DNA of 54,244 bases from Acidocella sp. (GTDB lineage Bacteria > Pseudomonadota > Alphaproteobacteria > Acetobacterales > Acetobacteraceae). The number at the start of each line of letters is the position of its first letter. Positions within the stretch are counted from its first letter, which is position 1. Under the pieces are notes generated by a model that saw nothing but the letters and a program-made list of their open reading frames with translations, made no database searches and was not told where the DNA came from. Shown here in pieces: positions 1 to 54,244 of this stretch. The stretch spans positions 1 through 54,244 of the forward strand of contig JAMFRU010000003.1 in the NCBI GenBank assembly GCA_026224875.1, read 5' to 3'. The position numbers and the translations under genes were made by a program.

Positions 1-95
1 ACGACCAGACATCTCTGTCAGACGTAAACGAAAGCGCGCAGGCTCGTCAGACGAATTCGCACGCTCGGTCCTCGGTCAAATGCGATAGCCGTGCG

Positions 96-125
96 AGGGG
101 GGCAGAGCCCCCTTGTCTTTTTCCT
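96..125 (+). terminator. Possible terminator of an upstream gene
   Basis: GGGGGC at 98-103 and GCCCCC at 107-112 form a hairpin with an AGA loop, followed by a T-rich run with one G and one C. It lies just ahead of the first gene. Bases 1-95 show no coding region that I can support. The loop is small and the T run is interrupted, so the call is tentative. Confidence 0.45.
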
Positions 126-164
126 TCAGCCTCGGATTATACCGTGCGTTGCATGGGGGTGGTG

Positions 165-929
165 ATGGGCCAGTTGGGCTTTAAGGTGGCGATTGTGACG
201 GGTGGGGCGCGGGGGTTTGGCGCGGGTGCTGTTGAGGCGCTTGTGGCGGATGGTGCCACTGTGCTGATTACCGGCCGCCGAGATGAGGATGGGGCGTGCG
301 CCGAGGCTTTGCGGGCGCGCGGGTTCAAGGCTGAGTACCATCATCTTGACGCTTCGGATCCGTTGGGGTGGGCGCAGCTGGTGGATGGCGTTATGCGCAC
401 GCACGGGCATCTGGACGTTTTGGTCAATCAGGCCGGGGCTGATATTTCCACCACCATTGAGGACGCCACGGCGCCGCAATTGCACGAGATTTTGGAGGCC
501 GATCTGATCGGGCCTTTTCTTGGCATGAAAGCCGTGATCGCGGCGATGCGCCAAAGCGGCGGCGGCTCGATTATCAACATCGCCGCCAATCCTGTCGTTG
601 CGGTGCTACCGCTTTGGGCTTTGTACGGCTCCGCCAAGGCCGCTCTGGTCAGCCTGACCAAGAGCACCGCCGTGCATTGCGTGCAGCGCGGTTACGACAT
701 CCGCGTCAACGCCGTACACCCTGGCGCGCACGAGACACAGCTGCTCACGGATAACGCCATCCGCTCCACCAAGGCACCGAATTTGCAGACCCTGCTCGGC
801 ACTCTACCGAACCGGCCGGACGGCGAATATCAGGATTTCGGCGCCGCCATCGCCTTCCTCGCCGGGGACGATTCAGCGCATGTGACAGGCACGGATATCT
901 TCTGCACCGGCCCGCTCATCCCGCGCTAA
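165..929 (+). CDS. SDR family oxidoreductase lacking the catalytic serine
   Basis: This is a classical-length short-chain dehydrogenase of 254 residues. The cofactor-binding glycine motif TGGARGFG is at residues 12-19, and the YxxxK pair is Tyr154/Lys158. The usual NNAG motif reads NQAG, and the position 13 residues before the tyrosine, normally the catalytic serine, is Ala141. An NAD(P)-binding Rossmann enzyme is certain, but its substrate is unknown. In-frame starts also exist at 144 (GTG) and 153. I prefer 165 because the G-rich GGGGGTGG just upstream can serve as ribosome binding site and the protein then begins shortly before the Rossmann fold. A second SDR follows 72 bases downstream on the same strand, so the two are probably co-transcribed up to the terminator at 1688. 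Confidence 0.85.
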   Translation: MGQLGFKVAIVTGGARGFGAGAVEALVADGATVLITGRRDEDGACAEALRARGFKAEYHHLDASDPLGWAQLVDGVMRTHGHLDVLVNQAGADISTTIEDATAPQLHEILEADLIGPFLGMKAVIAAMRQSGGGSIINIAANPVVAVLPLWALYGSAKAALVSLTKSTAVHCVQRGYDIRVNAVHPGAHETQLLTDNAIRSTKAPNLQTLLGTLPNRPDGEYQDFGAAIAFLAGDDSAHVTGTDIFCTGPLIPR

Positions 930-1001
930 GCAGGCAGCATCACCCCGCTTATTCGCCGCGCGCACCCCAATAGATTATACCCGCATAAACAGGAGTATCT
1001 C

Positions 1002-1673
1002 ATGAGCGTTGTTATCGTCACAGGTGGTTTCGGGGCTTTGGGCCGCGTCGTCGTAGCCGAGCTGACCAAGCGCTGCCATAAAGTTGCGGCGGTGGACGTT
1101 GCCCCCGCGCCGCCAGACTACCCGGCGGCACTGGCGCTGGGCGGGGTGGATCTGGCCGACGACCACGCCGTAGAAGCCGCATACGTTACCGTGGTCAAAC
1201 AGCTGGGCTCGCTCGATGGTCTCGTCAACATCGCCGGCGGCTTCACCTGGGAGCCCATCGAGGGCGGTTCCATCGAAAGCTGGGACAAGATGTTCCGCAT
1301 CAACCTGCGCACCGCCGCCGCCTCATCCGCCGCGGCACTGCCCTATCTCATCCGCCACGGCGGCGCCATTGTGAACGTGGGTGCCGCGGGCGCATCCCCC
1401 GCCGGCACCGGCATGGCGCCCTACGCCGCCTCCAAGGCCGGCGTGCGCGCCCTCACCGAAAGCCTGGCCGAGGAGCTGCGCGCCAAAAACGTGCGCGTGA
1501 ATGCCATTGTGCCGACGATCATCGACACACCGGCCAACCGCGCCGCCATGCCCGATGCCGATACCGCCGGATGGGTCCGCCCGGATGCCGCCGCCAAAGT
1601 CATCGCCTTCCTGCTCTCGGAAGATGCAGGTGCCATCACCGGCGCCAGCCTGCTGCTCTCGCGCGCCGGCTGA
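1002..1673 (+). CDS. Short SDR oxidoreductase (QDPR-like type)
   Basis: At 223 residues this is a compact short-chain dehydrogenase. It carries TGGFGALG at 7-14, NIAG at 76-79 and YAASK at 141-145. The catalytic serine position, 13 residues before Tyr141, is alanine in the segment VNVGAAGAS. That pattern occurs in short SDRs related to dihydropteridine reductase. The start is well supported by AGGAG nine bases before the ATG. It is the second gene of a two-SDR unit and is followed by a strong terminator. Cofactor binding is clear; catalytic activity and substrate are not. Confidence 0.85.
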   Translation: MSVVIVTGGFGALGRVVVAELTKRCHKVAAVDVAPAPPDYPAALALGGVDLADDHAVEAAYVTVVKQLGSLDGLVNIAGGFTWEPIEGGSIESWDKMFRINLRTAAASSAAALPYLIRHGGAIVNVGAAGASPAGTGMAPYAASKAGVRALTESLAEELRAKNVRVNAIVPTIIDTPANRAAMPDADTAGWVRPDAAAKVIAFLLSEDAGAITGASLLLSRAG

Positions 1674-1687
1674 GCCTTCTCTCCACT

Positions 1688-1727
1688 AAAAAACCCCGTT
1701 GCATGTGTCCATGCAACGGGGTTTTTT
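1688..1727. terminator. Bidirectional rho-independent terminator
   Basis: A perfect 12-bp stem (1694-1705 with 1710-1721) with loop TGTC is flanked by A6 at 1688-1693 and T6 at 1722-1727. It therefore has a U tract in both directions. It lies between the SDR ending at 1673 on the plus strand and the DUF1329 gene ending at 1761 on the minus strand. Confidence 0.95.
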
Positions 1728-1760
1728 ATTTGCCGGCTTATCAGCTCACCCGGTTAAACA

Positions 1761-3146
1761 TCAGAAGCTGGCGCTTGCCGCCATCTGCTGCGGATCGAAA
1801 TCCGCCTCCGGGTTCGGCGCGAAAAACTCCGCGCTGCTATAGGGCGCGTAATTATTATTGCCGTTATAGGTATAATCACCCGTCGTCAGGTTGAACGTCG
1901 ATGTGCCCATCTCGATCGTGCCCGGCAGCGACGGTACGCATTCGTTGAAGAGCGCATAGGCTTTGGCCAGGTCACCCTGTGCATCATAGCCCTCGCCCAG
2001 CAAAGCGATACGGCTGTCCTCATCGAAATAGATACGGCGCTTCGCCGTAACATTATGCGAACCCGGCGCCAAATTGGCCTCGACGACCCAGACGCGATGC
2101 TTCTCCCAGCGAACCATATCGGGATTGGGGAAATGCGGCCCGAGAATCTCCTGGATCGTATGGAAGAGCATCTTGTTACAGTTATACGGAACCAGCATCT
2201 CTTTCTTGCCGATGAGGGTCCAGTTGTATTCCGACGGGTTGCCGTAGAAGACGGAGCTTTCATCGAGATTGGCAATGCCGTTGGAAGACGGGTTCGGCGT
2301 GTCGAAGGCCATGTTCGGCGCCTTGCGCACACGGCCCTGGCCGTTCAGCAGCGTCCACACAATGTCAGGATGCTTATTGACGTTGGTGGTGTGCCAGTAG
2401 ACGGTCTCCTGGCCGTTCACCGAGCCCGGCGCTTTGTAATAGAAATGCGCCTTGCTGTAGTACCCGCCAAAGGTCTCGAGCGAGCCGTTCGGGTCGTAAT
2501 AGGGATAGACGAAGCGCGTCAACGTGCCGGCCACGAGGATCAGATGGCCGCCGATCATGACAACGCCCGGGTTGAACTGCGTCATGGTGTTGAAGCCGCC
2601 CCAGACGGTGAGGTGATTCCAGATCAGCTGCGCACCGCCGACTTCCGGGTCGGTCGTGTCGATAATCGGGAAGGGCACGCCACCATAGGCACCGTTGAAG
2701 CCGAAGCGCCCGCCCGCGGGGTCGAGTTTCGCGGTCGTTACGTTCTTCGCCGTGTTGTCATACACATATTGCGGCGCCGCCGCGGTGCGGTGCGTCTGAT
2801 ACACATTCAGGCTGACGCCGTACTTCTCGATTAGAAACTTGGTGCCCTCGGTCAACAGATCAGCATATTGCGTTATATTGCTGGCATCGACGGTGTAGAG
2901 CGGCTTCTCGTCCTCGAAGAGCCGCACGGCCACGGGCTGATCGAGCGGCAGGGCCGGAGAGACGAGCCCGCCGGTCCAGGCCGGGATGGAACCATCGGCA
3001 TTGCCGGCACGCTCACCGCCCCTGGGGGTGAGCGTGGTGGTGAGCAGGCTGGGATCAGCCGCGGCTGCCGCGGCCATGCCGGGGCGTAGCGCCGCGGCAG
3101 TGACGAGGCTGGTGCCTGCGAGCAGGCCAAAATCGCGTCTTTTCAT
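1761..3146 (-). CDS. DUF1329 periplasmic/outer-membrane-associated protein
   Basis: This 461-residue exported protein belongs to the DUF1329 (LolA/LolB-like fold) family. The N-terminus has MKRRDFGLLAG followed by a hydrophobic Ala-rich stretch, an RR-type (Tat-like) signal peptide with cleavage probably after AMAAAAA-type residues near 29. DUF1329 proteins are commonly encoded next to DUF1302 barrels and RND/MMPL transporters in gene clusters for steroids and other hydrophobic compounds, where they are thought to carry lipids through the periplasm. That role is inference here. The gene lies 38 bases behind the DUF1302 gene and is clearly its operon partner. AAGGAA precedes the ATG at good spacing. 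Confidence 0.88.
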   Translation of the reverse strand: MKRRDFGLLAGTSLVTAAALRPGMAAAAAADPSLLTTTLTPRGGERAGNADGSIPAWTGGLVSPALPLDQPVAVRLFEDEKPLYTVDASNITQYADLLTEGTKFLIEKYGVSLNVYQTHRTAAAPQYVYDNTAKNVTTAKLDPAGGRFGFNGAYGGVPFPIIDTTDPEVGGAQLIWNHLTVWGGFNTMTQFNPGVVMIGGHLILVAGTLTRFVYPYYDPNGSLETFGGYYSKAHFYYKAPGSVNGQETVYWHTTNVNKHPDIVWTLLNGQGRVRKAPNMAFDTPNPSSNGIANLDESSVFYGNPSEYNWTLIGKKEMLVPYNCNKMLFHTIQEILGPHFPNPDMVRWEKHRVWVVEANLAPGSHNVTAKRRIYFDEDSRIALLGEGYDAQGDLAKAYALFNECVPSLPGTIEMGTSTFNLTTGDYTYNGNNNYAPYSSAEFFAPNPEADFDPQQMAASASF

Positions 3147-3184
3147 CGTTACGGTTTCCTTACTTCGAAGACTTAGAAGAAGAC

Positions 3185-4870
3185 TTAAAATGTGTGCTGC
3201 AGGTTCAGCGAAACATAGGAACGGTCGGAAGCGCTGGCCGAAATATTAGGCACCGCCGGGCTGCTACCTGCCCGGCCGAAATAGGCCACGTAGTTGAGCG
3301 AGGCATCCCAGTTTTCGCGGTAGGTCGCCACGATACTGGTCGTGACCGTACCGGTGCCATGATTCATCGAGATATCCATCTGCGAGTTGCCGGCATAATT
3401 ATAGGCCAGCGACACAGGGAACTGCAGTTCGAGGTTCGGCAGCACTTCGAAGAAAGCCGGCTCGACCTCAACGTCGAATGCCGAGGCGGTGGAGCTACGG
3501 CCCGGTGCGAGCAGCTCCTTGTTGGCGGTCACGCGGAACACGTCCACATACTCGACCTCGCCCAGGATCGTGATTCCGCCCGGATCAAACTTCAGCGCCG
3601 GCGAGCCGTAGATGAATGAGGCGAGGCCCGTCATCGTGTTACCAACCGGGTAGAGCGGGTCGTTATTGGCATTGCCCATGTTGGCCGATGATTGCAGGCC
3701 AGCGGCGGTGCTGCCGACCAGCGGCATGTGTGTGCGTACGCTGATTTCACCGGCGACGTTCGTGGCGCCGATCGTGGTGGAAAGGCTGGTGCCGTACAGC
3801 CAGATGTCACGTGCATAGACCGCCTGGTATTGACCAACAGCCAGGCCGCCCGGGGTAGCCGAAGTAGTGGTTGGCGCGAGCGTGTAAACGTTCGGCGTCT
3901 TGTTGTCATAACGCAGGCCAAACAGACCGACGTCGTAATTGCCGTACTGCGCCTGGACGGAGAGACCGAACTGGCCATTCTGCGATGGCGGCGAGATATC
4001 CTTGCCGCGCAGCAGATAAAAGTTTTCGCCGCCGGCCTCTGCCGCGATGATGCGGTTGCCACCCGGCCCGATGACGTCGGTGGTGCTGAAGTACGAGCCG
4101 ACACCGTTGAAGGCATAGGGCTCCCACTGATATTGATAGTAGCCCTGGATGGTATAGGTGGAGTTCGGCTGATAGGTCGCAACGATCTGGCCTACGGGCA
4201 GGAATATCTGCTGGCTCTGCGCGTTGACGAGCTGGCTGGCCGCGACCACGTCGATCGGCGCCTGGCCGCCGGCGATGCCGTTGGTGCCGTAGAACAGGCT
4301 CTGGCCCCAGAACAATGTCTGCTGACCGGCCTTCAAGGTGAACTGCTGACCGCCGAAATTCCAGCTGTCGTACACGAAGGCATCGAGCAGGCGCCCGTTC
4401 TGGCCGTTGGCCGTACGCGTCTCATCGGCGAAACTCGTCTGCGAGCTGGTGGCCGGGTTGACCGAGCCGGGCTGGTTGTTCTGGTTGCCCTGCAGATACA
4501 CGGTGTTGATGAAATACTCACCGGAGAAATGCATGCCGAACGAGTTGTCCTTGATGTCCAACACCGGCAGGACTTCGAAGAGGTTGGTGACCAGGCCGTG
4601 GCGGAAGTTGGCATCGCCATCGTTGCCATTGGCGTTATATGTGCCCGAGACCAGGGTCTGGGCGGGCTTACCCACGCGCAAGGCGCCGGTGTAGGAGGCT
4701 GTGATGTTCAGGTTGATCTCGACGTTATTGCCATGCGCCGTGCCATCGTACAGCTGCAACGCATGTGCCGCCGGTGCGGCCGCCGCGAACATGGCGGGCA
4801 AACCGAGCCCCAGGCCACGTGCGATGTTACGGCCCTTGGCCCGGCGCGCAATCCTCAACTTCTTGGACAT
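3185..4870 (-). CDS. DUF1302 outer-membrane beta-barrel protein
   Basis: This 561-residue DUF1302 family protein starts at MSKKLRIARRAKG. The start at 4870 has AAGGGGG eight bases upstream; an in-frame upstream extension to 4993 lacks this support. A signal peptide ends near AAPAAHALQ. The body alternates polar and hydrophobic residues with many Tyr, Gly, Asn and Gln, as in a beta-barrel. The last residues, YVSLNLQHTF, end in phenylalanine, the usual outer-membrane targeting signal. Known relatives accompany steroid or alkyl-compound catabolic genes and are presumed to be uptake channels. The DUF1329 gene follows in the same operon, and an MMPL transporter at 37410 could complete the transport route. 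Confidence 0.88.
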   Translation of the reverse strand: MSKKLRIARRAKGRNIARGLGLGLPAMFAAAAPAAHALQLYDGTAHGNNVEINLNITASYTGALRVGKPAQTLVSGTYNANGNDGDANFRHGLVTNLFEVLPVLDIKDNSFGMHFSGEYFINTVYLQGNQNNQPGSVNPATSSQTSFADETRTANGQNGRLLDAFVYDSWNFGGQQFTLKAGQQTLFWGQSLFYGTNGIAGGQAPIDVVAASQLVNAQSQQIFLPVGQIVATYQPNSTYTIQGYYQYQWEPYAFNGVGSYFSTTDVIGPGGNRIIAAEAGGENFYLLRGKDISPPSQNGQFGLSVQAQYGNYDVGLFGLRYDNKTPNVYTLAPTTTSATPGGLAVGQYQAVYARDIWLYGTSLSTTIGATNVAGEISVRTHMPLVGSTAAGLQSSANMGNANNDPLYPVGNTMTGLASFIYGSPALKFDPGGITILGEVEYVDVFRVTANKELLAPGRSSTASAFDVEVEPAFFEVLPNLELQFPVSLAYNYAGNSQMDISMNHGTGTVTTSIVATYRENWDASLNYVAYFGRAGSSPAVPNISASASDRSYVSLNLQHTF

Positions 4871-5288
4871 TCGATAGCCCCCTTTATATTCCATTATCCC
4901 AGACACTTGTACGGACAGCGGCGTTTGATGCGAAGAGAAGGGACCGCCATTCGTGTTTCCCTTGACCCACATAAGCAAAACCGAAGTCCTCACTGTTTTT
5001 AACGGCGGGAGCTACGCATGCCTAGTGCCTGCCCACGACAAAGTTATCGTAAATTGGGATTAGCGGCGTTTTATGAGGGAATTGCGTCACCGTGGATCAG
5101 AGTATCCGTCGAATAGTGACTTTTAGGACACGCCTAAATGGGTCTGACGCTGCTTCACGCGTTGCTACCCCGCAATACAATACGCTTTGCTGCATCGCAA
5201 TACGTTTACGACACGCTCACGGCAAAAAAGGGGCGGCACCTGCGTGCCGCCCCCATAACCCAGTCGTAAGCCAGTCATTCCATCAGGT
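4871..5288. other. Long intergenic region upstream of the DUF1302 operon
   Basis: These 418 bases hold no gene I can support. The minus-strand terminator of the preceding SDR is at 5224-5253, and the remainder is AT-richer than its surroundings and should contain the DUF1302/DUF1329 promoter. I could not identify a convincing -35/-10 pair. Confidence 0.5.
5224..5253 (-). terminator. Rho-independent terminator of the 3-alpha-HSD-like SDR gene
   Basis: A 10-bp GC-rich stem (5230-5239 with 5244-5253, loop CTGC) is followed on the minus strand by six T residues (5224-5229). It lies 35 bases after the stop codon of the SDR gene. Confidence 0.93.
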
Positions 5289-6110
5289 TCAGGCGGCGGG
5301 CTTACCCATCATCGCACTGATATCGATCTGTCCGGTGGCGAGGCCACCCATAAACCCGCCATCAACCGGGAACACCACACCATTGATATAGCTGGCGAGA
5401 TCACTGTTGAGGAACACCAGCGCGTTGGCCTGCTCCTGCGGCGTGGAACGGCGGTCGATCGGCTGCATCGCGGCTTTCAAAACGATGTCCGCGGTCGCCG
5501 CTTCGAAATCCTTCATCATCGGCGTCTGCGTCGGGCCGGGCAAAGTGCAGTTGATGCGGATGCCCTTCTTGATCAGTTTTGAGGAGATCAGCATTGTCCA
5601 GACAATGACAAGTTCCTTGGAGAAGGAATAGCCTTCACTCACCACCTCGGGATGGGCCTCGCACCATTTCAGCCCCTCGTCGAAGCCACCCACGCCGATG
5701 ACTTCCATCAGTGTCGGAATGCGGCGCGACCAGCCCAGACCGCCGGTGGAGGAGATGCTGGCAATGGCACTGCCCTTGCCCATGAACGGCAGCAGCTGCT
5801 CGGTGATGTGCTTGGTGCCCAGATAGTTCACCTTCATCACGTCCAGCGGCGGGAAGGTCTGCGGCAGGCCGGCGCAATTGAACAGCGCATCGACCTTGCC
5901 GCCGATTTTGGCGGCGGCGGCTTCGATGGAAGCCGGGTCGCGCAGATCGATCTTGGTGAAGGACGCCAGTTTCAGCGCCGTGTCCTTATAATCGAGCCCA
6001 TGCACTTCGGCGCCCGCCTCGACCAGGGTACGGGCCGTGGCCTCCCCCATGCCGGAAAAACAACCGCTGACGACGACGCGCTTGCCCGCGTAATTCAAAA
6101 GATCTGCCAC
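5289..6110 (-). CDS. SDR oxidoreductase, 3-alpha-HSD/coniferyl alcohol dehydrogenase type
   Basis: This 273-residue short-chain dehydrogenase has the glycine motif SGCFSGMG at 15-22, NCAG at 78-81, serines at 120-121 and YSFSK at 161-165. The serine-tyrosine spacing of 41 residues is far longer than the usual 13. It matches the insertion known in 3-alpha-hydroxysteroid dehydrogenase/carbonyl reductase of Comamonas testosteroni and in coniferyl alcohol dehydrogenases. Oxidation or reduction of a hydroxyl on a steroid or aryl alcohol is therefore likely, but the exact substrate is inference. The start is GTG at 6110 with GAGGGGG seven bases upstream. A strong terminator follows, so it is probably a single-gene unit, with a repeated TATACAC motif in its upstream region. 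Confidence 0.88.
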   Translation of the reverse strand: MADLLNYAGKRVVVSGCFSGMGEATARTLVEAGAEVHGLDYKDTALKLASFTKIDLRDPASIEAAAAKIGGKVDALFNCAGLPQTFPPLDVMKVNYLGTKHITEQLLPFMGKGSAIASISSTGGLGWSRRIPTLMEVIGVGGFDEGLKWCEAHPEVVSEGYSFSKELVIVWTMLISSKLIKKGIRINCTLPGPTQTPMMKDFEAATADIVLKAAMQPIDRRSTPQEQANALVFLNSDLASYINGVVFPVDGGFMGGLATGQIDISAMMGKPAA

Positions 6111-6156
6111 GTTAACCCCCTCACACGCCCCCGGCCTGGCCGAAAGGGCTCTGATT

Positions 6157-6180
6157 TATACACGTAATCTTATACACGGC
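6157..6180. promoter_or_regulatory. Repeated TATACAC motif, candidate operator
   Basis: TATACACGTAAT (6157-6168) and TATACACGGC (6171-6180) are repeated 14 bp apart, about 50-70 bases upstream of the SDR start at 6110. On the minus strand they read GTGTATA, giving two TATAA-like boxes. A close relative, TATACACATGAT, overlaps the -10 box of the MaoC operon at 23368-23379, suggesting a common regulator. Confidence 0.4.
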
Positions 6181-6311
6181 ATTCACGCTTTTGATGATGT
6201 GGCGGCACGCTGAAGTGCTATGCCATGCTTGTTTCATCGCTCCAGCGATTAAAAAAAGCAGCCGCATTTTGGAAAAAGCTGCACCAAAAACTTTGGTAAC
6301 TATATACTTGG

Positions 6312-6731
6312 CTAAGTGCCTTTTTTGATGCCCAACTCCAGGCGAAGATTTTTCAATATCAAATCGACCAATGTTTTGTTCCTTTGCGCCAAAACATCCA
6401 ATTTTCGCTGGTCTATTGTGTGGATGTATTCCTCATAGACGCGCTGTTCTTCATCAGTGCCATAACATAGCATTTTTACGCGATAGCTACCGAGTGAATA
6501 GAATGCTTCCTGGCAAGCCTGCACGGCTTTTGTATCCGACTCATCCCCATTGTATTGATGTAAGGCATCAACGAATTTGCTAATTTCCGGGAGAAGGCTG
6601 TCAAACATCTCCACTCTTCTTTTGAGACGCTCCTTAAATATCTCATGCCTTCTGTTTGCTCTTTGGGTTAAGGACCAAACGATCACTGTAGCGACTATTG
6701 CGGCATACGGTGCAATATCAGTCAATGTCAT
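6312..6731 (-). CDS. Small hypothetical protein with one N-terminal membrane segment
   Basis: This 139-residue protein is of no family I recognise. Residues 6-22 (IAPYAAIVATVIVWSLT) form a single membrane segment. The rest is a charged, probably helical cytoplasmic domain with Arg/Lys-rich residues 25-42 and several Glu/Asp-rich stretches. Codons are AT-richer than in all neighbours and the flanks are AT-rich too, which suggests that the gene was acquired separately from the catabolic genes. It is placed between an SDR and an amidohydrolase without apparent functional link. Confidence 0.7.
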   Translation of the reverse strand: MTLTDIAPYAAIVATVIVWSLTQRANRRHEIFKERLKRRVEMFDSLLPEISKFVDALHQYNGDESDTKAVQACQEAFYSLGSYRVKMLCYGTDEEQRVYEEYIHTIDQRKLDVLAQRNKTLVDLILKNLRLELGIKKGT

Positions 6732-6827
6732 GCCAATGCCTTGCTAAATATGGTATCTATCGTCTCCTTTCAACGGCAGATGTTGTTTACTTAGTCAAGT
6801 ATGTAATTACCAAAACTTTTGATAATA

Positions 6828-6858
6828 GGACGGGCCAGGCAATTTGCCTGGGCCGTCC
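6828..6858 (-). terminator. Hairpin after the amidohydrolase gene, probable terminator
   Basis: A 13-bp stem with one central G-G mismatch (6828-6840 with 6846-6858, loop AATTT) lies 22 bases beyond the stop codon of the minus-strand amidohydrolase. The minus-strand sequence after it is TATTATC, only partly T-rich. Confidence 0.6.
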
Positions 6859-6880
6859 TTCATCATCTCGCCATTGAAAC

Positions 6881-8194
6881 TTAGGCGGCTTTAGAATGTT
6901 CCTTCATCATGCGCATGATATCGCCCGAGGTGATCGTGCGGGCGGTCTCGCCTGCGGCCAGTGGGGCAGCGCCGCCACTGGATTTCGGCGTGGTGTCCAC
7001 ACCGGCGGCGGCCGCGGCCACACGCAGCGCGCCAACCGTCAGCTCTTCACGGGTATGGTGCTTGAACAAATCGAAATTGAACCAGCGGATGGCATTGCCA
7101 TGCGTGACCTTCTCGATCTGGCGATCATTCAGCCCTTTGATCGTGTCCCACAGGCGTTCCGGCGCATGCGGCCACAGCGAGTCCGAATGCGGGTAGTCGC
7201 ATTCATAGGAAACCATGTCCTCGCCGATCGATTCCAGGTTCTTCAAGCCAAAAGCGTCATCGATGAAACAGTTGAGGAAGTGGCGCTTGAACACGTCGCT
7301 CGGCTTCATCCCCTTATAGTCGGAATGGGTCCAGGCATAATGCTGGCCATGGCTGAAATCGGCGCGTTCCATGAAATACGGAACCCAGCCGATACCGCCT
7401 TCGGACAGAGCAAGCTTCATGGTCGGGTAGCGGTTCAGCGCTTCCAGCGTCAGCCAATCGGCAGCGCCCACGGCAATCGACATCGGCATGGTGGTGATCC
7501 ACGCCTCGACCGGGGTTTCCATGGAAGCATGCGGCGCCGGGTTGCCACCGCCAATATGCAGGCACAGCACGATGTCCAGATCCGTCGCGGTTTTCCACAG
7601 CGGCTCCCAACGGGCGTTATGGATGCTCGGCAGGCCGCGCGCGGTCGGGTTTTCGTTGATAGAGACGGCGTTGCAGCCCTTGGCCTTCAGGCGCTTGAGC
7701 TCGGCCACGGTGGCGTCCATGTCCCAGGTCGGCAGCAGGCCGCAGGGGATGAAACGGCCGGGGTTGGAACCGCACCATTCATCCACATGCCAGTCGTTAT
7801 AGGCGCGCAGATGCACCAAAGCCTGGTCCTTGTCCGGCGCCAGCGTGAACAGCCCGCCGTCGAAACCGGGGAAGCTGGCAAAATTCAGCGAGGCGGCGAT
7901 GCCGTTGATGTTCATGTCGGAGACGCGCTCGTTGGCATCGTAACAGCCGGTGCGCAGCTGGCTCAGCGCCGTCGGCTCCATGCCGTATTCGTCCTTGGGG
8001 CGGCCGACCACGGCGTTCAGACCCGTCGAGGGGATCTTCTTGCCCTGGTATTCCCAGAAATTCGTGCCTTTTTCGGTCGTGCGCAGTTTTGGCGCGGAGG
8101 CGTAATCGTCTCCGGTCAGATGCTTGTCGAACACTGTTCCAGGCTCGGTGATGTGATCATCAACGCTGATCAGTACCATATCGTCCATTTGCAT
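6881..8194 (-). CDS. PF04909-type metal-dependent amidohydrolase
   Basis: This 437-residue protein belongs to the amidohydrolase-2 (ACMSD-like, TIM-barrel) superfamily. The N-terminal metal motif appears as SVDDHITEP (residues about 10-18). Residues matching the later metal or catalytic positions are CLHIGGG, and CDYPHSDSLWPH near the C-terminus. Members decarboxylate or hydrolyse ring-fission-type or cyclic substrates and are frequent in aromatic and steroid pathways; the substrate here is unknown. The start at 8194 is chosen because AAGGAG lies eight bases upstream; a longer in-frame start at 8224 has none. A paralogue with the same YPHS signature is at 16074-17276. A TetR gene lies upstream on the same strand. 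Confidence 0.88.
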   Translation of the reverse strand: MQMDDMVLISVDDHITEPGTVFDKHLTGDDYASAPKLRTTEKGTNFWEYQGKKIPSTGLNAVVGRPKDEYGMEPTALSQLRTGCYDANERVSDMNINGIAASLNFASFPGFDGGLFTLAPDKDQALVHLRAYNDWHVDEWCGSNPGRFIPCGLLPTWDMDATVAELKRLKAKGCNAVSINENPTARGLPSIHNARWEPLWKTATDLDIVLCLHIGGGNPAPHASMETPVEAWITTMPMSIAVGAADWLTLEALNRYPTMKLALSEGGIGWVPYFMERADFSHGQHYAWTHSDYKGMKPSDVFKRHFLNCFIDDAFGLKNLESIGEDMVSYECDYPHSDSLWPHAPERLWDTIKGLNDRQIEKVTHGNAIRWFNFDLFKHHTREELTVGALRVAAAAAGVDTTPKSSGGAAPLAAGETARTITSGDIMRMMKEHSKAA

Positions 8195-8521
8195 AAGCAG
8201 TCTCCTTAACTCTTGAGATTCCATAAAATCCGAATTTTGCGTCGTTCGTCCCGCAATGCGTCTGGCTTTTTATTGTTATTCTTCATTCCGCCCCGCCGGA
8301 CCCGGGCTAAAGCAGCCCGTGCCGTCCAACTTTAAGCTGGATATCGCCAAAACCCTTAAACTTCCTTCCCAGCGGCATTTGCACCGCGCCCAACTCATTT
8401 ATGCCGCCTTAATGCGCTGGCTTAATGCGCAGGCGGCATGGTCTGCGACCCCTTTACACCAAAAACCGTAGCAATACCAGTTTTCCGCACAAATTTTTCG
8501 CGCTAAATTTCAGGCCAAATT
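8195..8521. other. Intergenic region between TetR and amidohydrolase genes
   Basis: These 327 bases carry no gene I can support. They contain the repeat structure at 8401-8439 and a small hairpin at 8303-8319 (CGGGCT/AGCCCG). They should include the promoter of the amidohydrolase. Confidence 0.5.
8401..8439. repeat. Nested inverted and direct repeats, possible operator
   Basis: ATGCCGCC (8401-8408) and GGCGGCAT (8432-8439) form an inverted repeat enclosing two identical 9-mers TTAATGCGC (8409-8417 and 8422-8430). The compact symmetry between a TetR gene and an amidohydrolase gene suggests a regulator binding site. Confidence 0.45.
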
Positions 8522-9310
8522 TCAGCTCAGATTTTTCGCCTTATCCCGGTGGTGCCGCACCGCCAAAGCAATCAACTCCGCCTTGGCATTCAGCAGGTCA
8601 TCGATATACGCCTGCACATCGGGCACGCCGATATCGCGCAGATTGGTGAAAAAAATTGGGTTGGTGGTAATCGTCGCCAACCGCTCGAAGCCGGTTGTGA
8701 GCACCGTGGCACTATTGCCGGCCGGCGAATTCATCGGCTCCAGCACCCCATCCATCTGCAAAATCAGCAGCTCGATCAGCGGCCGCGATACACGGTTGCG
8801 ATAGTGCAGAAACCGCGCATCTCCCGCATCCTCAAAACTGTTGCGCAGATGCAGAATACGAGAATTCCGGCGCCAGAACTGGTAATGCGCCCGTATAAAC
8901 CCTTGCGCGCCCGCCCCCAGCCCGTCATCGGGCCAGCGCGCCCGCAACCGGTCAACAAATGCCGAATCCGCGCAATCCATCACCCGCGTCAGCACCGCCA
9001 GCACCAGATCCCCAAGGTTGGGAAAATACAGATACAACGTCGTCATGCCCACGGAGGCGTCGCGCGCCACGCTGGTCAACGTTACCGGCGCATCTTTCGA
9101 GGAGGCTTCGATGAGCCGTAATGCGGTGACGAGAATCCGCTCCCTGGTCTCCTGCCCCTTACGGCCCAGGCGTTGGCCCAGCAGGTTATAGCCGCCCGCC
9201 ATCGCGGCAGATGACCCGGCCTGCTGCACAGACGGCTGGAGCTCGCTTACCACAGTGGGGATTGTTTCGCTCCGCACCAAATCAACGCACCGTCCATATT
9301 TATAGTTCAC
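8522..9310 (-). CDS. TetR family transcriptional regulator
   Basis: The full open frame is 262 residues. The helix-turn-helix domain is at about 50-100: RERILVTALRLIE, then VTLTSVARDASVGMTTLYLYFPN, the typical TetR recognition-helix segment. The C-terminal part is an unclassified ligand domain. The start is uncertain. GTG at 9310 has no clear ribosome binding site, and an ATG at 9202 would give 226 residues with the usual short N-terminal arm. It is placed between an amidohydrolase and an aldehyde dehydrogenase and probably represses one or both. Confidence 0.85.
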   Translation of the reverse strand: MNYKYGRCVDLVRSETIPTVVSELQPSVQQAGSSAAMAGGYNLLGQRLGRKGQETRERILVTALRLIEASSKDAPVTLTSVARDASVGMTTLYLYFPNLGDLVLAVLTRVMDCADSAFVDRLRARWPDDGLGAGAQGFIRAHYQFWRRNSRILHLRNSFEDAGDARFLHYRNRVSRPLIELLILQMDGVLEPMNSPAGNSATVLTTGFERLATITTNPIFFTNLRDIGVPDVQAYIDDLLNAKAELIALAVRHHRDKAKNLS

Positions 9311-9355
9311 ACAAACGGACGGGGCCGGCGCGCATAACGCGCCAGCCCGCCCAGT

Positions 9356-10819
9356 CTACACCCCTTCGGCAATGGCCTTGGTTTCGAGATATTCGTCGAA
9401 TCCTTCCATGCCCCATTCCTTGCCCACACCGCTCTGCTTGTACCCGCCGAACGGCAGATCCACGGCAATCGAGGCACCAAGGTTCACACCAATCGTGCCG
9501 GTGCGGATACGCCTGGCGATACGATTAGCCCGCGCCGAATCAGCCGAGACCACCATGCCGGAGAGGCCGTAATCGCTGTCATTGGCGATGCGGATGGCAT
9601 CCTCATCATCCTCGAACGGAATGATCACGCCGACGGGCCCGAAAATCTCTTCCCGCGCGATCTTCATATCGTTGGTCACGTCCACGAAGAAGGTCGGCTC
9701 CACGAAGAAACCGGTGCCCTTGTTGGTGGCGGCCTTGCCGCCCGCGATCAGCCGCGCACCCTCGGCCTTGCCGGATTCAATATAACCCAGCACGCGCTCA
9801 CGCTGCCTGGCCGAAATCAACGGCCCCATCATCTGGCCGGGTTCCGTGGGATTGCCCCATTTATCGCCGTAACCGGCATAGGCGGCTTCGAGAATCGCCA
9901 CCGCCTCGGCGTAACGGCTTTTGGGCACCAGCAAGCGTGTCAGCGTGGCACAACCCTGCCCGGCATGCGGGGTGACCATGCCCATCGCCACGGCCTGGGC
10001 GAAATTCGGTGCATCCTCCAGCACGATGAGTGCGGACTTGCCGCCCAGCTCCAGGAACAGGCGCTTGAGCGTCGGCGCCCCCTTTTCCATGATGCGCTTG
10101 CCCACGCCGGTGGAGCCGGTGAAGGAGATCAGATCCACGCGCGGATCGGTCACCAGCATCTCGCCGGTCGCAACCGGGTCGGCACTCGTCACCACATTCA
10201 GCACACCCGGCGGAAAGCCGATCTCAGCCGCCAACTCACCCCAGATGGCGCTGATAAGAGGTGTGTCGGGGGCCGGCTTCACAATCACGGTGCAGCCCGC
10301 CAGCAGTGCCGGGATCACCTTGCCCACGGTGATGTAGAGCGGCACGTTCCACGGGGTGATCACACCGACCACACCCGCCGCTTCCTTCACCAGCGTGCGC
10401 CGGCTCATGCCGATCCAGCCGGGCTTGTCGCCCATCGATTTTTCCCATTCGATCTCATCGAAAATCTTCAGCAGCTCATCGATGAAGCTGAGCGGCATGC
10501 CGACCTGCGGCCCCATCACGAAGCCCTGCGCGGCACCCACCTCATGCTGTGCATAGGCGGCCAGTTTTTCCTGATTGGCCTTGAGCTTGTTGCCCAGTTT
10601 CACAACCAGTTCGCGGCGCAGGCTCTTGTTGGTGGACCAGTCAGTCTCATCGAACGCCCTGCGGGCGGCGGCAATCGCCTCTTCCATATCGGCCACCGAG
10701 CCATCCGCGACCCGGGCGATCGGCTCGGCCGTCCATGGGCTGACATCCTCATAGGTCGCACCACCTTCGGCCGCGCGCAATTTGCCGTTAATATAAAGCT
10801 TGGATTCGGGGAACATCAT
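9356..10819 (-). CDS. NAD(P)-dependent aldehyde dehydrogenase
   Basis: This 487-residue member of the aldehyde dehydrogenase superfamily oxidises an aldehyde to the acid. The catalytic cysteine is Cys290 in GQGCATLTR, the general-base glutamate is Glu257 in LELGGK, and the coenzyme loop is FTGSTGVGK. Length and motifs are complete. AGAGGAAA precedes two consecutive ATG codons, so the start is 10819 or 10816. An SDR lies just upstream on the same strand (46-base gap), suggesting an alcohol to aldehyde to acid pair. The substrate is unknown. Confidence 0.93.
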   Translation of the reverse strand: MMFPESKLYINGKLRAAEGGATYEDVSPWTAEPIARVADGSVADMEEAIAAARRAFDETDWSTNKSLRRELVVKLGNKLKANQEKLAAYAQHEVGAAQGFVMGPQVGMPLSFIDELLKIFDEIEWEKSMGDKPGWIGMSRRTLVKEAAGVVGVITPWNVPLYITVGKVIPALLAGCTVIVKPAPDTPLISAIWGELAAEIGFPPGVLNVVTSADPVATGEMLVTDPRVDLISFTGSTGVGKRIMEKGAPTLKRLFLELGGKSALIVLEDAPNFAQAVAMGMVTPHAGQGCATLTRLLVPKSRYAEAVAILEAAYAGYGDKWGNPTEPGQMMGPLISARQRERVLGYIESGKAEGARLIAGGKAATNKGTGFFVEPTFFVDVTNDMKIAREEIFGPVGVIIPFEDDEDAIRIANDSDYGLSGMVVSADSARANRIARRIRTGTIGVNLGASIAVDLPFGGYKQSGVGKEWGMEGFDEYLETKAIAEGV

Positions 10820-10864
10820 GGTGAATTTTCCTCTTAATTATGGATCGATCGGGCTCTGCGGCCC

Positions 10865-11632
10865 TTATCGCGGCGGCATGGGGGGCAATACGCCCGCCCT
10901 TGACTGGAACGTAACAGTACCGACATGGACGTCTTCCGGCAGATCGATCAGTGTGCGGAATATGTTCAGCGTCGATTGATACTGGGTGATGCCGCGCGCT
11001 TGCAGGTTCATCCCGCGCCGCATCGCCTCCATGCCAAAACGCTGCGCCGCGGCAGGCTCCATCTCCAGTGACATGCCGGGCCCCATCATCTGGCCAGCCC
11101 GCACCACGGTCACGCGAATGCCCTTGTCTTCCAACTCGAGATGCAGATGATGGGCAAAGTTCTCTACGCCAGCCTTAGTGGCCTGGTAGACGCCTAGATG
11201 CGGGAACGGCAGCGCGATCGATTCGGAGCTGATGTTGATGATATGGCCGCCGCGATTGAGCATGGGAATGGCCGAGCGCGCGCATAAAATGGGCCCGGCA
11301 AGATTGGCCAGCACGGCCGACATGATCTGATCATCCGTTGCCTCTTCAATCGTGAAGGGCTGGAAGATGGCGGCATTGTTGATCAGCACGTCGATCTTCG
11401 GGAATTTCGCGGCAATGGTCTCAAACGCGGCGCGTACCGAGGACGGCACGCCGACATCGCAGGCAACCGGCGTGGCGCGCTCGCCGATGGCCGCGGCAAC
11501 CTCCTGCACCTTGTCGAACTTGCGCCCGAGCAGCACGACCTCATCGCCGCCTCCGGCGAAAAACTGCGCCAGTGCCCGCCCCAGCCCGCCATTGGCACCT
11601 GTAATCGCTATCACCTTGCCGGCCATTGTCAT
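10865..11632 (-). CDS. SDR family oxidoreductase
   Basis: This classical SDR of about 255 residues has TGANGGLG near the N-terminus, NNAA in place of NNAG, serines in HIINISSES and the active-site YQATK. GTG (11638) and two ATGs (11632, 11626) are all possible starts; none has a clear ribosome binding site, although GAGTGGGG sits near all of them. It lies directly upstream of the aldehyde dehydrogenase on the same strand and probably shares its transcript. A divergent IclR gene lies upstream. Confidence 0.86.
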   Translation of the reverse strand: MTMAGKVIAITGANGGLGRALAQFFAGGGDEVVLLGRKFDKVQEVAAAIGERATPVACDVGVPSSVRAAFETIAAKFPKIDVLINNAAIFQPFTIEEATDDQIMSAVLANLAGPILCARSAIPMLNRGGHIINISSESIALPFPHLGVYQATKAGVENFAHHLHLELEDKGIRVTVVRAGQMMGPGMSLEMEPAAAQRFGMEAMRRGMNLQARGITQYQSTLNIFRTLIDLPEDVHVGTVTFQSRAGVLPPMPPR

Positions 11633-11856
11633 CCCCACTCGCGTTTTTCGTGCCGCACAGATGACATCGACATGCCTGCTGCCGCAATGCTCAGCCCATC
11701 GTGGCAGCGATACCTAATTAAGATGCTGGACCTTGGCTCCGTTGGTCAAAATCGCTCCGGCGATCCGGCCCGTTAAACCTCAGCAATCCTGCCACGGCGC
11801 AAAAAACAGAGACCCTGTCACTTTTCTATTGACTACCTTCTGAGCAAGGCAGATGG

Positions 11857-11869
11857 TGTACCCCATACA
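11857..11869. promoter_or_regulatory. TGTA-N5-TACA palindrome, candidate operator
   Basis: An inverted repeat TGTACCCCATACA lies 22 bases before the IclR start codon, in the divergent region between the IclR gene and the SDR/aldehyde dehydrogenase unit. It could be the IclR binding site. The repeat is short. Confidence 0.3.
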
Positions 11870-11890
11870 AAAGCCGGGGAGAAGACGGTT

Positions 11891-12694
11891 ATGGCCAATG
11901 CGCTTGAACCGAATAAAGCCAAAATCGCGAAACGTGTTATCGAAGTATTTGAATTTTTTGATGAAAATAACCAGCAGGCAACGGTGATGGATATTGTCCG
12001 CCGCTACGGCCGGCCGCAATCGAGCACCTCCGAGCTGCTCGCCACGCTGGTCGAGATGGGGTTGCTCTATAAGGATTCCCGCTCGCGCTATTATTCGCCT
12101 ACCCCACGCCTCGCGGCTTTGGGCATCTCGGCCCAGCCCGAGATCATCCGCAACGGCCATCTCTTCGCCTTCATGGACCGCCTGGCCCAGACCACCCGCA
12201 ACAGCGTGGCCCTGTTCGGCATGGTCGGCACAAATGTGCAAATTTTTCGGCTCTCGCCCGGCCCGGAGCCCAGCTTACGTGAGATAGGTTACGGCGCCTG
12301 CGAGCAGCTTTCCGCCAGCGCCGCCGGGCTATTGCTGCTCTCCACAATGCCGGCCGAGCAGGCCAGCCGCATCCTCTGGCGCCTTAACGCCGAAGCCCCG
12401 GCGGAGGAAAAATTCAACCCGGTGGAAACCCGCGAACATGTCGCCAGCCTGCGCCGCCAGGGCCACGCCATGGGCCAAGCCGGGTTCGTTGCCGGCGTGC
12501 AGATGGTCGCCACCCTGCTGCCCCGCGCCAGCACCGAACGCCCGCTCGCTCTGGGCATGATGTACCCAGCCGCCGCCACAATCGACACCGAGGCACTGCT
12601 CGCCACGATGAACCACGGCATCGCCCAATGCGGCGCGCAGGGCGAGGCGGTTTACCCCGCGACAGCAGCGGCGCCGTTTATGATGGCCGTTTGA
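11891..12694 (+). CDS. IclR-like transcriptional regulator
   Basis: This 267-residue protein has an N-terminal winged helix-turn-helix at about 10-75, with the pattern ATVMDIVRRYGRPQSSTSELLATLVEMGLLYKD (in part) ending in a short wing, RSRYYSPTPRLAALG. The C-terminal two thirds resemble an IclR effector domain, with LFAFMDRLAQTTRNSVALFG. The start has GGGGAG ten bases upstream. It is divergent from the SDR/aldehyde dehydrogenase pair and is the likely regulator of that pair or of itself. The N-terminal part is AT-richer than the rest. Confidence 0.82.
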   Translation: MANALEPNKAKIAKRVIEVFEFFDENNQQATVMDIVRRYGRPQSSTSELLATLVEMGLLYKDSRSRYYSPTPRLAALGISAQPEIIRNGHLFAFMDRLAQTTRNSVALFGMVGTNVQIFRLSPGPEPSLREIGYGACEQLSASAAGLLLLSTMPAEQASRILWRLNAEAPAEEKFNPVETREHVASLRRQGHAMGQAGFVAGVQMVATLLPRASTERPLALGMMYPAAATIDTEALLATMNHGIAQCGAQGEAVYPATAAAPFMMAV

Positions 12695-12709
12695 GACAAA
12701 AGCGGCTGC

Positions 12710-13756
12710 TTATACCTTCAATCTCTTCGCCATTTCCTTTGGATCCGGCATCGGGTAGCGGCCCATCTTGCCTGTGCTGAGCGAGCAGCAGGACATTTTG
12801 AGGCGTGTGAAATCCTCGTACCATTCGAGATCATCGGCGGAGATGCCGGTGACCTCGCGCCATAGCGCGATTGTTTCCTCGGCTGTGCCCATGCCGGTGA
12901 GGTAGGGGCGAGTTGGGGTGGCGGAGTGCCAGGCATCGGAGAGCACCAGCCACCAGGCGAGGTCGTGCAGTGCGCCGCCGAGCGAGGGCTGCTCCCAGTC
13001 CATTACCGCAACCACATCGAAGTTTTCGTCGAACATCATGTTGCCTAGCCGCGCATCGCCCCATACCAGGCCGGGCGGCTGGTTTTTCGGCCAGAGTTTT
13101 GCGAGCCGGTCCATGGCTTTGTTCAGCACGGGGGTAAAAGCCTCGCCGCCGGCCCAGGCGATGAAGCGCTGGTATTTATCCCATTCCTGCGGGAGCCCCT
13201 CGCGCGCATCGGGCTTTGTGCCGGCCAGAAACCCGAGCCCGCTACGCGGCACGGCCTGAATGGCGGCCAATTGGCGCACGCCGGCCTCCCACATGGTGGC
13301 GCGTTGCGCCGGTGTTGCCTCGGCTACCCAGCCGACATCGCGATAGGGCGGAATGCTGACGGGCACGCGGCCCCGCTTTTTCTCCATCACGAAGAAGGGC
13401 GCGCCCAGGAGATCGGAGGTTTCCTCCAGCCATAACGGCTCGGCCACCCGCACCCGCCCGTCCGCGTGTAGCAGGGACATCAGCCGGCGTTGCTCATCGA
13501 ACAATGTGTCGGGGAACACCAGCTGGCGGGTCGGCTTGATGCGCACCACGCAGCCGCGCTCATGGCGCGCGCCGGCAGCATGCCAGCTGACATCGAACAG
13601 GATGGTTTCATGAGATTGCCCGGCACCGCTTGGGTATTTGAGATTGCTGATGCGGATATCGCTGGCGCTCTCCAGCCGGGGTTGCAGCCATTCCGTTAGC
13701 TGGCGTGCCAGAATGTCGAGATCCCTCGTCTCAGGCGCTACGATCACATCGGACAT
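12710..13756 (-). CDS. Aminoglycoside-phosphotransferase-fold kinase-like protein
   Basis: This 348-residue APH/ACAD10-type phosphotransferase has the Brenner motif as WGDARLGNMMFD, in which the usual first histidine is replaced by Trp, followed by VVAVMDWEQPSLG carrying the metal-binding Asp. Homologues often sit beside acyl-CoA dehydrogenase and beta-oxidation genes and may phosphorylate hydroxyacyl substrates; the role here is inference. AAGGAG lies six bases before the ATG. Its promoter (13798-13826) overlaps the tandem operator described at 13772. A second phosphotransferase at 19043 carries a similar upstream operator. Confidence 0.86.
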   Translation of the reverse strand: MSDVIVAPETRDLDILARQLTEWLQPRLESASDIRISNLKYPSGAGQSHETILFDVSWHAAGARHERGCVVRIKPTRQLVFPDTLFDEQRRLMSLLHADGRVRVAEPLWLEETSDLLGAPFFVMEKKRGRVPVSIPPYRDVGWVAEATPAQRATMWEAGVRQLAAIQAVPRSGLGFLAGTKPDAREGLPQEWDKYQRFIAWAGGEAFTPVLNKAMDRLAKLWPKNQPPGLVWGDARLGNMMFDENFDVVAVMDWEQPSLGGALHDLAWWLVLSDAWHSATPTRPYLTGMGTAEETIALWREVTGISADDLEWYEDFTRLKMSCCSLSTGKMGRYPMPDPKEMAKRLKV

Positions 13757-13771
13757 TTTCGCTCCTTATTT

Positions 13772-13805
13772 TTCTAAATATCGAATTATTTTTCCGATAA
13801 ATAGG
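13772..13805. promoter_or_regulatory. Tandem operator A (TTCTAAATATCGAA type)
   Basis: TTCTAAATATCGAA at 13772-13785 is followed 20 bp further by the divergent copy TTCCGATAAATAGG at 13792-13805. The second copy covers the -10 box of the phosphotransferase promoter and the first covers the expected transcription start. This is the position expected of a repressor site. Confidence 0.6.
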
Positions 13806-13826
13806 TCAGAGCAATGCCCAAGTCAA
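13798..13826 (-). promoter_or_regulatory. Sigma-70-like promoter of the phosphotransferase gene
   Basis: On the minus strand TTGACT (13821-13826), 17 bases, then TATTTA (13798-13803). The start codon lies about 40 bases downstream, with AAGGAG between. Confidence 0.65.
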
Positions 13827-13840
13827 CGAAACAGCGCCAC

Positions 13841-14701
13841 TTAAGAGGGGGAGCGCGATTGGCCGGTGATAAAGGTGGAAATCCGCGCACAGGCGCTGGT
13901 TAAGCGCTGGGCGATGCGTTTGATCTCGGTACCTTGCGTTACGCCGGTAAAGCCCGACAGGCCGAGCACAAAGGCAATCTGCCCGCGTAACTCAAACACC
14001 GGGGCGATGATGCTGATGAGCGGGTAATCCACCCCATCCTCAAGCTTGGGCAGAAGAACCGCTGGAAATATCGAGCTTTCCTCACGGAACACCTGCTCCG
14101 GCGGCCGCTCGGCACCAACCGCGCGCGGGTTGCGGGTGTGCACCGAGTAACCATGTTCACGCAGAAAACGCATGCCCTGCAGCATGGATTCGCGATGCTC
14201 CGGCGTGGCCGGCGGTTCGGCCGCATCGAGCCAGGCCTTCGCCTCGGCTTCCGGCCGCCAGGCGTAAAAAATTGAGCCGAAGGGGGCGCGCAATTTGAGC
14301 CGCGCGCCGGTTGGGGTGGACCAGCCGACATGCGAGGCGGAGGCTGCCCGGTCGCGCACGACGATATCCTCGCCCTCGCGGAAATAGGCGGCGCAGAACA
14401 CGTCGAACTCATCGGCCAGCGCGCGCATCTCGGGCTGCGCTACCTGCAGTGGCGAGGCGTGCTGCAGCGCGATCCGGCCGATTGAGGCCAGGGACGGGCC
14501 GAGCATGTAATTCTTGTCGCTGGTGCGGTACAAATACCCCACATCCACCAGCCCAGTCAGCAAGGCATGGCATGTGGCGCGGCTCAGCCTCAGCGCCTTC
14601 ACCAGATCGGTCAGGGTGAACGCCTGACCAGGGTGATCGACGATAAAATTGAGGATAGCGGCCACGCGCTGGACGCCGGGAGAAGATCTTGCCATGCCCA
14701 T
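13841..14701 (-). CDS. IclR family transcriptional regulator
   Basis: This 286-residue IclR regulator has an N-terminal winged helix-turn-helix at about 8-70 (VQRVAAILNFI, then FTLTDLVKALRLSRATCHALLTGL and a wing, YLYRTSDKNYMLG) and a C-terminal effector domain (EMRALADEFDVFCAAYFREG and following). No ribosome binding site precedes ATG 14701 or ATG 14695. A copy of the recurring operator ends two bases before the ATG, and a promoter-like pair (14704-14732) would start transcription at about the second codon, so initiation may be leaderless from 14695. It is divergent from the CoA-transferase gene and is the best candidate for the regulator that reads the TTCTAAATATCGAA elements. Confidence 0.9.
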   Translation of the reverse strand: MGMARSSPGVQRVAAILNFIVDHPGQAFTLTDLVKALRLSRATCHALLTGLVDVGYLYRTSDKNYMLGPSLASIGRIALQHASPLQVAQPEMRALADEFDVFCAAYFREGEDIVVRDRAASASHVGWSTPTGARLKLRAPFGSIFYAWRPEAEAKAWLDAAEPPATPEHRESMLQGMRFLREHGYSVHTRNPRAVGAERPPEQVFREESSIFPAVLLPKLEDGVDYPLISIIAPVFELRGQIAFVLGLSGFTGVTQGTEIKRIAQRLTSACARISTFITGQSRSPS

Positions 14702-14702
14702 A

Positions 14703-14716
14703 TTCGATATTTCGAA
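14703..14716 (-). promoter_or_regulatory. Operator B at the IclR start codon
   Basis: On the minus strand it reads TTCGAAATATCGAA, one base different from TTCTAAATATCGAA of sites A and D. It overlaps the weak -10 box of the IclR gene and touches its start codon, a position suited to autoregulation. No second copy is seen 20 bp away. Confidence 0.55.
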
Positions 14717-14732
14717 TTGTGGCGGCGGTCAA
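14704..14732 (-). promoter_or_regulatory. Possible promoter of the IclR gene
   Basis: On the minus strand TTGACC (14727-14732), 17 bases, then TATCGA (14704-14709). The -10 match is weak. If used, the transcript would start within the first codons, giving a leaderless message. Confidence 0.4.
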
Positions 14733-14747
14733 TAGCGATGCTGAACC

Positions 14748-14790
14748 TTGACCAGGTTCGATATTGCGTTAAAAAAGTCGAAATAGAGAA
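14748..14790 (+). promoter_or_regulatory. Promoter and tandem operator C of the CoA-transferase gene
   Basis: TTGACC (14748-14753), 16 bases, then TAAAAA (14770-14775). Two operator copies in reverse orientation, 14757-14770 (TTCGATATTGCGTT) and 14777-14790 (GTCGAAATAGAGAA), are 20 bp apart. One fills the spacer and the other covers the start site. This is the same geometry as at site D. Confidence 0.55.
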
Positions 14791-14834
14791 TTTTAGGAAG
14801 GATCGTACCTTCCCAGCACGGAGGTCACGCGCTC

Positions 14835-16049
14835 ATGAACAGGCCGCTCGAAGGGATCAAAATTGTCGAGGTCGCCATGTGGGCTTTCGTGCCCGCCTGC
14901 GGCGGCATCCTCTCTGATATGGGGGCGGATGTGATCAAGATCGAACCGCCCACGGGCGACCCGCTGCGCGGCCTGCAAATTGGCGGCATGGCCACTAGCA
15001 ACCATGGTTTTGATCTCTCCTGGGAGAATTATAACCGCGGCAAGCGCAGCATCACGCTCGACCTCAAACAACCCGAAGGCGTGGCGGTGCTCTACAAGCT
15101 CCTTGCGGATGCGGATGTATTCCTCACCAACCTGCTCCCCGCCGCGCGGCAAAAAATGCGGATCGATGTGGAGGATATTCGCACCCAGTTCCCCAGCATT
15201 ATCTATGCGTTGGGCAGCGGGCTTGGCCGGCAGGGGCCGGAAGCCGCGAAAGGCGGGTATGATTCCATCACCTTCTGGGCTCGTGGCGGTGTTGCCTCCT
15301 CTATTACCCCGGAGGATGAGGAGTTCCCCTACGGCCAGCCGGGTGCTGCCTTCGGCGATTGCGCCAGTGCGGCGATGCTGGCCGGCGGCGTGGCCGCCGC
15401 CCTTGCCCAGCGGGCCATGACGGGCAAGGCCTCGGTGGTTGATGTCTCGCTGCTCGGCGCCAGCATGTGGCTGCTCCAGCGCGGCATCACCCAGGCCACG
15501 ATCGACAATGTTGCCCGCCTGCCCCGGCCCCGGCGCGATGAAGTCTCCAACCCGCTGGTGAACACCTACCGCACCAGCGACGGGCGGCATGTGGCACTCT
15601 GCATGTTGCAGGGACAGCGCTACTGGGCAGGTTTCTGCGAGGCTGCGGGTGCGGACGATCTCGCCGCCGATCCGCGCTTCACCACCGCGGCCTTGCGCGC
15701 CAAAAACATCACCGCCTGCACCGCCGCACTGGATTCTCTGTTCGCCGGCAAAACCCTTAGCTCATGGCGCGGCATTCTGGCCCGGCAGGAAGGCCAATGG
15801 GATGCCGTGCAGCATGTCGGCGAGCTGAAGGATGACGGCCAGGTGCTGGCCAATCATTATCTCCAACCCGTGGAGCACGGTGACGGCCGCCGGCTCGACA
15901 TGGTGAGTGTGCCCATGCAGTTCGACGGCACGGCTTTGCCCTCTCGCCCCGCACCCGCGCTGGGGGCGGATAGCGAGGCGATATTGACCAGCCTGGGGTA
16001 TGACGAGCAGGGTATTATTGATCTTAAGATCGCTGGGGTGGTTTTTTAG
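14835..16049 (+). CDS. Family III CoA-transferase (CaiB/BaiF type)
   Basis: This 404-residue CoA-transferase transfers CoA between acyl-CoA and a free acid through an aspartyl-CoA thioester. The N-terminal signature ADVIKIEPPTGDPLRG (31-46), the segment ENYNRGKRSITLDLK (64-78) and the candidate nucleophile Asp175 in AFGDCASAA are all present. Length is normal. GGAGG precedes the ATG at somewhat long spacing. It is divergent from the IclR gene and driven by a promoter carrying two copies of the shared operator. It probably activates the pathway acid to its CoA ester. A second, broken CoA-transferase lies at 25242. Confidence 0.92.
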   Translation: MNRPLEGIKIVEVAMWAFVPACGGILSDMGADVIKIEPPTGDPLRGLQIGGMATSNHGFDLSWENYNRGKRSITLDLKQPEGVAVLYKLLADADVFLTNLLPAARQKMRIDVEDIRTQFPSIIYALGSGLGRQGPEAAKGGYDSITFWARGGVASSITPEDEEFPYGQPGAAFGDCASAAMLAGGVAAALAQRAMTGKASVVDVSLLGASMWLLQRGITQATIDNVARLPRPRRDEVSNPLVNTYRTSDGRHVALCMLQGQRYWAGFCEAAGADDLAADPRFTTAALRAKNITACTAALDSLFAGKTLSSWRGILARQEGQWDAVQHVGELKDDGQVLANHYLQPVEHGDGRRLDMVSVPMQFDGTALPSRPAPALGADSEAILTSLGYDEQGIIDLKIAGVVF

Positions 16050-16073
16050 TAAAAAAAGCAGCGCAAAAAACTT

Positions 16074-17276
16074 TTAACTTACAGAAAACACACGCTGGGC
16101 GCGGCCGCCTACGATCTCTCTGATCTCTTCTGCCGGCACGCCCGCGAAATCGCGCGCGATGACCTCATGTGAGTTGGGGAAACTTGTTTCGGAATGCGGG
16201 TAGTCGGATGACCACATGATGTTCTTGCCACCCGGCTCGTTACGGCACATCACGCCGATGCGGTCGTTGATGAAGGAGCCGTAGATATTCTGGTCCATGT
16301 AGAAACTCGGCGGCTGGGTCAGCACACTCTCCGTCCAGTAACGCTGCTTTTCCCACACGCGGTCCATATATTCCGCCATCCAGGCAAACCAGCCCACGCC
16401 GCTTTCCGCACTCACAAAGCGCAGTTTGGGAAAACGCTGGAACACGCCGCCATAAATCAGAATGTTCACCGGCTCCGCCATCGCCAGTTTGCTCATCGAC
16501 ATATCGGGCAGAAAATGTTTTTTCTCACCGAAGCGCGGCACGCGGCCACCTAGATGAATGGTGACCGTGAGATCGAGATCGCTGATTTCCGCCCAGAGCC
16601 GGTCGAATTCCGGGTCCGCGTAGCTTCTGTCGGAGGAGGGATTACCGGTGAGTGCCGCCCCCTGCCCCGCCGTAATGGCCGCTACCCGCGCCGTGGTGGT
16701 CACGCCATCGCTCTCCTGCGGGAAGGCCGGGATGTTGACGTTGCGGAAACCGAGTGCGGCGGCATTGCGCAGCAAACCTAAAGTCTCGTCGATATCGCGC
16801 ATCGGCAGATAGGCGACACCGGCCAGGCGCTTGCGGTCGGCAGCGCAAAAATCATGCAGCCAGCGATTATACGCCTCGAAACTGGCAATATAGAGCTCGC
16901 TGTTCATGGTGCCGAGCGGCCCGCCGCCGTAGATTACCGCGGCATCAATGCCATCGTGATCCATATCGGCCAGGCGCTGCGCCGGTAGCCAGGCTTCCCG
17001 CATTTCCGACAATTTGCCGGTCATTTTGAAATCTTTGCCCGCCCTTCCGGCCTGATTGCCGATCATCCGCAGGGGGCGTTTTTTTCCTTCGAAGACGATC
17101 CAGTCATGCTCCTCCCCGGGCTCGATGTAAGGGGCGAGCTCGCGCAGATGCGCGGGTAGATATTCGCGCCACATGTCATGCGGCGGGTCGAGATGCGCAT
17201 CGGCATCGATCAAGCGAAGGCCTGCCGGAAGTTTCAATCCGGGCCGCGCTGCGAGCGAAATATCATCGGGCGCCAT
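16074..17276 (-). CDS. PF04909-type amidohydrolase, paralogue
   Basis: This 400-residue metal-dependent hydrolase of the amidohydrolase-2 family has the N-terminal metal motif as LIDADAHLDPPHD (about 22-34) and the C-terminal signature SSDYPHSETSFPNS. It shares architecture with the protein at 6881-8194, so the two may act on successive or alternative intermediates. AGGAGG gives a well-supported start. It converges on the CoA-transferase gene with only 24 bases between. Its promoter carries operator D. Confidence 0.88.
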   Translation of the reverse strand: MAPDDISLAARPGLKLPAGLRLIDADAHLDPPHDMWREYLPAHLRELAPYIEPGEEHDWIVFEGKKRPLRMIGNQAGRAGKDFKMTGKLSEMREAWLPAQRLADMDHDGIDAAVIYGGGPLGTMNSELYIASFEAYNRWLHDFCAADRKRLAGVAYLPMRDIDETLGLLRNAAALGFRNVNIPAFPQESDGVTTTARVAAITAGQGAALTGNPSSDRSYADPEFDRLWAEISDLDLTVTIHLGGRVPRFGEKKHFLPDMSMSKLAMAEPVNILIYGGVFQRFPKLRFVSAESGVGWFAWMAEYMDRVWEKQRYWTESVLTQPPSFYMDQNIYGSFINDRIGVMCRNEPGGKNIMWSSDYPHSETSFPNSHEVIARDFAGVPAEEIREIVGGRAQRVFSVS

Positions 17277-17300
17277 AGTTTCCTCCTATGAGTTCATATA

Positions 17301-17344
17301 TTCTAAATATCGAACTATTTTATCTAATTACGAACAAAAGTCAA
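17301..17344 (-). promoter_or_regulatory. Promoter and tandem operator D of the amidohydrolase gene
   Basis: On the minus strand TTGACT (17339-17344), 16 bases, then TAAAAT (17317-17322). Plus-strand copies TTCTAAATATCGAAC (17301-17315) and TCTAATTACGAAC (17323-17335) have their CGAAC cores exactly 20 bp apart, one in the spacer and one at the start site. Confidence 0.65.
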
Positions 17345-17386
17345 GGTCGCTGCCGGGGCGCCCTCGTGGACAAGCCGGTTTAAATT

Positions 17387-17396
17387 CGTATATACG
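17387..17396. promoter_or_regulatory. CGTATATACG palindrome upstream of the acyl-CoA ligase
   Basis: A perfect 10-bp palindrome lies in an AT-rich stretch 88 bases before the ligase start codon. It may be part of its promoter or a separate operator. No clear -35/-10 pair was found. Confidence 0.3.
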
Positions 17397-17483
17397 ACGA
17401 TTAATACGTTATTTAAGAACAACGCGAGGCATGTATTTGGCCTTCGCCAGCAGGCGCGATAGGTTAGAATACGAGGCAAAAAA

Positions 17484-19046
17484 ATGTCCGAAGGGAGCGA
17501 CTTTACGGTGAATAAACCCGACGAGCTGGCGCGCGATACAGCTGCCGCCCATAATTTTCCGCAGTTGCTCCGCGCCGCCGCCGCAACTTATGGCGGCGCT
17601 ACCGCCATAACGATTGCAGGCGACACCATCCCCGATGAGGCGCTGAGTTTCATCGCACTCGAACGGCAATCGGCTACGCTCGCCCGGGGCCTGCTGGCGC
17701 GCGGCGTGGGCAAAGGTACGCGGGTTGGTTTTATCTACGGCAATAGCCCTTCATTTGCGCTGATGCTGGCCGCCATCTCCCGCATTGGCGGTATTGCCGT
17801 GCCGATCAGCACGCTCATTAAAGCCAACGAGCTGGTGCGGGTGCTGCGCCAATCCGACATCACCGGTCTGATTGTGCAACGAAAACTGCTCGGCCATGAT
17901 TATAGCGAGCGGCTGTGCGACGCTTTGCCCGCGCTGCGCGAAGTGACCACTCCTGAATTACGGCTTACAAAAATACCTTATCTGCGCTGGATTGTTTCCA
18001 CCGGCGACGCTCTTCCGCCCAGCTTCCACAGCATGAATTTTCTGCTCGATGCGGCCGGCAGCGTGAGCGAGGATATGCTTGAGGAGGTCGAAGCCGAAAT
18101 CCATCCCACTGACCAGATGCTGGAGATTTACACCTCGGGCTCCATGGCGCTGCCGAAAGGCGTAAAGCATACGCATGGCGCGGTGCTGGCACGCACGCAT
18201 TACCTTAAAACCAAGCTCTCCGTCAGCCGTGGCCAGGACGTTCCCGTGCCGCTGCCGATGTTCTGGGTGGGCGGGCTGATGATGTATCTGCTGCCCAACC
18301 TTGAAATCGGTGCGGTAACGCAATGTACAGAAGGCACCTCCACCAGCAGCCGTTTCGCCATGGGCACGGTGATGGCCGTGGATGATATGGCGGCGATGCA
18401 GAAAATGCCCACCATCTGGGGCCTCGGCATGACTGAAACCCTTGGGCCGTATTCGCATGCCGATGTTTTGCGCGACCCGCGCTACCCGCTTTGCGCGCCG
18501 CTCGACCATATTGCCGAGGGGTTCGAGGTGCGGGTGGCGGATGCGGATGGAAAACCCGTTGGCGAAGGCGAGCGCGGCGAGATTCAGATCCGCGGCTATG
18601 CCCTCACACCTGGCCTGCATAAGCTGGAAAAACTGGATTATTTCACGCCAGATGGCTTCTACCACACCGGGGATATGGGCGTGGTCGAAGGCACACGCAT
18701 TCTTTTCACCGGGCGCGATGGCGATATGATCAAGACCGCCAATTCCAACGTCTCACCCGCCGAAGTGGAGATGGAGCTGCAACAATTCCCCGGCGTGCAT
18801 TCCGCCTATGTGGTGGGGCTGCCTGACCATGACAGGGGCCAAATTGTTGTTGCCGCTTTGGTGCCGCGCGATGGGGCGGTGCTGGATATGGATGCCATAC
18901 AGGCGAAACTCCGCAAATCCCTATCAAGTTTCAAAGTGCCGCGCGCGTATGTTGCCATAACGCGCGAGGAGGTGCCGATGCTGCCCAGCAATAAAGTTTC
19001 TCGCCGCCAGCTGGAGCGGTTTCTTGCGGAAAAACTCGGGCGTTAA
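17484..19046 (+). CDS. Atypical AMP-binding acyl-CoA ligase
   Basis: This 520-residue protein of the adenylate-forming family should make an acyl-adenylate and then the CoA thioester. The phosphate loop is divergent: YTSGSMALPKG at 216-226 instead of YTSGTTGxPKG. The distance to the next core motif, GLGMTE near 313, is about 100 residues, some 30-50 shorter than in typical ligases such as the A domain at 27489. The later motifs YHTGDMG, GRDGDMIKT and the catalytic lysine in PSNK (Lys504) are intact. It may be a naturally compact subfamily rather than a damaged gene. The start at ATG 17484 has GAGG upstream; GTG 17508 is an alternative with AAGGGAG. Its stop overlaps the stop of the convergent phosphotransferase. 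Confidence 0.88.
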   Translation: MSEGSDFTVNKPDELARDTAAAHNFPQLLRAAAATYGGATAITIAGDTIPDEALSFIALERQSATLARGLLARGVGKGTRVGFIYGNSPSFALMLAAISRIGGIAVPISTLIKANELVRVLRQSDITGLIVQRKLLGHDYSERLCDALPALREVTTPELRLTKIPYLRWIVSTGDALPPSFHSMNFLLDAAGSVSEDMLEEVEAEIHPTDQMLEIYTSGSMALPKGVKHTHGAVLARTHYLKTKLSVSRGQDVPVPLPMFWVGGLMMYLLPNLEIGAVTQCTEGTSTSSRFAMGTVMAVDDMAAMQKMPTIWGLGMTETLGPYSHADVLRDPRYPLCAPLDHIAEGFEVRVADADGKPVGEGERGEIQIRGYALTPGLHKLEKLDYFTPDGFYHTGDMGVVEGTRILFTGRDGDMIKTANSNVSPAEVEMELQQFPGVHSAYVVGLPDHDRGQIVVAALVPRDGAVLDMDAIQAKLRKSLSSFKVPRAYVAITREEVPMLPSNKVSRRQLERFLAEKLGR

Positions 19047-20074
19047 ACCCCGAGCAGGGCAAAACTATTGTGGCGCGTAACCGCGTTGCCCAGCCGATTG
19101 ACGAATAAATTCGTGATCGCCGGGTCCACGCGCCGCGTGATCGACCAGAGATAATAGCCATAGACCAAAGCCGCGCGATACGCCGCCCATGCCTCCTCTT
19201 CCGCCGGCACCTCAGCACCAAGCCGCTGCATATCGGCGTGATAATGCGCGAGCAAGGCGCGCTCCTCGCGCTCGGCGACATCCACCGGCAGCACGGCGGT
19301 AATGTGATAGGCCACATCCAGCGCCCAGCCGCCCCGCTGCAATAACTGCCAGTCGATCAGCCCGGGCCCCGCCGCCGTGCGGTAGATGTTCCCGGCGTGG
19401 CTATCGCCGTGGATTAAATATTGCGGGCCGGCGGCGTCACGCTCGGCCAGCACGGCCAATGCCTGCAGCAGCAGCGCTGCATCTTTGGTGCGGTCCGGCA
19501 GGCCCTCGCCGCGCTTGCCGTGCAGCATTTCCTGCAGCATGGGCAGCGGCACATAGGCATTGCGGACAAAATCGCTGAGCCTGGGTTTTATCCAGGGGCT
19601 GCTTGCCAGCAGGCCACTGCCGGCGTGCAGTTGCGCCAGCAGGCCGAGGCTGGCCGCGGCCTCATCCGCGCTGAACGGGTCCAGCGCGCTGCAGAATTTT
19701 GCCCCATCCGCGATCAGATCGCGCATGATGACGACGGCGCCCGGCGCCGCGCGGTCGATGACCGTGGCCACGCGTTCCGGCCGCCGCAACGGCAGATGCG
19801 GCGCCAGTTTGTCGTAGAAATCCGCCTCCAGAACGTTCACCGCGCCGCCGCGCGCCATTTGCTCGTCGACATCGAGGAACCCTTTCAGGCAGAGCGCGGC
19901 ATGGCCTCCTTCATAGGCAACGGTGAACCGCACCTTGGTTGCCACGGTGCGGATTACCTCCACCGTCTCCACGGCGGTTACCGCGGCGCCGCCAGTAAGA
20001 GGCGCCAGCGCATGGCTCAGCCACGCTGGATCGAGCGCCTGTGTCAGGGTTTGCGGTATTGGCGGATGCGTCAT
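19043..20074 (-). CDS. Aminoglycoside-phosphotransferase-fold kinase-like protein
   Basis: This 343-residue APH-fold protein has the full Brenner motif HGDSHAGN, followed by GLIDWQLL with the second metal-binding Asp. It is distinct from the paralogue at 12710 but probably has a related role in the island, perhaps phosphorylating a hydroxylated intermediate; that is inference. The start at 20074 is chosen because the domain begins there and CGGGGAA lies upstream; an in-frame extension to 20257 runs through the operator region and is unlikely. The stop codons of this gene and of the convergent ligase share the four bases TTAA at 19043-19046. Confidence 0.85.
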   Translation of the reverse strand: MTHPPIPQTLTQALDPAWLSHALAPLTGGAAVTAVETVEVIRTVATKVRFTVAYEGGHAALCLKGFLDVDEQMARGGAVNVLEADFYDKLAPHLPLRRPERVATVIDRAAPGAVVIMRDLIADGAKFCSALDPFSADEAAASLGLLAQLHAGSGLLASSPWIKPRLSDFVRNAYVPLPMLQEMLHGKRGEGLPDRTKDAALLLQALAVLAERDAAGPQYLIHGDSHAGNIYRTAAGPGLIDWQLLQRGGWALDVAYHITAVLPVDVAEREERALLAHYHADMQRLGAEVPAEEEAWAAYRAALVYGYYLWSITRRVDPAITNLFVNRLGNAVTRHNSFALLGV

Positions 20075-20176
20075 GGTGTTCCCCGGATTTTTCGCCCGGA
20101 CGCGGCGCCCGGGGCATTTTCTCGTCGCGTTCCGGGCATAGGGATAACCAGCCGTGCCGTGGCGGGCAAGGGTATT

Positions 20177-20210
20177 TTCTAAATACAGAATAATAATTCT
20201 AAAATCTTCA
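20177..20210. promoter_or_regulatory. Tandem operator E upstream of the second phosphotransferase
   Basis: TTCTAAATACAGAA (20177-20190) and TTCTAAAATC (from 20197) start 20 bp apart, about 100 bases upstream of the start codon at 20074. The match to sites A-D is weaker and I did not find a convincing promoter pair here. Confidence 0.45.
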
Positions 20211-20269
20211 CATTTCTGCAGCTCGTCTCTACGCCAAGCCTTTAAATGGCGGCTCAATTAAACCGAGGG

Positions 20270-21637
20270 TCAGCGCGGCGGGCTCAGTTTGAACCGCGAC
20301 AGGCTGACGCAAGCGCCCACCGCCGCGACGGCTGAAGCCAGCCCGAGCGACCATACCAGCCCGCCGGTGCCCAGCCCGAACATTATGGCCGCCAGCGTGG
20401 CACCCGCCGTCTGCCCCGTGAGGCGGGCGCTGGCCAGCATGCCGCCGGCCGCTCCGGTGCGCGAGCGTGGTGCGGCGGAAAGCAAGGTCCGGTTATTGGG
20501 TGCCTGGAATAAACCAAAGCCCAGACCGCATAGCGCCATGCGCCAGACAATCGCAGCCGTGCTTGCCGCCACCGGCATTTCGGCCAGCAGGAACAGCCCG
20601 GCCCCAAGCATCGCCAGACCAACCCCACCCAGCAGCGCGGCCGGATAGCGGTCCGCCAGCCGCCCGGCGATGGGGGCTGCCACGCCGACAGCCAGCGGCC
20701 ATGGCGTCATCAGCAGTCCAGTTTGGACCTGGGTGTGATGCATGGTGCTCTGCAACAGAAAAGGCAGGGACACGAAGGCCAGCATCTGCGCGGTAAAGGA
20801 GGCTACGGAGGTTATAATTGTGAGTGCAAATAATCGGTTGCGCAGAAGGTCGATGGGGATGAGCGGGCGCGCCTGCGGCAATGACCGGCGCACCAGCTGC
20901 CACCCCGCGGCAATGCCCACGGCGATGCAGGCGCTGCCGGGCAGCACGGCACCGCCGCGCGTGAGCATATCGAGGCCCACGATAATCCCGCCATAGGCCA
21001 CGACATTGAGCACGGTGGACAGGCGGTCCAGCCTGCCGCCGGATTTCGGGCTCTGTGGTAAGGCAAAAACCCCAACGGCCAGAGCGGCTATGCCCGTCGG
21101 CACGTTGACGGCGAACAGCCAGGGCCAGGAGGCATGGGCGAGGATCAGCGATGCCAGGCTCGGGCCGATCACCGAGGCCACGGAAATAACCAGCGCATTC
21201 AGCCCGATGCCCCGGCCGAGCTGCGCCGCCGGATAGGTAAAACGCACCAGAGCGGGGTTAACGGCCATGACACCGGCCGCCCCCAACCCCTGCACGGCGC
21301 GGGCCAGGGTCAGCTCCGGCATCGAGTGCGCAAAGCAGCACCCGATGGAGGCCAGCACGAACAACAACAGCCCCATCAGGAATATGCGCCGGTAGGTTAT
21401 GATCTCCCCTAATGCGGCCAGCGGCAGCAGGGCTACGACAATGGCCAGCTGATAGGCGTTGACCACCCATATCGAGGCCGCTGGCGCCGTGTGCAGGTCT
21501 TTGGCAATCGTCGGCAAGGCTACGTTGGCAATCGAGGCGTCGATCACCGCCATCAGCAGCGCCAGCCAGATTGCCGCCGTCGCCCAATAGCGCGCCCGGG
21601 GCGGCAGGCCGTCCTGCTGGTCCTGAGGTCCTGTCAT
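20270..21637 (-). CDS. MFS transporter, DHA2 (EmrB/QacA) type
   Basis: This 455-residue polytopic inner-membrane protein has about 14 hydrophobic segments. The first begins at about 15 (YWATAAIWLALLMAVIDASI). The DHA2 hallmark D-x-S-I-A-N-V-A-L-P after the first segment is present, as is the RAVQGLGAAG motif. Such proteins are proton-driven exporters of drugs or pathway compounds. It is the last gene of the MaoC-SDR-MFS operon, with eight bases between the SDR stop and this start, and AGGTG upstream. A broken relative lies upstream at 23401. Confidence 0.9.
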   Translation of the reverse strand: MTGPQDQQDGLPPRARYWATAAIWLALLMAVIDASIANVALPTIAKDLHTAPAASIWVVNAYQLAIVVALLPLAALGEIITYRRIFLMGLLLFVLASIGCCFAHSMPELTLARAVQGLGAAGVMAVNPALVRFTYPAAQLGRGIGLNALVISVASVIGPSLASLILAHASWPWLFAVNVPTGIAALAVGVFALPQSPKSGGRLDRLSTVLNVVAYGGIIVGLDMLTRGGAVLPGSACIAVGIAAGWQLVRRSLPQARPLIPIDLLRNRLFALTIITSVASFTAQMLAFVSLPFLLQSTMHHTQVQTGLLMTPWPLAVGVAAPIAGRLADRYPAALLGGVGLAMLGAGLFLLAEMPVAASTAAIVWRMALCGLGFGLFQAPNNRTLLSAAPRSRTGAAGGMLASARLTGQTAGATLAAIMFGLGTGGLVWSLGLASAVAAVGACVSLSRFKLSPPR

Positions 21638-21645
21638 TGCTGCAC

Positions 21646-22392
21646 CTAGAGCGAGTAGCCGCCGTCGGCGACAAGGCAGGTGCCGGTGATGAGCGCTGCC
21701 TGATCGGACAGCAGGAAGGCGATTTGGCCCGCCACCTCTTCGGCCTTGGCGAAACGGCCGAGATGTGTCGAGCCTTCCGCCAATTCACGGAAAGCTTGCT
21801 CAGCACCGCCTTTGGCCGCCGCCAGATCCTTGAAGAATTTCTGCTCCGTCCAGATCGGCGTTTCCACCCCGGCCGGCGCAATCGCGTTCACCCGGATTTG
21901 GTCAGGTGCGCCCTCAAGTGCGGCCACGCGCGCCAGATGGATCAATGCGGCTTTCGAACTCGCATAGGCCGCGATGCCGGGGCTCGCCTTTACCCCGGCG
22001 ATGGATGATGTGATCAGCACCGCACCGCCTTTTTTACCCGCGCGCAACGCCCGCATCGCCGCACTCAGACTGAGAAAAGCACCATCCAGATTGATCGCCA
22101 TGACCCGGCGCCATTCGGCAAAATCGAGATCGGCGATGGCGGCGCCGCCATTGGCAACACCGGCGTTGATGACGGCATGGGTGAGCCCCGATAAATCCGC
22201 ATTTTGCCATAACAGCGGGTCCGCGACATCGCCGATAATTTTTTGCGCGTTTGGAAATTCGGCAAGCCCGGCTTGATCCTGATCCATCAGGATGAGCCTG
22301 GCACCTTGGGCCTGGAATGCCCGGGCAGCGGCAGCGCCGATACCGGAGGCAGCACCTGTGATGAGAATTGTCGCGGCGGAAAAATCAGTCAC
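21646..22392 (-). CDS. SDR family oxidoreductase
   Basis: This 248-residue classical SDR has TGAASGIG at 13-20, NAG in HAVINAGVANGG, serines in LITSSIAG and the active site YASSK. All catalytic residues are present. The start is GTG at 22392, nine bases after the MaoC stop. It is the middle gene of the operon MaoC-SDR-MFS, which suggests oxidation of the hydroxyacyl-CoA that the hydratase would produce. Confidence 0.9.
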   Translation of the reverse strand: MTDFSAATILITGAASGIGAAAARAFQAQGARLILMDQDQAGLAEFPNAQKIIGDVADPLLWQNADLSGLTHAVINAGVANGGAAIADLDFAEWRRVMAINLDGAFLSLSAAMRALRAGKKGGAVLITSSIAGVKASPGIAAYASSKAALIHLARVAALEGAPDQIRVNAIAPAGVETPIWTEQKFFKDLAAAKGGAEQAFRELAEGSTHLGRFAKAEEVAGQIAFLLSDQAALITGTCLVADGGYSL

Positions 22393-22401
22393 GGCATGTG
22401 C

Positions 22402-23295
22402 TTAGCCGGAACCCTGGTTCTTGTCATCGGGACGGTGGCGAAAGACGCCGCGGTCCATCACCAGGCGCTCGTCATTCGCCCATATCTGAAACATGGCCCC
22501 GCCATCGGTATGCCAGATGAGCGCGTCCAGCCTATCGCCCGGAAACACCGGCTTGGAGAAGCGGCCCTCCATGTGGCCGAAGCGCGAGACGTCATTATCG
22601 CACAGGCCTTGCAGCATGGCCCGCCCGGCGACGCCAAAGGTGCCGAGGCCGAAAAAAACGGGTTTGGGGAAACCATCGGCATGGGCGCGCACGGGGTCGG
22701 TGCCGTGCAATGTGCGGTCGCCCATCAACCGGTAGATCAGCGATTGGTTGAGGCCGACGGGCAAGGATACCGTGACATCCGGCGCGCGGTCTGGCCGGCT
22801 CCAGGGTTGCTCATCGGGGGGCTTGCGCGGGCCGCCGAAGCCGCCGCGCCCCTGCACGAATAATCCCGCGCGTGAGGAGCCGAGATATTCGCCGGTATCG
22901 GCCAAAGTGACCCGCGATTCCGCGACGGCCAGTGCGCCCGATCCTTTGTCGTAAACATCGATCAGCACGCGCGAGACGTGGACGCGGCCTTGCGGCGGAA
23001 TGGGCCGCGCCAGAGATATGCTTTGCTCGCCATGCACCATGCCGATCGGGGCGTTTCCGCCCTCTCCGAAATTCAACAACGGAATCCATGAGCCCCCGCC
23101 CGACATCAGCACCAGGAAGGTCGGCAATACCTGCTGCGCCACGTCCGGCGTATTCTCGGTGGTAAATTGCAGTTCTTTAAGCGGGTCGGCGAGTCCTGCG
23201 CCAACGCCGACTGCATAGAGCAGGGTTCTATCTGAATCCCAGCTGAAATAGCCGTTCTCGATTTCCTTGCCGATCAGATGGTCGTATTTGCCCAT
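22402..23295 (-). CDS. MaoC-like double hot-dog enoyl-CoA hydratase
   Basis: This 297-residue protein has two hot-dog folds, as in eukaryotic-type 2-enoyl-CoA hydratase 2 and bacterial steroid side-chain hydratases. The N-terminal half (1-130) starts YDHLIGKEIENGYFSWD. The C-terminal half holds the hydratase motif GDRTLHGTDPVRAHADGF with Asp193 and His197. One residue is missing between these two compared with the usual D-x4-H, and the downstream HGL reads FGL. It is therefore a variant, but function as hydratase is likely. AAAGGGGAG precedes the ATG. It is the first gene of the MaoC-SDR-MFS operon. Confidence 0.87.
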   Translation of the reverse strand: MGKYDHLIGKEIENGYFSWDSDRTLLYAVGVGAGLADPLKELQFTTENTPDVAQQVLPTFLVLMSGGGSWIPLLNFGEGGNAPIGMVHGEQSISLARPIPPQGRVHVSRVLIDVYDKGSGALAVAESRVTLADTGEYLGSSRAGLFVQGRGGFGGPRKPPDEQPWSRPDRAPDVTVSLPVGLNQSLIYRLMGDRTLHGTDPVRAHADGFPKPVFFGLGTFGVAGRAMLQGLCDNDVSRFGHMEGRFSKPVFPGDRLDALIWHTDGGAMFQIWANDERLVMDRGVFRHRPDDKNQGSG

Positions 23296-23367
23296 CGCGC
23301 TCCCCTTTCTTCATTGTTCAAGGGCGCGATCAGCCGCCGAACCGTTTTCCCGCTTTATGCGCATTTG

Positions 23368-23404
23368 TATACACATGATATCGCCCGCCTAATCCGCGGG
23401 TCAA
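23368..23404 (-). promoter_or_regulatory. Promoter of the MaoC-SDR-MFS operon with overlapping TATACAC site
   Basis: On the minus strand TTGACC (23399-23404), 18 bases, then TATCAT (23375-23380). The plus-strand motif TATACACATGAT (23368-23379) overlaps the -10 box and recalls TATACACGTAAT at 6157. The -35 box abuts the end of the MFS remnant. Confidence 0.6.
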
Positions 23405-23762
23405 CGCTCAGCGCAGCGGGCGATCAGCCCGAAGGCCAAAGGTGGCGATGCCGAGGCCTGTGGTTCCCAGCAGGGTTGGGGAGATGCGGTCTGACAGCTG
23501 CCGGAGATGAGCAGCCCGAACGTGGCGGCACACAGCGCGGCGCCGCCTTTGTCGAACTGATGCGCGACACTGTCTGGGTCCGGCAGGGCGCGGCCGGCGA
23601 TAAGGGCCACCAGCGCGAACGGCGCGCCGGCCATGAATACAAAATGCCAGGAAGCGTACGAGACGATCATGCCGCCGATAACGGGTGCGACCGGCCGCCG
23701 CCTGCGGCCGCCAGCGTGTTGTTCAAAGCCTGGGCGGAGAAGGCACCGAGGATCTTCTGGTT
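23401..23762 (-). pseudogene. Remnant of an MFS transporter with several frameshifts
   Basis: Minus-strand pieces of an MFS protein are readable in three frames. In order they are ILGAFSAQALNNTLAAAGG (about 23755-23700), APVIGGMIVSYASWHFVFMA continuing to GRALPD and a further membrane segment (about 23705-23500), and ISPTLLGTTGLGIATFGL (about 23490-23430). Together they cover the middle third of a transporter. Both ends are missing and at least two frameshifts separate the parts. The 5' edge is fused to the end of the alpha/beta hydrolase gene. Confidence 0.82.
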
Positions 23763-24661
23763 TCCGCGACCCATGTGAGAACGACGCCCTTGATCGCCGC
23801 CACAAAGGCGAAAGGGCTGTCAATTGCCGGGTAATGGCTTGTTCCCGGAATGACGAACACCGGCACTTGGCCGTTGTTGAGTTCTGTCATCCTGTCCGCA
23901 ACGGTCTCGTCGGCGAGATGGGTGTGTTCAGCATAGATCGCGGCGGCACGGCATTTCAGATCCTTGAGGACATCCTTGAGCTCGAACGCCAAAGTGACGG
24001 ATGCACCTTGCGCCATGTCGTATTTCGAGGTCCAGCCCCCCTCCACCACACGAAAGGAATGGCGGGCGATGTAATCGACTATGTAGGCGTTCCCGACAGG
24101 TATCAGCGGCGTTGGCGTCAGGCGGAAACGGGCGGCGGCTTCATCCAGGCTGGCATACACGCGGGCAGGACGCGGCGCGGGGCGAGGCCCGCTCAGGATT
24201 TTTATCGCATGGTCCTTTTCAAGTTCGGCGTAGCGCAGGCCATCTATAGATATGACGCCGAGAAGTGCTGTGTCATGCGCCATGGCCGCGCGCACGGCGT
24301 ATTGCGCGCCGGCGCTGTGCCCCACCAGCGTTGGCGGCACCGTGGCCGCGAACATGCCGGCATCTTCGCAAACGGCGATGATCTCCGCGGTCATCATCTC
24401 CTTTGTGTAGGCAGCGCGCCGCGCGGAATCGCCGCACCCGGCGAGGTCGATGGAAACGACGTTGAACTGATCGGCGAATAATGGCGCCACATGGGCGAAC
24501 CAGTGCGCGTGGCCGCCGCTTGGTGGTACAAACACTAGGCCGGGGCGCGTAGGGTCGCCCCATCGCAGATAATGAATGGCGCAGCCGCCGACATCGACGA
24601 AGCGGCTTTCACGCGACGCTGTTATCGCGCGCTTAAACCATTCGGGCTCCTCCACACTCAT
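23723..24661 (-). CDS. Alpha/beta hydrolase
   Basis: This alpha/beta-hydrolase-fold protein of 312 residues has the oxyanion-region PPSGGHAHWF (46-55) and the nucleophile elbow GHSAGAQ with Ser116. An acidic residue lies in YAEHTHLADETV, and the likely catalytic histidine in GTSHYPAIDSP. It could be an esterase, lactonase or C-C hydrolase; the substrate is unknown. The start at 24661 overlaps the stop of the upstream truncated SDR as ATGA, implying translational coupling. The last dozen residues after TWVAE read out of frame through DNA of the MFS remnant, so the natural C-terminus may be slightly altered. Confidence 0.88.
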   Translation of the reverse strand: MSVEEPEWFKRAITASRESRFVDVGGCAIHYLRWGDPTRPGLVFVPPSGGHAHWFAHVAPLFADQFNVVSIDLAGCGDSARRAAYTKEMMTAEIIAVCEDAGMFAATVPPTLVGHSAGAQYAVRAAMAHDTALLGVISIDGLRYAELEKDHAIKILSGPRPAPRPARVYASLDEAAARFRLTPTPLIPVGNAYIVDYIARHSFRVVEGGWTSKYDMAQGASVTLAFELKDVLKDLKCRAAAIYAEHTHLADETVADRMTELNNGQVPVFVIPGTSHYPAIDSPFAFVAAIKGVVLTWVAETRRSSVPSPPRL

Positions 24662-25227
24662 CACTCAACCAGTTTTTTCTGTTCCAGTGCCGCCTTAGCA
24701 GTTTGCGCGCGCGGCGCAATCGCATGCGCCCGCACGGTCCCGGCGCGATCCTCGATGCCGCTGATCAGCCGGGCTTGTTCTACGTTTCCAGGCGTGCTGA
24801 CGATCCATACCGGCCCGTTGGCGATATTCGCGAGCCCTTCACGGGCCACGGTTTCGGGGGCTTCGGCCAGATCGATCGGCAGGCCCAGCCGGGCCATCGC
24901 CGGGGTTGCGGTGAAGCCGATGTTGAGATGCAGCACATCGACGCCCAGAGGCGCGCATTCGGCCCATAGAGCCTCGGTGAAAATGCGGCTGAAACTCTTC
25001 GAGGCGGTGTAGGCGGCCAGTGTTGGCGAGCCGAGATAGCCACCCAGGGAGCCGGTGAGAATGATGCCGCCGCGCCCGCGTTTTACCATCAGCGCACCAT
25101 AATGCCGGGCGAAATTGGTCTGCCCCAACACGTTGACGGCGATGACCGATTGCGTGACCTCCTCGGGTAACTCGACAAACAGCCCGCGCGTGTTGTTGGC
25201 ACCGGCATTATAGACCAGCAGCCCCAC
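24661..25227 (-). pseudogene. 5'-truncated SDR oxidoreductase
   Basis: What remains is 188 residues of a short-chain dehydrogenase. The frame begins at the NAG motif (VGLLVYNAGANN), then has SLGG and the active-site YTASK. The glycine-rich cofactor motif and first strands, about 80 residues, are absent. In-frame sequence can be followed a few codons upstream as DDIE, after which homology stops at about 25240. A GTG at 25227 could still start translation, and the gene overlaps the alpha/beta hydrolase start, but without the cofactor site it should be inactive. The truncation is one side of the junction shared with the CoA-transferase remnant. Confidence 0.83.
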
Positions 25228-25241
25228 CTCAATGTCGTCAT

Positions 25242-25463
25242 CGCGGCGCGGACGCTGCTCAGCACATCATGATCTTCGAGGTCGAGGCGGTGGATGGCGG
25301 GGCACCGATCCGGCTGGTGCACGGGCCCATCCAGTTCAACCATGCACCGCTGCAAACCACGCGCGGCCCGCAGCCCTCCGAACATACCGAGAGTATTTTA
25401 ATGGAAATGGGGTTGGAGTGGGACAGGATCGAGGAGCTGAAGGCGCTCGGTGCTATTGCCTAG
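25242..25463 (+). pseudogene. C-terminal remnant of a family III CoA-transferase
   Basis: On the plus strand the frame reads MIFEVEAVDGGAPIRLVHGP, then a segment with PQPSEHTESILMEMGLEWDR, and ends LKALGAIA before the stop at 25461-25463. This is the typical end of CaiB/BaiF CoA-transferases (the GEHT-type motif followed by EI/L..G.I). All upstream parts, including the catalytic Asp region, are missing. It begins within a few bases of where the divergent SDR is also cut. Confidence 0.8.
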
Positions 25464-25557
25464 AATCTGGGAAAATTCCTGCGCTGTTCGGTAAGCACTT
25501 ATTGTCTTGAGAAATTGTGATAGAAAACAAAAAACCATTTAAACCCGGGCGAGGATA

Positions 25558-26784
25558 ATGTCTGACTATAAAAATGCGGGAATGCCCCCGCCATCGCGCG
25601 AATTCAGCCGCAAGGCGGCCATCGTCGGCGTGGGCGAGACCGATTATTATCTCGATTACAAGGCTGAGCGGGCCAAGGCACCGGGCTATGAGCCGCCCAC
25701 AACCGAGGGGCTGGTGCTGACCGCATTTGAGCGCGCCCTCGCCGAATCCGGCCTGGAACGCGGCGATATCGATGGGCTTTCCACGTCCTTCACCTATGGC
25801 GGGCCGGAGCCTGAGGCACTGGCGCAGATGCTGGGGATCAAGCCGCGTTACAGCATCCAGAACGGTAACATCATGGCCGGGCCGTTGCCGATTGCCTGCG
25901 CTGCCATTGCCGCGGGTAAATGCGACACGATGGTCATGGTCTATTCCGTCGCCTCCCGCGCCATCGGCCGGCAATATGGCGGCAGCACCTATGCCGGCGC
26001 GGCAGGGGCGGGGGCGCCCAGCTCCTATTATTATTATCTGCCCTGGGGCTGGAGTTCGCAGGCAGCCCATTGGGCGCTGATGTTCCGTTATTATCAGGCA
26101 ACATATGGCGCCACCGAAGCCGATCTCGGCGCGGTCGCTTTGCAGCTGCGCCAAAATGCTTCGATCAACCCCAATGCGGTGATGCAGACACCACTCACGC
26201 TGCAGCAATATCTGGACTCCCGCTACATCGTGCGCCCCCTGCACCTGTTCGATCTTTGCGTGGTTAACGATGGCGCGGTCTGCCTCATCGTGCGGCGTGC
26301 CGATATGGCGCGCGATCTGCCGCATAAGCCCGTGCTGGTCGCCGGCTGGGGCGAGGCGAAAGTTAAAAACGACAAGATGCACACCATGGTGCGCGAACGT
26401 TTACGGCCAATCATGCAGGATGCCGGCGGGCAGGCACTCGCGATGGCGGGCATGGACCTGGCCGAGATCCAGCATTTCGAAGGTTATGATGCCTCCTCGA
26501 TCCATCTCATCAACCAGATCGAAGGGTTTGGTTTCGTGGAGCCAGGGGCGGGGCTGAAATTTTGCCAGGAAGGCAATATGGCCGTGGGTGGCAAACTGCC
26601 GGTGAATACCAGCGGGGGCAATCTGTCAGGCTCCTACATGCATGGCTGGAGCCAGATCGTAGAGGTCGTGCGCCAGCTGCGCCATGAGGCAGGCCCACGC
26701 CAGATTGCCGGTATCCAGGCCTCGATGTCGGCTTTGGTGCAAACCGATCAGGCCCATCCCATAATTTTTACGCGCGGAGAATGA
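25558..26784 (+). CDS. Thiolase-fold protein, Ltp2-like candidate aldolase
   Basis: This 408-residue protein is related to the SCP-x/lipid-transfer thiolases. It starts FSRKAAIVGVGETDYYLDYK and has the late motifs HFEGYDASSIH and NTSGGNLSGSYMHGW, the latter with the conserved Gly-rich loop and His. At the position of the thiolase cysteine nucleophile the sequence is NGNIMAGPLPIACAA, with no cysteine in the right place. Such proteins, exemplified by Ltp2, act with a DUF35 partner as retro-aldolases that release the side chain of steroid CoA esters. The next gene is exactly such a DUF35 protein, overlapping by four bases. CGAGGATA precedes the ATG. Confidence 0.88.
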   Translation: MSDYKNAGMPPPSREFSRKAAIVGVGETDYYLDYKAERAKAPGYEPPTTEGLVLTAFERALAESGLERGDIDGLSTSFTYGGPEPEALAQMLGIKPRYSIQNGNIMAGPLPIACAAIAAGKCDTMVMVYSVASRAIGRQYGGSTYAGAAGAGAPSSYYYYLPWGWSSQAAHWALMFRYYQATYGATEADLGAVALQLRQNASINPNAVMQTPLTLQQYLDSRYIVRPLHLFDLCVVNDGAVCLIVRRADMARDLPHKPVLVAGWGEAKVKNDKMHTMVRERLRPIMQDAGGQALAMAGMDLAEIQHFEGYDASSIHLINQIEGFGFVEPGAGLKFCQEGNMAVGGKLPVNTSGGNLSGSYMHGWSQIVEVVRQLRHEAGPRQIAGIQASMSALVQTDQAHPIIFTRGE

Positions 26785-27218
26785 GCATGAGCCAAAGCAC
26801 GAGCCCAAGCAGGGAAAAACGGCCGGACCGGGCGCTTGGCGCGGGGCATGACGATTTCTGGGCCTGGTGCGGTAAAGGCGAATTGCGCCTGCAGCATTGC
26901 GCCGATTGCGGCAAAATCACCTGGCCCGTGGCCTTGGCCTGCGAATATTGCGGCCATACCAGTTTCGACTGGAAGCGCATGTCGGGGCGCGGCAAAATCG
27001 TCAGCTGGTGCAGTTTCGAGCGCGATTATTATGCGGGTTTGCTGCCCATACCCTGGATGACGATATTGGTGGAACTGGAGGAAGGGCCTCTGTTCATCAG
27101 CAATCCGGTGGACATCACCGAACAGGATATTCGCTTCGGCATGCCGGTGGCTGTGGAGTTTATCGCATGCGAGGATTCGGCCGGAGGGTTCAGTCTGCCG
27201 GTGTTCCGCGCCGCTTGA
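26781..27218 (+). CDS. DUF35 zinc-ribbon/OB-fold partner protein
   Basis: This 145-residue protein has an N-terminal rubredoxin-like zinc ribbon with Cys40, Cys43, Cys54 and Cys57 (CADCG and CEYCG), followed by an OB-fold of about 75 residues (GRGKIVSWCSFERDYYAG onward) that binds acyl-CoA. It overlaps the thiolase-fold gene by the bases ATGA, so the two products are probably made in equal amounts and form one complex, as known for Ltp2 with its DUF35 subunit. A second ATG two codons later is an alternative start. Confidence 0.9.
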   Translation: MSMSQSTSPSREKRPDRALGAGHDDFWAWCGKGELRLQHCADCGKITWPVALACEYCGHTSFDWKRMSGRGKIVSWCSFERDYYAGLLPIPWMTILVELEEGPLFISNPVDITEQDIRFGMPVAVEFIACEDSAGGFSLPVFRAA

Positions 27219-27488
27219 TGGCTGGAGACCCCGCCACGGCGGGCTGAAGCTGGCGCTTCGCCTGCGTTGGCCGGGCGAGATGCCGGCGAGCCGGGTAAAC
27301 TGCGGATGAACGCGGCCTCGGACCGTTAGCCTGCGCGCGTTCCCATCTCGACGAGCTTCAATTCACCAGCCATGCGCAGTCCAAGTAAAACAAGTAATCA
27401 GTTGCTTGATTTAAAGCGTGCTTTGTCTCATAATTTCGCCGGCGGCGATCCAGAACCCAAAATAACCGGCGCCGCGATGGAGGACACC
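27219..27488. other. Leader region of the carboxylic acid reductase gene
   Basis: These 270 bases include a short GC hairpin (CCCGCC-A-CGGCGGG near 27228-27243) and the promoter at 27406. An open frame in line with the reductase extends back to 27372 but would start before the promoter, so I regard it as non-coding. Confidence 0.5.
27406..27434 (+). promoter_or_regulatory. Sigma-70-like promoter of the carboxylic acid reductase gene
   Basis: TTGATT (27406-27411), 17 bases, then CATAAT (27429-27434). This predicts a start near 27441 and a leader of about 48 bases to the ATG at 27489. Confidence 0.7.
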
Positions 27489-30400
27489 ATGGATAGCGTT
27501 GCGGTACCGGCACCCCAGAAAGCCCAGCTGTTCACAGGCGGCGGCGCCACGGATTGGGCAAAAGCGCGGCTGGAACAATTGAAGGCCGGAGACGCACAGT
27601 TCACGGCAGCACTCCCCAACGCCACGGTTACCCAGGCCAAGCAGCAGCCCGGCTTGCGTCTGGCGGAGGTCATCCAGATCGTCATGGAGGGCTATGCCGG
27701 CCGGCCCGCGATTGGGGCGCGGGCCCGCGAGCTGGTGACCGACCCGGTGAGCGGCCGCACCTCCTCGCGGCTGCTCAACCGCTTCGAAACTCGCAGCTTT
27801 GGCGAATTATGGGCACAAATCCGCGCCACCGCCGGAGACTGGCACCACCATCCGCAGCACCCGGTGCAGCCTGGCGCGTTCATCACCATTCTCGGCTTTG
27901 CCAGCCCGGATTATGCCGCGATGGCCCTGGCCGCCGTGCATCTGGGCGCGGTCAACGTGCCGCTGCAGGCCACCGCACCGGCGGCGCAGCATGCCGCCAT
28001 CATGGCCGAGACCGAACCGTGTTTGCTTGCCACCAGCATCGAATATCTCGACCTGGCGGTGGAGGCGGTGCTGGCCGGCACACCGCCGCCCCGCCTGATC
28101 GTGTTCGATTACGAGCCGCGCGACGATGCCCAGCGCGAAAAACTGGAGGTGGCACGGCAGCGCCTGGCGGGCTGCCCGATCATTGTCGATGCCTTGCCGG
28201 ACGTGCTTGCGCGGGGCGCAAACCTGACACCGCCGCTGCATGTTTCGGATGATCCGGACCCGCTGGCCTGGCTGTTCTATACCTCCGGCACCACCGGCAC
28301 GCCCAAAGGGGCGATGATCACGGAGCAGACCATCCGCAACACCTGGCTCTATGCCGCGGAAAAACCCTCGATCACCCTCAGCTTCATGCCGATGAGCCAT
28401 ATGGTCGGCTATGGCTACATGTTTTTGGCCCTGGCCAATGGCGGCACGAGCTATTGTTCGCCCCGGAGCGACCTTTCCACGCTGTTCGAGGACCTGGCGC
28501 TAGTGCGTCCCACCATGGCCTCGCTGGTGCCGCGTATCTGCGAGATGCTGTACCAGCATTATCTGGGCGAGGTTGACCGCCGCATCGCCGCCGGCGCCCA
28601 AGAGGCCGCGGCACAGGAAGATGTGAAGCTGGAGATGCGCGAAACCCTACTCGGCGGGCGGCTGCTGTCCGTCGGCTGCGGCTCGGCGGTGCTCTCGCCC
28701 GAAGTGCATCAGTTCATGCTCTCCATGCTCGGGGTGCATATGGCCATCGGCTATTCCTCCACCGAAATGGCCACCGCCACGGTGCTGGTCGATGGCAAAA
28801 TCCAGCGCCCGCCGGTGATCGATTATCGCCTCGCCGACGTGCCTGAGCTCGGCTATTTCACCACCGACAAGCCCTTTCCGCGCGGCGAATTCCTGGTGAA
28901 AATTCCAAAATTCATGGATGGCTATTACAAGCGCCCGGAACTCACCGCGGAAAAATTCACCGAAGACGGATTTTACCGTTCCGGCGATGTTATGGCGTTG
29001 GTGGATGAGGACAGGCTCGTCTATCTCGACCGCACGAACAATGTGCAAAAACTCAGCCAGGGCGAATTCGTCGCCATTGCCCGGCTTGAGGCGATGTACA
29101 CGCAGAGCCAGGCGATCCGGCAGATATATGTTTATGGCAGCAGCGACCGCGCCTTTTTGCTTGCCGTGGTGGTGCCGGCCGAGGAACTGGCCGAGATGGG
29201 CGAAGACCGGGCCCGCGCGGCGATCCGCCGGGGGCTGAACGAGGTTGCCGGGGAGCATGGGCTCAACAGCTACGAGATCCCGCGCGAATTCCTGATCGAG
29301 ACCGCGCCCTTCAGCCCGGAAAACGGCCTGCTCACGGGCATCGGCAAATTCAGCCGCCCGAATTTCAAAGCGCGTTATGGCGAGAGGCTGGAGCAGCTCT
29401 ATGCGCAGATTGCGCAGGACCAGGTAAGCGAGCTGCGCGCGCTGCGGCTGGGCGGCACGGACCGTCCGGCGATCGAAACAATTGCCCGGGCGGTGCAGGC
29501 GACCCTGGGCGTGGCGGCGGTGGATATTACCCCTGGCGCGCGCTTTGGCGATCTGGGCGGGGATTCACTCTCGGCTTTGTCTTTCTCGATGCTGCTTGAG
29601 GAGATTTTTGGCGTCGAGGTTCCGGTTGGCGTGATCATCAATCCGGCGGGTGACCTAGCGCTGATCGCCGGCTACATCGAGGCGCAGCGTGCGGGGGCAA
29701 GCCGCCCAAGTTTTTCCACCGTGCATTCAGCTGACAGCAGTACGGTATATGCCAGCGATCTGAGCCTCGAAAAATTCATCTCCCCGGAAATTCTTGGCCT
29801 CGCCTCGCATTTGCCCGCGCCGGCGGAGACGATCAACACCGTGCTGCTCACCGGCTCGACCGGCTTTCTCGGCCGCTTCCAGGCCCTCGCCTGGCTGGAG
29901 CGCATGGCGGCGACCGGCGGCAAATTGGTGCTCATCGCCCGTGGCGCCAATCCTGAGCAGGCCCGCCAGCGCGTGGAAGAGGCACTGCAAAGCGATCCCG
30001 CGCTGCTGGCGCATTTCCGGGCCCTGGCGGCGGAGCATCTGGAGGTAGTGCCGGGTGATCTCGGCCTGCCCAGCCTCGGCCTCGATGACGCCACATGGGC
30101 GCGGCTTGCGGAATCTGTCGATCTCATCGCCCACACGGCGGCGCATGTGAACCATGTGCTGCCCTATACGCAATTGTTCACCGCCAATGTAGCCGGCACG
30201 GCGGAGCTGGTGCGCCTGGCGCTGACGAGCCGCCGCAAACATTTCGATTACGTCTCCACCTTGGGCGTGATCGCGCTGGCCGGGGGCTCCGTGGACGAGG
30301 ATTGCGATATCCGCAAAATCATCCCCTCCTGCGAGATCAATGATGGTTACGCCAACGGTTATAACATCAGCAAATGGGCGGGCGAGGTGCTGCTGCGCGA

Positions 30401-31007
30401 GGCACACGATCTGTGCAACCTGCCGGTCAGCATCTTCCGCCCGGGCATGATTCTCGCCCATAGACGCTACGCCGGCCAGCTCAACGTGCCGGACATGTTC
30501 ACCCGCATGATCTACAGCCTGGCGGTTACGGGTGTTGCCCCGGCGACCTTCTATGCCGAGGATTTGTCGAATGGCCGGCCTGTGTCGCGCTATGAAGGCA
30601 TCGCGGTCGATTTCCTCGCTGATTCCATCACCGCGATCGGTCTCAACAACAAATCGGGTTTCCACGCCTATAACCTCGCCAATCCGCGGGACGATGGTGT
30701 GTCGCTCGACAGTTTCGTGGACTGGATGATCGAGGCCGGCTGTAACATCGAGCGGATCGACAGCTACGGCAAATGGCTGGCGCGCTTCGAGACGGCGATG
30801 CATGCGCTGCCCGAGAAGAAGCGGCAGCAGTCGATGCTCGCCATCATGGGGCCCTACCGGCAGCCGCAGCATGCCGTGGCAAAATCCTTCCTGCCGGTTG
30901 AGCGTTTCCGTTCGGCCGCCGAAGCTGCCGGGCACCCGATTCCCCAGCTTTCAAATGCGCTGATCCATAAATATGTCGCTGACCTTCGGCATCTCGAATG
31001 GTTGTAG
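27489..31007 (+). CDS. car: Carboxylic acid reductase (A-PCP-R multidomain)
   Basis: This 1172-residue enzyme reduces a carboxylic acid to an aldehyde using ATP and NADPH. The adenylation domain (about 1-600) has FYTSGTTGTPKGAM from about 263 and GYSSTEMA near 420. The carrier domain has the phosphopantetheine site LGGDSLSAL with Ser693. The thioester reductase domain has LLTGSTGFLG near 785-794 and active-site Tyr958/Lys962 (YNISK). The length equals that of the known Nocardia and Mycobacterium enzymes. The start at 27489 has GGAGG five bases upstream and fits the promoter at 27406. It needs a phosphopantetheinyl transferase, which is not in the window. Together with the aldehyde dehydrogenase and SDRs it could interconvert acid, aldehyde and alcohol. 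Confidence 0.93.
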   Translation: MDSVAVPAPQKAQLFTGGGATDWAKARLEQLKAGDAQFTAALPNATVTQAKQQPGLRLAEVIQIVMEGYAGRPAIGARARELVTDPVSGRTSSRLLNRFETRSFGELWAQIRATAGDWHHHPQHPVQPGAFITILGFASPDYAAMALAAVHLGAVNVPLQATAPAAQHAAIMAETEPCLLATSIEYLDLAVEAVLAGTPPPRLIVFDYEPRDDAQREKLEVARQRLAGCPIIVDALPDVLARGANLTPPLHVSDDPDPLAWLFYTSGTTGTPKGAMITEQTIRNTWLYAAEKPSITLSFMPMSHMVGYGYMFLALANGGTSYCSPRSDLSTLFEDLALVRPTMASLVPRICEMLYQHYLGEVDRRIAAGAQEAAAQEDVKLEMRETLLGGRLLSVGCGSAVLSPEVHQFMLSMLGVHMAIGYSSTEMATATVLVDGKIQRPPVIDYRLADVPELGYFTTDKPFPRGEFLVKIPKFMDGYYKRPELTAEKFTEDGFYRSGDVMALVDEDRLVYLDRTNNVQKLSQGEFVAIARLEAMYTQSQAIRQIYVYGSSDRAFLLAVVVPAEELAEMGEDRARAAIRRGLNEVAGEHGLNSYEIPREFLIETAPFSPENGLLTGIGKFSRPNFKARYGERLEQLYAQIAQDQVSELRALRLGGTDRPAIETIARAVQATLGVAAVDITPGARFGDLGGDSLSALSFSMLLEEIFGVEVPVGVIINPAGDLALIAGYIEAQRAGASRPSFSTVHSADSSTVYASDLSLEKFISPEILGLASHLPAPAETINTVLLTGSTGFLGRFQALAWLERMAATGGKLVLIARGANPEQARQRVEEALQSDPALLAHFRALAAEHLEVVPGDLGLPSLGLDDATWARLAESVDLIAHTAAHVNHVLPYTQLFTANVAGTAELVRLALTSRRKHFDYVSTLGVIALAGGSVDEDCDIRKIIPSCEINDGYANGYNISKWAGEVLLREAHDLCNLPVSIFRPGMILAHRRYAGQLNVPDMFTRMIYSLAVTGVAPATFYAEDLSNGRPVSRYEGIAVDFLADSITAIGLNNKSGFHAYNLANPRDDGVSLDSFVDWMIEAGCNIERIDSYGKWLARFETAMHALPEKKRQQSMLAIMGPYRQPQHAVAKSFLPVERFRSAAEAAGHPIPQLSNALIHKYVADLRHLEWL

Positions 31008-31015
31008 CAGCCACA

Positions 31016-31046
31016 CTGAGGGGCGGGCTGCCGGCCCGCCCCTCAG
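31016..31046. terminator. Strong hairpin between convergent genes
   Basis: A perfect 13-bp stem (31016-31028 with 31034-31046, loop TGCCG) starts nine bases after the reductase stop and overlaps the stop codon of the convergent TetR gene. There is no T tract on either side, so its action as terminator is inferred from position and stability. Confidence 0.65.
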
Positions 31047-31624
31047 GAGTGTACTTTGACCGTGAAGAGCACGAGTTCGAGCGCCTCCTCAAGCGCAAAA
31101 CGGATGCGATCTTCGCTCCAGTTGCGTTGGTCCACGAGCATCTGGAGGGCGCTTCCCTGGATGACGGCATTGAGCAACTGGCTGGCCTTGCCGAGATCGG
31201 CCTGCGCGGTGGCGTTCGACCCGAGAAGTTGCTGCAGATACCCCGTGCCAACATTCGTACTTCGCGCCAGTAATGTTGCCAGCTCGGCATTGCGTGCCGC
31301 ACCGTCCCAGAATGCCAGATAGGCCTTCCAGCGGCGGATGTTGGCCGGACACCATGGCACCATGGTGAGCAATGCGCCGGCCATGTCCGCTGGATCGCGC
31401 TGCAACGCATCCTTGAACTGCTGCTCGCCTTCCGCCGAGAGAACCTGAAAGGTCCAGACCAGAAGCTCCTGCTTGTCCACGAAATAATGTGTGATTGCCG
31501 TGGTGCTGGAGCCTGCCTCGGCGGCAATGCGCCTGATTGTGGCCGCCTCAAGCCCCTCGCGCGCGATCAGCTCGATGGTGATCCACGCGATATCACGCCG
31601 GCGCTTATCGTGGTCGAGGGCCAT
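31043..31624 (-). CDS. TetR family transcriptional regulator
   Basis: This 193-residue TetR protein has the helix-turn-helix at about 10-55: RRRDIAWITIELIAREG, then ATIRRIAAEAGSSTTAITHYFVDKQELL (in part). The C-terminal domain resembles BetI-type regulators. It is divergent from the LLM monooxygenase/P450 unit at 31780 and probably controls that unit. AGG lies six bases before the ATG. Confidence 0.9.
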   Translation of the reverse strand: MALDHDKRRRDIAWITIELIAREGLEAATIRRIAAEAGSSTTAITHYFVDKQELLVWTFQVLSAEGEQQFKDALQRDPADMAGALLTMVPWCPANIRRWKAYLAFWDGAARNAELATLLARSTNVGTGYLQQLLGSNATAQADLGKASQLLNAVIQGSALQMLVDQRNWSEDRIRFALEEALELVLFTVKVHS

Positions 31625-31779
31625 TGCCTATAATTGCGCCGGGACATCGCAAAGCGCAATCGCGGTGCTGCACGACACTGCGCCGTGAAAACATAAAACA
31701 GCTGTCTTTTACATTGGCGCGGCGCGGTGTTAGCCCTGTTTCAAGTTGGACCGTAAAGAAGTCACAAAGGCTTGAAAAA

Positions 31780-32946
31780 ATGGCATTTTCGTCCCTAGAG
31801 CATGGGCTGTTCATCGCCCCCTATCACGACGTTACCGAGAGCCCGACCATTGCCTTGCGGCGCGATATCGCAATCGTGGAATGGGTGGAAAAACTTGGCT
31901 TTACCGAGGCCTGGTTCGGCGAGCATCACTCGACCGGCTGGGAGACGATCAGCTCGCCCGAGTTGATGATCGCCGCGGTGGCGGAGCGCACTTCGCGCAT
32001 CAGGCTCGGCACCGGCGTTGTCTCGATGCCCTACCACAATCCGCTGATGGTCGCGAACCGTATCCTGCAGCTCGACCATATGACGATGGGGCGGGTGATG
32101 TTCGGCATGGGGCCGGGGCTGCTGCCAACCGATGCGGACATGATCGGCGTTGATGTGCGCGGCCTGCGGGACAGGCTGAGCGAGGTCGCCGGGATTATGG
32201 TTGCGTTGCTGTCGGGTGAGGAGGTGACGCATGAGACCTCATGGTACAGGCTGAACAAGGCGCGCACGCATCTGCGCCCCTATACCAGGCCGTATCCTGA
32301 GATTGCGGTTGCCAGCGCGGTCACACCTTCGGGCGGCATGCTCGCGGGCAGGCACGGTTTCGGCCTGCTGTGCGTGGCGGCAACGGAGCGCGCGGCATTC
32401 GACGTGCTCGATGAGAACTGGCGGATTGCCTGCGAGGTTGCGGCCGAGAACGGCCATGTGATGAACCCGGCGAAACTACGCCTCGTCGTGCCCATGCATA
32501 TTGCCGCCACGCGCGAGCAGGCCCGTGCCGATGTCGCGCTCGGCCTGCCGCGCTGGTGCGAATATTTCGACCGGGTCGCCCCCGCGGGCATGCGGGGCCT
32601 CTCAGGGGGCGACCCCGTGGAGCTGCTGACGAGCGCCGGCCGCGCGGTGATCGGCACGCCGGAGGATGCTATCGCGATGATCGAGAAGTTGCAGGCCAAA
32701 CAGGGGGATTTCGGCGTCATCCTGTTCCAGTCGCATAACTGGGCCGATTGGGAGGTAACCAAAAAAAGCTACGAGCTCTATGCGCGCTTTGTGATGCCGC
32801 ATTTCGCCGGGACCAACCGCAATCGCCAAGCATCGTATAATGACCTCCCCAACGCCATCGACAGGCTTGAGGCGCAGCGCACCGCGGGCACCGAGGACGC
32901 TTTTAAAAAATGGAATGAAAAGACCGGGCGCAATGTTTCGGCTTGA
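31780..32946 (+). CDS. LLM-class flavin-dependent monooxygenase
   Basis: This 388-residue bacterial-luciferase-like protein has a TIM-barrel fold using reduced FMN. Typical segments are FGEHHSTGWETISSPELMIA, RLGTGVVSMPYHNPLMVA (in part) and the GxGPGLLPTD loop. Such enzymes often oxidise ketones or hydroxylate hydrophobic molecules and need a separate flavin reductase, not seen here. An open frame extends to 31624, but the ATG at 31780 starts the conserved domain and has AAAGG upstream. It is the first gene of a run: LLM, P450, SDR, flavin monooxygenase, SDR. Confidence 0.9.
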   Translation: MAFSSLEHGLFIAPYHDVTESPTIALRRDIAIVEWVEKLGFTEAWFGEHHSTGWETISSPELMIAAVAERTSRIRLGTGVVSMPYHNPLMVANRILQLDHMTMGRVMFGMGPGLLPTDADMIGVDVRGLRDRLSEVAGIMVALLSGEEVTHETSWYRLNKARTHLRPYTRPYPEIAVASAVTPSGGMLAGRHGFGLLCVAATERAAFDVLDENWRIACEVAAENGHVMNPAKLRLVVPMHIAATREQARADVALGLPRWCEYFDRVAPAGMRGLSGGDPVELLTSAGRAVIGTPEDAIAMIEKLQAKQGDFGVILFQSHNWADWEVTKKSYELYARFVMPHFAGTNRNRQASYNDLPNAIDRLEAQRTAGTEDAFKKWNEKTGRNVSA

Positions 32947-32960
32947 GCGAGGAGGACCCG

Positions 32961-34193
32961 ATGCAAAGAGGCGCTGAACTCGAACTGCCCTACCTCACCA
33001 TGGAGGAGGACGCGTTCGCTGCAAACCCGTTTCCGCATTTCGCCCGCGCCAGGGCGCAGCACCCCTGGCTCGCGCGCTGGGTGCTGGGCTATGTGGTGAC
33101 CGATTACAAAGCGGTGCGCGATCTGTTCGTGCAGGAACACCGGATGCGGATGATGTATGACAGCATCGTCGAGATCATGCAGGCCAAGGGCACGCGCTGG
33201 GGCGATTTCCAGCAGCGCCATATGCTCAGCATGATGGACGAAAACCATAAGCGCATCCGCGATGTGCTGGCACCCTCCTTTACCCCGCGCGCGGCAAACC
33301 GCAACCGTGGGCTGATGCAGGAGGTCGTTAACGATCTGCTCGATGAATGGCTCCCGAAAGGCGCTTTCGACTTCGAGGAATTCGCCTCATATTTCCCCAT
33401 CACCGTCATGTGCCGCCTCATCGGTGCCTCGCCGGATGTGATTCCCAACCTGCGTGCGGCGATGGAAGCAATCGGCCTGAGCACGAGCATGGACCCGCGC
33501 TGGCTGCCGGCGATGCAGGAAGGCGTGGTGACGATGGAGATTTTCGTCGATGGGTTGATTGCCGGCCGCCGTGCCGCACCGCGCATTGGCGAGGAGCCGG
33601 ACCTGCTCGATCTGTTGTTGCAGGCGAACGCCTCGGGCGGGATGACCGATCGCGAACTGGCCGATGTGCTGATCTTCCTTTTCGTTGCTGGTTATGACAC
33701 TTCGAAGAACATGCTGACCCTGACATTCTGGGAACTGCTCGACCGCCCGGATATGTACCGCCGCGCCGGTGAGGATCATGATTATGCCGGCAAGGTGGTC
33801 GCGGAAACGTTCCGCTTTCATAGCACCACTTCGAGCCAGCGCATCCTCAATGAGGATATCGAATATCGCGGCGTCGTGCTGGAGAAGGATGCGATTGTCT
33901 GGTTTCCCTTGAGCGTGGCGACGCGAGATGAGCGCTATGCCGCAAATGCCGAGAATTTTAATCCCGAACGTGACCGCAGCAACCGGCATATCGGCTTTGG
34001 CCTGGGTGCGCATATCTGCCTCGGCCAGTATATCGCTCAGGCGCAGATCCACGAAGGCCTGCACGCCATATGCCGGCGCATCGCAAACCCGCGGTCACCG
34101 GGCCCGCAAGGCTACCGCCCATTCCCGGGAACCTGGGGTCTGCGCGGCCTGCCCATCGCCTTCGATCAGGCCGAAACTTCAAAGGGGAGCTGA
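32961..34193 (+). CDS. Cytochrome P450
   Basis: This 410-residue soluble bacterial P450 has the I-helix oxygen-activation motif AGYDT at 243-247, the ExxR pair Glu282/Arg285, and the heme-binding loop FGLGAHICLG with ligand Cys353. All catalytic elements are present. It probably hydroxylates a hydrophobic substrate, using ferredoxin and reductase encoded elsewhere. The start is ATG 32961 with AGGAGG six bases before it; an in-frame TTG at 32943 is less likely. The gene begins 14 bases after the LLM stop and is followed within two bases by an SDR. Confidence 0.94.
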   Translation: MQRGAELELPYLTMEEDAFAANPFPHFARARAQHPWLARWVLGYVVTDYKAVRDLFVQEHRMRMMYDSIVEIMQAKGTRWGDFQQRHMLSMMDENHKRIRDVLAPSFTPRAANRNRGLMQEVVNDLLDEWLPKGAFDFEEFASYFPITVMCRLIGASPDVIPNLRAAMEAIGLSTSMDPRWLPAMQEGVVTMEIFVDGLIAGRRAAPRIGEEPDLLDLLLQANASGGMTDRELADVLIFLFVAGYDTSKNMLTLTFWELLDRPDMYRRAGEDHDYAGKVVAETFRFHSTTSSQRILNEDIEYRGVVLEKDAIVWFPLSVATRDERYAANAENFNPERDRSNRHIGFGLGAHICLGQYIAQAQIHEGLHAICRRIANPRSPGPQGYRPFPGTWGLRGLPIAFDQAETSKGS

Positions 34194-34194
34194 A

Positions 34195-35145
34195 ATGGAA
34201 CGACTTCGTTTCGATGGGAAGACCGCCATAGTTACCGGTGCCGGCGGCAACCCCAGCCTGGGGCGGGCGCATGCGCTACTTTTGGGCGCGCGCGGCGCCA
34301 ATGTCGTGGTCAACGATATCGGGCGTGACCCTGAGGCCCGCCATTATCCGGGTGAGGCTTCGGCTGAAACGGTGGCTGAAGAGATCCGCGCCGCCGGCGG
34401 CAATGCAATTGCAAGTTTTGACTCCGTCACCTCACCGGAAGGTGCTGAGGCAATCATCCGCACCGCGATCGACGCTTTCGGCCGCATCGATATTCTTATT
34501 AACAACGCAGGTATTTCCATCGGTGCGCCGTTCGGCGAGATTTCCACGCGCGACATCCAGCGGCATATCGATGTGAATCTCATGGGCTCCATATGGTGCA
34601 GCCGGGCCGCCTGGCCGCATATGAAGCGCCAAGGATACGGGCGGATCGTCAACATCACCTCCAGCTCCATGACCGGTTTTGCCAACCAGGTGGCATATGC
34701 CGCCAGTAAGGGGGGCGCCTGGTCGCTCACGCGTTCCCTGGCGGCCGAGGGGCAGCCATTCGGCATCAAGGTGAATGCCGTTAGCCCAGGCGGCTACACG
34801 CGGCTGGTGATTTCGACACTGGAGGCGGATTCACCGTTGCTCGCCCATTCGCAGGAAAATCTGCCGCCCGAGCTTTCTTCTCCGGCGGTTGCCTTTTTGG
34901 CGCATGAAACGTGCCCGGTGACCGGCGAATGCATCGACTCCGTGGGCGGCGAGGTGCAGCGCTGCTACATCAGCCGCACCAAGGGTTTTGCCGAGCGGGA
35001 TCACAGCATCGAGACCATTGCCGCGCGCTGGGCCGAGGTGATGGACGAACACGGTGCTGCCTGTGTGGCCCTGGCCGATATGGATACGTCGGGCTGGGGC
35101 CTGAGGCCCTACGATGCTTCGCTACAGAAGGAATTTTCCCGATGA
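34195..35145 (+). CDS. SDR, 17-beta-HSD4-like hydroxyacyl dehydrogenase type
   Basis: This 316-residue SDR resembles the (3R)-hydroxyacyl-CoA dehydrogenase domain of multifunctional enzyme 2/HSD17B4. It has TGAGGNPSLG with a longer glycine loop at about 13-22, VVVNDIGRD after the second strand, NNAGIS, serines in NITSSSMTG and the active site YAASK. The C-terminal extension of about 50 residues exceeds the classical SDR length. The start lies one base after the P450 stop, with AAAGGGGAG upstream. It probably oxidises the alcohol made by the preceding monooxygenases or a hydroxyacyl-CoA. Its stop overlaps a GST-like start fragment. Confidence 0.9.
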   Translation: MERLRFDGKTAIVTGAGGNPSLGRAHALLLGARGANVVVNDIGRDPEARHYPGEASAETVAEEIRAAGGNAIASFDSVTSPEGAEAIIRTAIDAFGRIDILINNAGISIGAPFGEISTRDIQRHIDVNLMGSIWCSRAAWPHMKRQGYGRIVNITSSSMTGFANQVAYAASKGGAWSLTRSLAAEGQPFGIKVNAVSPGGYTRLVISTLEADSPLLAHSQENLPPELSSPAVAFLAHETCPVTGECIDSVGGEVQRCYISRTKGFAERDHSIETIAARWAEVMDEHGAACVALADMDTSGWGLRPYDASLQKEFSR

Positions 35146-35183
35146 TCACCGTCCATTATCTCAGCAAGTCGCGGCAAGGTTAG
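35142..35183 (+). pseudogene. N-terminal fragment resembling glutathione S-transferase
   Basis: ATG at 35142 overlaps the SDR stop as ATGA and opens a 13-codon frame, MITVHYLSKSRQG, ending at TAG 35181-35183. Many glutathione S-transferases begin MITVHHLxxSR, so this looks like the first exposed strand of such a gene whose remainder has been deleted. The short length keeps this tentative. Confidence 0.5.
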
Positions 35184-35192
35184 CCTGCCATC

Positions 35193-36377
35193 ATGAACCA
35201 ATCTGTCGAGCCGCATGAGAGCGGCGCCGGTGACATTCTCCGCCGCATCGAATCGCTTCGCCCGTTGATTGAGGCGCAGGCCGATGCGAACGACGCTGGA
35301 ACAGAAATATCGGCGGCGGTGACCGAGGCGTTGGAAGGTGCCAAATTGTTTGCACTGACCGCGCCGCATGTGCTCGGCGGTGCGGAGGCGCATCCTCTGG
35401 CGGTGCTGGAGGTTCTGCGCGCGCTCTCCTATTTCGATGGGTCGACCGGCTGGTACTGCCAGGCGGCGGTGACCGGCGTGGCCGTGGCCGGCGCGTTTCT
35501 GGGAGACCGTGCCGTTGACGAGATTTTTTGCAGGGGCGAGCGCGCAACCTGCGCCGGCCAGGCTGCTCCTTCGGGCACAGCGGAGCGGGTCGGCGATGGC
35601 TACCGCATCAGCGGTTCGTTCAGCTTCGGCAGCGGTCTGCCCAATGCTTCCTGGATCGTGGGCGGCTACATTCTCCACAAGGATGGCGTGCCGGTGTTGG
35701 GGGAAAGCGGCCAGCCCGTGATGCTGATTGCCGTGGCGCCGCGTACAAAAGTCGAGATATCGGCAAATTGGAACGTGCTTGGCCTCAGGGGCACGGGCAG
35801 CTATGATTTTCGCGTTCCAGAACAGATCATTCATGAGGATTTTGCCTTCGACGCCGCAGCGCCCCGGCAATTGCGCGGCGGCGCGTTGTACGGCATGGGT
35901 TTTTTGGCCCTCCCGCTTCTATGTCACGCCTCATTCGGCCTTGGCTGTACGGCGCGCGCCCTCGAAGAATGGACAATCCACGCCCGCGCGAAGCGGCGGG
36001 GACAAAGCGGGACAACCGCCGAATCAGAAGTGTTTCAGCGCGATCTTGGCTTTGCGCATGCGCGCTTCCGTGCCGCGGAGGTGTATATACGGCATAATTT
36101 CGCGCAGCTTTTCGATGGCGCCAAGCGAGGCCATATTGCCGATGGGCTGAAGCTCGATGCCAGGCTTGGCACCTCCAATATCATTTCGCTGGGTACGAAA
36201 ATCTCGCAGAAGGCATTTACCGCGAGCGCGACAACGGGGCTGCGCAATGGCAACCGCATCCAGCGCTGTTTCCGGGACATGCAGGCGGCAAACGCGCATT
36301 TTCTGACGAATGAACAATCTTTTATCGACGCAGGCCGTTACCTGGCGGGCATTCCCGGTGCGCATCCCGGCTTCTAG
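35193..36377 (+). CDS. Flavin-dependent monooxygenase, acyl-CoA dehydrogenase fold (HsaA-like)
   Basis: This 394-residue member of the acyl-CoA dehydrogenase-like flavin monooxygenase group also includes HsaA, HpaB-type and similar hydroxylases. Recognisable parts are ALEGAKLFALTAPHVLGGAE, DGSTGWYCQAAVTG, the substrate-loop region RISGSFSFGSGLPNASW and NWNVLGLRGTGSYDF. The C-terminal helical domain contains SQKAFTASATTGLRNGNRIQ. Length equals that of HsaA. HsaA hydroxylates a phenolic secosteroid with a separate reductase HsaB; no reductase lies nearby. AAGG is some 15 bases upstream of the ATG. It follows the P450/SDR pair in the same direction. Confidence 0.85.
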   Translation: MNQSVEPHESGAGDILRRIESLRPLIEAQADANDAGTEISAAVTEALEGAKLFALTAPHVLGGAEAHPLAVLEVLRALSYFDGSTGWYCQAAVTGVAVAGAFLGDRAVDEIFCRGERATCAGQAAPSGTAERVGDGYRISGSFSFGSGLPNASWIVGGYILHKDGVPVLGESGQPVMLIAVAPRTKVEISANWNVLGLRGTGSYDFRVPEQIIHEDFAFDAAAPRQLRGGALYGMGFLALPLLCHASFGLGCTARALEEWTIHARAKRRGQSGTTAESEVFQRDLGFAHARFRAAEVYIRHNFAQLFDGAKRGHIADGLKLDARLGTSNIISLGTKISQKAFTASATTGLRNGNRIQRCFRDMQAANAHFLTNEQSFIDAGRYLAGIPGAHPGF

Positions 36378-36414
36378 AGACGGTTACATAAACAGATCGA
36401 CCAGGAATTATAAA

Positions 36415-37176
36415 ATGGCGCGGCGCTTTGAAGGCAAGGTTATATTGGTTACCGGCGGCGCCAGTGGGATCGGGCTTGCGGCGGCGCGCGCTTTCGCAAA
36501 AGAAGGCGGCAAAGTCGTGATCGCCGACCTCAATGGGGAGGGGGCAAAAGCCATGGCCGCCATGATCGAGGCCCAGGGTGGGATCGCGAGCGGCATCGGT
36601 GTCGACGTTACCGATTTCGCCGCCTGCCAGGCCATGGTTAATCACGCGGTCAATACCTACGGCGGACTCCACATCGCTTTCAATAACGCCGGCATACCCT
36701 CGCCGCCGGTCACTGCCTTTACCGAGATATCGGTTGGGGACTGGCACAAGGTGATGGATATCAATGTAAACGGAATATTCTACAGCATGAAGGCTGAGGT
36801 GCCGGCGATGCTGGCATCGGGCGGCACCGCGATTATCAACACCGCCTCCACCGCCGGGATTCGCGCCGCGCCGAACATGCCGTCCTACATCGCCAGCAAG
36901 CACGCCGTCGTGGGTCTCACGAGGGCGGCTGGGCTCGATCTCATCAAACACGGCATCCGGGTCAACGCCGTCTGCCCGGGCATGGTCGCAACGCCAATGA
37001 TGCTGCCGCTGCTCGAAGATGTGCAGATGCGCGACGCCCTCCAGGCAATGATCCCATTTGGCCGGCTGGGCTCGCCCGGGGAAATCGCCGAGGGCGTGCT
37101 GTTCCTTGCCTCCGACGCTGCGCGCTATGCGGTGGGCGCGCTCCTCACCCTGGATGGCGGCCTGACACTTTCCTGA
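36415..37176 (+). CDS. SDR family oxidoreductase
   Basis: This 253-residue classical SDR has VTGGASGIG at about 11-19, NNAGIP, serine in NTASTAG and the active site YIASK, with the C-terminal GGLTL segment typical of the 3-oxoacyl-ACP reductase-like group. All catalytic residues are present. The start is ATG 36415 with AGGA upstream; an in-frame extension to 36310 would overlap the preceding gene and is unlikely. It is the last intact gene of the run that begins at 31780. Confidence 0.92.
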   Translation: MARRFEGKVILVTGGASGIGLAAARAFAKEGGKVVIADLNGEGAKAMAAMIEAQGGIASGIGVDVTDFAACQAMVNHAVNTYGGLHIAFNNAGIPSPPVTAFTEISVGDWHKVMDINVNGIFYSMKAEVPAMLASGGTAIINTASTAGIRAAPNMPSYIASKHAVVGLTRAAGLDLIKHGIRVNAVCPGMVATPMMLPLLEDVQMRDALQAMIPFGRLGSPGEIAEGVLFLASDAARYAVGALLTLDGGLTLS

Positions 37177-37182
37177 GCATAG

Positions 37183-37305
37183 CGGGTAGTTACGGCCCAT
37201 GGCGGATATGTGCGCATATTCCAGACCGCGCTCGACAAATGCATCCGGTTGGGCTTCATTCTGCTGGCGGACCGTGAGAAGATTATCCGGACCGGCGTGG
37301 CTTGA
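37183..37305 (+). pseudogene. C-terminal remnant of an alpha/beta-hydrolase-domain protein
   Basis: An open stretch between TAG (37180) and TGA (37303-37305) encodes HGGYVRIFQTALDKCIRLGF followed by ILLADREKIIRTGVA. The pattern of a G/HxxYV start, an amphipathic helix, a GF(L)LxxD segment and a short helix resembles the C-terminal end of exported alpha/beta hydrolase domain proteins. No start codon or upstream part remains. The identification is by pattern only. Confidence 0.45.
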
Positions 37306-37409
37306 TGATCCGCAAACCGCGTAACCGCCCGCAATATCGCCGTAATAAGCCCGGCGCACGATATAAATGACAACCGGCGCCAAGCCGCGGACAGGGGAGA
37401 GGACAGAAG

Positions 37410-39788
37410 GTGGCAGAGCAACATAACCCGCCGGTCATCGCGGCACTCAGCGCATTCGACCAGTCATCCGGCTCGCCGCTCGAGCGCGCTTTGTTCAACA
37501 ACCGTATAATCATTCTGCTTGTGTGCCTGGCCGCCACGCTCTTCCTCGGTTTCGAGGCAACGAAGGTGCGGCTATCGGCGAATTTCTCGCAGATGATCCC
37601 CGTGCATCAGCCTTATATCGTCAATTACCTCGCTCATTATGATACGCTGAGCACATTATCGGATTCAGTGCAGGTCGCGGTGGTGGCGAATAACGGCGCG
37701 ATCCTGAATGCACATTATCTGAGCGTACTCCGCAACATAAATGACGAGGTATATCTGCTGCCGGGCGTGAACCGCGGCTACGAGCAATCGCTGATAAGCA
37801 CGCAAACCACCTGGAGCCAGGTGACAGCGGATGGCACCGCCGGCGGGTCGGTGGTCGATGAAAACTATGACGGCTCACCGCAGGCTTTGCGGATCGTCGC
37901 CGAACATATCCAAAATGCCCGCCTCGGCGGGCGGCTCATCGGCTTTGATTTCAAATCCACCAAGATTAACGCGCCGCTGCTGCTGCAAATCGACGGCAAA
38001 CCGGTAAATTACGGGCCGTTGGCGGAAAAACTTGAGCAGATCCGCAAAAAATACGATGCGCAAGGCGTAACATTGCATATCACCGGTGCCGCCATGGTCG
38101 CGGGTGGCCTGATCGCCGGACTCAACAAGATTCTGGGTTTCTTCCTGCTCTCGATTGTGGTGACCTGCGCGGTGTTGCTCTGGTACACACGCTGCATTCG
38201 CTCGGCGGCCCTCGTGGTGGTGGCGTCGCTCACCGCCGTGGTCTGGCAGCTCGGCCTGCTGACCCTGCTTGGCATCGATCTGACTCCTTATTCCGTGCTG
38301 GTGCCGTTCCTGGTGTTCGCCATCGGCATGAGCCATGGCGCACAGAAGATGAACGGTGTGATGCAGGATATCGGCCGCGGCACGCACCGGTTGGTAGCCG
38401 CGCGTTACACCTTCCGCCGCCTGTTCCTGGCCGGCTTCGCAGCACTTATGTGCGATGCGACCAGCTTTCTGGTACTGCTGGTCATACGTATCGGCGCGAT
38501 CCAGCAATTGGCGATCGCGGCGACCATCGGCGTGGCGCTGCTTGTTGTTACCAATCTCATTATGATCCCCATCATGCTGAGCTATTTTGGCGTCAGCCCG
38601 AAGGCCGCCGCGCGCAGCCTGCGCGCCGGCACCGCCGCCCGGGACAAAAAGCACCCTGTCTGGTCGTTTCTGGATCTGTTCACGCGCCGGGGGCCGGCCG
38701 CGCTGGTGATAACCGCGACCGTGCTGCTCACCATATTCGGCTATAGCGTGGGGCGGCATGTGCAAATTGGCGACCTGCAGACCGGCGCCCCGGAATTCCG
38801 GCAAAACGCGCAATATAACCGGGATAATGCCTATCTCCTTCGCTATTACGCCAGCGGCAGCGACACGCTGGTGGTAATGGTGGACACGCCGCCTGGCGAT
38901 TGCCTGGACTATGCCACTCTTTCCACGATGGACCGGCTGCAATGGCAGCTCCGGCAAATGCCAATGGTGATGACCGCATACTCCGCTGCAACCGCCGAGG
39001 CCGGTATGTCGATGTGGGCGTGGGAAGGCTCGCCAAAATGGTTCGGACTCGAACCGGATGATTCACTGCTCAATCTACCCCAACACGCTCTCACCGGGCC
39101 GCTGATGGATTTCCCCTGCAGCTTTGTGCCAATTTACGTTCCGCTCGCCAACCATAAGGCGGCTACACTGAGTGCCGTGGTGAATGCCATCAGCACGTTC
39201 ATCGAAAATCCCGTCAATCAGGGGCCTGGATACAAAATCTCGCTGCTGGCCGGCAATGCCGGCATCGATTATGCAACGAACCTCGTGGTGGCGCAGGCCG
39301 ATTCCATCATGCTGCTGCTCATATACGGCGTTGTCATCATTTTCTGTTTCGCCGCCTTCCGGTCCTGGCGCGCAGTGCTGTGCGCTGTCATTCCTTTGGC
39401 CATCACCTCCATATTGGTTCAGGCGCTGATGGTGTGGCTGCATATCGGCATCAAGGTTGCCACGCTACCGGTGCTGGCACTGGGTGTCGGCATCGGCGTG
39501 GACTATGCGCTGTACGTGCTGAGCATTCTGCTGGGTTTCCTGCGCTCCGGCATGGACCTGTCGCAAGCCTATTACGAGACCTTGCTGTCAACCGGCAAAA
39601 TCGTGCTGCTGACGGGGTTTACCTTGGCGATCGGCGTCAGCACCTGGATTTTCGCACCCATAAAATTCCAGGCGGATATGGGCCTGCTGCTCTCCTTCAT
39701 GTTCCTGTGGAACATGCTCGGCGCCATGATCCTACTGCCCGCTTTGGCCTGCTTTCTGCTTCCTGCCCGGCTATTTGAATCCGCCTGA
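37410..39788 (+). CDS. MMPL/RND family transporter
   Basis: This 792-residue inner-membrane protein is built of two repeats, each with one membrane helix, a large periplasmic loop and five further helices. The first helix is at about 30-48 (IIILLVCLAATLFLGFEAT), and helices 2-6 lie at about 235-400. The second repeat starts with AALVITATVLLTIFGYSVG, with its helices 8-12 at about 630-785, including GVGIGVDYALYVL. MMPL-type RND proteins move lipids and hydrophobic compounds, and relatives are often encoded with DUF1302 and DUF1329 proteins, as here at the other end of the island. The start is GTG at 37410, preceded by GGGGAGAGGA. Confidence 0.9.
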   Translation: MAEQHNPPVIAALSAFDQSSGSPLERALFNNRIIILLVCLAATLFLGFEATKVRLSANFSQMIPVHQPYIVNYLAHYDTLSTLSDSVQVAVVANNGAILNAHYLSVLRNINDEVYLLPGVNRGYEQSLISTQTTWSQVTADGTAGGSVVDENYDGSPQALRIVAEHIQNARLGGRLIGFDFKSTKINAPLLLQIDGKPVNYGPLAEKLEQIRKKYDAQGVTLHITGAAMVAGGLIAGLNKILGFFLLSIVVTCAVLLWYTRCIRSAALVVVASLTAVVWQLGLLTLLGIDLTPYSVLVPFLVFAIGMSHGAQKMNGVMQDIGRGTHRLVAARYTFRRLFLAGFAALMCDATSFLVLLVIRIGAIQQLAIAATIGVALLVVTNLIMIPIMLSYFGVSPKAAARSLRAGTAARDKKHPVWSFLDLFTRRGPAALVITATVLLTIFGYSVGRHVQIGDLQTGAPEFRQNAQYNRDNAYLLRYYASGSDTLVVMVDTPPGDCLDYATLSTMDRLQWQLRQMPMVMTAYSAATAEAGMSMWAWEGSPKWFGLEPDDSLLNLPQHALTGPLMDFPCSFVPIYVPLANHKAATLSAVVNAISTFIENPVNQGPGYKISLLAGNAGIDYATNLVVAQADSIMLLLIYGVVIIFCFAAFRSWRAVLCAVIPLAITSILVQALMVWLHIGIKVATLPVLALGVGIGVDYALYVLSILLGFLRSGMDLSQAYYETLLSTGKIVLLTGFTLAIGVSTWIFAPIKFQADMGLLLSFMFLWNMLGAMILLPALACFLLPARLFESA

Positions 39789-39951
39789 GGGGTCACGCTG
39801 CTCGAGCATGGTGCCCGCACGCCGTGAGCGTTAACAATGCGCTGCTTCACGAATGGGCCGCCCGTGGATTCCGTCGACGAATATGGTGTTGAGAGCCTGT
39901 GACAGCGGCAGGCGGAGCGCTTATTGCAGAACGCCGGCGGTTCGGTTATGT

Positions 39952-42900
39952 ATGGGAAATAATCCCGTTATATCAAGGCACAGCTTGCGCTCTCAGATCG
40001 CGATCATGTTTTCCGTGGCGGCATTATGCGCCTTGCTGCCCGGCGTGCCGGCCGGGGCGGAAAGCAGCTGCAAGCCCGATGCCGCCTGTGCCGGCGCCGC
40101 TCCCGTGCCGATGCTGGCGCAGACTGTTTTTCCGGCCACCGGCACGCATGAGACGATCATCACCATCCCCAGTTTTGGCCGTTATGCCATTGCGGTGTCC
40201 AGCGCCCAGGGCACGGCTTTGCAGCTGGTCGACCGCATGGCGGGCCCCGGCAATGTTTCCGGCGCGCCCGGGGCACAGGATGGCAGGATTGATGCGTTTC
40301 TGGAGCGCGGCACGTATAAGCTCCGCCTGATTTCCGATGCGCGCGGTACGGGCAAAGCCACGGTCTCGGTGGTAAAATTCACCGAGTTGCAGGGCGCGCC
40401 GGTGCAGCTCGTCGAGGACAAGCCGGTCATCGCCGATCTGGGCGATGGGCAGCAGCGCAGCTGGTGGATCGTGGTCAAGGCGCGCGGCACTTATAATTTC
40501 GAGGCCGGCGGGCGCTATCTGAACGAGCTGCGCCTGTGGCAGCCGGGGTCATGGATGGTGAATGCCACACCGGTTGTGGCGGAGGCGGATGGTAATCCGG
40601 ACCAGCCTTTGGCTTTGCGCCAGCTGGTGGCGCAGCTTGAGCCCGGCATATATCAACTCTCCGCCTATGGCGGGCCCGGCCTGCCCTGGGCGCAGAATTC
40701 CAAGGCGGCACCGTTCATGCTGCGCTGGGGCGTGCCGGGTTTGAGCGATGCCGGGCGCAGCCTGCATCAGGCGTCCATACTGGGGATCGACAGGTTTCTG
40801 GTGCCGGGCACCGCGACAACGCTGCGGCTGGTGCTCGACAAAGCCGAGCCCGCCACGGTCGCGGCGCAGCCCTATGATCCCGCCTCGATGTTCGACCAGA
40901 GCCAGGCCAATGTAGCAACGATCGACAAGCACAGCCGCGACCCGGTGGCCGAGCTGGACCTGCCGGCGACCAACAACGCCGTGCCCTGGCTGGTGACGGT
41001 GACGCGCCAGCCCGGCGCGCCCTACCGGCTGGAAGTCCTCAATGCCGGGGGGGCTCAGACCACGCTCAGCCTGGACCACGGCAATACACTGCTCGCCGTG
41101 ACCCTCCCTGGCGACGCGGATGACGAGATCGACCCCGGTTTCCTGCTGATCCAAAATGACAGCCAGAAAATGGTGGCCTCTTCGGCGATCGATCTCGACA
41201 CCGCTCTGCCCTGGCGCCGCCGTTTCAACCTGCTCGATACGGCTCAGACCTTTCTCCATACCAGCAAGCCCGTAAACCTGGTGGTCAGCGGCAGCGGCGC
41301 GCCGGCGCAATTCGTTGTTGACCGCTTCATGATCAACGCGCCCGATGAACGCCATATCCCGGACCCGAAACCCTCGGGCGGGGTGTGGACGCTCACACCC
41401 GGCTATTACGTGCTCTCGGCTTTGCCGCAAACGAACGGGCACGGCGTGTTGACGATGTCGATGACCGTGCAAGACGGCCCGGCCCCCAGCATCGACAGCT
41501 CGCGTTTGCCGGCGGCCTTGTTCGAGGATCTCAGCGTCAACGCGCCGGATGAGGAGCTGGGCGCAGCCAATATCAGCGAAACGGGCGAAAGCCCGTGGTC
41601 TTTCACCCTCATCTCCTCCCGCGGCGACGGTGCAAATTTTGGCCTGCGCCAAATGGACTTACCGGCAACGCTAGCACAGCCGCTCAGCTTCGAGCTCGGG
41701 GCTGGCCAGGTGATGAACATCCCCATCAGCATTGCCGCGGATGGGCAGCTGGCCGTTACCGGCGAGGATGGCGCCGGGCTCGGCTTCACCCTCGATGGCA
41801 AAGTCGTGTCAGGCACGATGATGCTTCATCGGGGCCAGTATGAGTTCGCGATGACCGGGCCGAAGACGGGCGCGCGCCTGGTCAACCTCGCCGAAACCCC
41901 GGCCAGTTTGCTGCCCGCCACGGCTTTGCCTGTACTGGCGCCGGCACAGATCGCCCCCGCGGCTCTGCCGCCCGTGCGCCCTGGCCGGCCGGATTTCCTC
42001 GATTTCGCGCAGGGGCAAAACGTTAATTTTGCACTGCCGGTTGACCATGACGCTTTGTACCGGTTCGAGACCACCGGCCTGCTGGAAACCGGCGGGACGA
42101 TCCGCACGCATATCAACCCGTCACTGGGCACTGCCGAAGGTAACGGCACAGGGCGCAATTTTCTACTCCAGATGTTTTTGCGCGAGGGTGATTATCAGCT
42201 CGCCGTGCAGTCCCAGGGGCAAACCGCGGGCCATGCCGGCGTGGCACTCACGGAAACGCCGCTGCTCGATGAGGGTGTGCTGGCGCCGGGCAACCCGGCG
42301 CGCATCACGCTGGAGCCGGGCCAGGCAGCGCTCTATCATTTTCATATCGCGGCCCAGGGCATTTATCACCTGTTCACCCTCGGCCTCGGCCATAGTTTCA
42401 ACATGCGGCTTGAGGATGCGGACGGCTGGCCATTGCTCGCCCCCGGCGGTGCCGCGGATGCACAGCTCGATCTGGCACCGGGCGATTACCGCATGATCCT
42501 GCTGCCAGGTCTGGTGGAAAACCGCGCCGTGACCATGCTGCAGCAGATTTTGCCACCGCCAGTCTACGCCGGGCATGGGCCGTTCCAGGTCGCGTTCGGC
42601 CAGGATATGCAAAACCGCTGGATGGAGCCGGCGCCGGGCGCCAAACGCGTGCCGGATATCTGGAGTTTCGACCTGCCGGCCGCCGCAACGGTGACGGTGA
42701 CAATCAATGCCGGCATGCGGGCGCAGGTTTTCGGCGCTGTGCCGGGTGCTGCCGCCTTCGGCACGACTGACGGCGGGAGCTGGACGGGCAGGCTTGCCGC
42801 CGGTGCCTATGCCATCGCCACCATGAGTGCGGCGCAGAACAACCGTGTCGATTACACGCTCAATGTCAGCCTGAAAGACCTCATCCCCGGCCAGAGCGAA

Positions 42901-45159
42901 CAGGTGACGGCGCCCGCGGTTATTCCGGTGTCGCTCGGCGGGGCGCAGCAATATGAAATCTCGTCTTTCGGCGGGCAGGATGTGCGCGCGTCGCTTTACG
43001 ATGCCGCCGGGAAACTGGTGGCAGCCAATGACGACCGCGATAACGATTGGAATTTCCTCATCGCCGGCAATTTCGCGCCCGGCGCCTATACGCTGCATGT
43101 CGATCCCGTGGGGACGGATAATGCGCAGACGCTGGTCTCCATCGCTTCGCCCGCCATTATCGCCGGACCGGCGCTGGCGGTGGGCGCGGCTGCCAATATC
43201 AGCGACGGGCAGGTGCATGCGATGGATGTTCCGGCCCCGCCGCCGGGATCGCTGATGCTGCTTGGCGCCACCGCGGCCGTGCCCGTGGGGCTGGCGCTGG
43301 AGGCGGCGCAGCCGGGTGGGGGTTGGCGCGTGCTGACCAGCACCACCGGGCTCAACCCCTATCTCGCCATGCCGGCGGGGCGCGAAAAATACCGGCTGCG
43401 CGCCTGGGCCGAAGACCATGGCACGACGCCGGTGGCGGTGAGCATACAGTTCGTAACCGGCCCGGCAGCGGATATACCGGCACTCTCCACCGGGCTGACC
43501 CTGGCGGCGGTAGGTCTGGGCGCGCGCCAGCTTGGCGTGATGCGGATTAACATACCTCAGCCGCAGGTGCTCCAGCTCGGCGGTGGTGCCGATACGCTGC
43601 AATGGAGTGCCGCCGCCGATGTTCCGGCAGCGCATGACCTGAGCGGCGCGATACTGGCGACCGGCGCCTCGCTCTGGCTGGTGGATGCTACAGCGCATAC
43701 CGTGGCGGCCCAGCCAGTTGACCTGCTACAGGCCAAATTACGAATGAATTTGCCGGAAGGACAAAGCCTGACCCTACCGTTGCCGCCGCAACAGCAGGCC
43801 GCACTCTGGCAGGTGATGGGCCAGGGCGGTCAGCCGGGTGTCTCCATTATCGACGGCAATACCGCGCCTGTAATGGCGCTGGGCGGCAGGCTGGGGGCTT
43901 TGAGCCAGGCCATCGCCTTCCAGCCGGCAGGCATGGCGGGCACAAAACTGCGCCTGTGGCAGGCGGGCTCCCCAGTTGATCCGCTGCCGCTCATCGTGCA
44001 GCGCACCGGTTTTGCGGCACCCGGCGCGCTCGTCCTCACCATCGGCGGTAATGACGGCACTTTACCCGCCCAGGCGGCATTACAAGGCAGCTTGCCGGCA
44101 GGCTGGAAGCGCCTGTCGATCGACCTGCCGGCAGGTGCCGTGGCCGTACTCTCGCACAATGGGCAGACCGCAAATCTTATTGTGGGCGATGGCGTGGCGC
44201 CGGATGTGCTGGACAGCGATGCTGATTCTCTGCTCCTGCTCAACCCCGGCAGTGCCGCCTCGCCCTACAGCGTATCGCTCCAGGCCGAGGCGGCGCCGCA
44301 GCTCATCATGCCGCCGGATGGCCTGCTGACTTATTACAGCGCCACCCCGGCCAATCTGCACGTCATCGTAGGCCGCCAAGGGGCGGTGGTGAAGATCGCC
44401 GGTGCGGCCACGAACATTTCCGGCATCGACGCGGATGGTATCGTCTCCGGCGGCAATACGGCGCGCATCGGCTTTGGCGGGGCGCTGGTGACAGTTCAGC
44501 CCGGGTTGAGCGTTATCTCCGAAGACGGCATTCCCACCAACATGCTGGGCCAGCAGGTTGCCGTGCCGGGCAGCGTACAGCTCGCGGGCCAGCATATGCT
44601 CCTGCAATTTGCGCCGGCCGAGGCACGGCTGGTCCATTTTGAAACCAATACACCTGTCGTGGTGCTCGGCAGCGACGGCCCGCAGCTCTTTCCGGCGGGC
44701 GCCACGCTCAATCTGTTCCAGCCTAAAGGCGCGGCGCAGGGTCTTCTCGTCCAAGCTGTTACCAGCGCGGGTCTCAGCGGCACGGCACGGTTCGATGTTA
44801 TTCCCGCCATACCCATCACCGATGGGCTGGGGGCCGCCGTGCGCGTCGCCCCCGGCCAGTCACGCCTCTTCACATTCTCACTGAGTGCTGCGCGCAGTAT
44901 CGGCGTGGGTGTGCGCGGCTCGGTCGATGATGCCAATTGCCGCTTGCTCGCCGCCGACGGCACCGCGCTGGCGCAGGGCGTAGTGGCCATGAAGCAACTG
45001 CCCGCCGGTACGTATTTTCTCGCCGTGGACGTGCCCGCCAACGGTGCGGCCACCGATATTCAGCCCGCGCTGGTGGGCAAGACCCTGCCCGATGACGGGC
45101 CGCCGCCCGATGTGCAGGCCTCGTACCGTGCCCTTGCCGGCCAGCCTCAGGGAAATTGA
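39952..45159 (+). CDS. Giant exported beta-rich protein upstream of A2M
   Basis: This 1735-residue protein of no precisely known function has a signal peptide within the first 45 residues (IAIMFSVAALCALLPGVPAG). After it comes a chain of beta-sandwich-like modules, each with a pattern such as GQxxxFxLxxxGxYxLxTxG followed by a LxxGxYxLxV strand. One near residue 1000 (QYEISSFGGQDVRASLYDA, then NDDRDNDWNF) resembles a pre-peptidase C-terminal (PPC) domain. There is no enzymatic motif. The stop is one base before the A2M start, so the products are probably made together and may interact in the periplasm. The start is uncertain: ATG 39952 fits the signal peptide, but the ribosome binding site is poor, and an in-frame start at 39886 exists. 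Confidence 0.85.
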   Translation: MGNNPVISRHSLRSQIAIMFSVAALCALLPGVPAGAESSCKPDAACAGAAPVPMLAQTVFPATGTHETIITIPSFGRYAIAVSSAQGTALQLVDRMAGPGNVSGAPGAQDGRIDAFLERGTYKLRLISDARGTGKATVSVVKFTELQGAPVQLVEDKPVIADLGDGQQRSWWIVVKARGTYNFEAGGRYLNELRLWQPGSWMVNATPVVAEADGNPDQPLALRQLVAQLEPGIYQLSAYGGPGLPWAQNSKAAPFMLRWGVPGLSDAGRSLHQASILGIDRFLVPGTATTLRLVLDKAEPATVAAQPYDPASMFDQSQANVATIDKHSRDPVAELDLPATNNAVPWLVTVTRQPGAPYRLEVLNAGGAQTTLSLDHGNTLLAVTLPGDADDEIDPGFLLIQNDSQKMVASSAIDLDTALPWRRRFNLLDTAQTFLHTSKPVNLVVSGSGAPAQFVVDRFMINAPDERHIPDPKPSGGVWTLTPGYYVLSALPQTNGHGVLTMSMTVQDGPAPSIDSSRLPAALFEDLSVNAPDEELGAANISETGESPWSFTLISSRGDGANFGLRQMDLPATLAQPLSFELGAGQVMNIPISIAADGQLAVTGEDGAGLGFTLDGKVVSGTMMLHRGQYEFAMTGPKTGARLVNLAETPASLLPATALPVLAPAQIAPAALPPVRPGRPDFLDFAQGQNVNFALPVDHDALYRFETTGLLETGGTIRTHINPSLGTAEGNGTGRNFLLQMFLREGDYQLAVQSQGQTAGHAGVALTETPLLDEGVLAPGNPARITLEPGQAALYHFHIAAQGIYHLFTLGLGHSFNMRLEDADGWPLLAPGGAADAQLDLAPGDYRMILLPGLVENRAVTMLQQILPPPVYAGHGPFQVAFGQDMQNRWMEPAPGAKRVPDIWSFDLPAAATVTVTINAGMRAQVFGAVPGAAAFGTTDGGSWTGRLAAGAYAIATMSAAQNNRVDYTLNVSLKDLIPGQSEQVTAPAVIPVSLGGAQQYEISSFGGQDVRASLYDAAGKLVAANDDRDNDWNFLIAGNFAPGAYTLHVDPVGTDNAQTLVSIASPAIIAGPALAVGAAANISDGQVHAMDVPAPPPGSLMLLGATAAVPVGLALEAAQPGGGWRVLTSTTGLNPYLAMPAGREKYRLRAWAEDHGTTPVAVSIQFVTGPAADIPALSTGLTLAAVGLGARQLGVMRINIPQPQVLQLGGGADTLQWSAAADVPAAHDLSGAILATGASLWLVDATAHTVAAQPVDLLQAKLRMNLPEGQSLTLPLPPQQQAALWQVMGQGGQPGVSIIDGNTAPVMALGGRLGALSQAIAFQPAGMAGTKLRLWQAGSPVDPLPLIVQRTGFAAPGALVLTIGGNDGTLPAQAALQGSLPAGWKRLSIDLPAGAVAVLSHNGQTANLIVGDGVAPDVLDSDADSLLLLNPGSAASPYSVSLQAEAAPQLIMPPDGLLTYYSATPANLHVIVGRQGAVVKIAGAATNISGIDADGIVSGGNTARIGFGGALVTVQPGLSVISEDGIPTNMLGQQVAVPGSVQLAGQHMLLQFAPAEARLVHFETNTPVVVLGSDGPQLFPAGATLNLFQPKGAAQGLLVQAVTSAGLSGTARFDVIPAIPITDGLGAAVRVAPGQSRLFTFSLSAARSIGVGVRGSVDDANCRLLAADGTALAQGVVAMKQLPAGTYFLAVDVPANGAATDIQPALVGKTLPDDGPPPDVQASYRALAGQPQGN

Positions 45160-45160
45160 G

Positions 45161-48100
45161 ATGATTCGGACCAAATCATTGCAGCATTTCTGCCGGGGTC
45201 TGCTGCTCCTCGGGCTACTGACAGTTGCGGCACCGGCACTGGCACTGGCACAGGATGCGGGCTCGGATCAGGTCGTGCGCCAGCCGGCCGGCACCGTTAT
45301 TGTGCCCAACCAGTTTCTGCGCCGCTGGGACCCGGTGACCGTGTTTTTCGACCATGACCTGGGCAAGCCCGCCGGTACCGCGGAAGATGCGCCCGCGCGC
45401 TTTGTTACGATGAATCCGCAACAGCCTGGCGCCTGGACATGGCTGAACGCGCGCACTCTGCAATTCCGCCCCGCCATCCCCTGGCCGCCGCTCAGCCAGT
45501 TCAACTGGCAGGTGCAGGGCAGCCAACCGCTGCTGCTCTCGCGCCTGCTCGACCCCACGGTGAGCACCGACCCGGCCAACGGCACTGTCGGGCTGGAAGG
45601 CATGTCCCGCCTCACCCTGGTGTTCTCCGAGCCGCTGAATGTGAAGGCGCTGGCGCAGATGCTCGACATCGCCATCTCGCCGCTGCCCGGCCTCGATGCA
45701 ACCCAGGCGCAGCATTTTTCTCCGGCCGATTTTGATATCAAAACGGTGGAGAGAACGGCTCCTGGCGATAATGCGACCTATATCGTCGAATTTCATCAGC
45801 CGATCCCCGATGGGATGCATGTCGCCGTGTCCATCGGCCTCTCCCCGGTGCCGGGGCTGGTTGGCACGGTTGAGCAGCTGTCTTTTTCCACCGCCGCCGC
45901 CTTCCAGGCGACGATGATGGGTTGTTCGGATCAGCGCGTACCGCTCAGCATCGCCGGCACAATTTACGATAAGAATGCAGCTTTGGCGTGCGGCACGAAT
46001 AACGCCTCCAATCAAAATAGTGACCAAAATTCCGGCCAGGATAATGACCAGGCGCAGGATGATTCCAGCCAGGATCAAGGGAATATGGATTCCCAGGACT
46101 CCAGCCAGAATTCCGACCAGAGTTCCGACCAGAGTTCCGATCAGGATTCGAATTCACCGCCGCCCGCTCAAAACACCACCGCGAAAAACCCGGCCGTGGG
46201 TGTCGCCGACCAGAGCCAGAGCGCCCAGCCCCCGGCCGCCACCACACCGGCACGCGAACTGGTGGTGGAATTCTCCGCCACCCCTTCCCCCATCGATCCG
46301 ATCACGGCGCGCAATTTCATCCGCATCACGCCTTCAGTTGCCAATGTGCAGACCAGTTTGAGCGGCAGCGAGCTTGACCTCACCGGCGATTTCAAAACCG
46401 GCACGCTGTATCAGGTGGCGCTCAATCCGGCGCCATTACGCGACACCAACGGCCGCACACTTACGATGAACGGCAACAGCGCCGTGTGGGTGTACTGGCC
46501 GCCAGAGCAGGATTTTTTAACCCTCTCCACCGGCAACGGCGTGGTTGAGCGCTACGGGCCGCAGATGATCCCGCTTTCGGGGCGCGGCTATGATAAGGCC
46601 GATGTGCGCATCCACGCGGTCAATCCGCTGGACCGCTCCTTCTGGCCCTTCCCCGCCACGCCGGTAACCACCAATGACGATGACCGCCCGCCGGCACCCG
46701 GCGAGCAGGCCGGGGCCTTTCAGGGCGATGGCAATATCGACGTACCGGGGCTGCAGGCGCAGCTTGCACAGCTCGGCTCGCCCAGTGTTTCCACTTTGGC
46801 CGCACTGCCGCTCACACCGCTCGGGCCGAGTGCCGAATTCGGGCTGGATCTGAAGGATCAACTGGCGCGGATTTCCGGGCGGAATAATCCAGGCACCTAT
46901 CTCATCGGTGTGCGCGCGCTCGACCAGCCCGGAAACCGTGCCTGGATGCGCCTGCAGGTTACCGATTTGAGCCTGACCACAATTGAGGAAACGCGCGCGG
47001 TGCATTTCACCGTCACCTCGCTGCAAACCGCTTTGCCGGTGGCCGGGGCAAACGTGGAAGTGGACGCCTCGGTTAACGGCAACTGGACCGCGCTCGCCAA
47101 TGGCACTACCGGCGCCGACGGCAGTTATGACTGGCAACCGAAACCCAATTCACAGCAACAGCCGCCGGCGCGCATAACTGTGCGCAAGGATGACGACACG
47201 CTGGTGATCGATACCACCCAGCCGCCGGACGGCTATTCCGCAACCGGCTGGACCGCGCAGCAGAATACATGGCTAGGTTGGACTGTCGATCCGCAACTGG
47301 GCAACCGCGAACCGCAATCGCAGACTCTGTGCCATGTGTTCACCGAACGCCCGATCTACCGGCCGGATGATCCGGTGCATATTAAAACCTTTATCCGCAA
47401 TCTGTACGAGGGCGCGTTCGCCCCCGGCGGCGGGGTTGATACGCCCCAGCTGATCGTCACCGCCCCGGACGGCACGACCAATTGGCAATACAATTTGAAA
47501 CCTGACGCCAATGGCGATGCGCATTTCCTGTTCGACGAGAAGACCGTCGCGACCGGCGTTTATCAGGTGGAGATCATGGTCGGCAATCAGGATTGCGCCG
47601 ATGTGACCTTCATAAAGGACGCCTACCGCCTGCCGCGCTTCCAGATCCGCATGGATGGGCCGGACCAGATCCCGCTCGACAAACCCGCCAGCATCGGCAT
47701 GACGGCGACCTATTACGCCGGCGGCCCGGCGGCCAGCCAGCCGGTGCGCTGGCGCGTGACGGAATTCCCGTACGCCTTCGCCCCCGCCGCGCGGCCGGGT
47801 TTTGTGTACGCCACAAATTCGATGTTCCAGACGGATTTCAGCGGTCAATCCAACGCGCTGCTGGAGCGCGACGCGACGACGGATAAGGAAGGCCGTTCAT
47901 CGCTCGTACTCGACCCGACACAGGAGGCCAGCAACGCGCCGCGCCGTTATGTGGTGGAGGCGACGGTTACCGGCGATGACGGCAAGACCGTGACCAATAC
48001 CAAGGACGTTCTGGCCTTGCCAAGTTTCGTGCTGGGGCTGCAGGCGCCACGCTATATCGAGCACGCTAATTCCATCCCCGTGCAAGTGCTGATGGTGGAC

Positions 48101-51100
48101 CCGCAGGGCAAGCCGATTGCGGGCCGGCCGATCACCTTGCGGCTGCTGCGGCGGCAATGGAGCTCCATACTCCAGGCCAGCGATTTTTCCGACGGGCAGG
48201 CGAAATACCAGACGCAGGTGGTGGATGAAAAACTGATCGAGCGCACGGTGATGAGCGGCAGTGATGCCATAAAACTCGACCTGCCGATTGACCAGGCTGG
48301 TGTGTATGTCGTGCAGCTGGAAGCGGCCTATGGGCTGGGGCGGTTGCAGGATGTGAGCGTGGATCTGTTTGCCACTGGTAACAACCCGGTGAGCTGGTCG
48401 CGCCCGCCCGCCACCGTGTTCAAGGTAACGACGGATAAACCCGCTTATGACCCCGGCGATACCGCGAAGCTGATTCTGCAGAGCCCGTTTCAGACGGCGC
48501 GCGCCCTGGCCATTGTCGAAATGCCGGACGGCACCAACCAATATTCATGGCTGGATATCACCAACGGCTACGGCGTGTTCAGCCTGCCCGTGCAGAAAAC
48601 CTTCATGCCACGCATTCCCGTGCATTTCATGCTGATGCGCGGGCGGCTGCCGGGTGCCGATGCCACCGCCGGCATGCTTGATTTGCACCGGCCGCAGACC
48701 ATCGCCGCCACCGCCTGGGTTGGGGTGACACCGGTGCAGAATATCGTAACCGTGGCGGTGGCGGCACCCTCCGGAGCGCTGCCGGGCTCCACCGTTAACC
48801 TCACCGTTAAGCTCAGCGATGAGAAGGGCAAGCCGGTTTCTGGCGAGGTGACTTTATGGCTCATCGACCAGGCGGTGTTGGCTTTGGCACAGGAAGCGCC
48901 GCTGGACCCGCTGCCGGATTTTATCCGCGACCGCGGCAGCCATGTAGCATTGTCCGACACGCGCAACTGGCCGTTTGGCCTGCTGCCGCTGGAGGAGAAT
49001 CCGGGCGGCGATGGCGGCGGGGCGGGCGATGAGAGCCTGCTCAACAAGGTCACCATACGCAAAAATTTCAATCCGATGCCATATTACAATCCGGCGCTCG
49101 AAGTCGGCCCCTCGGGCACCGTCACGGTGAGCGTCAAACTGCCCGATGACCTGACCATTTTCCGCATCCGCGCCGTTGCGGTGAGCGGGCCGGACCGGTT
49201 CGGCTATGCGGTGGGACAAATTGCCGTGCGCCTGCCGGTGATTGTCGAGCCCAATTTGCCGCGCTTCGTGCGCCCCGGCGATAGTTTTAGCCTCGCCGGG
49301 ATCGGGCGGATTATCGATGGGCCGGGTGGTTCCGGTCAGGCGCAACTGGCAACGCAAGGGCTGAATGTTTCAGGCCCGACCACAACAACATTCAACTGGC
49401 AGCCCAATACGCCGCAGCAGTTCGCCTTTCCCGTCACCGTGCCCAGCCCGGGCTACACCAAGCAGGGCGAGCTTGCGCGCACGAGCGTGAAAGTAACGCT
49501 GGCGGTGGAGCGCAATGGCGATAAGGCGACGGATGGTTTCGAGGTTGATCTGCCGATTGAGCCGGATCGCGACCCGGTGCATCAGCGCGTGCTCGTGGAT
49601 CTCACCTCTGCAAAACCGCTGGCTTTGCCGGCCATTGCGGATGCCGCACGGCCCGGCACCATCCGCCGGCAGCTGCTGGTATCCAATGAGCCGGAGCTGG
49701 TGCGGTTGTTTGCCGGTCTGGATTATCTGCGCGAATATCCTTACGGCTGCACCGAGCAGCGCGTGAGCCGTTCGCGCGCCGAGATTGCGGCCAAGGCATT
49801 TTCCGCGGCACTCGATGGCGGGGATGACGCACAGGCCGATGCTTATGTGAACCAAACACTCGCCTGGGTTACCTCGGCCACCAACGCGGCAGGACTCGTC
49901 AGCTTCTGGCCGGGCGATCAGGGCTATGTGGTGCTCACCGCCTGGTCGCTCGAATTCCTCGTCGAGGCGCAGAAGGCGGGTTTTACGGTCGATCCGGTGG
50001 AACGAGCCACACTTGTCCATGCGCTGCAAAATGCCTTGCGCTCCGATGATCCGAACATCGTCTCCGCCGATGCTTACGTGGAGCGCGCCTGGGCCCTCTC
50101 GGCTTTGGCTTATTCAGGTAATCTCGACCGCGATTATGCCGATGAGCTGGCCCGCCAACAGAACCAGCTCTCGCTGGAAGGCATCGCGCAGGTCGCCATC
50201 GCGCTGCAGGTTGGCGGGGCGGGTAACACGGCACTGCTGAAACCGTTGCAAGATGCGCTGTGGAACGGGCTGATCATCAAACTGCGTGACGGCCGCCAAG
50301 TTTATGGCGGCTTGCAGGAAGGTTTCGATTACACCGGCGATCCCACGATCTTCCCCTCCGAAACACGCACTCTGGCCGAAATGTTGCGCGCCACCACGGC
50401 GGAAAACGACCCAAGGCGGCAGTATATCGTGACCGCGCTCACAACTCTGGGCGGGGGTGACGGCTGGGGCAGCACCAATGCCAATGCCGAGGCTTTGCTG
50501 GCGCTCACCGATTACCTCAAGAGCGATACCGGTGCGGCGCCGCAGAGCGTAAGCATCACTTTGCCCAGCGGGCCGGACACGCTCGCCCTCTCCGGCAAAC
50601 AGCCCTTGCAGCGCGTCGTCACCACCGATGGCGGGGCAGTGCAAATCACCGCCGCCGGTGCCACCGCCGCCAACCCGGTTTCGGTGCAGGACGATCTGAC
50701 CTGGCTGCCCGCCGCCGATGGCAGCACCGTGCCACCAGCCGCCAACGGGTTTGTGGTCACGCTTGAGAGCGATCTCATCGACCTCTCCGGCGCGCCACCC
50801 GCGCGTAGTTTGCTGAGCCAGGCAGGCATCACGCTGCATTACAATGTTGGGGATGTCATCGAGGACCATCTGGAAGTGGTGAACCCCGAAGAGCGGCATT
50901 ACGTTGCCATAACGGTGCCACTCGCCGCCGGGATGGAGCCGATGGACCCAGCGCTGGCCACCGCGCCACCCGAGGCCACACCTTCTGCTCCGCCGACATT
51001 GGCACCCTCCTACGTCGCCTTCCTCGACGACAAGGTTAGCTATTATTACGATACGCTGCCGGCCGGGACGTATGATTTCTACTTCCGCACCAAAGCCGCG

Positions 51101-51217
51101 GTGCCGGGGCGGTTTATTCAACCGGCGGCGCAGGCGGTGATGATGTACAAGGACAGCGTTACGGGGAATGGCGCGGGGGCTGTGGTCGTGATCAGTGCGC
51201 CTGCGGCGGGCAAGTAA
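45161..51217 (+). CDS. Thioester-containing alpha-2-macroglobulin
   Basis: This 2018-residue bacterial alpha-2-macroglobulin is a periplasmic protease trap. The signal peptide is residues 1-31 (LLLLGLLTVAAPALALAQ). Macroglobulin domains follow. Residues about 280-362 form a Ser/Asp/Asn/Gln-rich linker, and an A2M core segment near 1300 reads IRKNFNPMPYYNPALEV and LPDDLT. The thioester motif YGCTEQ has Cys1530 and Gln1533, so covalent trapping should work. No lipobox cysteine follows the signal peptide, unlike the lipoprotein YfhM of E. coli, so the protein is probably soluble. AGGGA precedes the ATG. The PBP1C gene follows after 15 bases. Confidence 0.95.
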   Translation: MIRTKSLQHFCRGLLLLGLLTVAAPALALAQDAGSDQVVRQPAGTVIVPNQFLRRWDPVTVFFDHDLGKPAGTAEDAPARFVTMNPQQPGAWTWLNARTLQFRPAIPWPPLSQFNWQVQGSQPLLLSRLLDPTVSTDPANGTVGLEGMSRLTLVFSEPLNVKALAQMLDIAISPLPGLDATQAQHFSPADFDIKTVERTAPGDNATYIVEFHQPIPDGMHVAVSIGLSPVPGLVGTVEQLSFSTAAAFQATMMGCSDQRVPLSIAGTIYDKNAALACGTNNASNQNSDQNSGQDNDQAQDDSSQDQGNMDSQDSSQNSDQSSDQSSDQDSNSPPPAQNTTAKNPAVGVADQSQSAQPPAATTPARELVVEFSATPSPIDPITARNFIRITPSVANVQTSLSGSELDLTGDFKTGTLYQVALNPAPLRDTNGRTLTMNGNSAVWVYWPPEQDFLTLSTGNGVVERYGPQMIPLSGRGYDKADVRIHAVNPLDRSFWPFPATPVTTNDDDRPPAPGEQAGAFQGDGNIDVPGLQAQLAQLGSPSVSTLAALPLTPLGPSAEFGLDLKDQLARISGRNNPGTYLIGVRALDQPGNRAWMRLQVTDLSLTTIEETRAVHFTVTSLQTALPVAGANVEVDASVNGNWTALANGTTGADGSYDWQPKPNSQQQPPARITVRKDDDTLVIDTTQPPDGYSATGWTAQQNTWLGWTVDPQLGNREPQSQTLCHVFTERPIYRPDDPVHIKTFIRNLYEGAFAPGGGVDTPQLIVTAPDGTTNWQYNLKPDANGDAHFLFDEKTVATGVYQVEIMVGNQDCADVTFIKDAYRLPRFQIRMDGPDQIPLDKPASIGMTATYYAGGPAASQPVRWRVTEFPYAFAPAARPGFVYATNSMFQTDFSGQSNALLERDATTDKEGRSSLVLDPTQEASNAPRRYVVEATVTGDDGKTVTNTKDVLALPSFVLGLQAPRYIEHANSIPVQVLMVDPQGKPIAGRPITLRLLRRQWSSILQASDFSDGQAKYQTQVVDEKLIERTVMSGSDAIKLDLPIDQAGVYVVQLEAAYGLGRLQDVSVDLFATGNNPVSWSRPPATVFKVTTDKPAYDPGDTAKLILQSPFQTARALAIVEMPDGTNQYSWLDITNGYGVFSLPVQKTFMPRIPVHFMLMRGRLPGADATAGMLDLHRPQTIAATAWVGVTPVQNIVTVAVAAPSGALPGSTVNLTVKLSDEKGKPVSGEVTLWLIDQAVLALAQEAPLDPLPDFIRDRGSHVALSDTRNWPFGLLPLEENPGGDGGGAGDESLLNKVTIRKNFNPMPYYNPALEVGPSGTVTVSVKLPDDLTIFRIRAVAVSGPDRFGYAVGQIAVRLPVIVEPNLPRFVRPGDSFSLAGIGRIIDGPGGSGQAQLATQGLNVSGPTTTTFNWQPNTPQQFAFPVTVPSPGYTKQGELARTSVKVTLAVERNGDKATDGFEVDLPIEPDRDPVHQRVLVDLTSAKPLALPAIADAARPGTIRRQLLVSNEPELVRLFAGLDYLREYPYGCTEQRVSRSRAEIAAKAFSAALDGGDDAQADAYVNQTLAWVTSATNAAGLVSFWPGDQGYVVLTAWSLEFLVEAQKAGFTVDPVERATLVHALQNALRSDDPNIVSADAYVERAWALSALAYSGNLDRDYADELARQQNQLSLEGIAQVAIALQVGGAGNTALLKPLQDALWNGLIIKLRDGRQVYGGLQEGFDYTGDPTIFPSETRTLAEMLRATTAENDPRRQYIVTALTTLGGGDGWGSTNANAEALLALTDYLKSDTGAAPQSVSITLPSGPDTLALSGKQPLQRVVTTDGGAVQITAAGATAANPVSVQDDLTWLPAADGSTVPPAANGFVVTLESDLIDLSGAPPARSLLSQAGITLHYNVGDVIEDHLEVVNPEERHYVAITVPLAAGMEPMDPALATAPPEATPSAPPTLAPSYVAFLDDKVSYYYDTLPAGTYDFYFRTKAAVPGRFIQPAAQAVMMYKDSVTGNGAGAVVVISAPAAGK
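46109..46144 (+). repeat. Three tandem 12-bp repeats inside the A2M linker
   Basis: AATTCCGACCAG, AGTTCCGACCAG and AGTTCCGATCAG follow each other at 46109, 46121 and 46133 and encode NSDQ, SSDQ, SSDQ. Related degenerate units continue on both sides (46015-46150). Such an array can expand or contract by slippage without breaking the frame. Confidence 0.85.
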
Positions 51218-51232
51218 GGGAGTCTTCTTTTT

Positions 51233-53398
51233 GTGAACAAAAAGAAGCAAAAAAACTTAATTACTTGGGGCATGGGCGTTGGCGCTGCCGTTGCCTTACT
51301 CATTTTGGCCCACAGCCTCTGGGTCGCCTCCACGTTTGTAGTCCCCCGCCCCACCGCCATCATGACCGACCGTAACGGCGTGTTCATGGCCCAGCTCGGC
51401 GGCGGTCCGGCAGGCTATGGCTACTGGCCGGCAACGCCCGTGCCGCCGCGCGTGGCTTTGGCCATTCTGGCGCTGGAGGACAAACGATTCTGGGACCACC
51501 CCGGTGTTGATCCCGCCGCAGTGCTGCGCGCGATGGCGCAGAACATTTTCGCCAGCCGGCGTGTCAGCGGCGCTTCGACGCTCGCCATGCAGGTGGCGCG
51601 CATGCAGCACCCGCGGGCGCGCACATGGGCGGCCAAGGCCAGCGAGGCCGCCGCCGCCGTGCTCATGACCGCGCGTTACGGGCGCGAGGCGGTGCTGGCG
51701 CAATATCTGATGCTCGCCCCCTTCGGGCAGAACAGCCATGGCATCGCCTATGCCGCGGAATGGTATTTCAACCGCCCGGTGCAGGATCTGAGCTGGGCAC
51801 AGATCGCGCTACTCTCAGCCATTCCGCAATCGCCCGGCTTGTATAATCTTGACCATCCGGAAGGTTTGGCGCGAGCGAAGGCGCGGGCACAGTTGGCGCT
51901 GGTGCGGCTGCACAGCCAAGGCATCATCGATGCGCCGGATTATACCGAGGCGCTGGCGGACCTTGCCCAGCTCACCCCGCGCCAATATCCCAAGCGCCAG
52001 CCCGAGGCACTGCACACCATTCTGCTGGCCGAGGCCATGGCGGCAAGCGGGCCGCCGGTGGAGCAGCTGCACAGCACCATAGACCTCGGGCTGGAGCAGA
52101 TGGTGAGCCGCATCGCCACCCAGCGCCTGGCGGGCTTTCAGGCCAAGGGCGCGCGCCAGGTTGCGGTCATCGTGGCCGATCGGCAGAGCATGGGCGTACT
52201 GGCCTTCATCGGTTCCGGCGGTTACGCGGCGCGGGATGACGGCGAGATCGACTACGCGCTGAGCTGGCGCTCGCCCGGCAGCACACTCAAGCCCTTCATC
52301 TACGCCCAGGCGCTGGACCGCGGCACCATCTCTCCCGCCAGCATGGTACTGGATGCGGCGGATAGCGGCACCGGGGTTGATAATGCCGATTTGCGCTTTC
52401 TCGGCCCCATGCTTCCGGCCCAGGCTCTGGCCAATTCGCGCAACGTGCCTGCCGCCGCTCTGGTCCGGGCAGACGGGCTGGATGCAAGCCACTGGTTTCT
52501 CACCCAGCTGGGGTTGAGCGACAGCACCAGCCCGGCCGCGCGCTACGGGCTCACACTCGCCATCGGCGGCATGCCCACGGACCTTACCCGGCTGGTGGCA
52601 GCCTACGGCGCCTTGGCCAATGATGGCGCATGGCGCCCGCTGCACTGGTATGAGGGCCAACCCGAACCGCAAGCGGCGCGCGTCGTTTCGGTTGATACCG
52701 CGCGGCTGGTAACATTGTTTCTGGCCGACCCCATGGCCCGCCTGCCGAGTTTCGGCCGCATGGGGTCCACGGAGTTTCCCTTTCCCGTGGCGGTGAAGAC
52801 CGGCACCAGCCAGGGTTACCGCGATGCCTGGGTGGTGGAATATACCGGCACGTATGTGGTTGGCGTGTGGGTGGGCCGGCCCGATGACCAGCCGATGGAC
52901 GAGCTTGGCGGGGCGGCGAGTGCGGCGCTGATCGGCCAGGACATATTGCTGAAACTCTACAGCACCGAAACCGACGGCCAGAATGACGGTAGTTTTACAG
53001 CACCCCAGGGCACCCAGCCCCAGGAGGTTTGCGCTGCAACCGGCACACAGGCCAATAGTCATTGCGCACAGCAGATGGTGGTGTATCTGCCCAGTGGCGC
53101 GGCACTGCCGGCGCCACCACCGCCGCCAGTGGTGCGTTTTCGTATCACCGCACCGCTGGATCACTCCACCTACATCCTCAACCCTGACACTCCACCGGGG
53201 CTGGCCGTGCTGGCGCTGCGTATTGCCCCGGTCAACGGCACAGCTCAGGTGGAGTGGTATGTCGATGGCCAGCCTTACCAGATGGCCAAAACCAGCGACA
53301 CGGTGGAATGGCCAGTGATACCCGGGCGCCATGTATTCGAAGCGGGTTCACCTTTTTCCGGTGCCCGGTCAAAACCGGTCGTCGTCGCGGTTCAGTGA
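51233..53398 (+). CDS. pbpC: Penicillin-binding protein 1C
   Basis: This 721-residue bifunctional peptidoglycan synthase has a membrane anchor at 14-34 and a GT51 glycosyltransferase domain with catalytic Glu82 in ALEDKRFWDH. The transpeptidase domain has Ser350 in SPGSTLKPF (SxxK), SRN at 402-404 and KTGTS at 522-526. A C-terminal BiPBP_C domain of about 85 residues begins near FRITAPLDHSTY. All catalytic residues are intact. PBP1C genes are commonly paired with alpha-2-macroglobulin genes and are thought to repair the wall when attacking proteases breach the envelope. The start is GTG 51233 with AAGGGAG upstream. Confidence 0.95.
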   Translation: MNKKKQKNLITWGMGVGAAVALLILAHSLWVASTFVVPRPTAIMTDRNGVFMAQLGGGPAGYGYWPATPVPPRVALAILALEDKRFWDHPGVDPAAVLRAMAQNIFASRRVSGASTLAMQVARMQHPRARTWAAKASEAAAAVLMTARYGREAVLAQYLMLAPFGQNSHGIAYAAEWYFNRPVQDLSWAQIALLSAIPQSPGLYNLDHPEGLARAKARAQLALVRLHSQGIIDAPDYTEALADLAQLTPRQYPKRQPEALHTILLAEAMAASGPPVEQLHSTIDLGLEQMVSRIATQRLAGFQAKGARQVAVIVADRQSMGVLAFIGSGGYAARDDGEIDYALSWRSPGSTLKPFIYAQALDRGTISPASMVLDAADSGTGVDNADLRFLGPMLPAQALANSRNVPAAALVRADGLDASHWFLTQLGLSDSTSPAARYGLTLAIGGMPTDLTRLVAAYGALANDGAWRPLHWYEGQPEPQAARVVSVDTARLVTLFLADPMARLPSFGRMGSTEFPFPVAVKTGTSQGYRDAWVVEYTGTYVVGVWVGRPDDQPMDELGGAASAALIGQDILLKLYSTETDGQNDGSFTAPQGTQPQEVCAATGTQANSHCAQQMVVYLPSGAALPAPPPPPVVRFRITAPLDHSTYILNPDTPPGLAVLALRIAPVNGTAQVEWYVDGQPYQMAKTSDTVEWPVIPGRHVFEAGSPFSGARSKPVVVAVQ

Positions 53399-53632
53399 AG
53401 CGCAAAGTATCAAATTGTTACGCATTTTTGGTTTAACGAATGCCGGCCGGCTGCACACTGGGCTGGCTGGGGGACTGACGGGGGGACGACGCCAAGAGCG
53501 TCAGCAAACGTTACAATTTCCTCATTGCCAAGATCCTCTGGAGCGGTCATTTTGTTTGTTTTGACGCGCGGCTTCGGGCTTAACCGGGGTGCTCGCGTCA
53601 TTTTTCGAAATATAAAATAAGGGGAAGACTTC

Positions 53633-53893
53633 ATGTCGATTTTCAAGACTAATGTTGCCCGGATGTTGGGTATTGCGATGGTTGCGGCGGCGGTAGGGTT
53701 GGGTACCGGGGTAGCGAAGGCGGGGCAGCCGCAAATGGACGGCGCGCTGAGTGCGCTGCAGAGCGCTCAGGGCAATTTGAACAACGTGACGGAGGATAAA
53801 GGCGGGCACGCGGCGAAGGCGCGGCGGTTGGTCGCCGAGGCGATCGAGCAGGTGCAGGAAGGGATTGCGTACGGCCAGGCGCATGGCGAGTAG
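53633..53893 (+). CDS. Small secreted helical protein
   Basis: This 86-residue protein has a signal peptide (MLGIAMVAAAVGLGTGVAKA, cleavage near residue 30). The mature part of about 56 residues is helical, with MDGALSALQSAQGNLNNVTE and GHAAKARRLVAEAIEQVQEG, a pattern I associate with small conserved periplasmic proteins of unknown function in proteobacteria. AAGGGGAAG lies at good distance before the ATG. It is 234 bases from the PBP1C stop and may be independently transcribed. Confidence 0.85.
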   Translation: MSIFKTNVARMLGIAMVAAAVGLGTGVAKAGQPQMDGALSALQSAQGNLNNVTEDKGGHAAKARRLVAEAIEQVQEGIAYGQAHGE

Positions 53894-53912
53894 GCGCCGA
53901 TAAAATTGTTTT

Positions 53913-53941
53913 AGCCCGTGCCGGTACCAGCGGCACGGGCT
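53913..53941 (+). terminator. Hairpin after the small secreted protein gene
   Basis: A perfect 10-bp stem AGCCCGTGCC/GGCACGGGCT (53913-53922 with 53932-53941) with a 9-base loop lies 20 bases after the stop codon. It is not followed by a T run, so terminator function is likely but not certain. Confidence 0.6.
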
Positions 53942-54000
53942 GAAGGTCCGACAAGTATTGCAGCAGCCCTCATGGGTCAGTTCTCAGTGAAAATTAACAC

Positions 54001-54118
54001 CCAAGCTACGAAAACCGGTTTAAGGACAAGCCCGAAGAGCTAGCCGCCACATTCGCGCAGAAACCGTTGGGGCGGCCAGCTGACGGTTATAAGGACCTCG
54101 GCCGTCTGGCAGTCTTTC
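54001..54118 (+). pseudogene. SDR C-terminal remnant interrupted by an IS element
   Basis: After a TAA at 53995 the plus strand reads ENRFKDKPEELAATFAQKPL and GRPADGYKDLGRLAVFL. This is the familiar SDR region before the final strand (PLGR, then VxFLAS). The homology stops after the CTA leucine codon at 54116-54118, where the IS element begins. The gene therefore lacks both its N-terminal part and its end. Confidence 0.75.
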
Positions 54119-54244
54119 TAGGGCGTAGTGACGAATTATTTGAGCAGTATTGTTATGGCGGCGAGGATGACGAAGCCTCGGTAGTTTGCGAGGAGTTTGT
54201 CGTATCTGGTTGCGACGCGGCGGAATTGTTTGAGTTTATTGAAG
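54119..54244 (-). mobile_element. End of an IS5-family insertion sequence (continues beyond the window)
   Basis: The sequence from about 54119 carries the tail of an IS5-type transposase on the minus strand and abruptly replaces SDR coding sequence. The insertion lies at CTAG (54116-54119), consistent with the YTAR target of IS5-group elements. Only this end is in the window, so the inverted repeat and target duplication cannot be compared. Confidence 0.78.
54136..54244 (-). CDS. IS5-family transposase, C-terminal part
   Basis: On the minus strand the frame reads FNKLKQFRRVATRYDKLLAN followed by YRGFVILAAITILLK and a TAA at 54136-54138. The RRVATRYDK segment followed by a hydrophobic helix is characteristic of the C-terminus of IS5/IS427/IS1031-type DDE transposases. 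The rest lies outside the window. Confidence 0.85.
   Translation of the reverse strand, partial: FNKLKQFRRVATRYDKLLANYRGFVILAAITILLK

Follow-up and report, generated by a model that had tools for sequence, protein, structure and literature searches.

The 54,244-nt stretch of DNA analysed here (the window) raises the question of whether a 14-bp palindrome recurring between its genes is a regulatory site and, if so, which regulator it serves. The palindrome, TTC-N8-GAA around AAATAT, was found in four intergenic regions, with one further copy before an IclR-family gene. On the evidence of the sequence, it is very probably the operator of that IclR protein (13841-14695), which would most likely repress a catabolic regulon and itself. 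The relevant features are listed below; operators, promoters and regulon membership are predictions, and 14-mers are written in the orientation of the gene they would control.

12710..13756, minus strand: APH-family phosphotransferase 1, regulon member (Pfam APH 3.9e-24)
13772..13785, minus strand: phosphotransferase 1 primary operator, TTCGATATTTAGAA, 0 mismatches
13792..13805, minus strand: very degenerate upstream copy of the phosphotransferase 1 operator (score -16.6, weak)
13798-13803: -10-like TATTTA of phosphotransferase 1, overlapped by the 13792 copy; -35 TTGACT at 13821-13826
13841..14695, minus strand: IclR-family regulator, proposed repressor (Pfam IclR_C 1.3e-10, HTH_IclR 3.3e-8)
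14703..14716, minus strand: single near-perfect operator before IclR, TTCGAAATATCGAA
14704-14709: proposed -10 TATCGA of IclR, covered by the operator; -35 TTGACC at 14727-14732
14757..14770, plus strand: degenerate copy in the promoter spacer, 20 bp from 14777 (score 8.5)
14770-14775: -10-like TAAAAA of the CoA-transferase, directly before the operator; -35 TTGACC at 14748-14753
14777..14790, plus strand: CoA-transferase primary operator, GTCGAAATAGAGAA, found by profile R1; block conserved in 4/4 intergenic regions
14835..16049, plus strand: family III CoA-transferase, regulon member (Pfam CoA_transf_3 4.7e-89)
16074..17276, minus strand: Amidohydrolase-2 family protein, regulon member (Pfam Amidohydro_2 1.3e-22)
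17301..17314, minus strand: amidohydrolase primary operator, TTCGATATTTAGAA, 0 mismatches
17317-17322: -10 TAAAAT of the amidohydrolase, with the operator 2 nt after it; -35 TTGACT at 17339-17344
17321..17334, minus strand: degenerate copy in the amidohydrolase promoter spacer (score 5.0)
17484..19046, plus strand: acyl-CoA synthetase, divergent from the amidohydrolase (Pfam AMP-binding 5e-42); possible regulon member, operator centre 176 bp upstream
19043..20074, minus strand: APH/EcKL-family phosphotransferase 2, regulon member (Pfam EcKL 6.1e-11, APH 6.3e-11)
20177..20190, minus strand: phosphotransferase 2 primary operator, TTCTGTATTTAGAA, 2 mismatches, centre at -109 from the ATG
20197..20210, minus strand: degenerate upstream copy of the phosphotransferase 2 operator (score -2.1)

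Occurrence of the element

Every position named in the initial annotation carries the element, including the single near-perfect copy at 14703, which is present once before IclR. As read from the sites, the consensus of the strong palindrome is A-TTCGAAATATCGAA-T; over 26 sites the core was preceded by A in 23 and followed by T in 19. In the window, TTCTAAATATCGAA at 3 or fewer mismatches gave 9 strand-matches, located at 7 places, where 1.09 strand-matches were expected, and at least 9 were reached in 0 of 100 shuffles. At 2 or fewer mismatches, 10 places were found in the organism's own genome (3.87 Mb), 4 in the window and 6 elsewhere, and a reversed control pattern gave 5 places, about as many as the 6 outside the window. 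All three matches with 0-1 mismatch, the closest in the 3.87 Mb, lay inside the window. The copies at 14757 and 14777 differ from the initially described 14-mer by 4 mismatches each and were accepted despite this because they are conserved and were found by profile.

A whole-genome profile scan was performed with R1, a 34-bp profile for which relatives supplied all 14 sites and the window supplied none, so that it served as an out-of-sample test. (A separate matrix, used for the locus, homologue-upstream and Sphingobium scores, includes the window sites, and its window scores are therefore in-sample.) With 150 of 455 first-look candidates scored, R1 gave 6 matches in the own genome at E<=10, of which five were the window operators and the sixth a new site on another contig. 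The best was the 14777 operator (E 9.3e-4) and the 20177 operator had E 2.4; four of the five window matches span only 16-29 of the 34 positions, with single E-values of 0.1-2.4, and these weak matches carry weight because five of the six fall in one 54-kb contig. The sixth match is a tandem operator with promoter TTGACA-18-TATGTA before a reductase-family gene; this gene shares 70% identity with the F420H(2)-dependent quinone-reductase-family gene next after P450 in L022. Close matches were thus not scattered over the genome in either the mismatch scan or the profile scan. Two other candidates were rejected: the one at 53604 (score 16.8) lacks the right arm and is absent from the R1 matches, and the one at 3156 before a DUF1329 gene (score 12.9) had no counterpart visible by eye before the L022 orthologue.

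Conservation and choice of regulator

The IclR gene product was placed in the IclR family by HTH_IclR (33.6 bits, cut-off 22) and IclR_C (41.6 bits, cut-off 24). The coordinate 14701 given initially for its end was revised: the protein probably starts at 14695, because the MARSSPGV encoded there begins L020 and occurs within L021 and L022. Orthologues were present in 4 of 38 same-genus genomes, the three others at 77-81% identity. Besides the protein itself, no match was obtained at E 1e-45 in the class sample (385 genomes) or at 1e-40 in the phylum (398) and family (397) samples; these samples overlap, no more than 6 candidates were scored per genome and the genus's three known orthologues do not appear in them, so that rarity is weakly indicated. 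A scan of named genomes returned the three orthologues and one short 42% match, and a plasmid scan (53 records) a best identity of 43%.

The initial proposal of a regulon comprising two phosphotransferases, an amidohydrolase, a CoA-transferase and IclR is supported by the rarity of the element in the genome and by its retention upstream of orthologues in related genomes. The identical 14-mer precedes IclR in 4/4 genomes, and around this gene the element is conserved and the flanks are not. CoA-transferase orthologues (77-80%) lie beside IclR in L020-L022. For phosphotransferase 1, all five orthologues of at least 70% identity, the own one included, have the site (four of these sites are also in the scoring matrix), and it is absent from two homologues of 53-57% identity found in a genome that lacks this IclR. 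An exact amidohydrolase site precedes the 84% orthologue in L021 and a site precedes a partial 80% orthologue in L051; the 56% homologue in L022 has none. Sites precede the 72-73% orthologues of phosphotransferase 2 in L030, L031 and L032 (two genomes). A P450 gene of the relatives also carries the element upstream, and neither of the own-genome P450 homologues (54% and 42%) has a good site, the locus maxima being 4.7 and 9.7. In G033 (86% complete) operators stand at four promoters, those of IclR, CoA-transferase, phosphotransferase 1 and P450.

In the 38 genomes, exact TTCKAWATATCGAA gave 12 matches, 11 of them before regulon genes, and its reversed control gave 1; the twelfth match, the only one in G028 (L024), sits within long open frames and was discounted as a chance occurrence. 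Across the genus, 23 of 27 R1 matches fell before the one set of target genes; the other four (E 0.2-0.5; one in G023, two in G012, one in G027) were also set aside, since none of the 23 window genes used as queries had a homologue there. This concentration, the conservation of the element but not its flanks around IclR, and the absence of the element from the promoters of a second IclR-family gene (0/10) argue against a shared AT-rich promoter feature or dispersed repeat. Such an origin is very improbable, even though the sites overlap AT-rich promoters and the second-IclR promoters too have TTGAC -35-like elements.

That second IclR-family protein (11891-12694) belongs to the same cluster and could itself own the operator. 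The motif is present in 4/4 genomes with an orthologue of the first IclR versus 2/34 without (Fisher p=2e-4), but the second (>80% identical) is found in G000, G013, G018 and G021 and gives the same p from presence alone, so that presence and absence across genomes do not discriminate between the two. Orthologues of the second above 80% occur in four of the five genomes with operators before targets (own counted), including G018, where operators precede target genes at six places, two pairs of which are on near-duplicate contigs. No orthologue of the first IclR was detected in G018 (82% complete, about 400 contigs), which counts against the assignment to it. However, the 130 bp upstream of ten homologues of the second (4 at 82-100%, 6 at 57-68%) contained no copy of the element, with a best score of 1.5, against 4/4 own-promoter elements for the first; the second was not found in G033 despite its four operator-bearing promoters; and on a Sphingobium plasmid the top score of 40.8 kb adjoins a 43%-identical homologue of the first, although a similar score turned up in 3 of 60 simulated sequences of 40.8 kb. 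Ownership by the second protein is accordingly judged distinctly improbable, and the operator is assigned to the IclR at 13841 on the basis of the own-gene operator (4/4 vs 0/10) and the Sphingobium site. The element, its positions, its conservation before orthologues and its link to this gene are shown by the sequences, and its place in the gene's own promoter in 4/4 genomes predicts autoregulation.

Promoter placement and proposed mode of action

TTGAC promoters had been claimed for three of the tandem sites, and a -35 with a -10-like hexamer was indeed found at three of the four: TTGACT-17-TATTTA at 13772/13792, TTGACC-16-TAAAAA at 14757/14777 and TTGACT-16-TAAAAT at 17301/17321. None was found at 20177. 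Such a pair lies near 18 of 22 target sites, starting 29-31 bp upstream at 14 of them, and at 14 of the 22 the primary site begins 1-2 bp after the -10-like hexamer with the TTGAC -35 in register. This usual position just after the -10 implies repression, since protein bound there should obstruct polymerase. Activation or dual regulation, both known in the IclR family (PMC8222616), would fit the lack of a -35 at phosphotransferase-2 promoters (0/4); the position at most target sites speaks against it, and it is considered unlikely.

The tandem arrangement held as a trend and not as a series of equal pairs. Over 21 sites of five target families, an offset of -20 was the best after 0, with a mean reached by 0 of 2000 letter shuffles, and the centres fall within the 18-22 nt separation of tandem IclR-family sites; each pair, however, consists of a strong site and a degenerate one. 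When scored with a leave-family-out matrix (own gene family excluded), 12 of 21 upstream copies at target sites were above zero and 9 below; in the window 17321 and 14757 were above, 20197 and 13792 below. No second copy was seen at the IclR operators, where the operator is single.

For repression by the IclR at 13841, we infer binding, a tetramer and an inducer as follows. A dimer would occupy the strong palindrome, which lies just downstream of the -10 at the amidohydrolase, CoA-transferase, P450 and reductase promoters and over the proposed -10 at IclR's own; at phosphotransferase 1 the upstream copy, not the primary, overlaps the -10. The degenerate copy, in the promoter spacer two helical turns upstream and on the same DNA face, may be occupied by a second dimer, so that a tetramer would block RNA polymerase. 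Release would be brought about by a metabolite of the pathway, possibly an acid or a CoA thioester.

Related operators and biological meaning

A pair of palindromes spaced 18-22 nt is a usual arrangement in IclR-family operators, and tandem sites of this kind are reported for 94 orthologous groups by Suvorova and Gelfand 2021 (PMC8222616). The majority consensus TTCGAAATATCGAA fits the inner TYCRA-W4-TYGRA of the group-1 subgroup iv consensus NGTYCRAW4TYGRACN given there, and hence the group-1 inner core; letter by letter, the IclR site is the only one among 16 distinct primary 14-mers to do so. The outer G...C of subgroup iv is lacking: of 26 sites, 2 have the G in front of the core and 4 the C behind it. 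The commonest IclR-family site centre is at -22 from the start codon (PMC8222616), compared with -22.5 at phosphotransferase 1.

Two-turn spacing goes with tetramer binding, as in TtgV (PMC8222616). TtgV of Pseudomonas putida (structure 2XRO) is an IclR-family protein, and the IclR here matches 2xrn/2xro by sequence (E 4.5e-5). The likeness is one of protein family and spacing; TtgV controls efflux pumps (PMC8222616), whereas the targets here are catabolic. The best NCBIfam match is PcaU/PobR/PcaR (TIGR02431) at 63.7 bits, far below its cut-off of 284.75, which leaves the protein outside that subfamily; PcaR and PcaU motifs hold TCGATWATCG (PMC8222616) and the motif here is TCGAAATATCGA. No beta-ketoadipate enzyme was matched among the targets by Pfam annotation. 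Same-genus IclR paralogues (L015, L016, L017, L019) also have tandem palindromes beside their own genes, with TTCCAATATTGGAA-like arms 21 bp apart, and their recognition helix reads NGSAHR or TGSAHR where the protein here has RATCHA. Passages of PMC13273656 (PheR) and PMC10653915 (Sphingobium) gave no help in deciding between readings.

The initial reading, in which no described operator was recognised, therefore stands for the sequence and not for the type, which is the standard group-1 IclR tandem palindrome (PMC8222616). In the open-licence literature no description of the operator sequence was found for the four 14-mers and the IclR, the one paper matched being, by its title, about another motif, nor any account of this gene combination or regulon: the design is well known, and the regulon is one for which no description was found.

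More tentatively, and less likely than not, the operators may mark an undescribed multi-locus catabolic pathway (acyl-CoA synthetase, family III CoA-transferase, amidohydrolase, P450, F420H(2)-dependent reductase and two APH-type kinases) under one IclR, with a graded strong-plus-weak tandem operator and an IclR mRNA whose 5' end coincides with the ATG or falls a few bases from it. If that start is correct, one 14-bp site would govern both promoter and start. LvaA and ACAD10/11 phosphorylate hydroxyacyl-CoA intermediates, and by analogy the APH-type kinases of the regulon could do the same. 

Apart from this reading, sequence alone yields a likely regulator, operator and target set for bacteria that are represented here by genome assemblies and nothing else. 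One target, on another contig, has already been predicted with the profile, and the relatives add the P450; the regulon would join enzymes that could not be linked by gene neighbourhood alone and so points to a single substrate. The regulator and its operator also form a test case for IclR specificity, since the same-genus paralogues bear TTCC arms and the arms here are mostly TTCG or TTCT.

Sites and frequency of the element

The window sequence was read at every position that the initial annotation had named for the palindromic 14-base element, and each was as described. The genes around the element and its primary sites, the stronger copies, are listed below.

Genes and primary sites in the window (site sequences oriented with the regulated gene)
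12710-13756, phosphotransferase 1, APH-family
13772, primary site, TTCGATATTTAGAA
13841 to 14695 (most likely start), first IclR gene
14703, primary site, TTCGAAATATCGAA
14777, primary site, GTCGAAATAGAGAA
14835-16049, family III CoA-transferase
16074-17276, amidohydrolase
17301, primary site, TTCGATATTTAGAA
17484-19046, acyl-CoA synthetase
19043-20074, phosphotransferase 2, APH/EcKL
20177, primary site, TTCTGTATTTAGAA

With up to three mismatches, the 14-mer gave 9 strand-matches at 7 places in the window (1.09 expected); the copies at 14757 and 14777, with four mismatches each, fall outside these nine. Its own genome (3.87 Mb, 145 contigs, 95% complete) held 10 places with up to two mismatches, four in the window and six elsewhere, the latter about as many as for a reversed control pattern (5), and all three places with 0-1 mismatch fall in the window. 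Over 26 primary sites, the 14-mer was preceded by A in 23 and followed by T in 19, which brings the full element closer to 16 bp. By eye, a half palindrome, TTCGAAATATAAAA, was also seen at 53604-53617, about 15-20 bp upstream of an ATG that starts a signal-peptide-like stretch.

Tandem repeat and promoter register

The repeat was evaluated at 21 primary sites from five gene families, each site being scored with a matrix from which its own family had been omitted. At 20 bp upstream the mean score was 0.2, compared with an average of -20.2 (sd 4.6, best -6.8) at other offsets beyond 6 bp and of -17.0 (sd 1.7) in same-letter shuffles, and an earlier run on six groups comprising 18 target sites peaked at the same offset. 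The 20-bp periodicity of the initial annotation thus stood (0 of 2000 shuffles reached the observed mean), but not every tandem copy did: upstream copies scored above 0 at 12 of the 21 sites, and two of the four in the window scored 0 or less. For the IclR operators, -20 was absent from the six best offsets. The design is thus one of a strong site and a tolerated weak one.

Of 22 target sites, 18 had a TTGAC -35 nearby, and for each the best -10 hexamer at 15-19 bp was taken (3 to 6 of 6 letters). At 14 of these sites the -35 begins 29-31 bp upstream of the primary site, a register found at 0.3% of random window positions, and the -10-like hexamer ends 1-2 bp before it. In this register, the primary site covers the expected transcription start and the weak copy sits in the promoter spacer, a repressor-like geometry. 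The -35 of phosphotransferase 1 was shifted 10-15 bp further upstream in four of five genomes, and none was found at the four phosphotransferase 2 promoters. The IclR promoter reads TTGAC[CG]-17-TATCGA with the operator over the -10 in 4/4 genomes; TATCGA fits the -10 hexamer at only 3/6 letters, and in the window the automatic scan preferred a 19-bp spacing at equal score. Since 5-8 bases separate this -10 from the ATG, the IclR mRNA may be leaderless.

Conservation in the genus

An orthologue of the first IclR (77-81%) was present in 4 of 38 genus genomes, its own included, the other three being the contigs of L020, L021, and L022 (L numbers, loci from relatives). Two conserved blocks stood out in the four IclR/CoA-transferase intergenic regions: TTCGAAATATCGAA directly upstream of the IclR start, identical in 4/4, and the operator of the CoA-transferase together with the -10-like hexamer. 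The exact pattern TTCKAWATATCGAA had 12 matches in the 38 genomes (reversed control, 1), located upstream of IclR (4), phosphotransferase 1 (2), and amidohydrolase (2), in the region separating phosphotransferase 2 from a divergent P450 (3, two of them on 94%-identical contigs of a single genome, G018), and within long open frames (1). The motif occurred in 4/4 genomes with the first IclR versus 2/34 without (p=2e-4, uncorrected for species relatedness).

In genome G013, a tandem site also accompanies the P450 orthologue (77%, with a single stop in the match); the own genome yielded no P450 orthologue (best homologue 54%). The phosphotransferase 2 and P450 operators lie 83 bp apart in G018 and G021, and a further operator-like element near the contig end of L022 (94-127; score 12.8 at 94) is separated by 80 bp from the copy at 174 that belongs to the P450 operator.

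An out-of-sample profile, R1 (34 columns), was built from 14 relatives' sites, with window sites and IclR operators excluded. Among 150 of 455 first-look candidates scored in the own genome, it gave six hits at E<=10. Five were window operators (E 9.3e-4, 0.10, 0.11, 1.7, and 2.4), four of these matching no more than 16-29 of the profile's 34 columns. The sixth, on contig 14 (E 1.0), reads ATCACAATATCGAT-6-TTCGCGATATAGAA and carries TTGACA-18-TATGTA; the downstream gene shares 70% identity, across 146 residues, with the PF04075 gene (F420H(2)-dependent quinone reductase family) that follows P450 in L022. Across the genus, R1 gave 27 hits at E<=0.5, 14 of them training sites. Nine others lay at regulon genes: three window sites, two IclR operators, one site each upstream of a partial 80% amidohydrolase orthologue (L051) and a 70% phosphotransferase 1 orthologue (L057), and a remaining two that overlap training sites on the opposite strand. 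No homologues of the searched window genes were found at four hits (E 0.2-0.5).

Regulator, operator type, and gene context

Ownership of the operator by the second IclR (11891) was considered a serious rival to the first because its orthologues (>80%) occur in G013, G018, G021, and the own genome, and G018 has operators with the first IclR undetected, although incomplete assembly is the presumed, if unproven, explanation for that. Against the second IclR, no element was found within 130 bp upstream of the ten homologues found for it (best score 1.5; six of the ten at 57-68%), and the second IclR went undetected in G033, a genome with operators at four promoters. Two phosphotransferase 1 homologues (53-57%) in G028, a genome lacking the first IclR, were without the element. 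By eye, the second IclR has its own conserved promoter region, unlike the studied operator (window 11761-11890, L083, L084, and L085), with TTGACTA and a block around GTGTGC/GTGTACC...ACAAAAGCCGG that is perhaps its own site.

On a Sphingobium plasmid, TTTGAAATATCGAA lies in the 146 bp between a 43%-identical IclR and an annotated amidohydrolase and is the top score of 40.8 kb; 2/20000 shuffles of the stretch reached 17.0, yet 3/60 simulated 40.8-kb sequences reached 17.1 somewhere. Four IclR paralogues of about 26-31% identity adjoin TTCCAATATTGGAA-like tandem palindromes 21 bp apart (L015:2463, L016:1195-1229, L017:1401-1435, and L019:2438-2472). With the recognition-helix position presumed from the structure of the family, the predicted helices are RATCHALL (first IclR), GATCHSLL (Sphingobium), and NGSAHR or TGSAHR (paralogues).

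Group-1 IclR motifs were set out by Suvorova and Gelfand (PMC8222616), who report, for 94 orthologous groups, tandem sites whose centres lie 18-22 nt apart. Here the consensus core fits their TYCRA-W4-TYGRA, whereas subgroup iv's outer G and C are not matched. From this core and spacing, the operator would be a new instance of a previously described IclR type.

Elsewhere, the window encodes short-chain and aldehyde dehydrogenases, a MaoC hydratase, a thiolase-like protein, DUF1302 and DUF1329 proteins, and a P450, a content that suggests a catabolic island. The region 39853-53398 carries a 1768-aa ORF with no Pfam match at 1e-5, then a bacterial alpha-2-macroglobulin-like protein of 2057 aa, and after it a transglycosylase/transpeptidase penicillin-binding protein. 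A 1211-aa protein at 27372-31007 has AMP-binding, phosphopantetheine, and reductase domains, in the layout of carboxylic acid reductases, and is followed by a luciferase-like monooxygenase and then a P450. LvaA and ACAD10/11 are described as kinases phosphorylating 4-hydroxyacyl-CoA (PMC11342911); by analogy, and as a lead only, the two APH proteins could possibly have a similar role.
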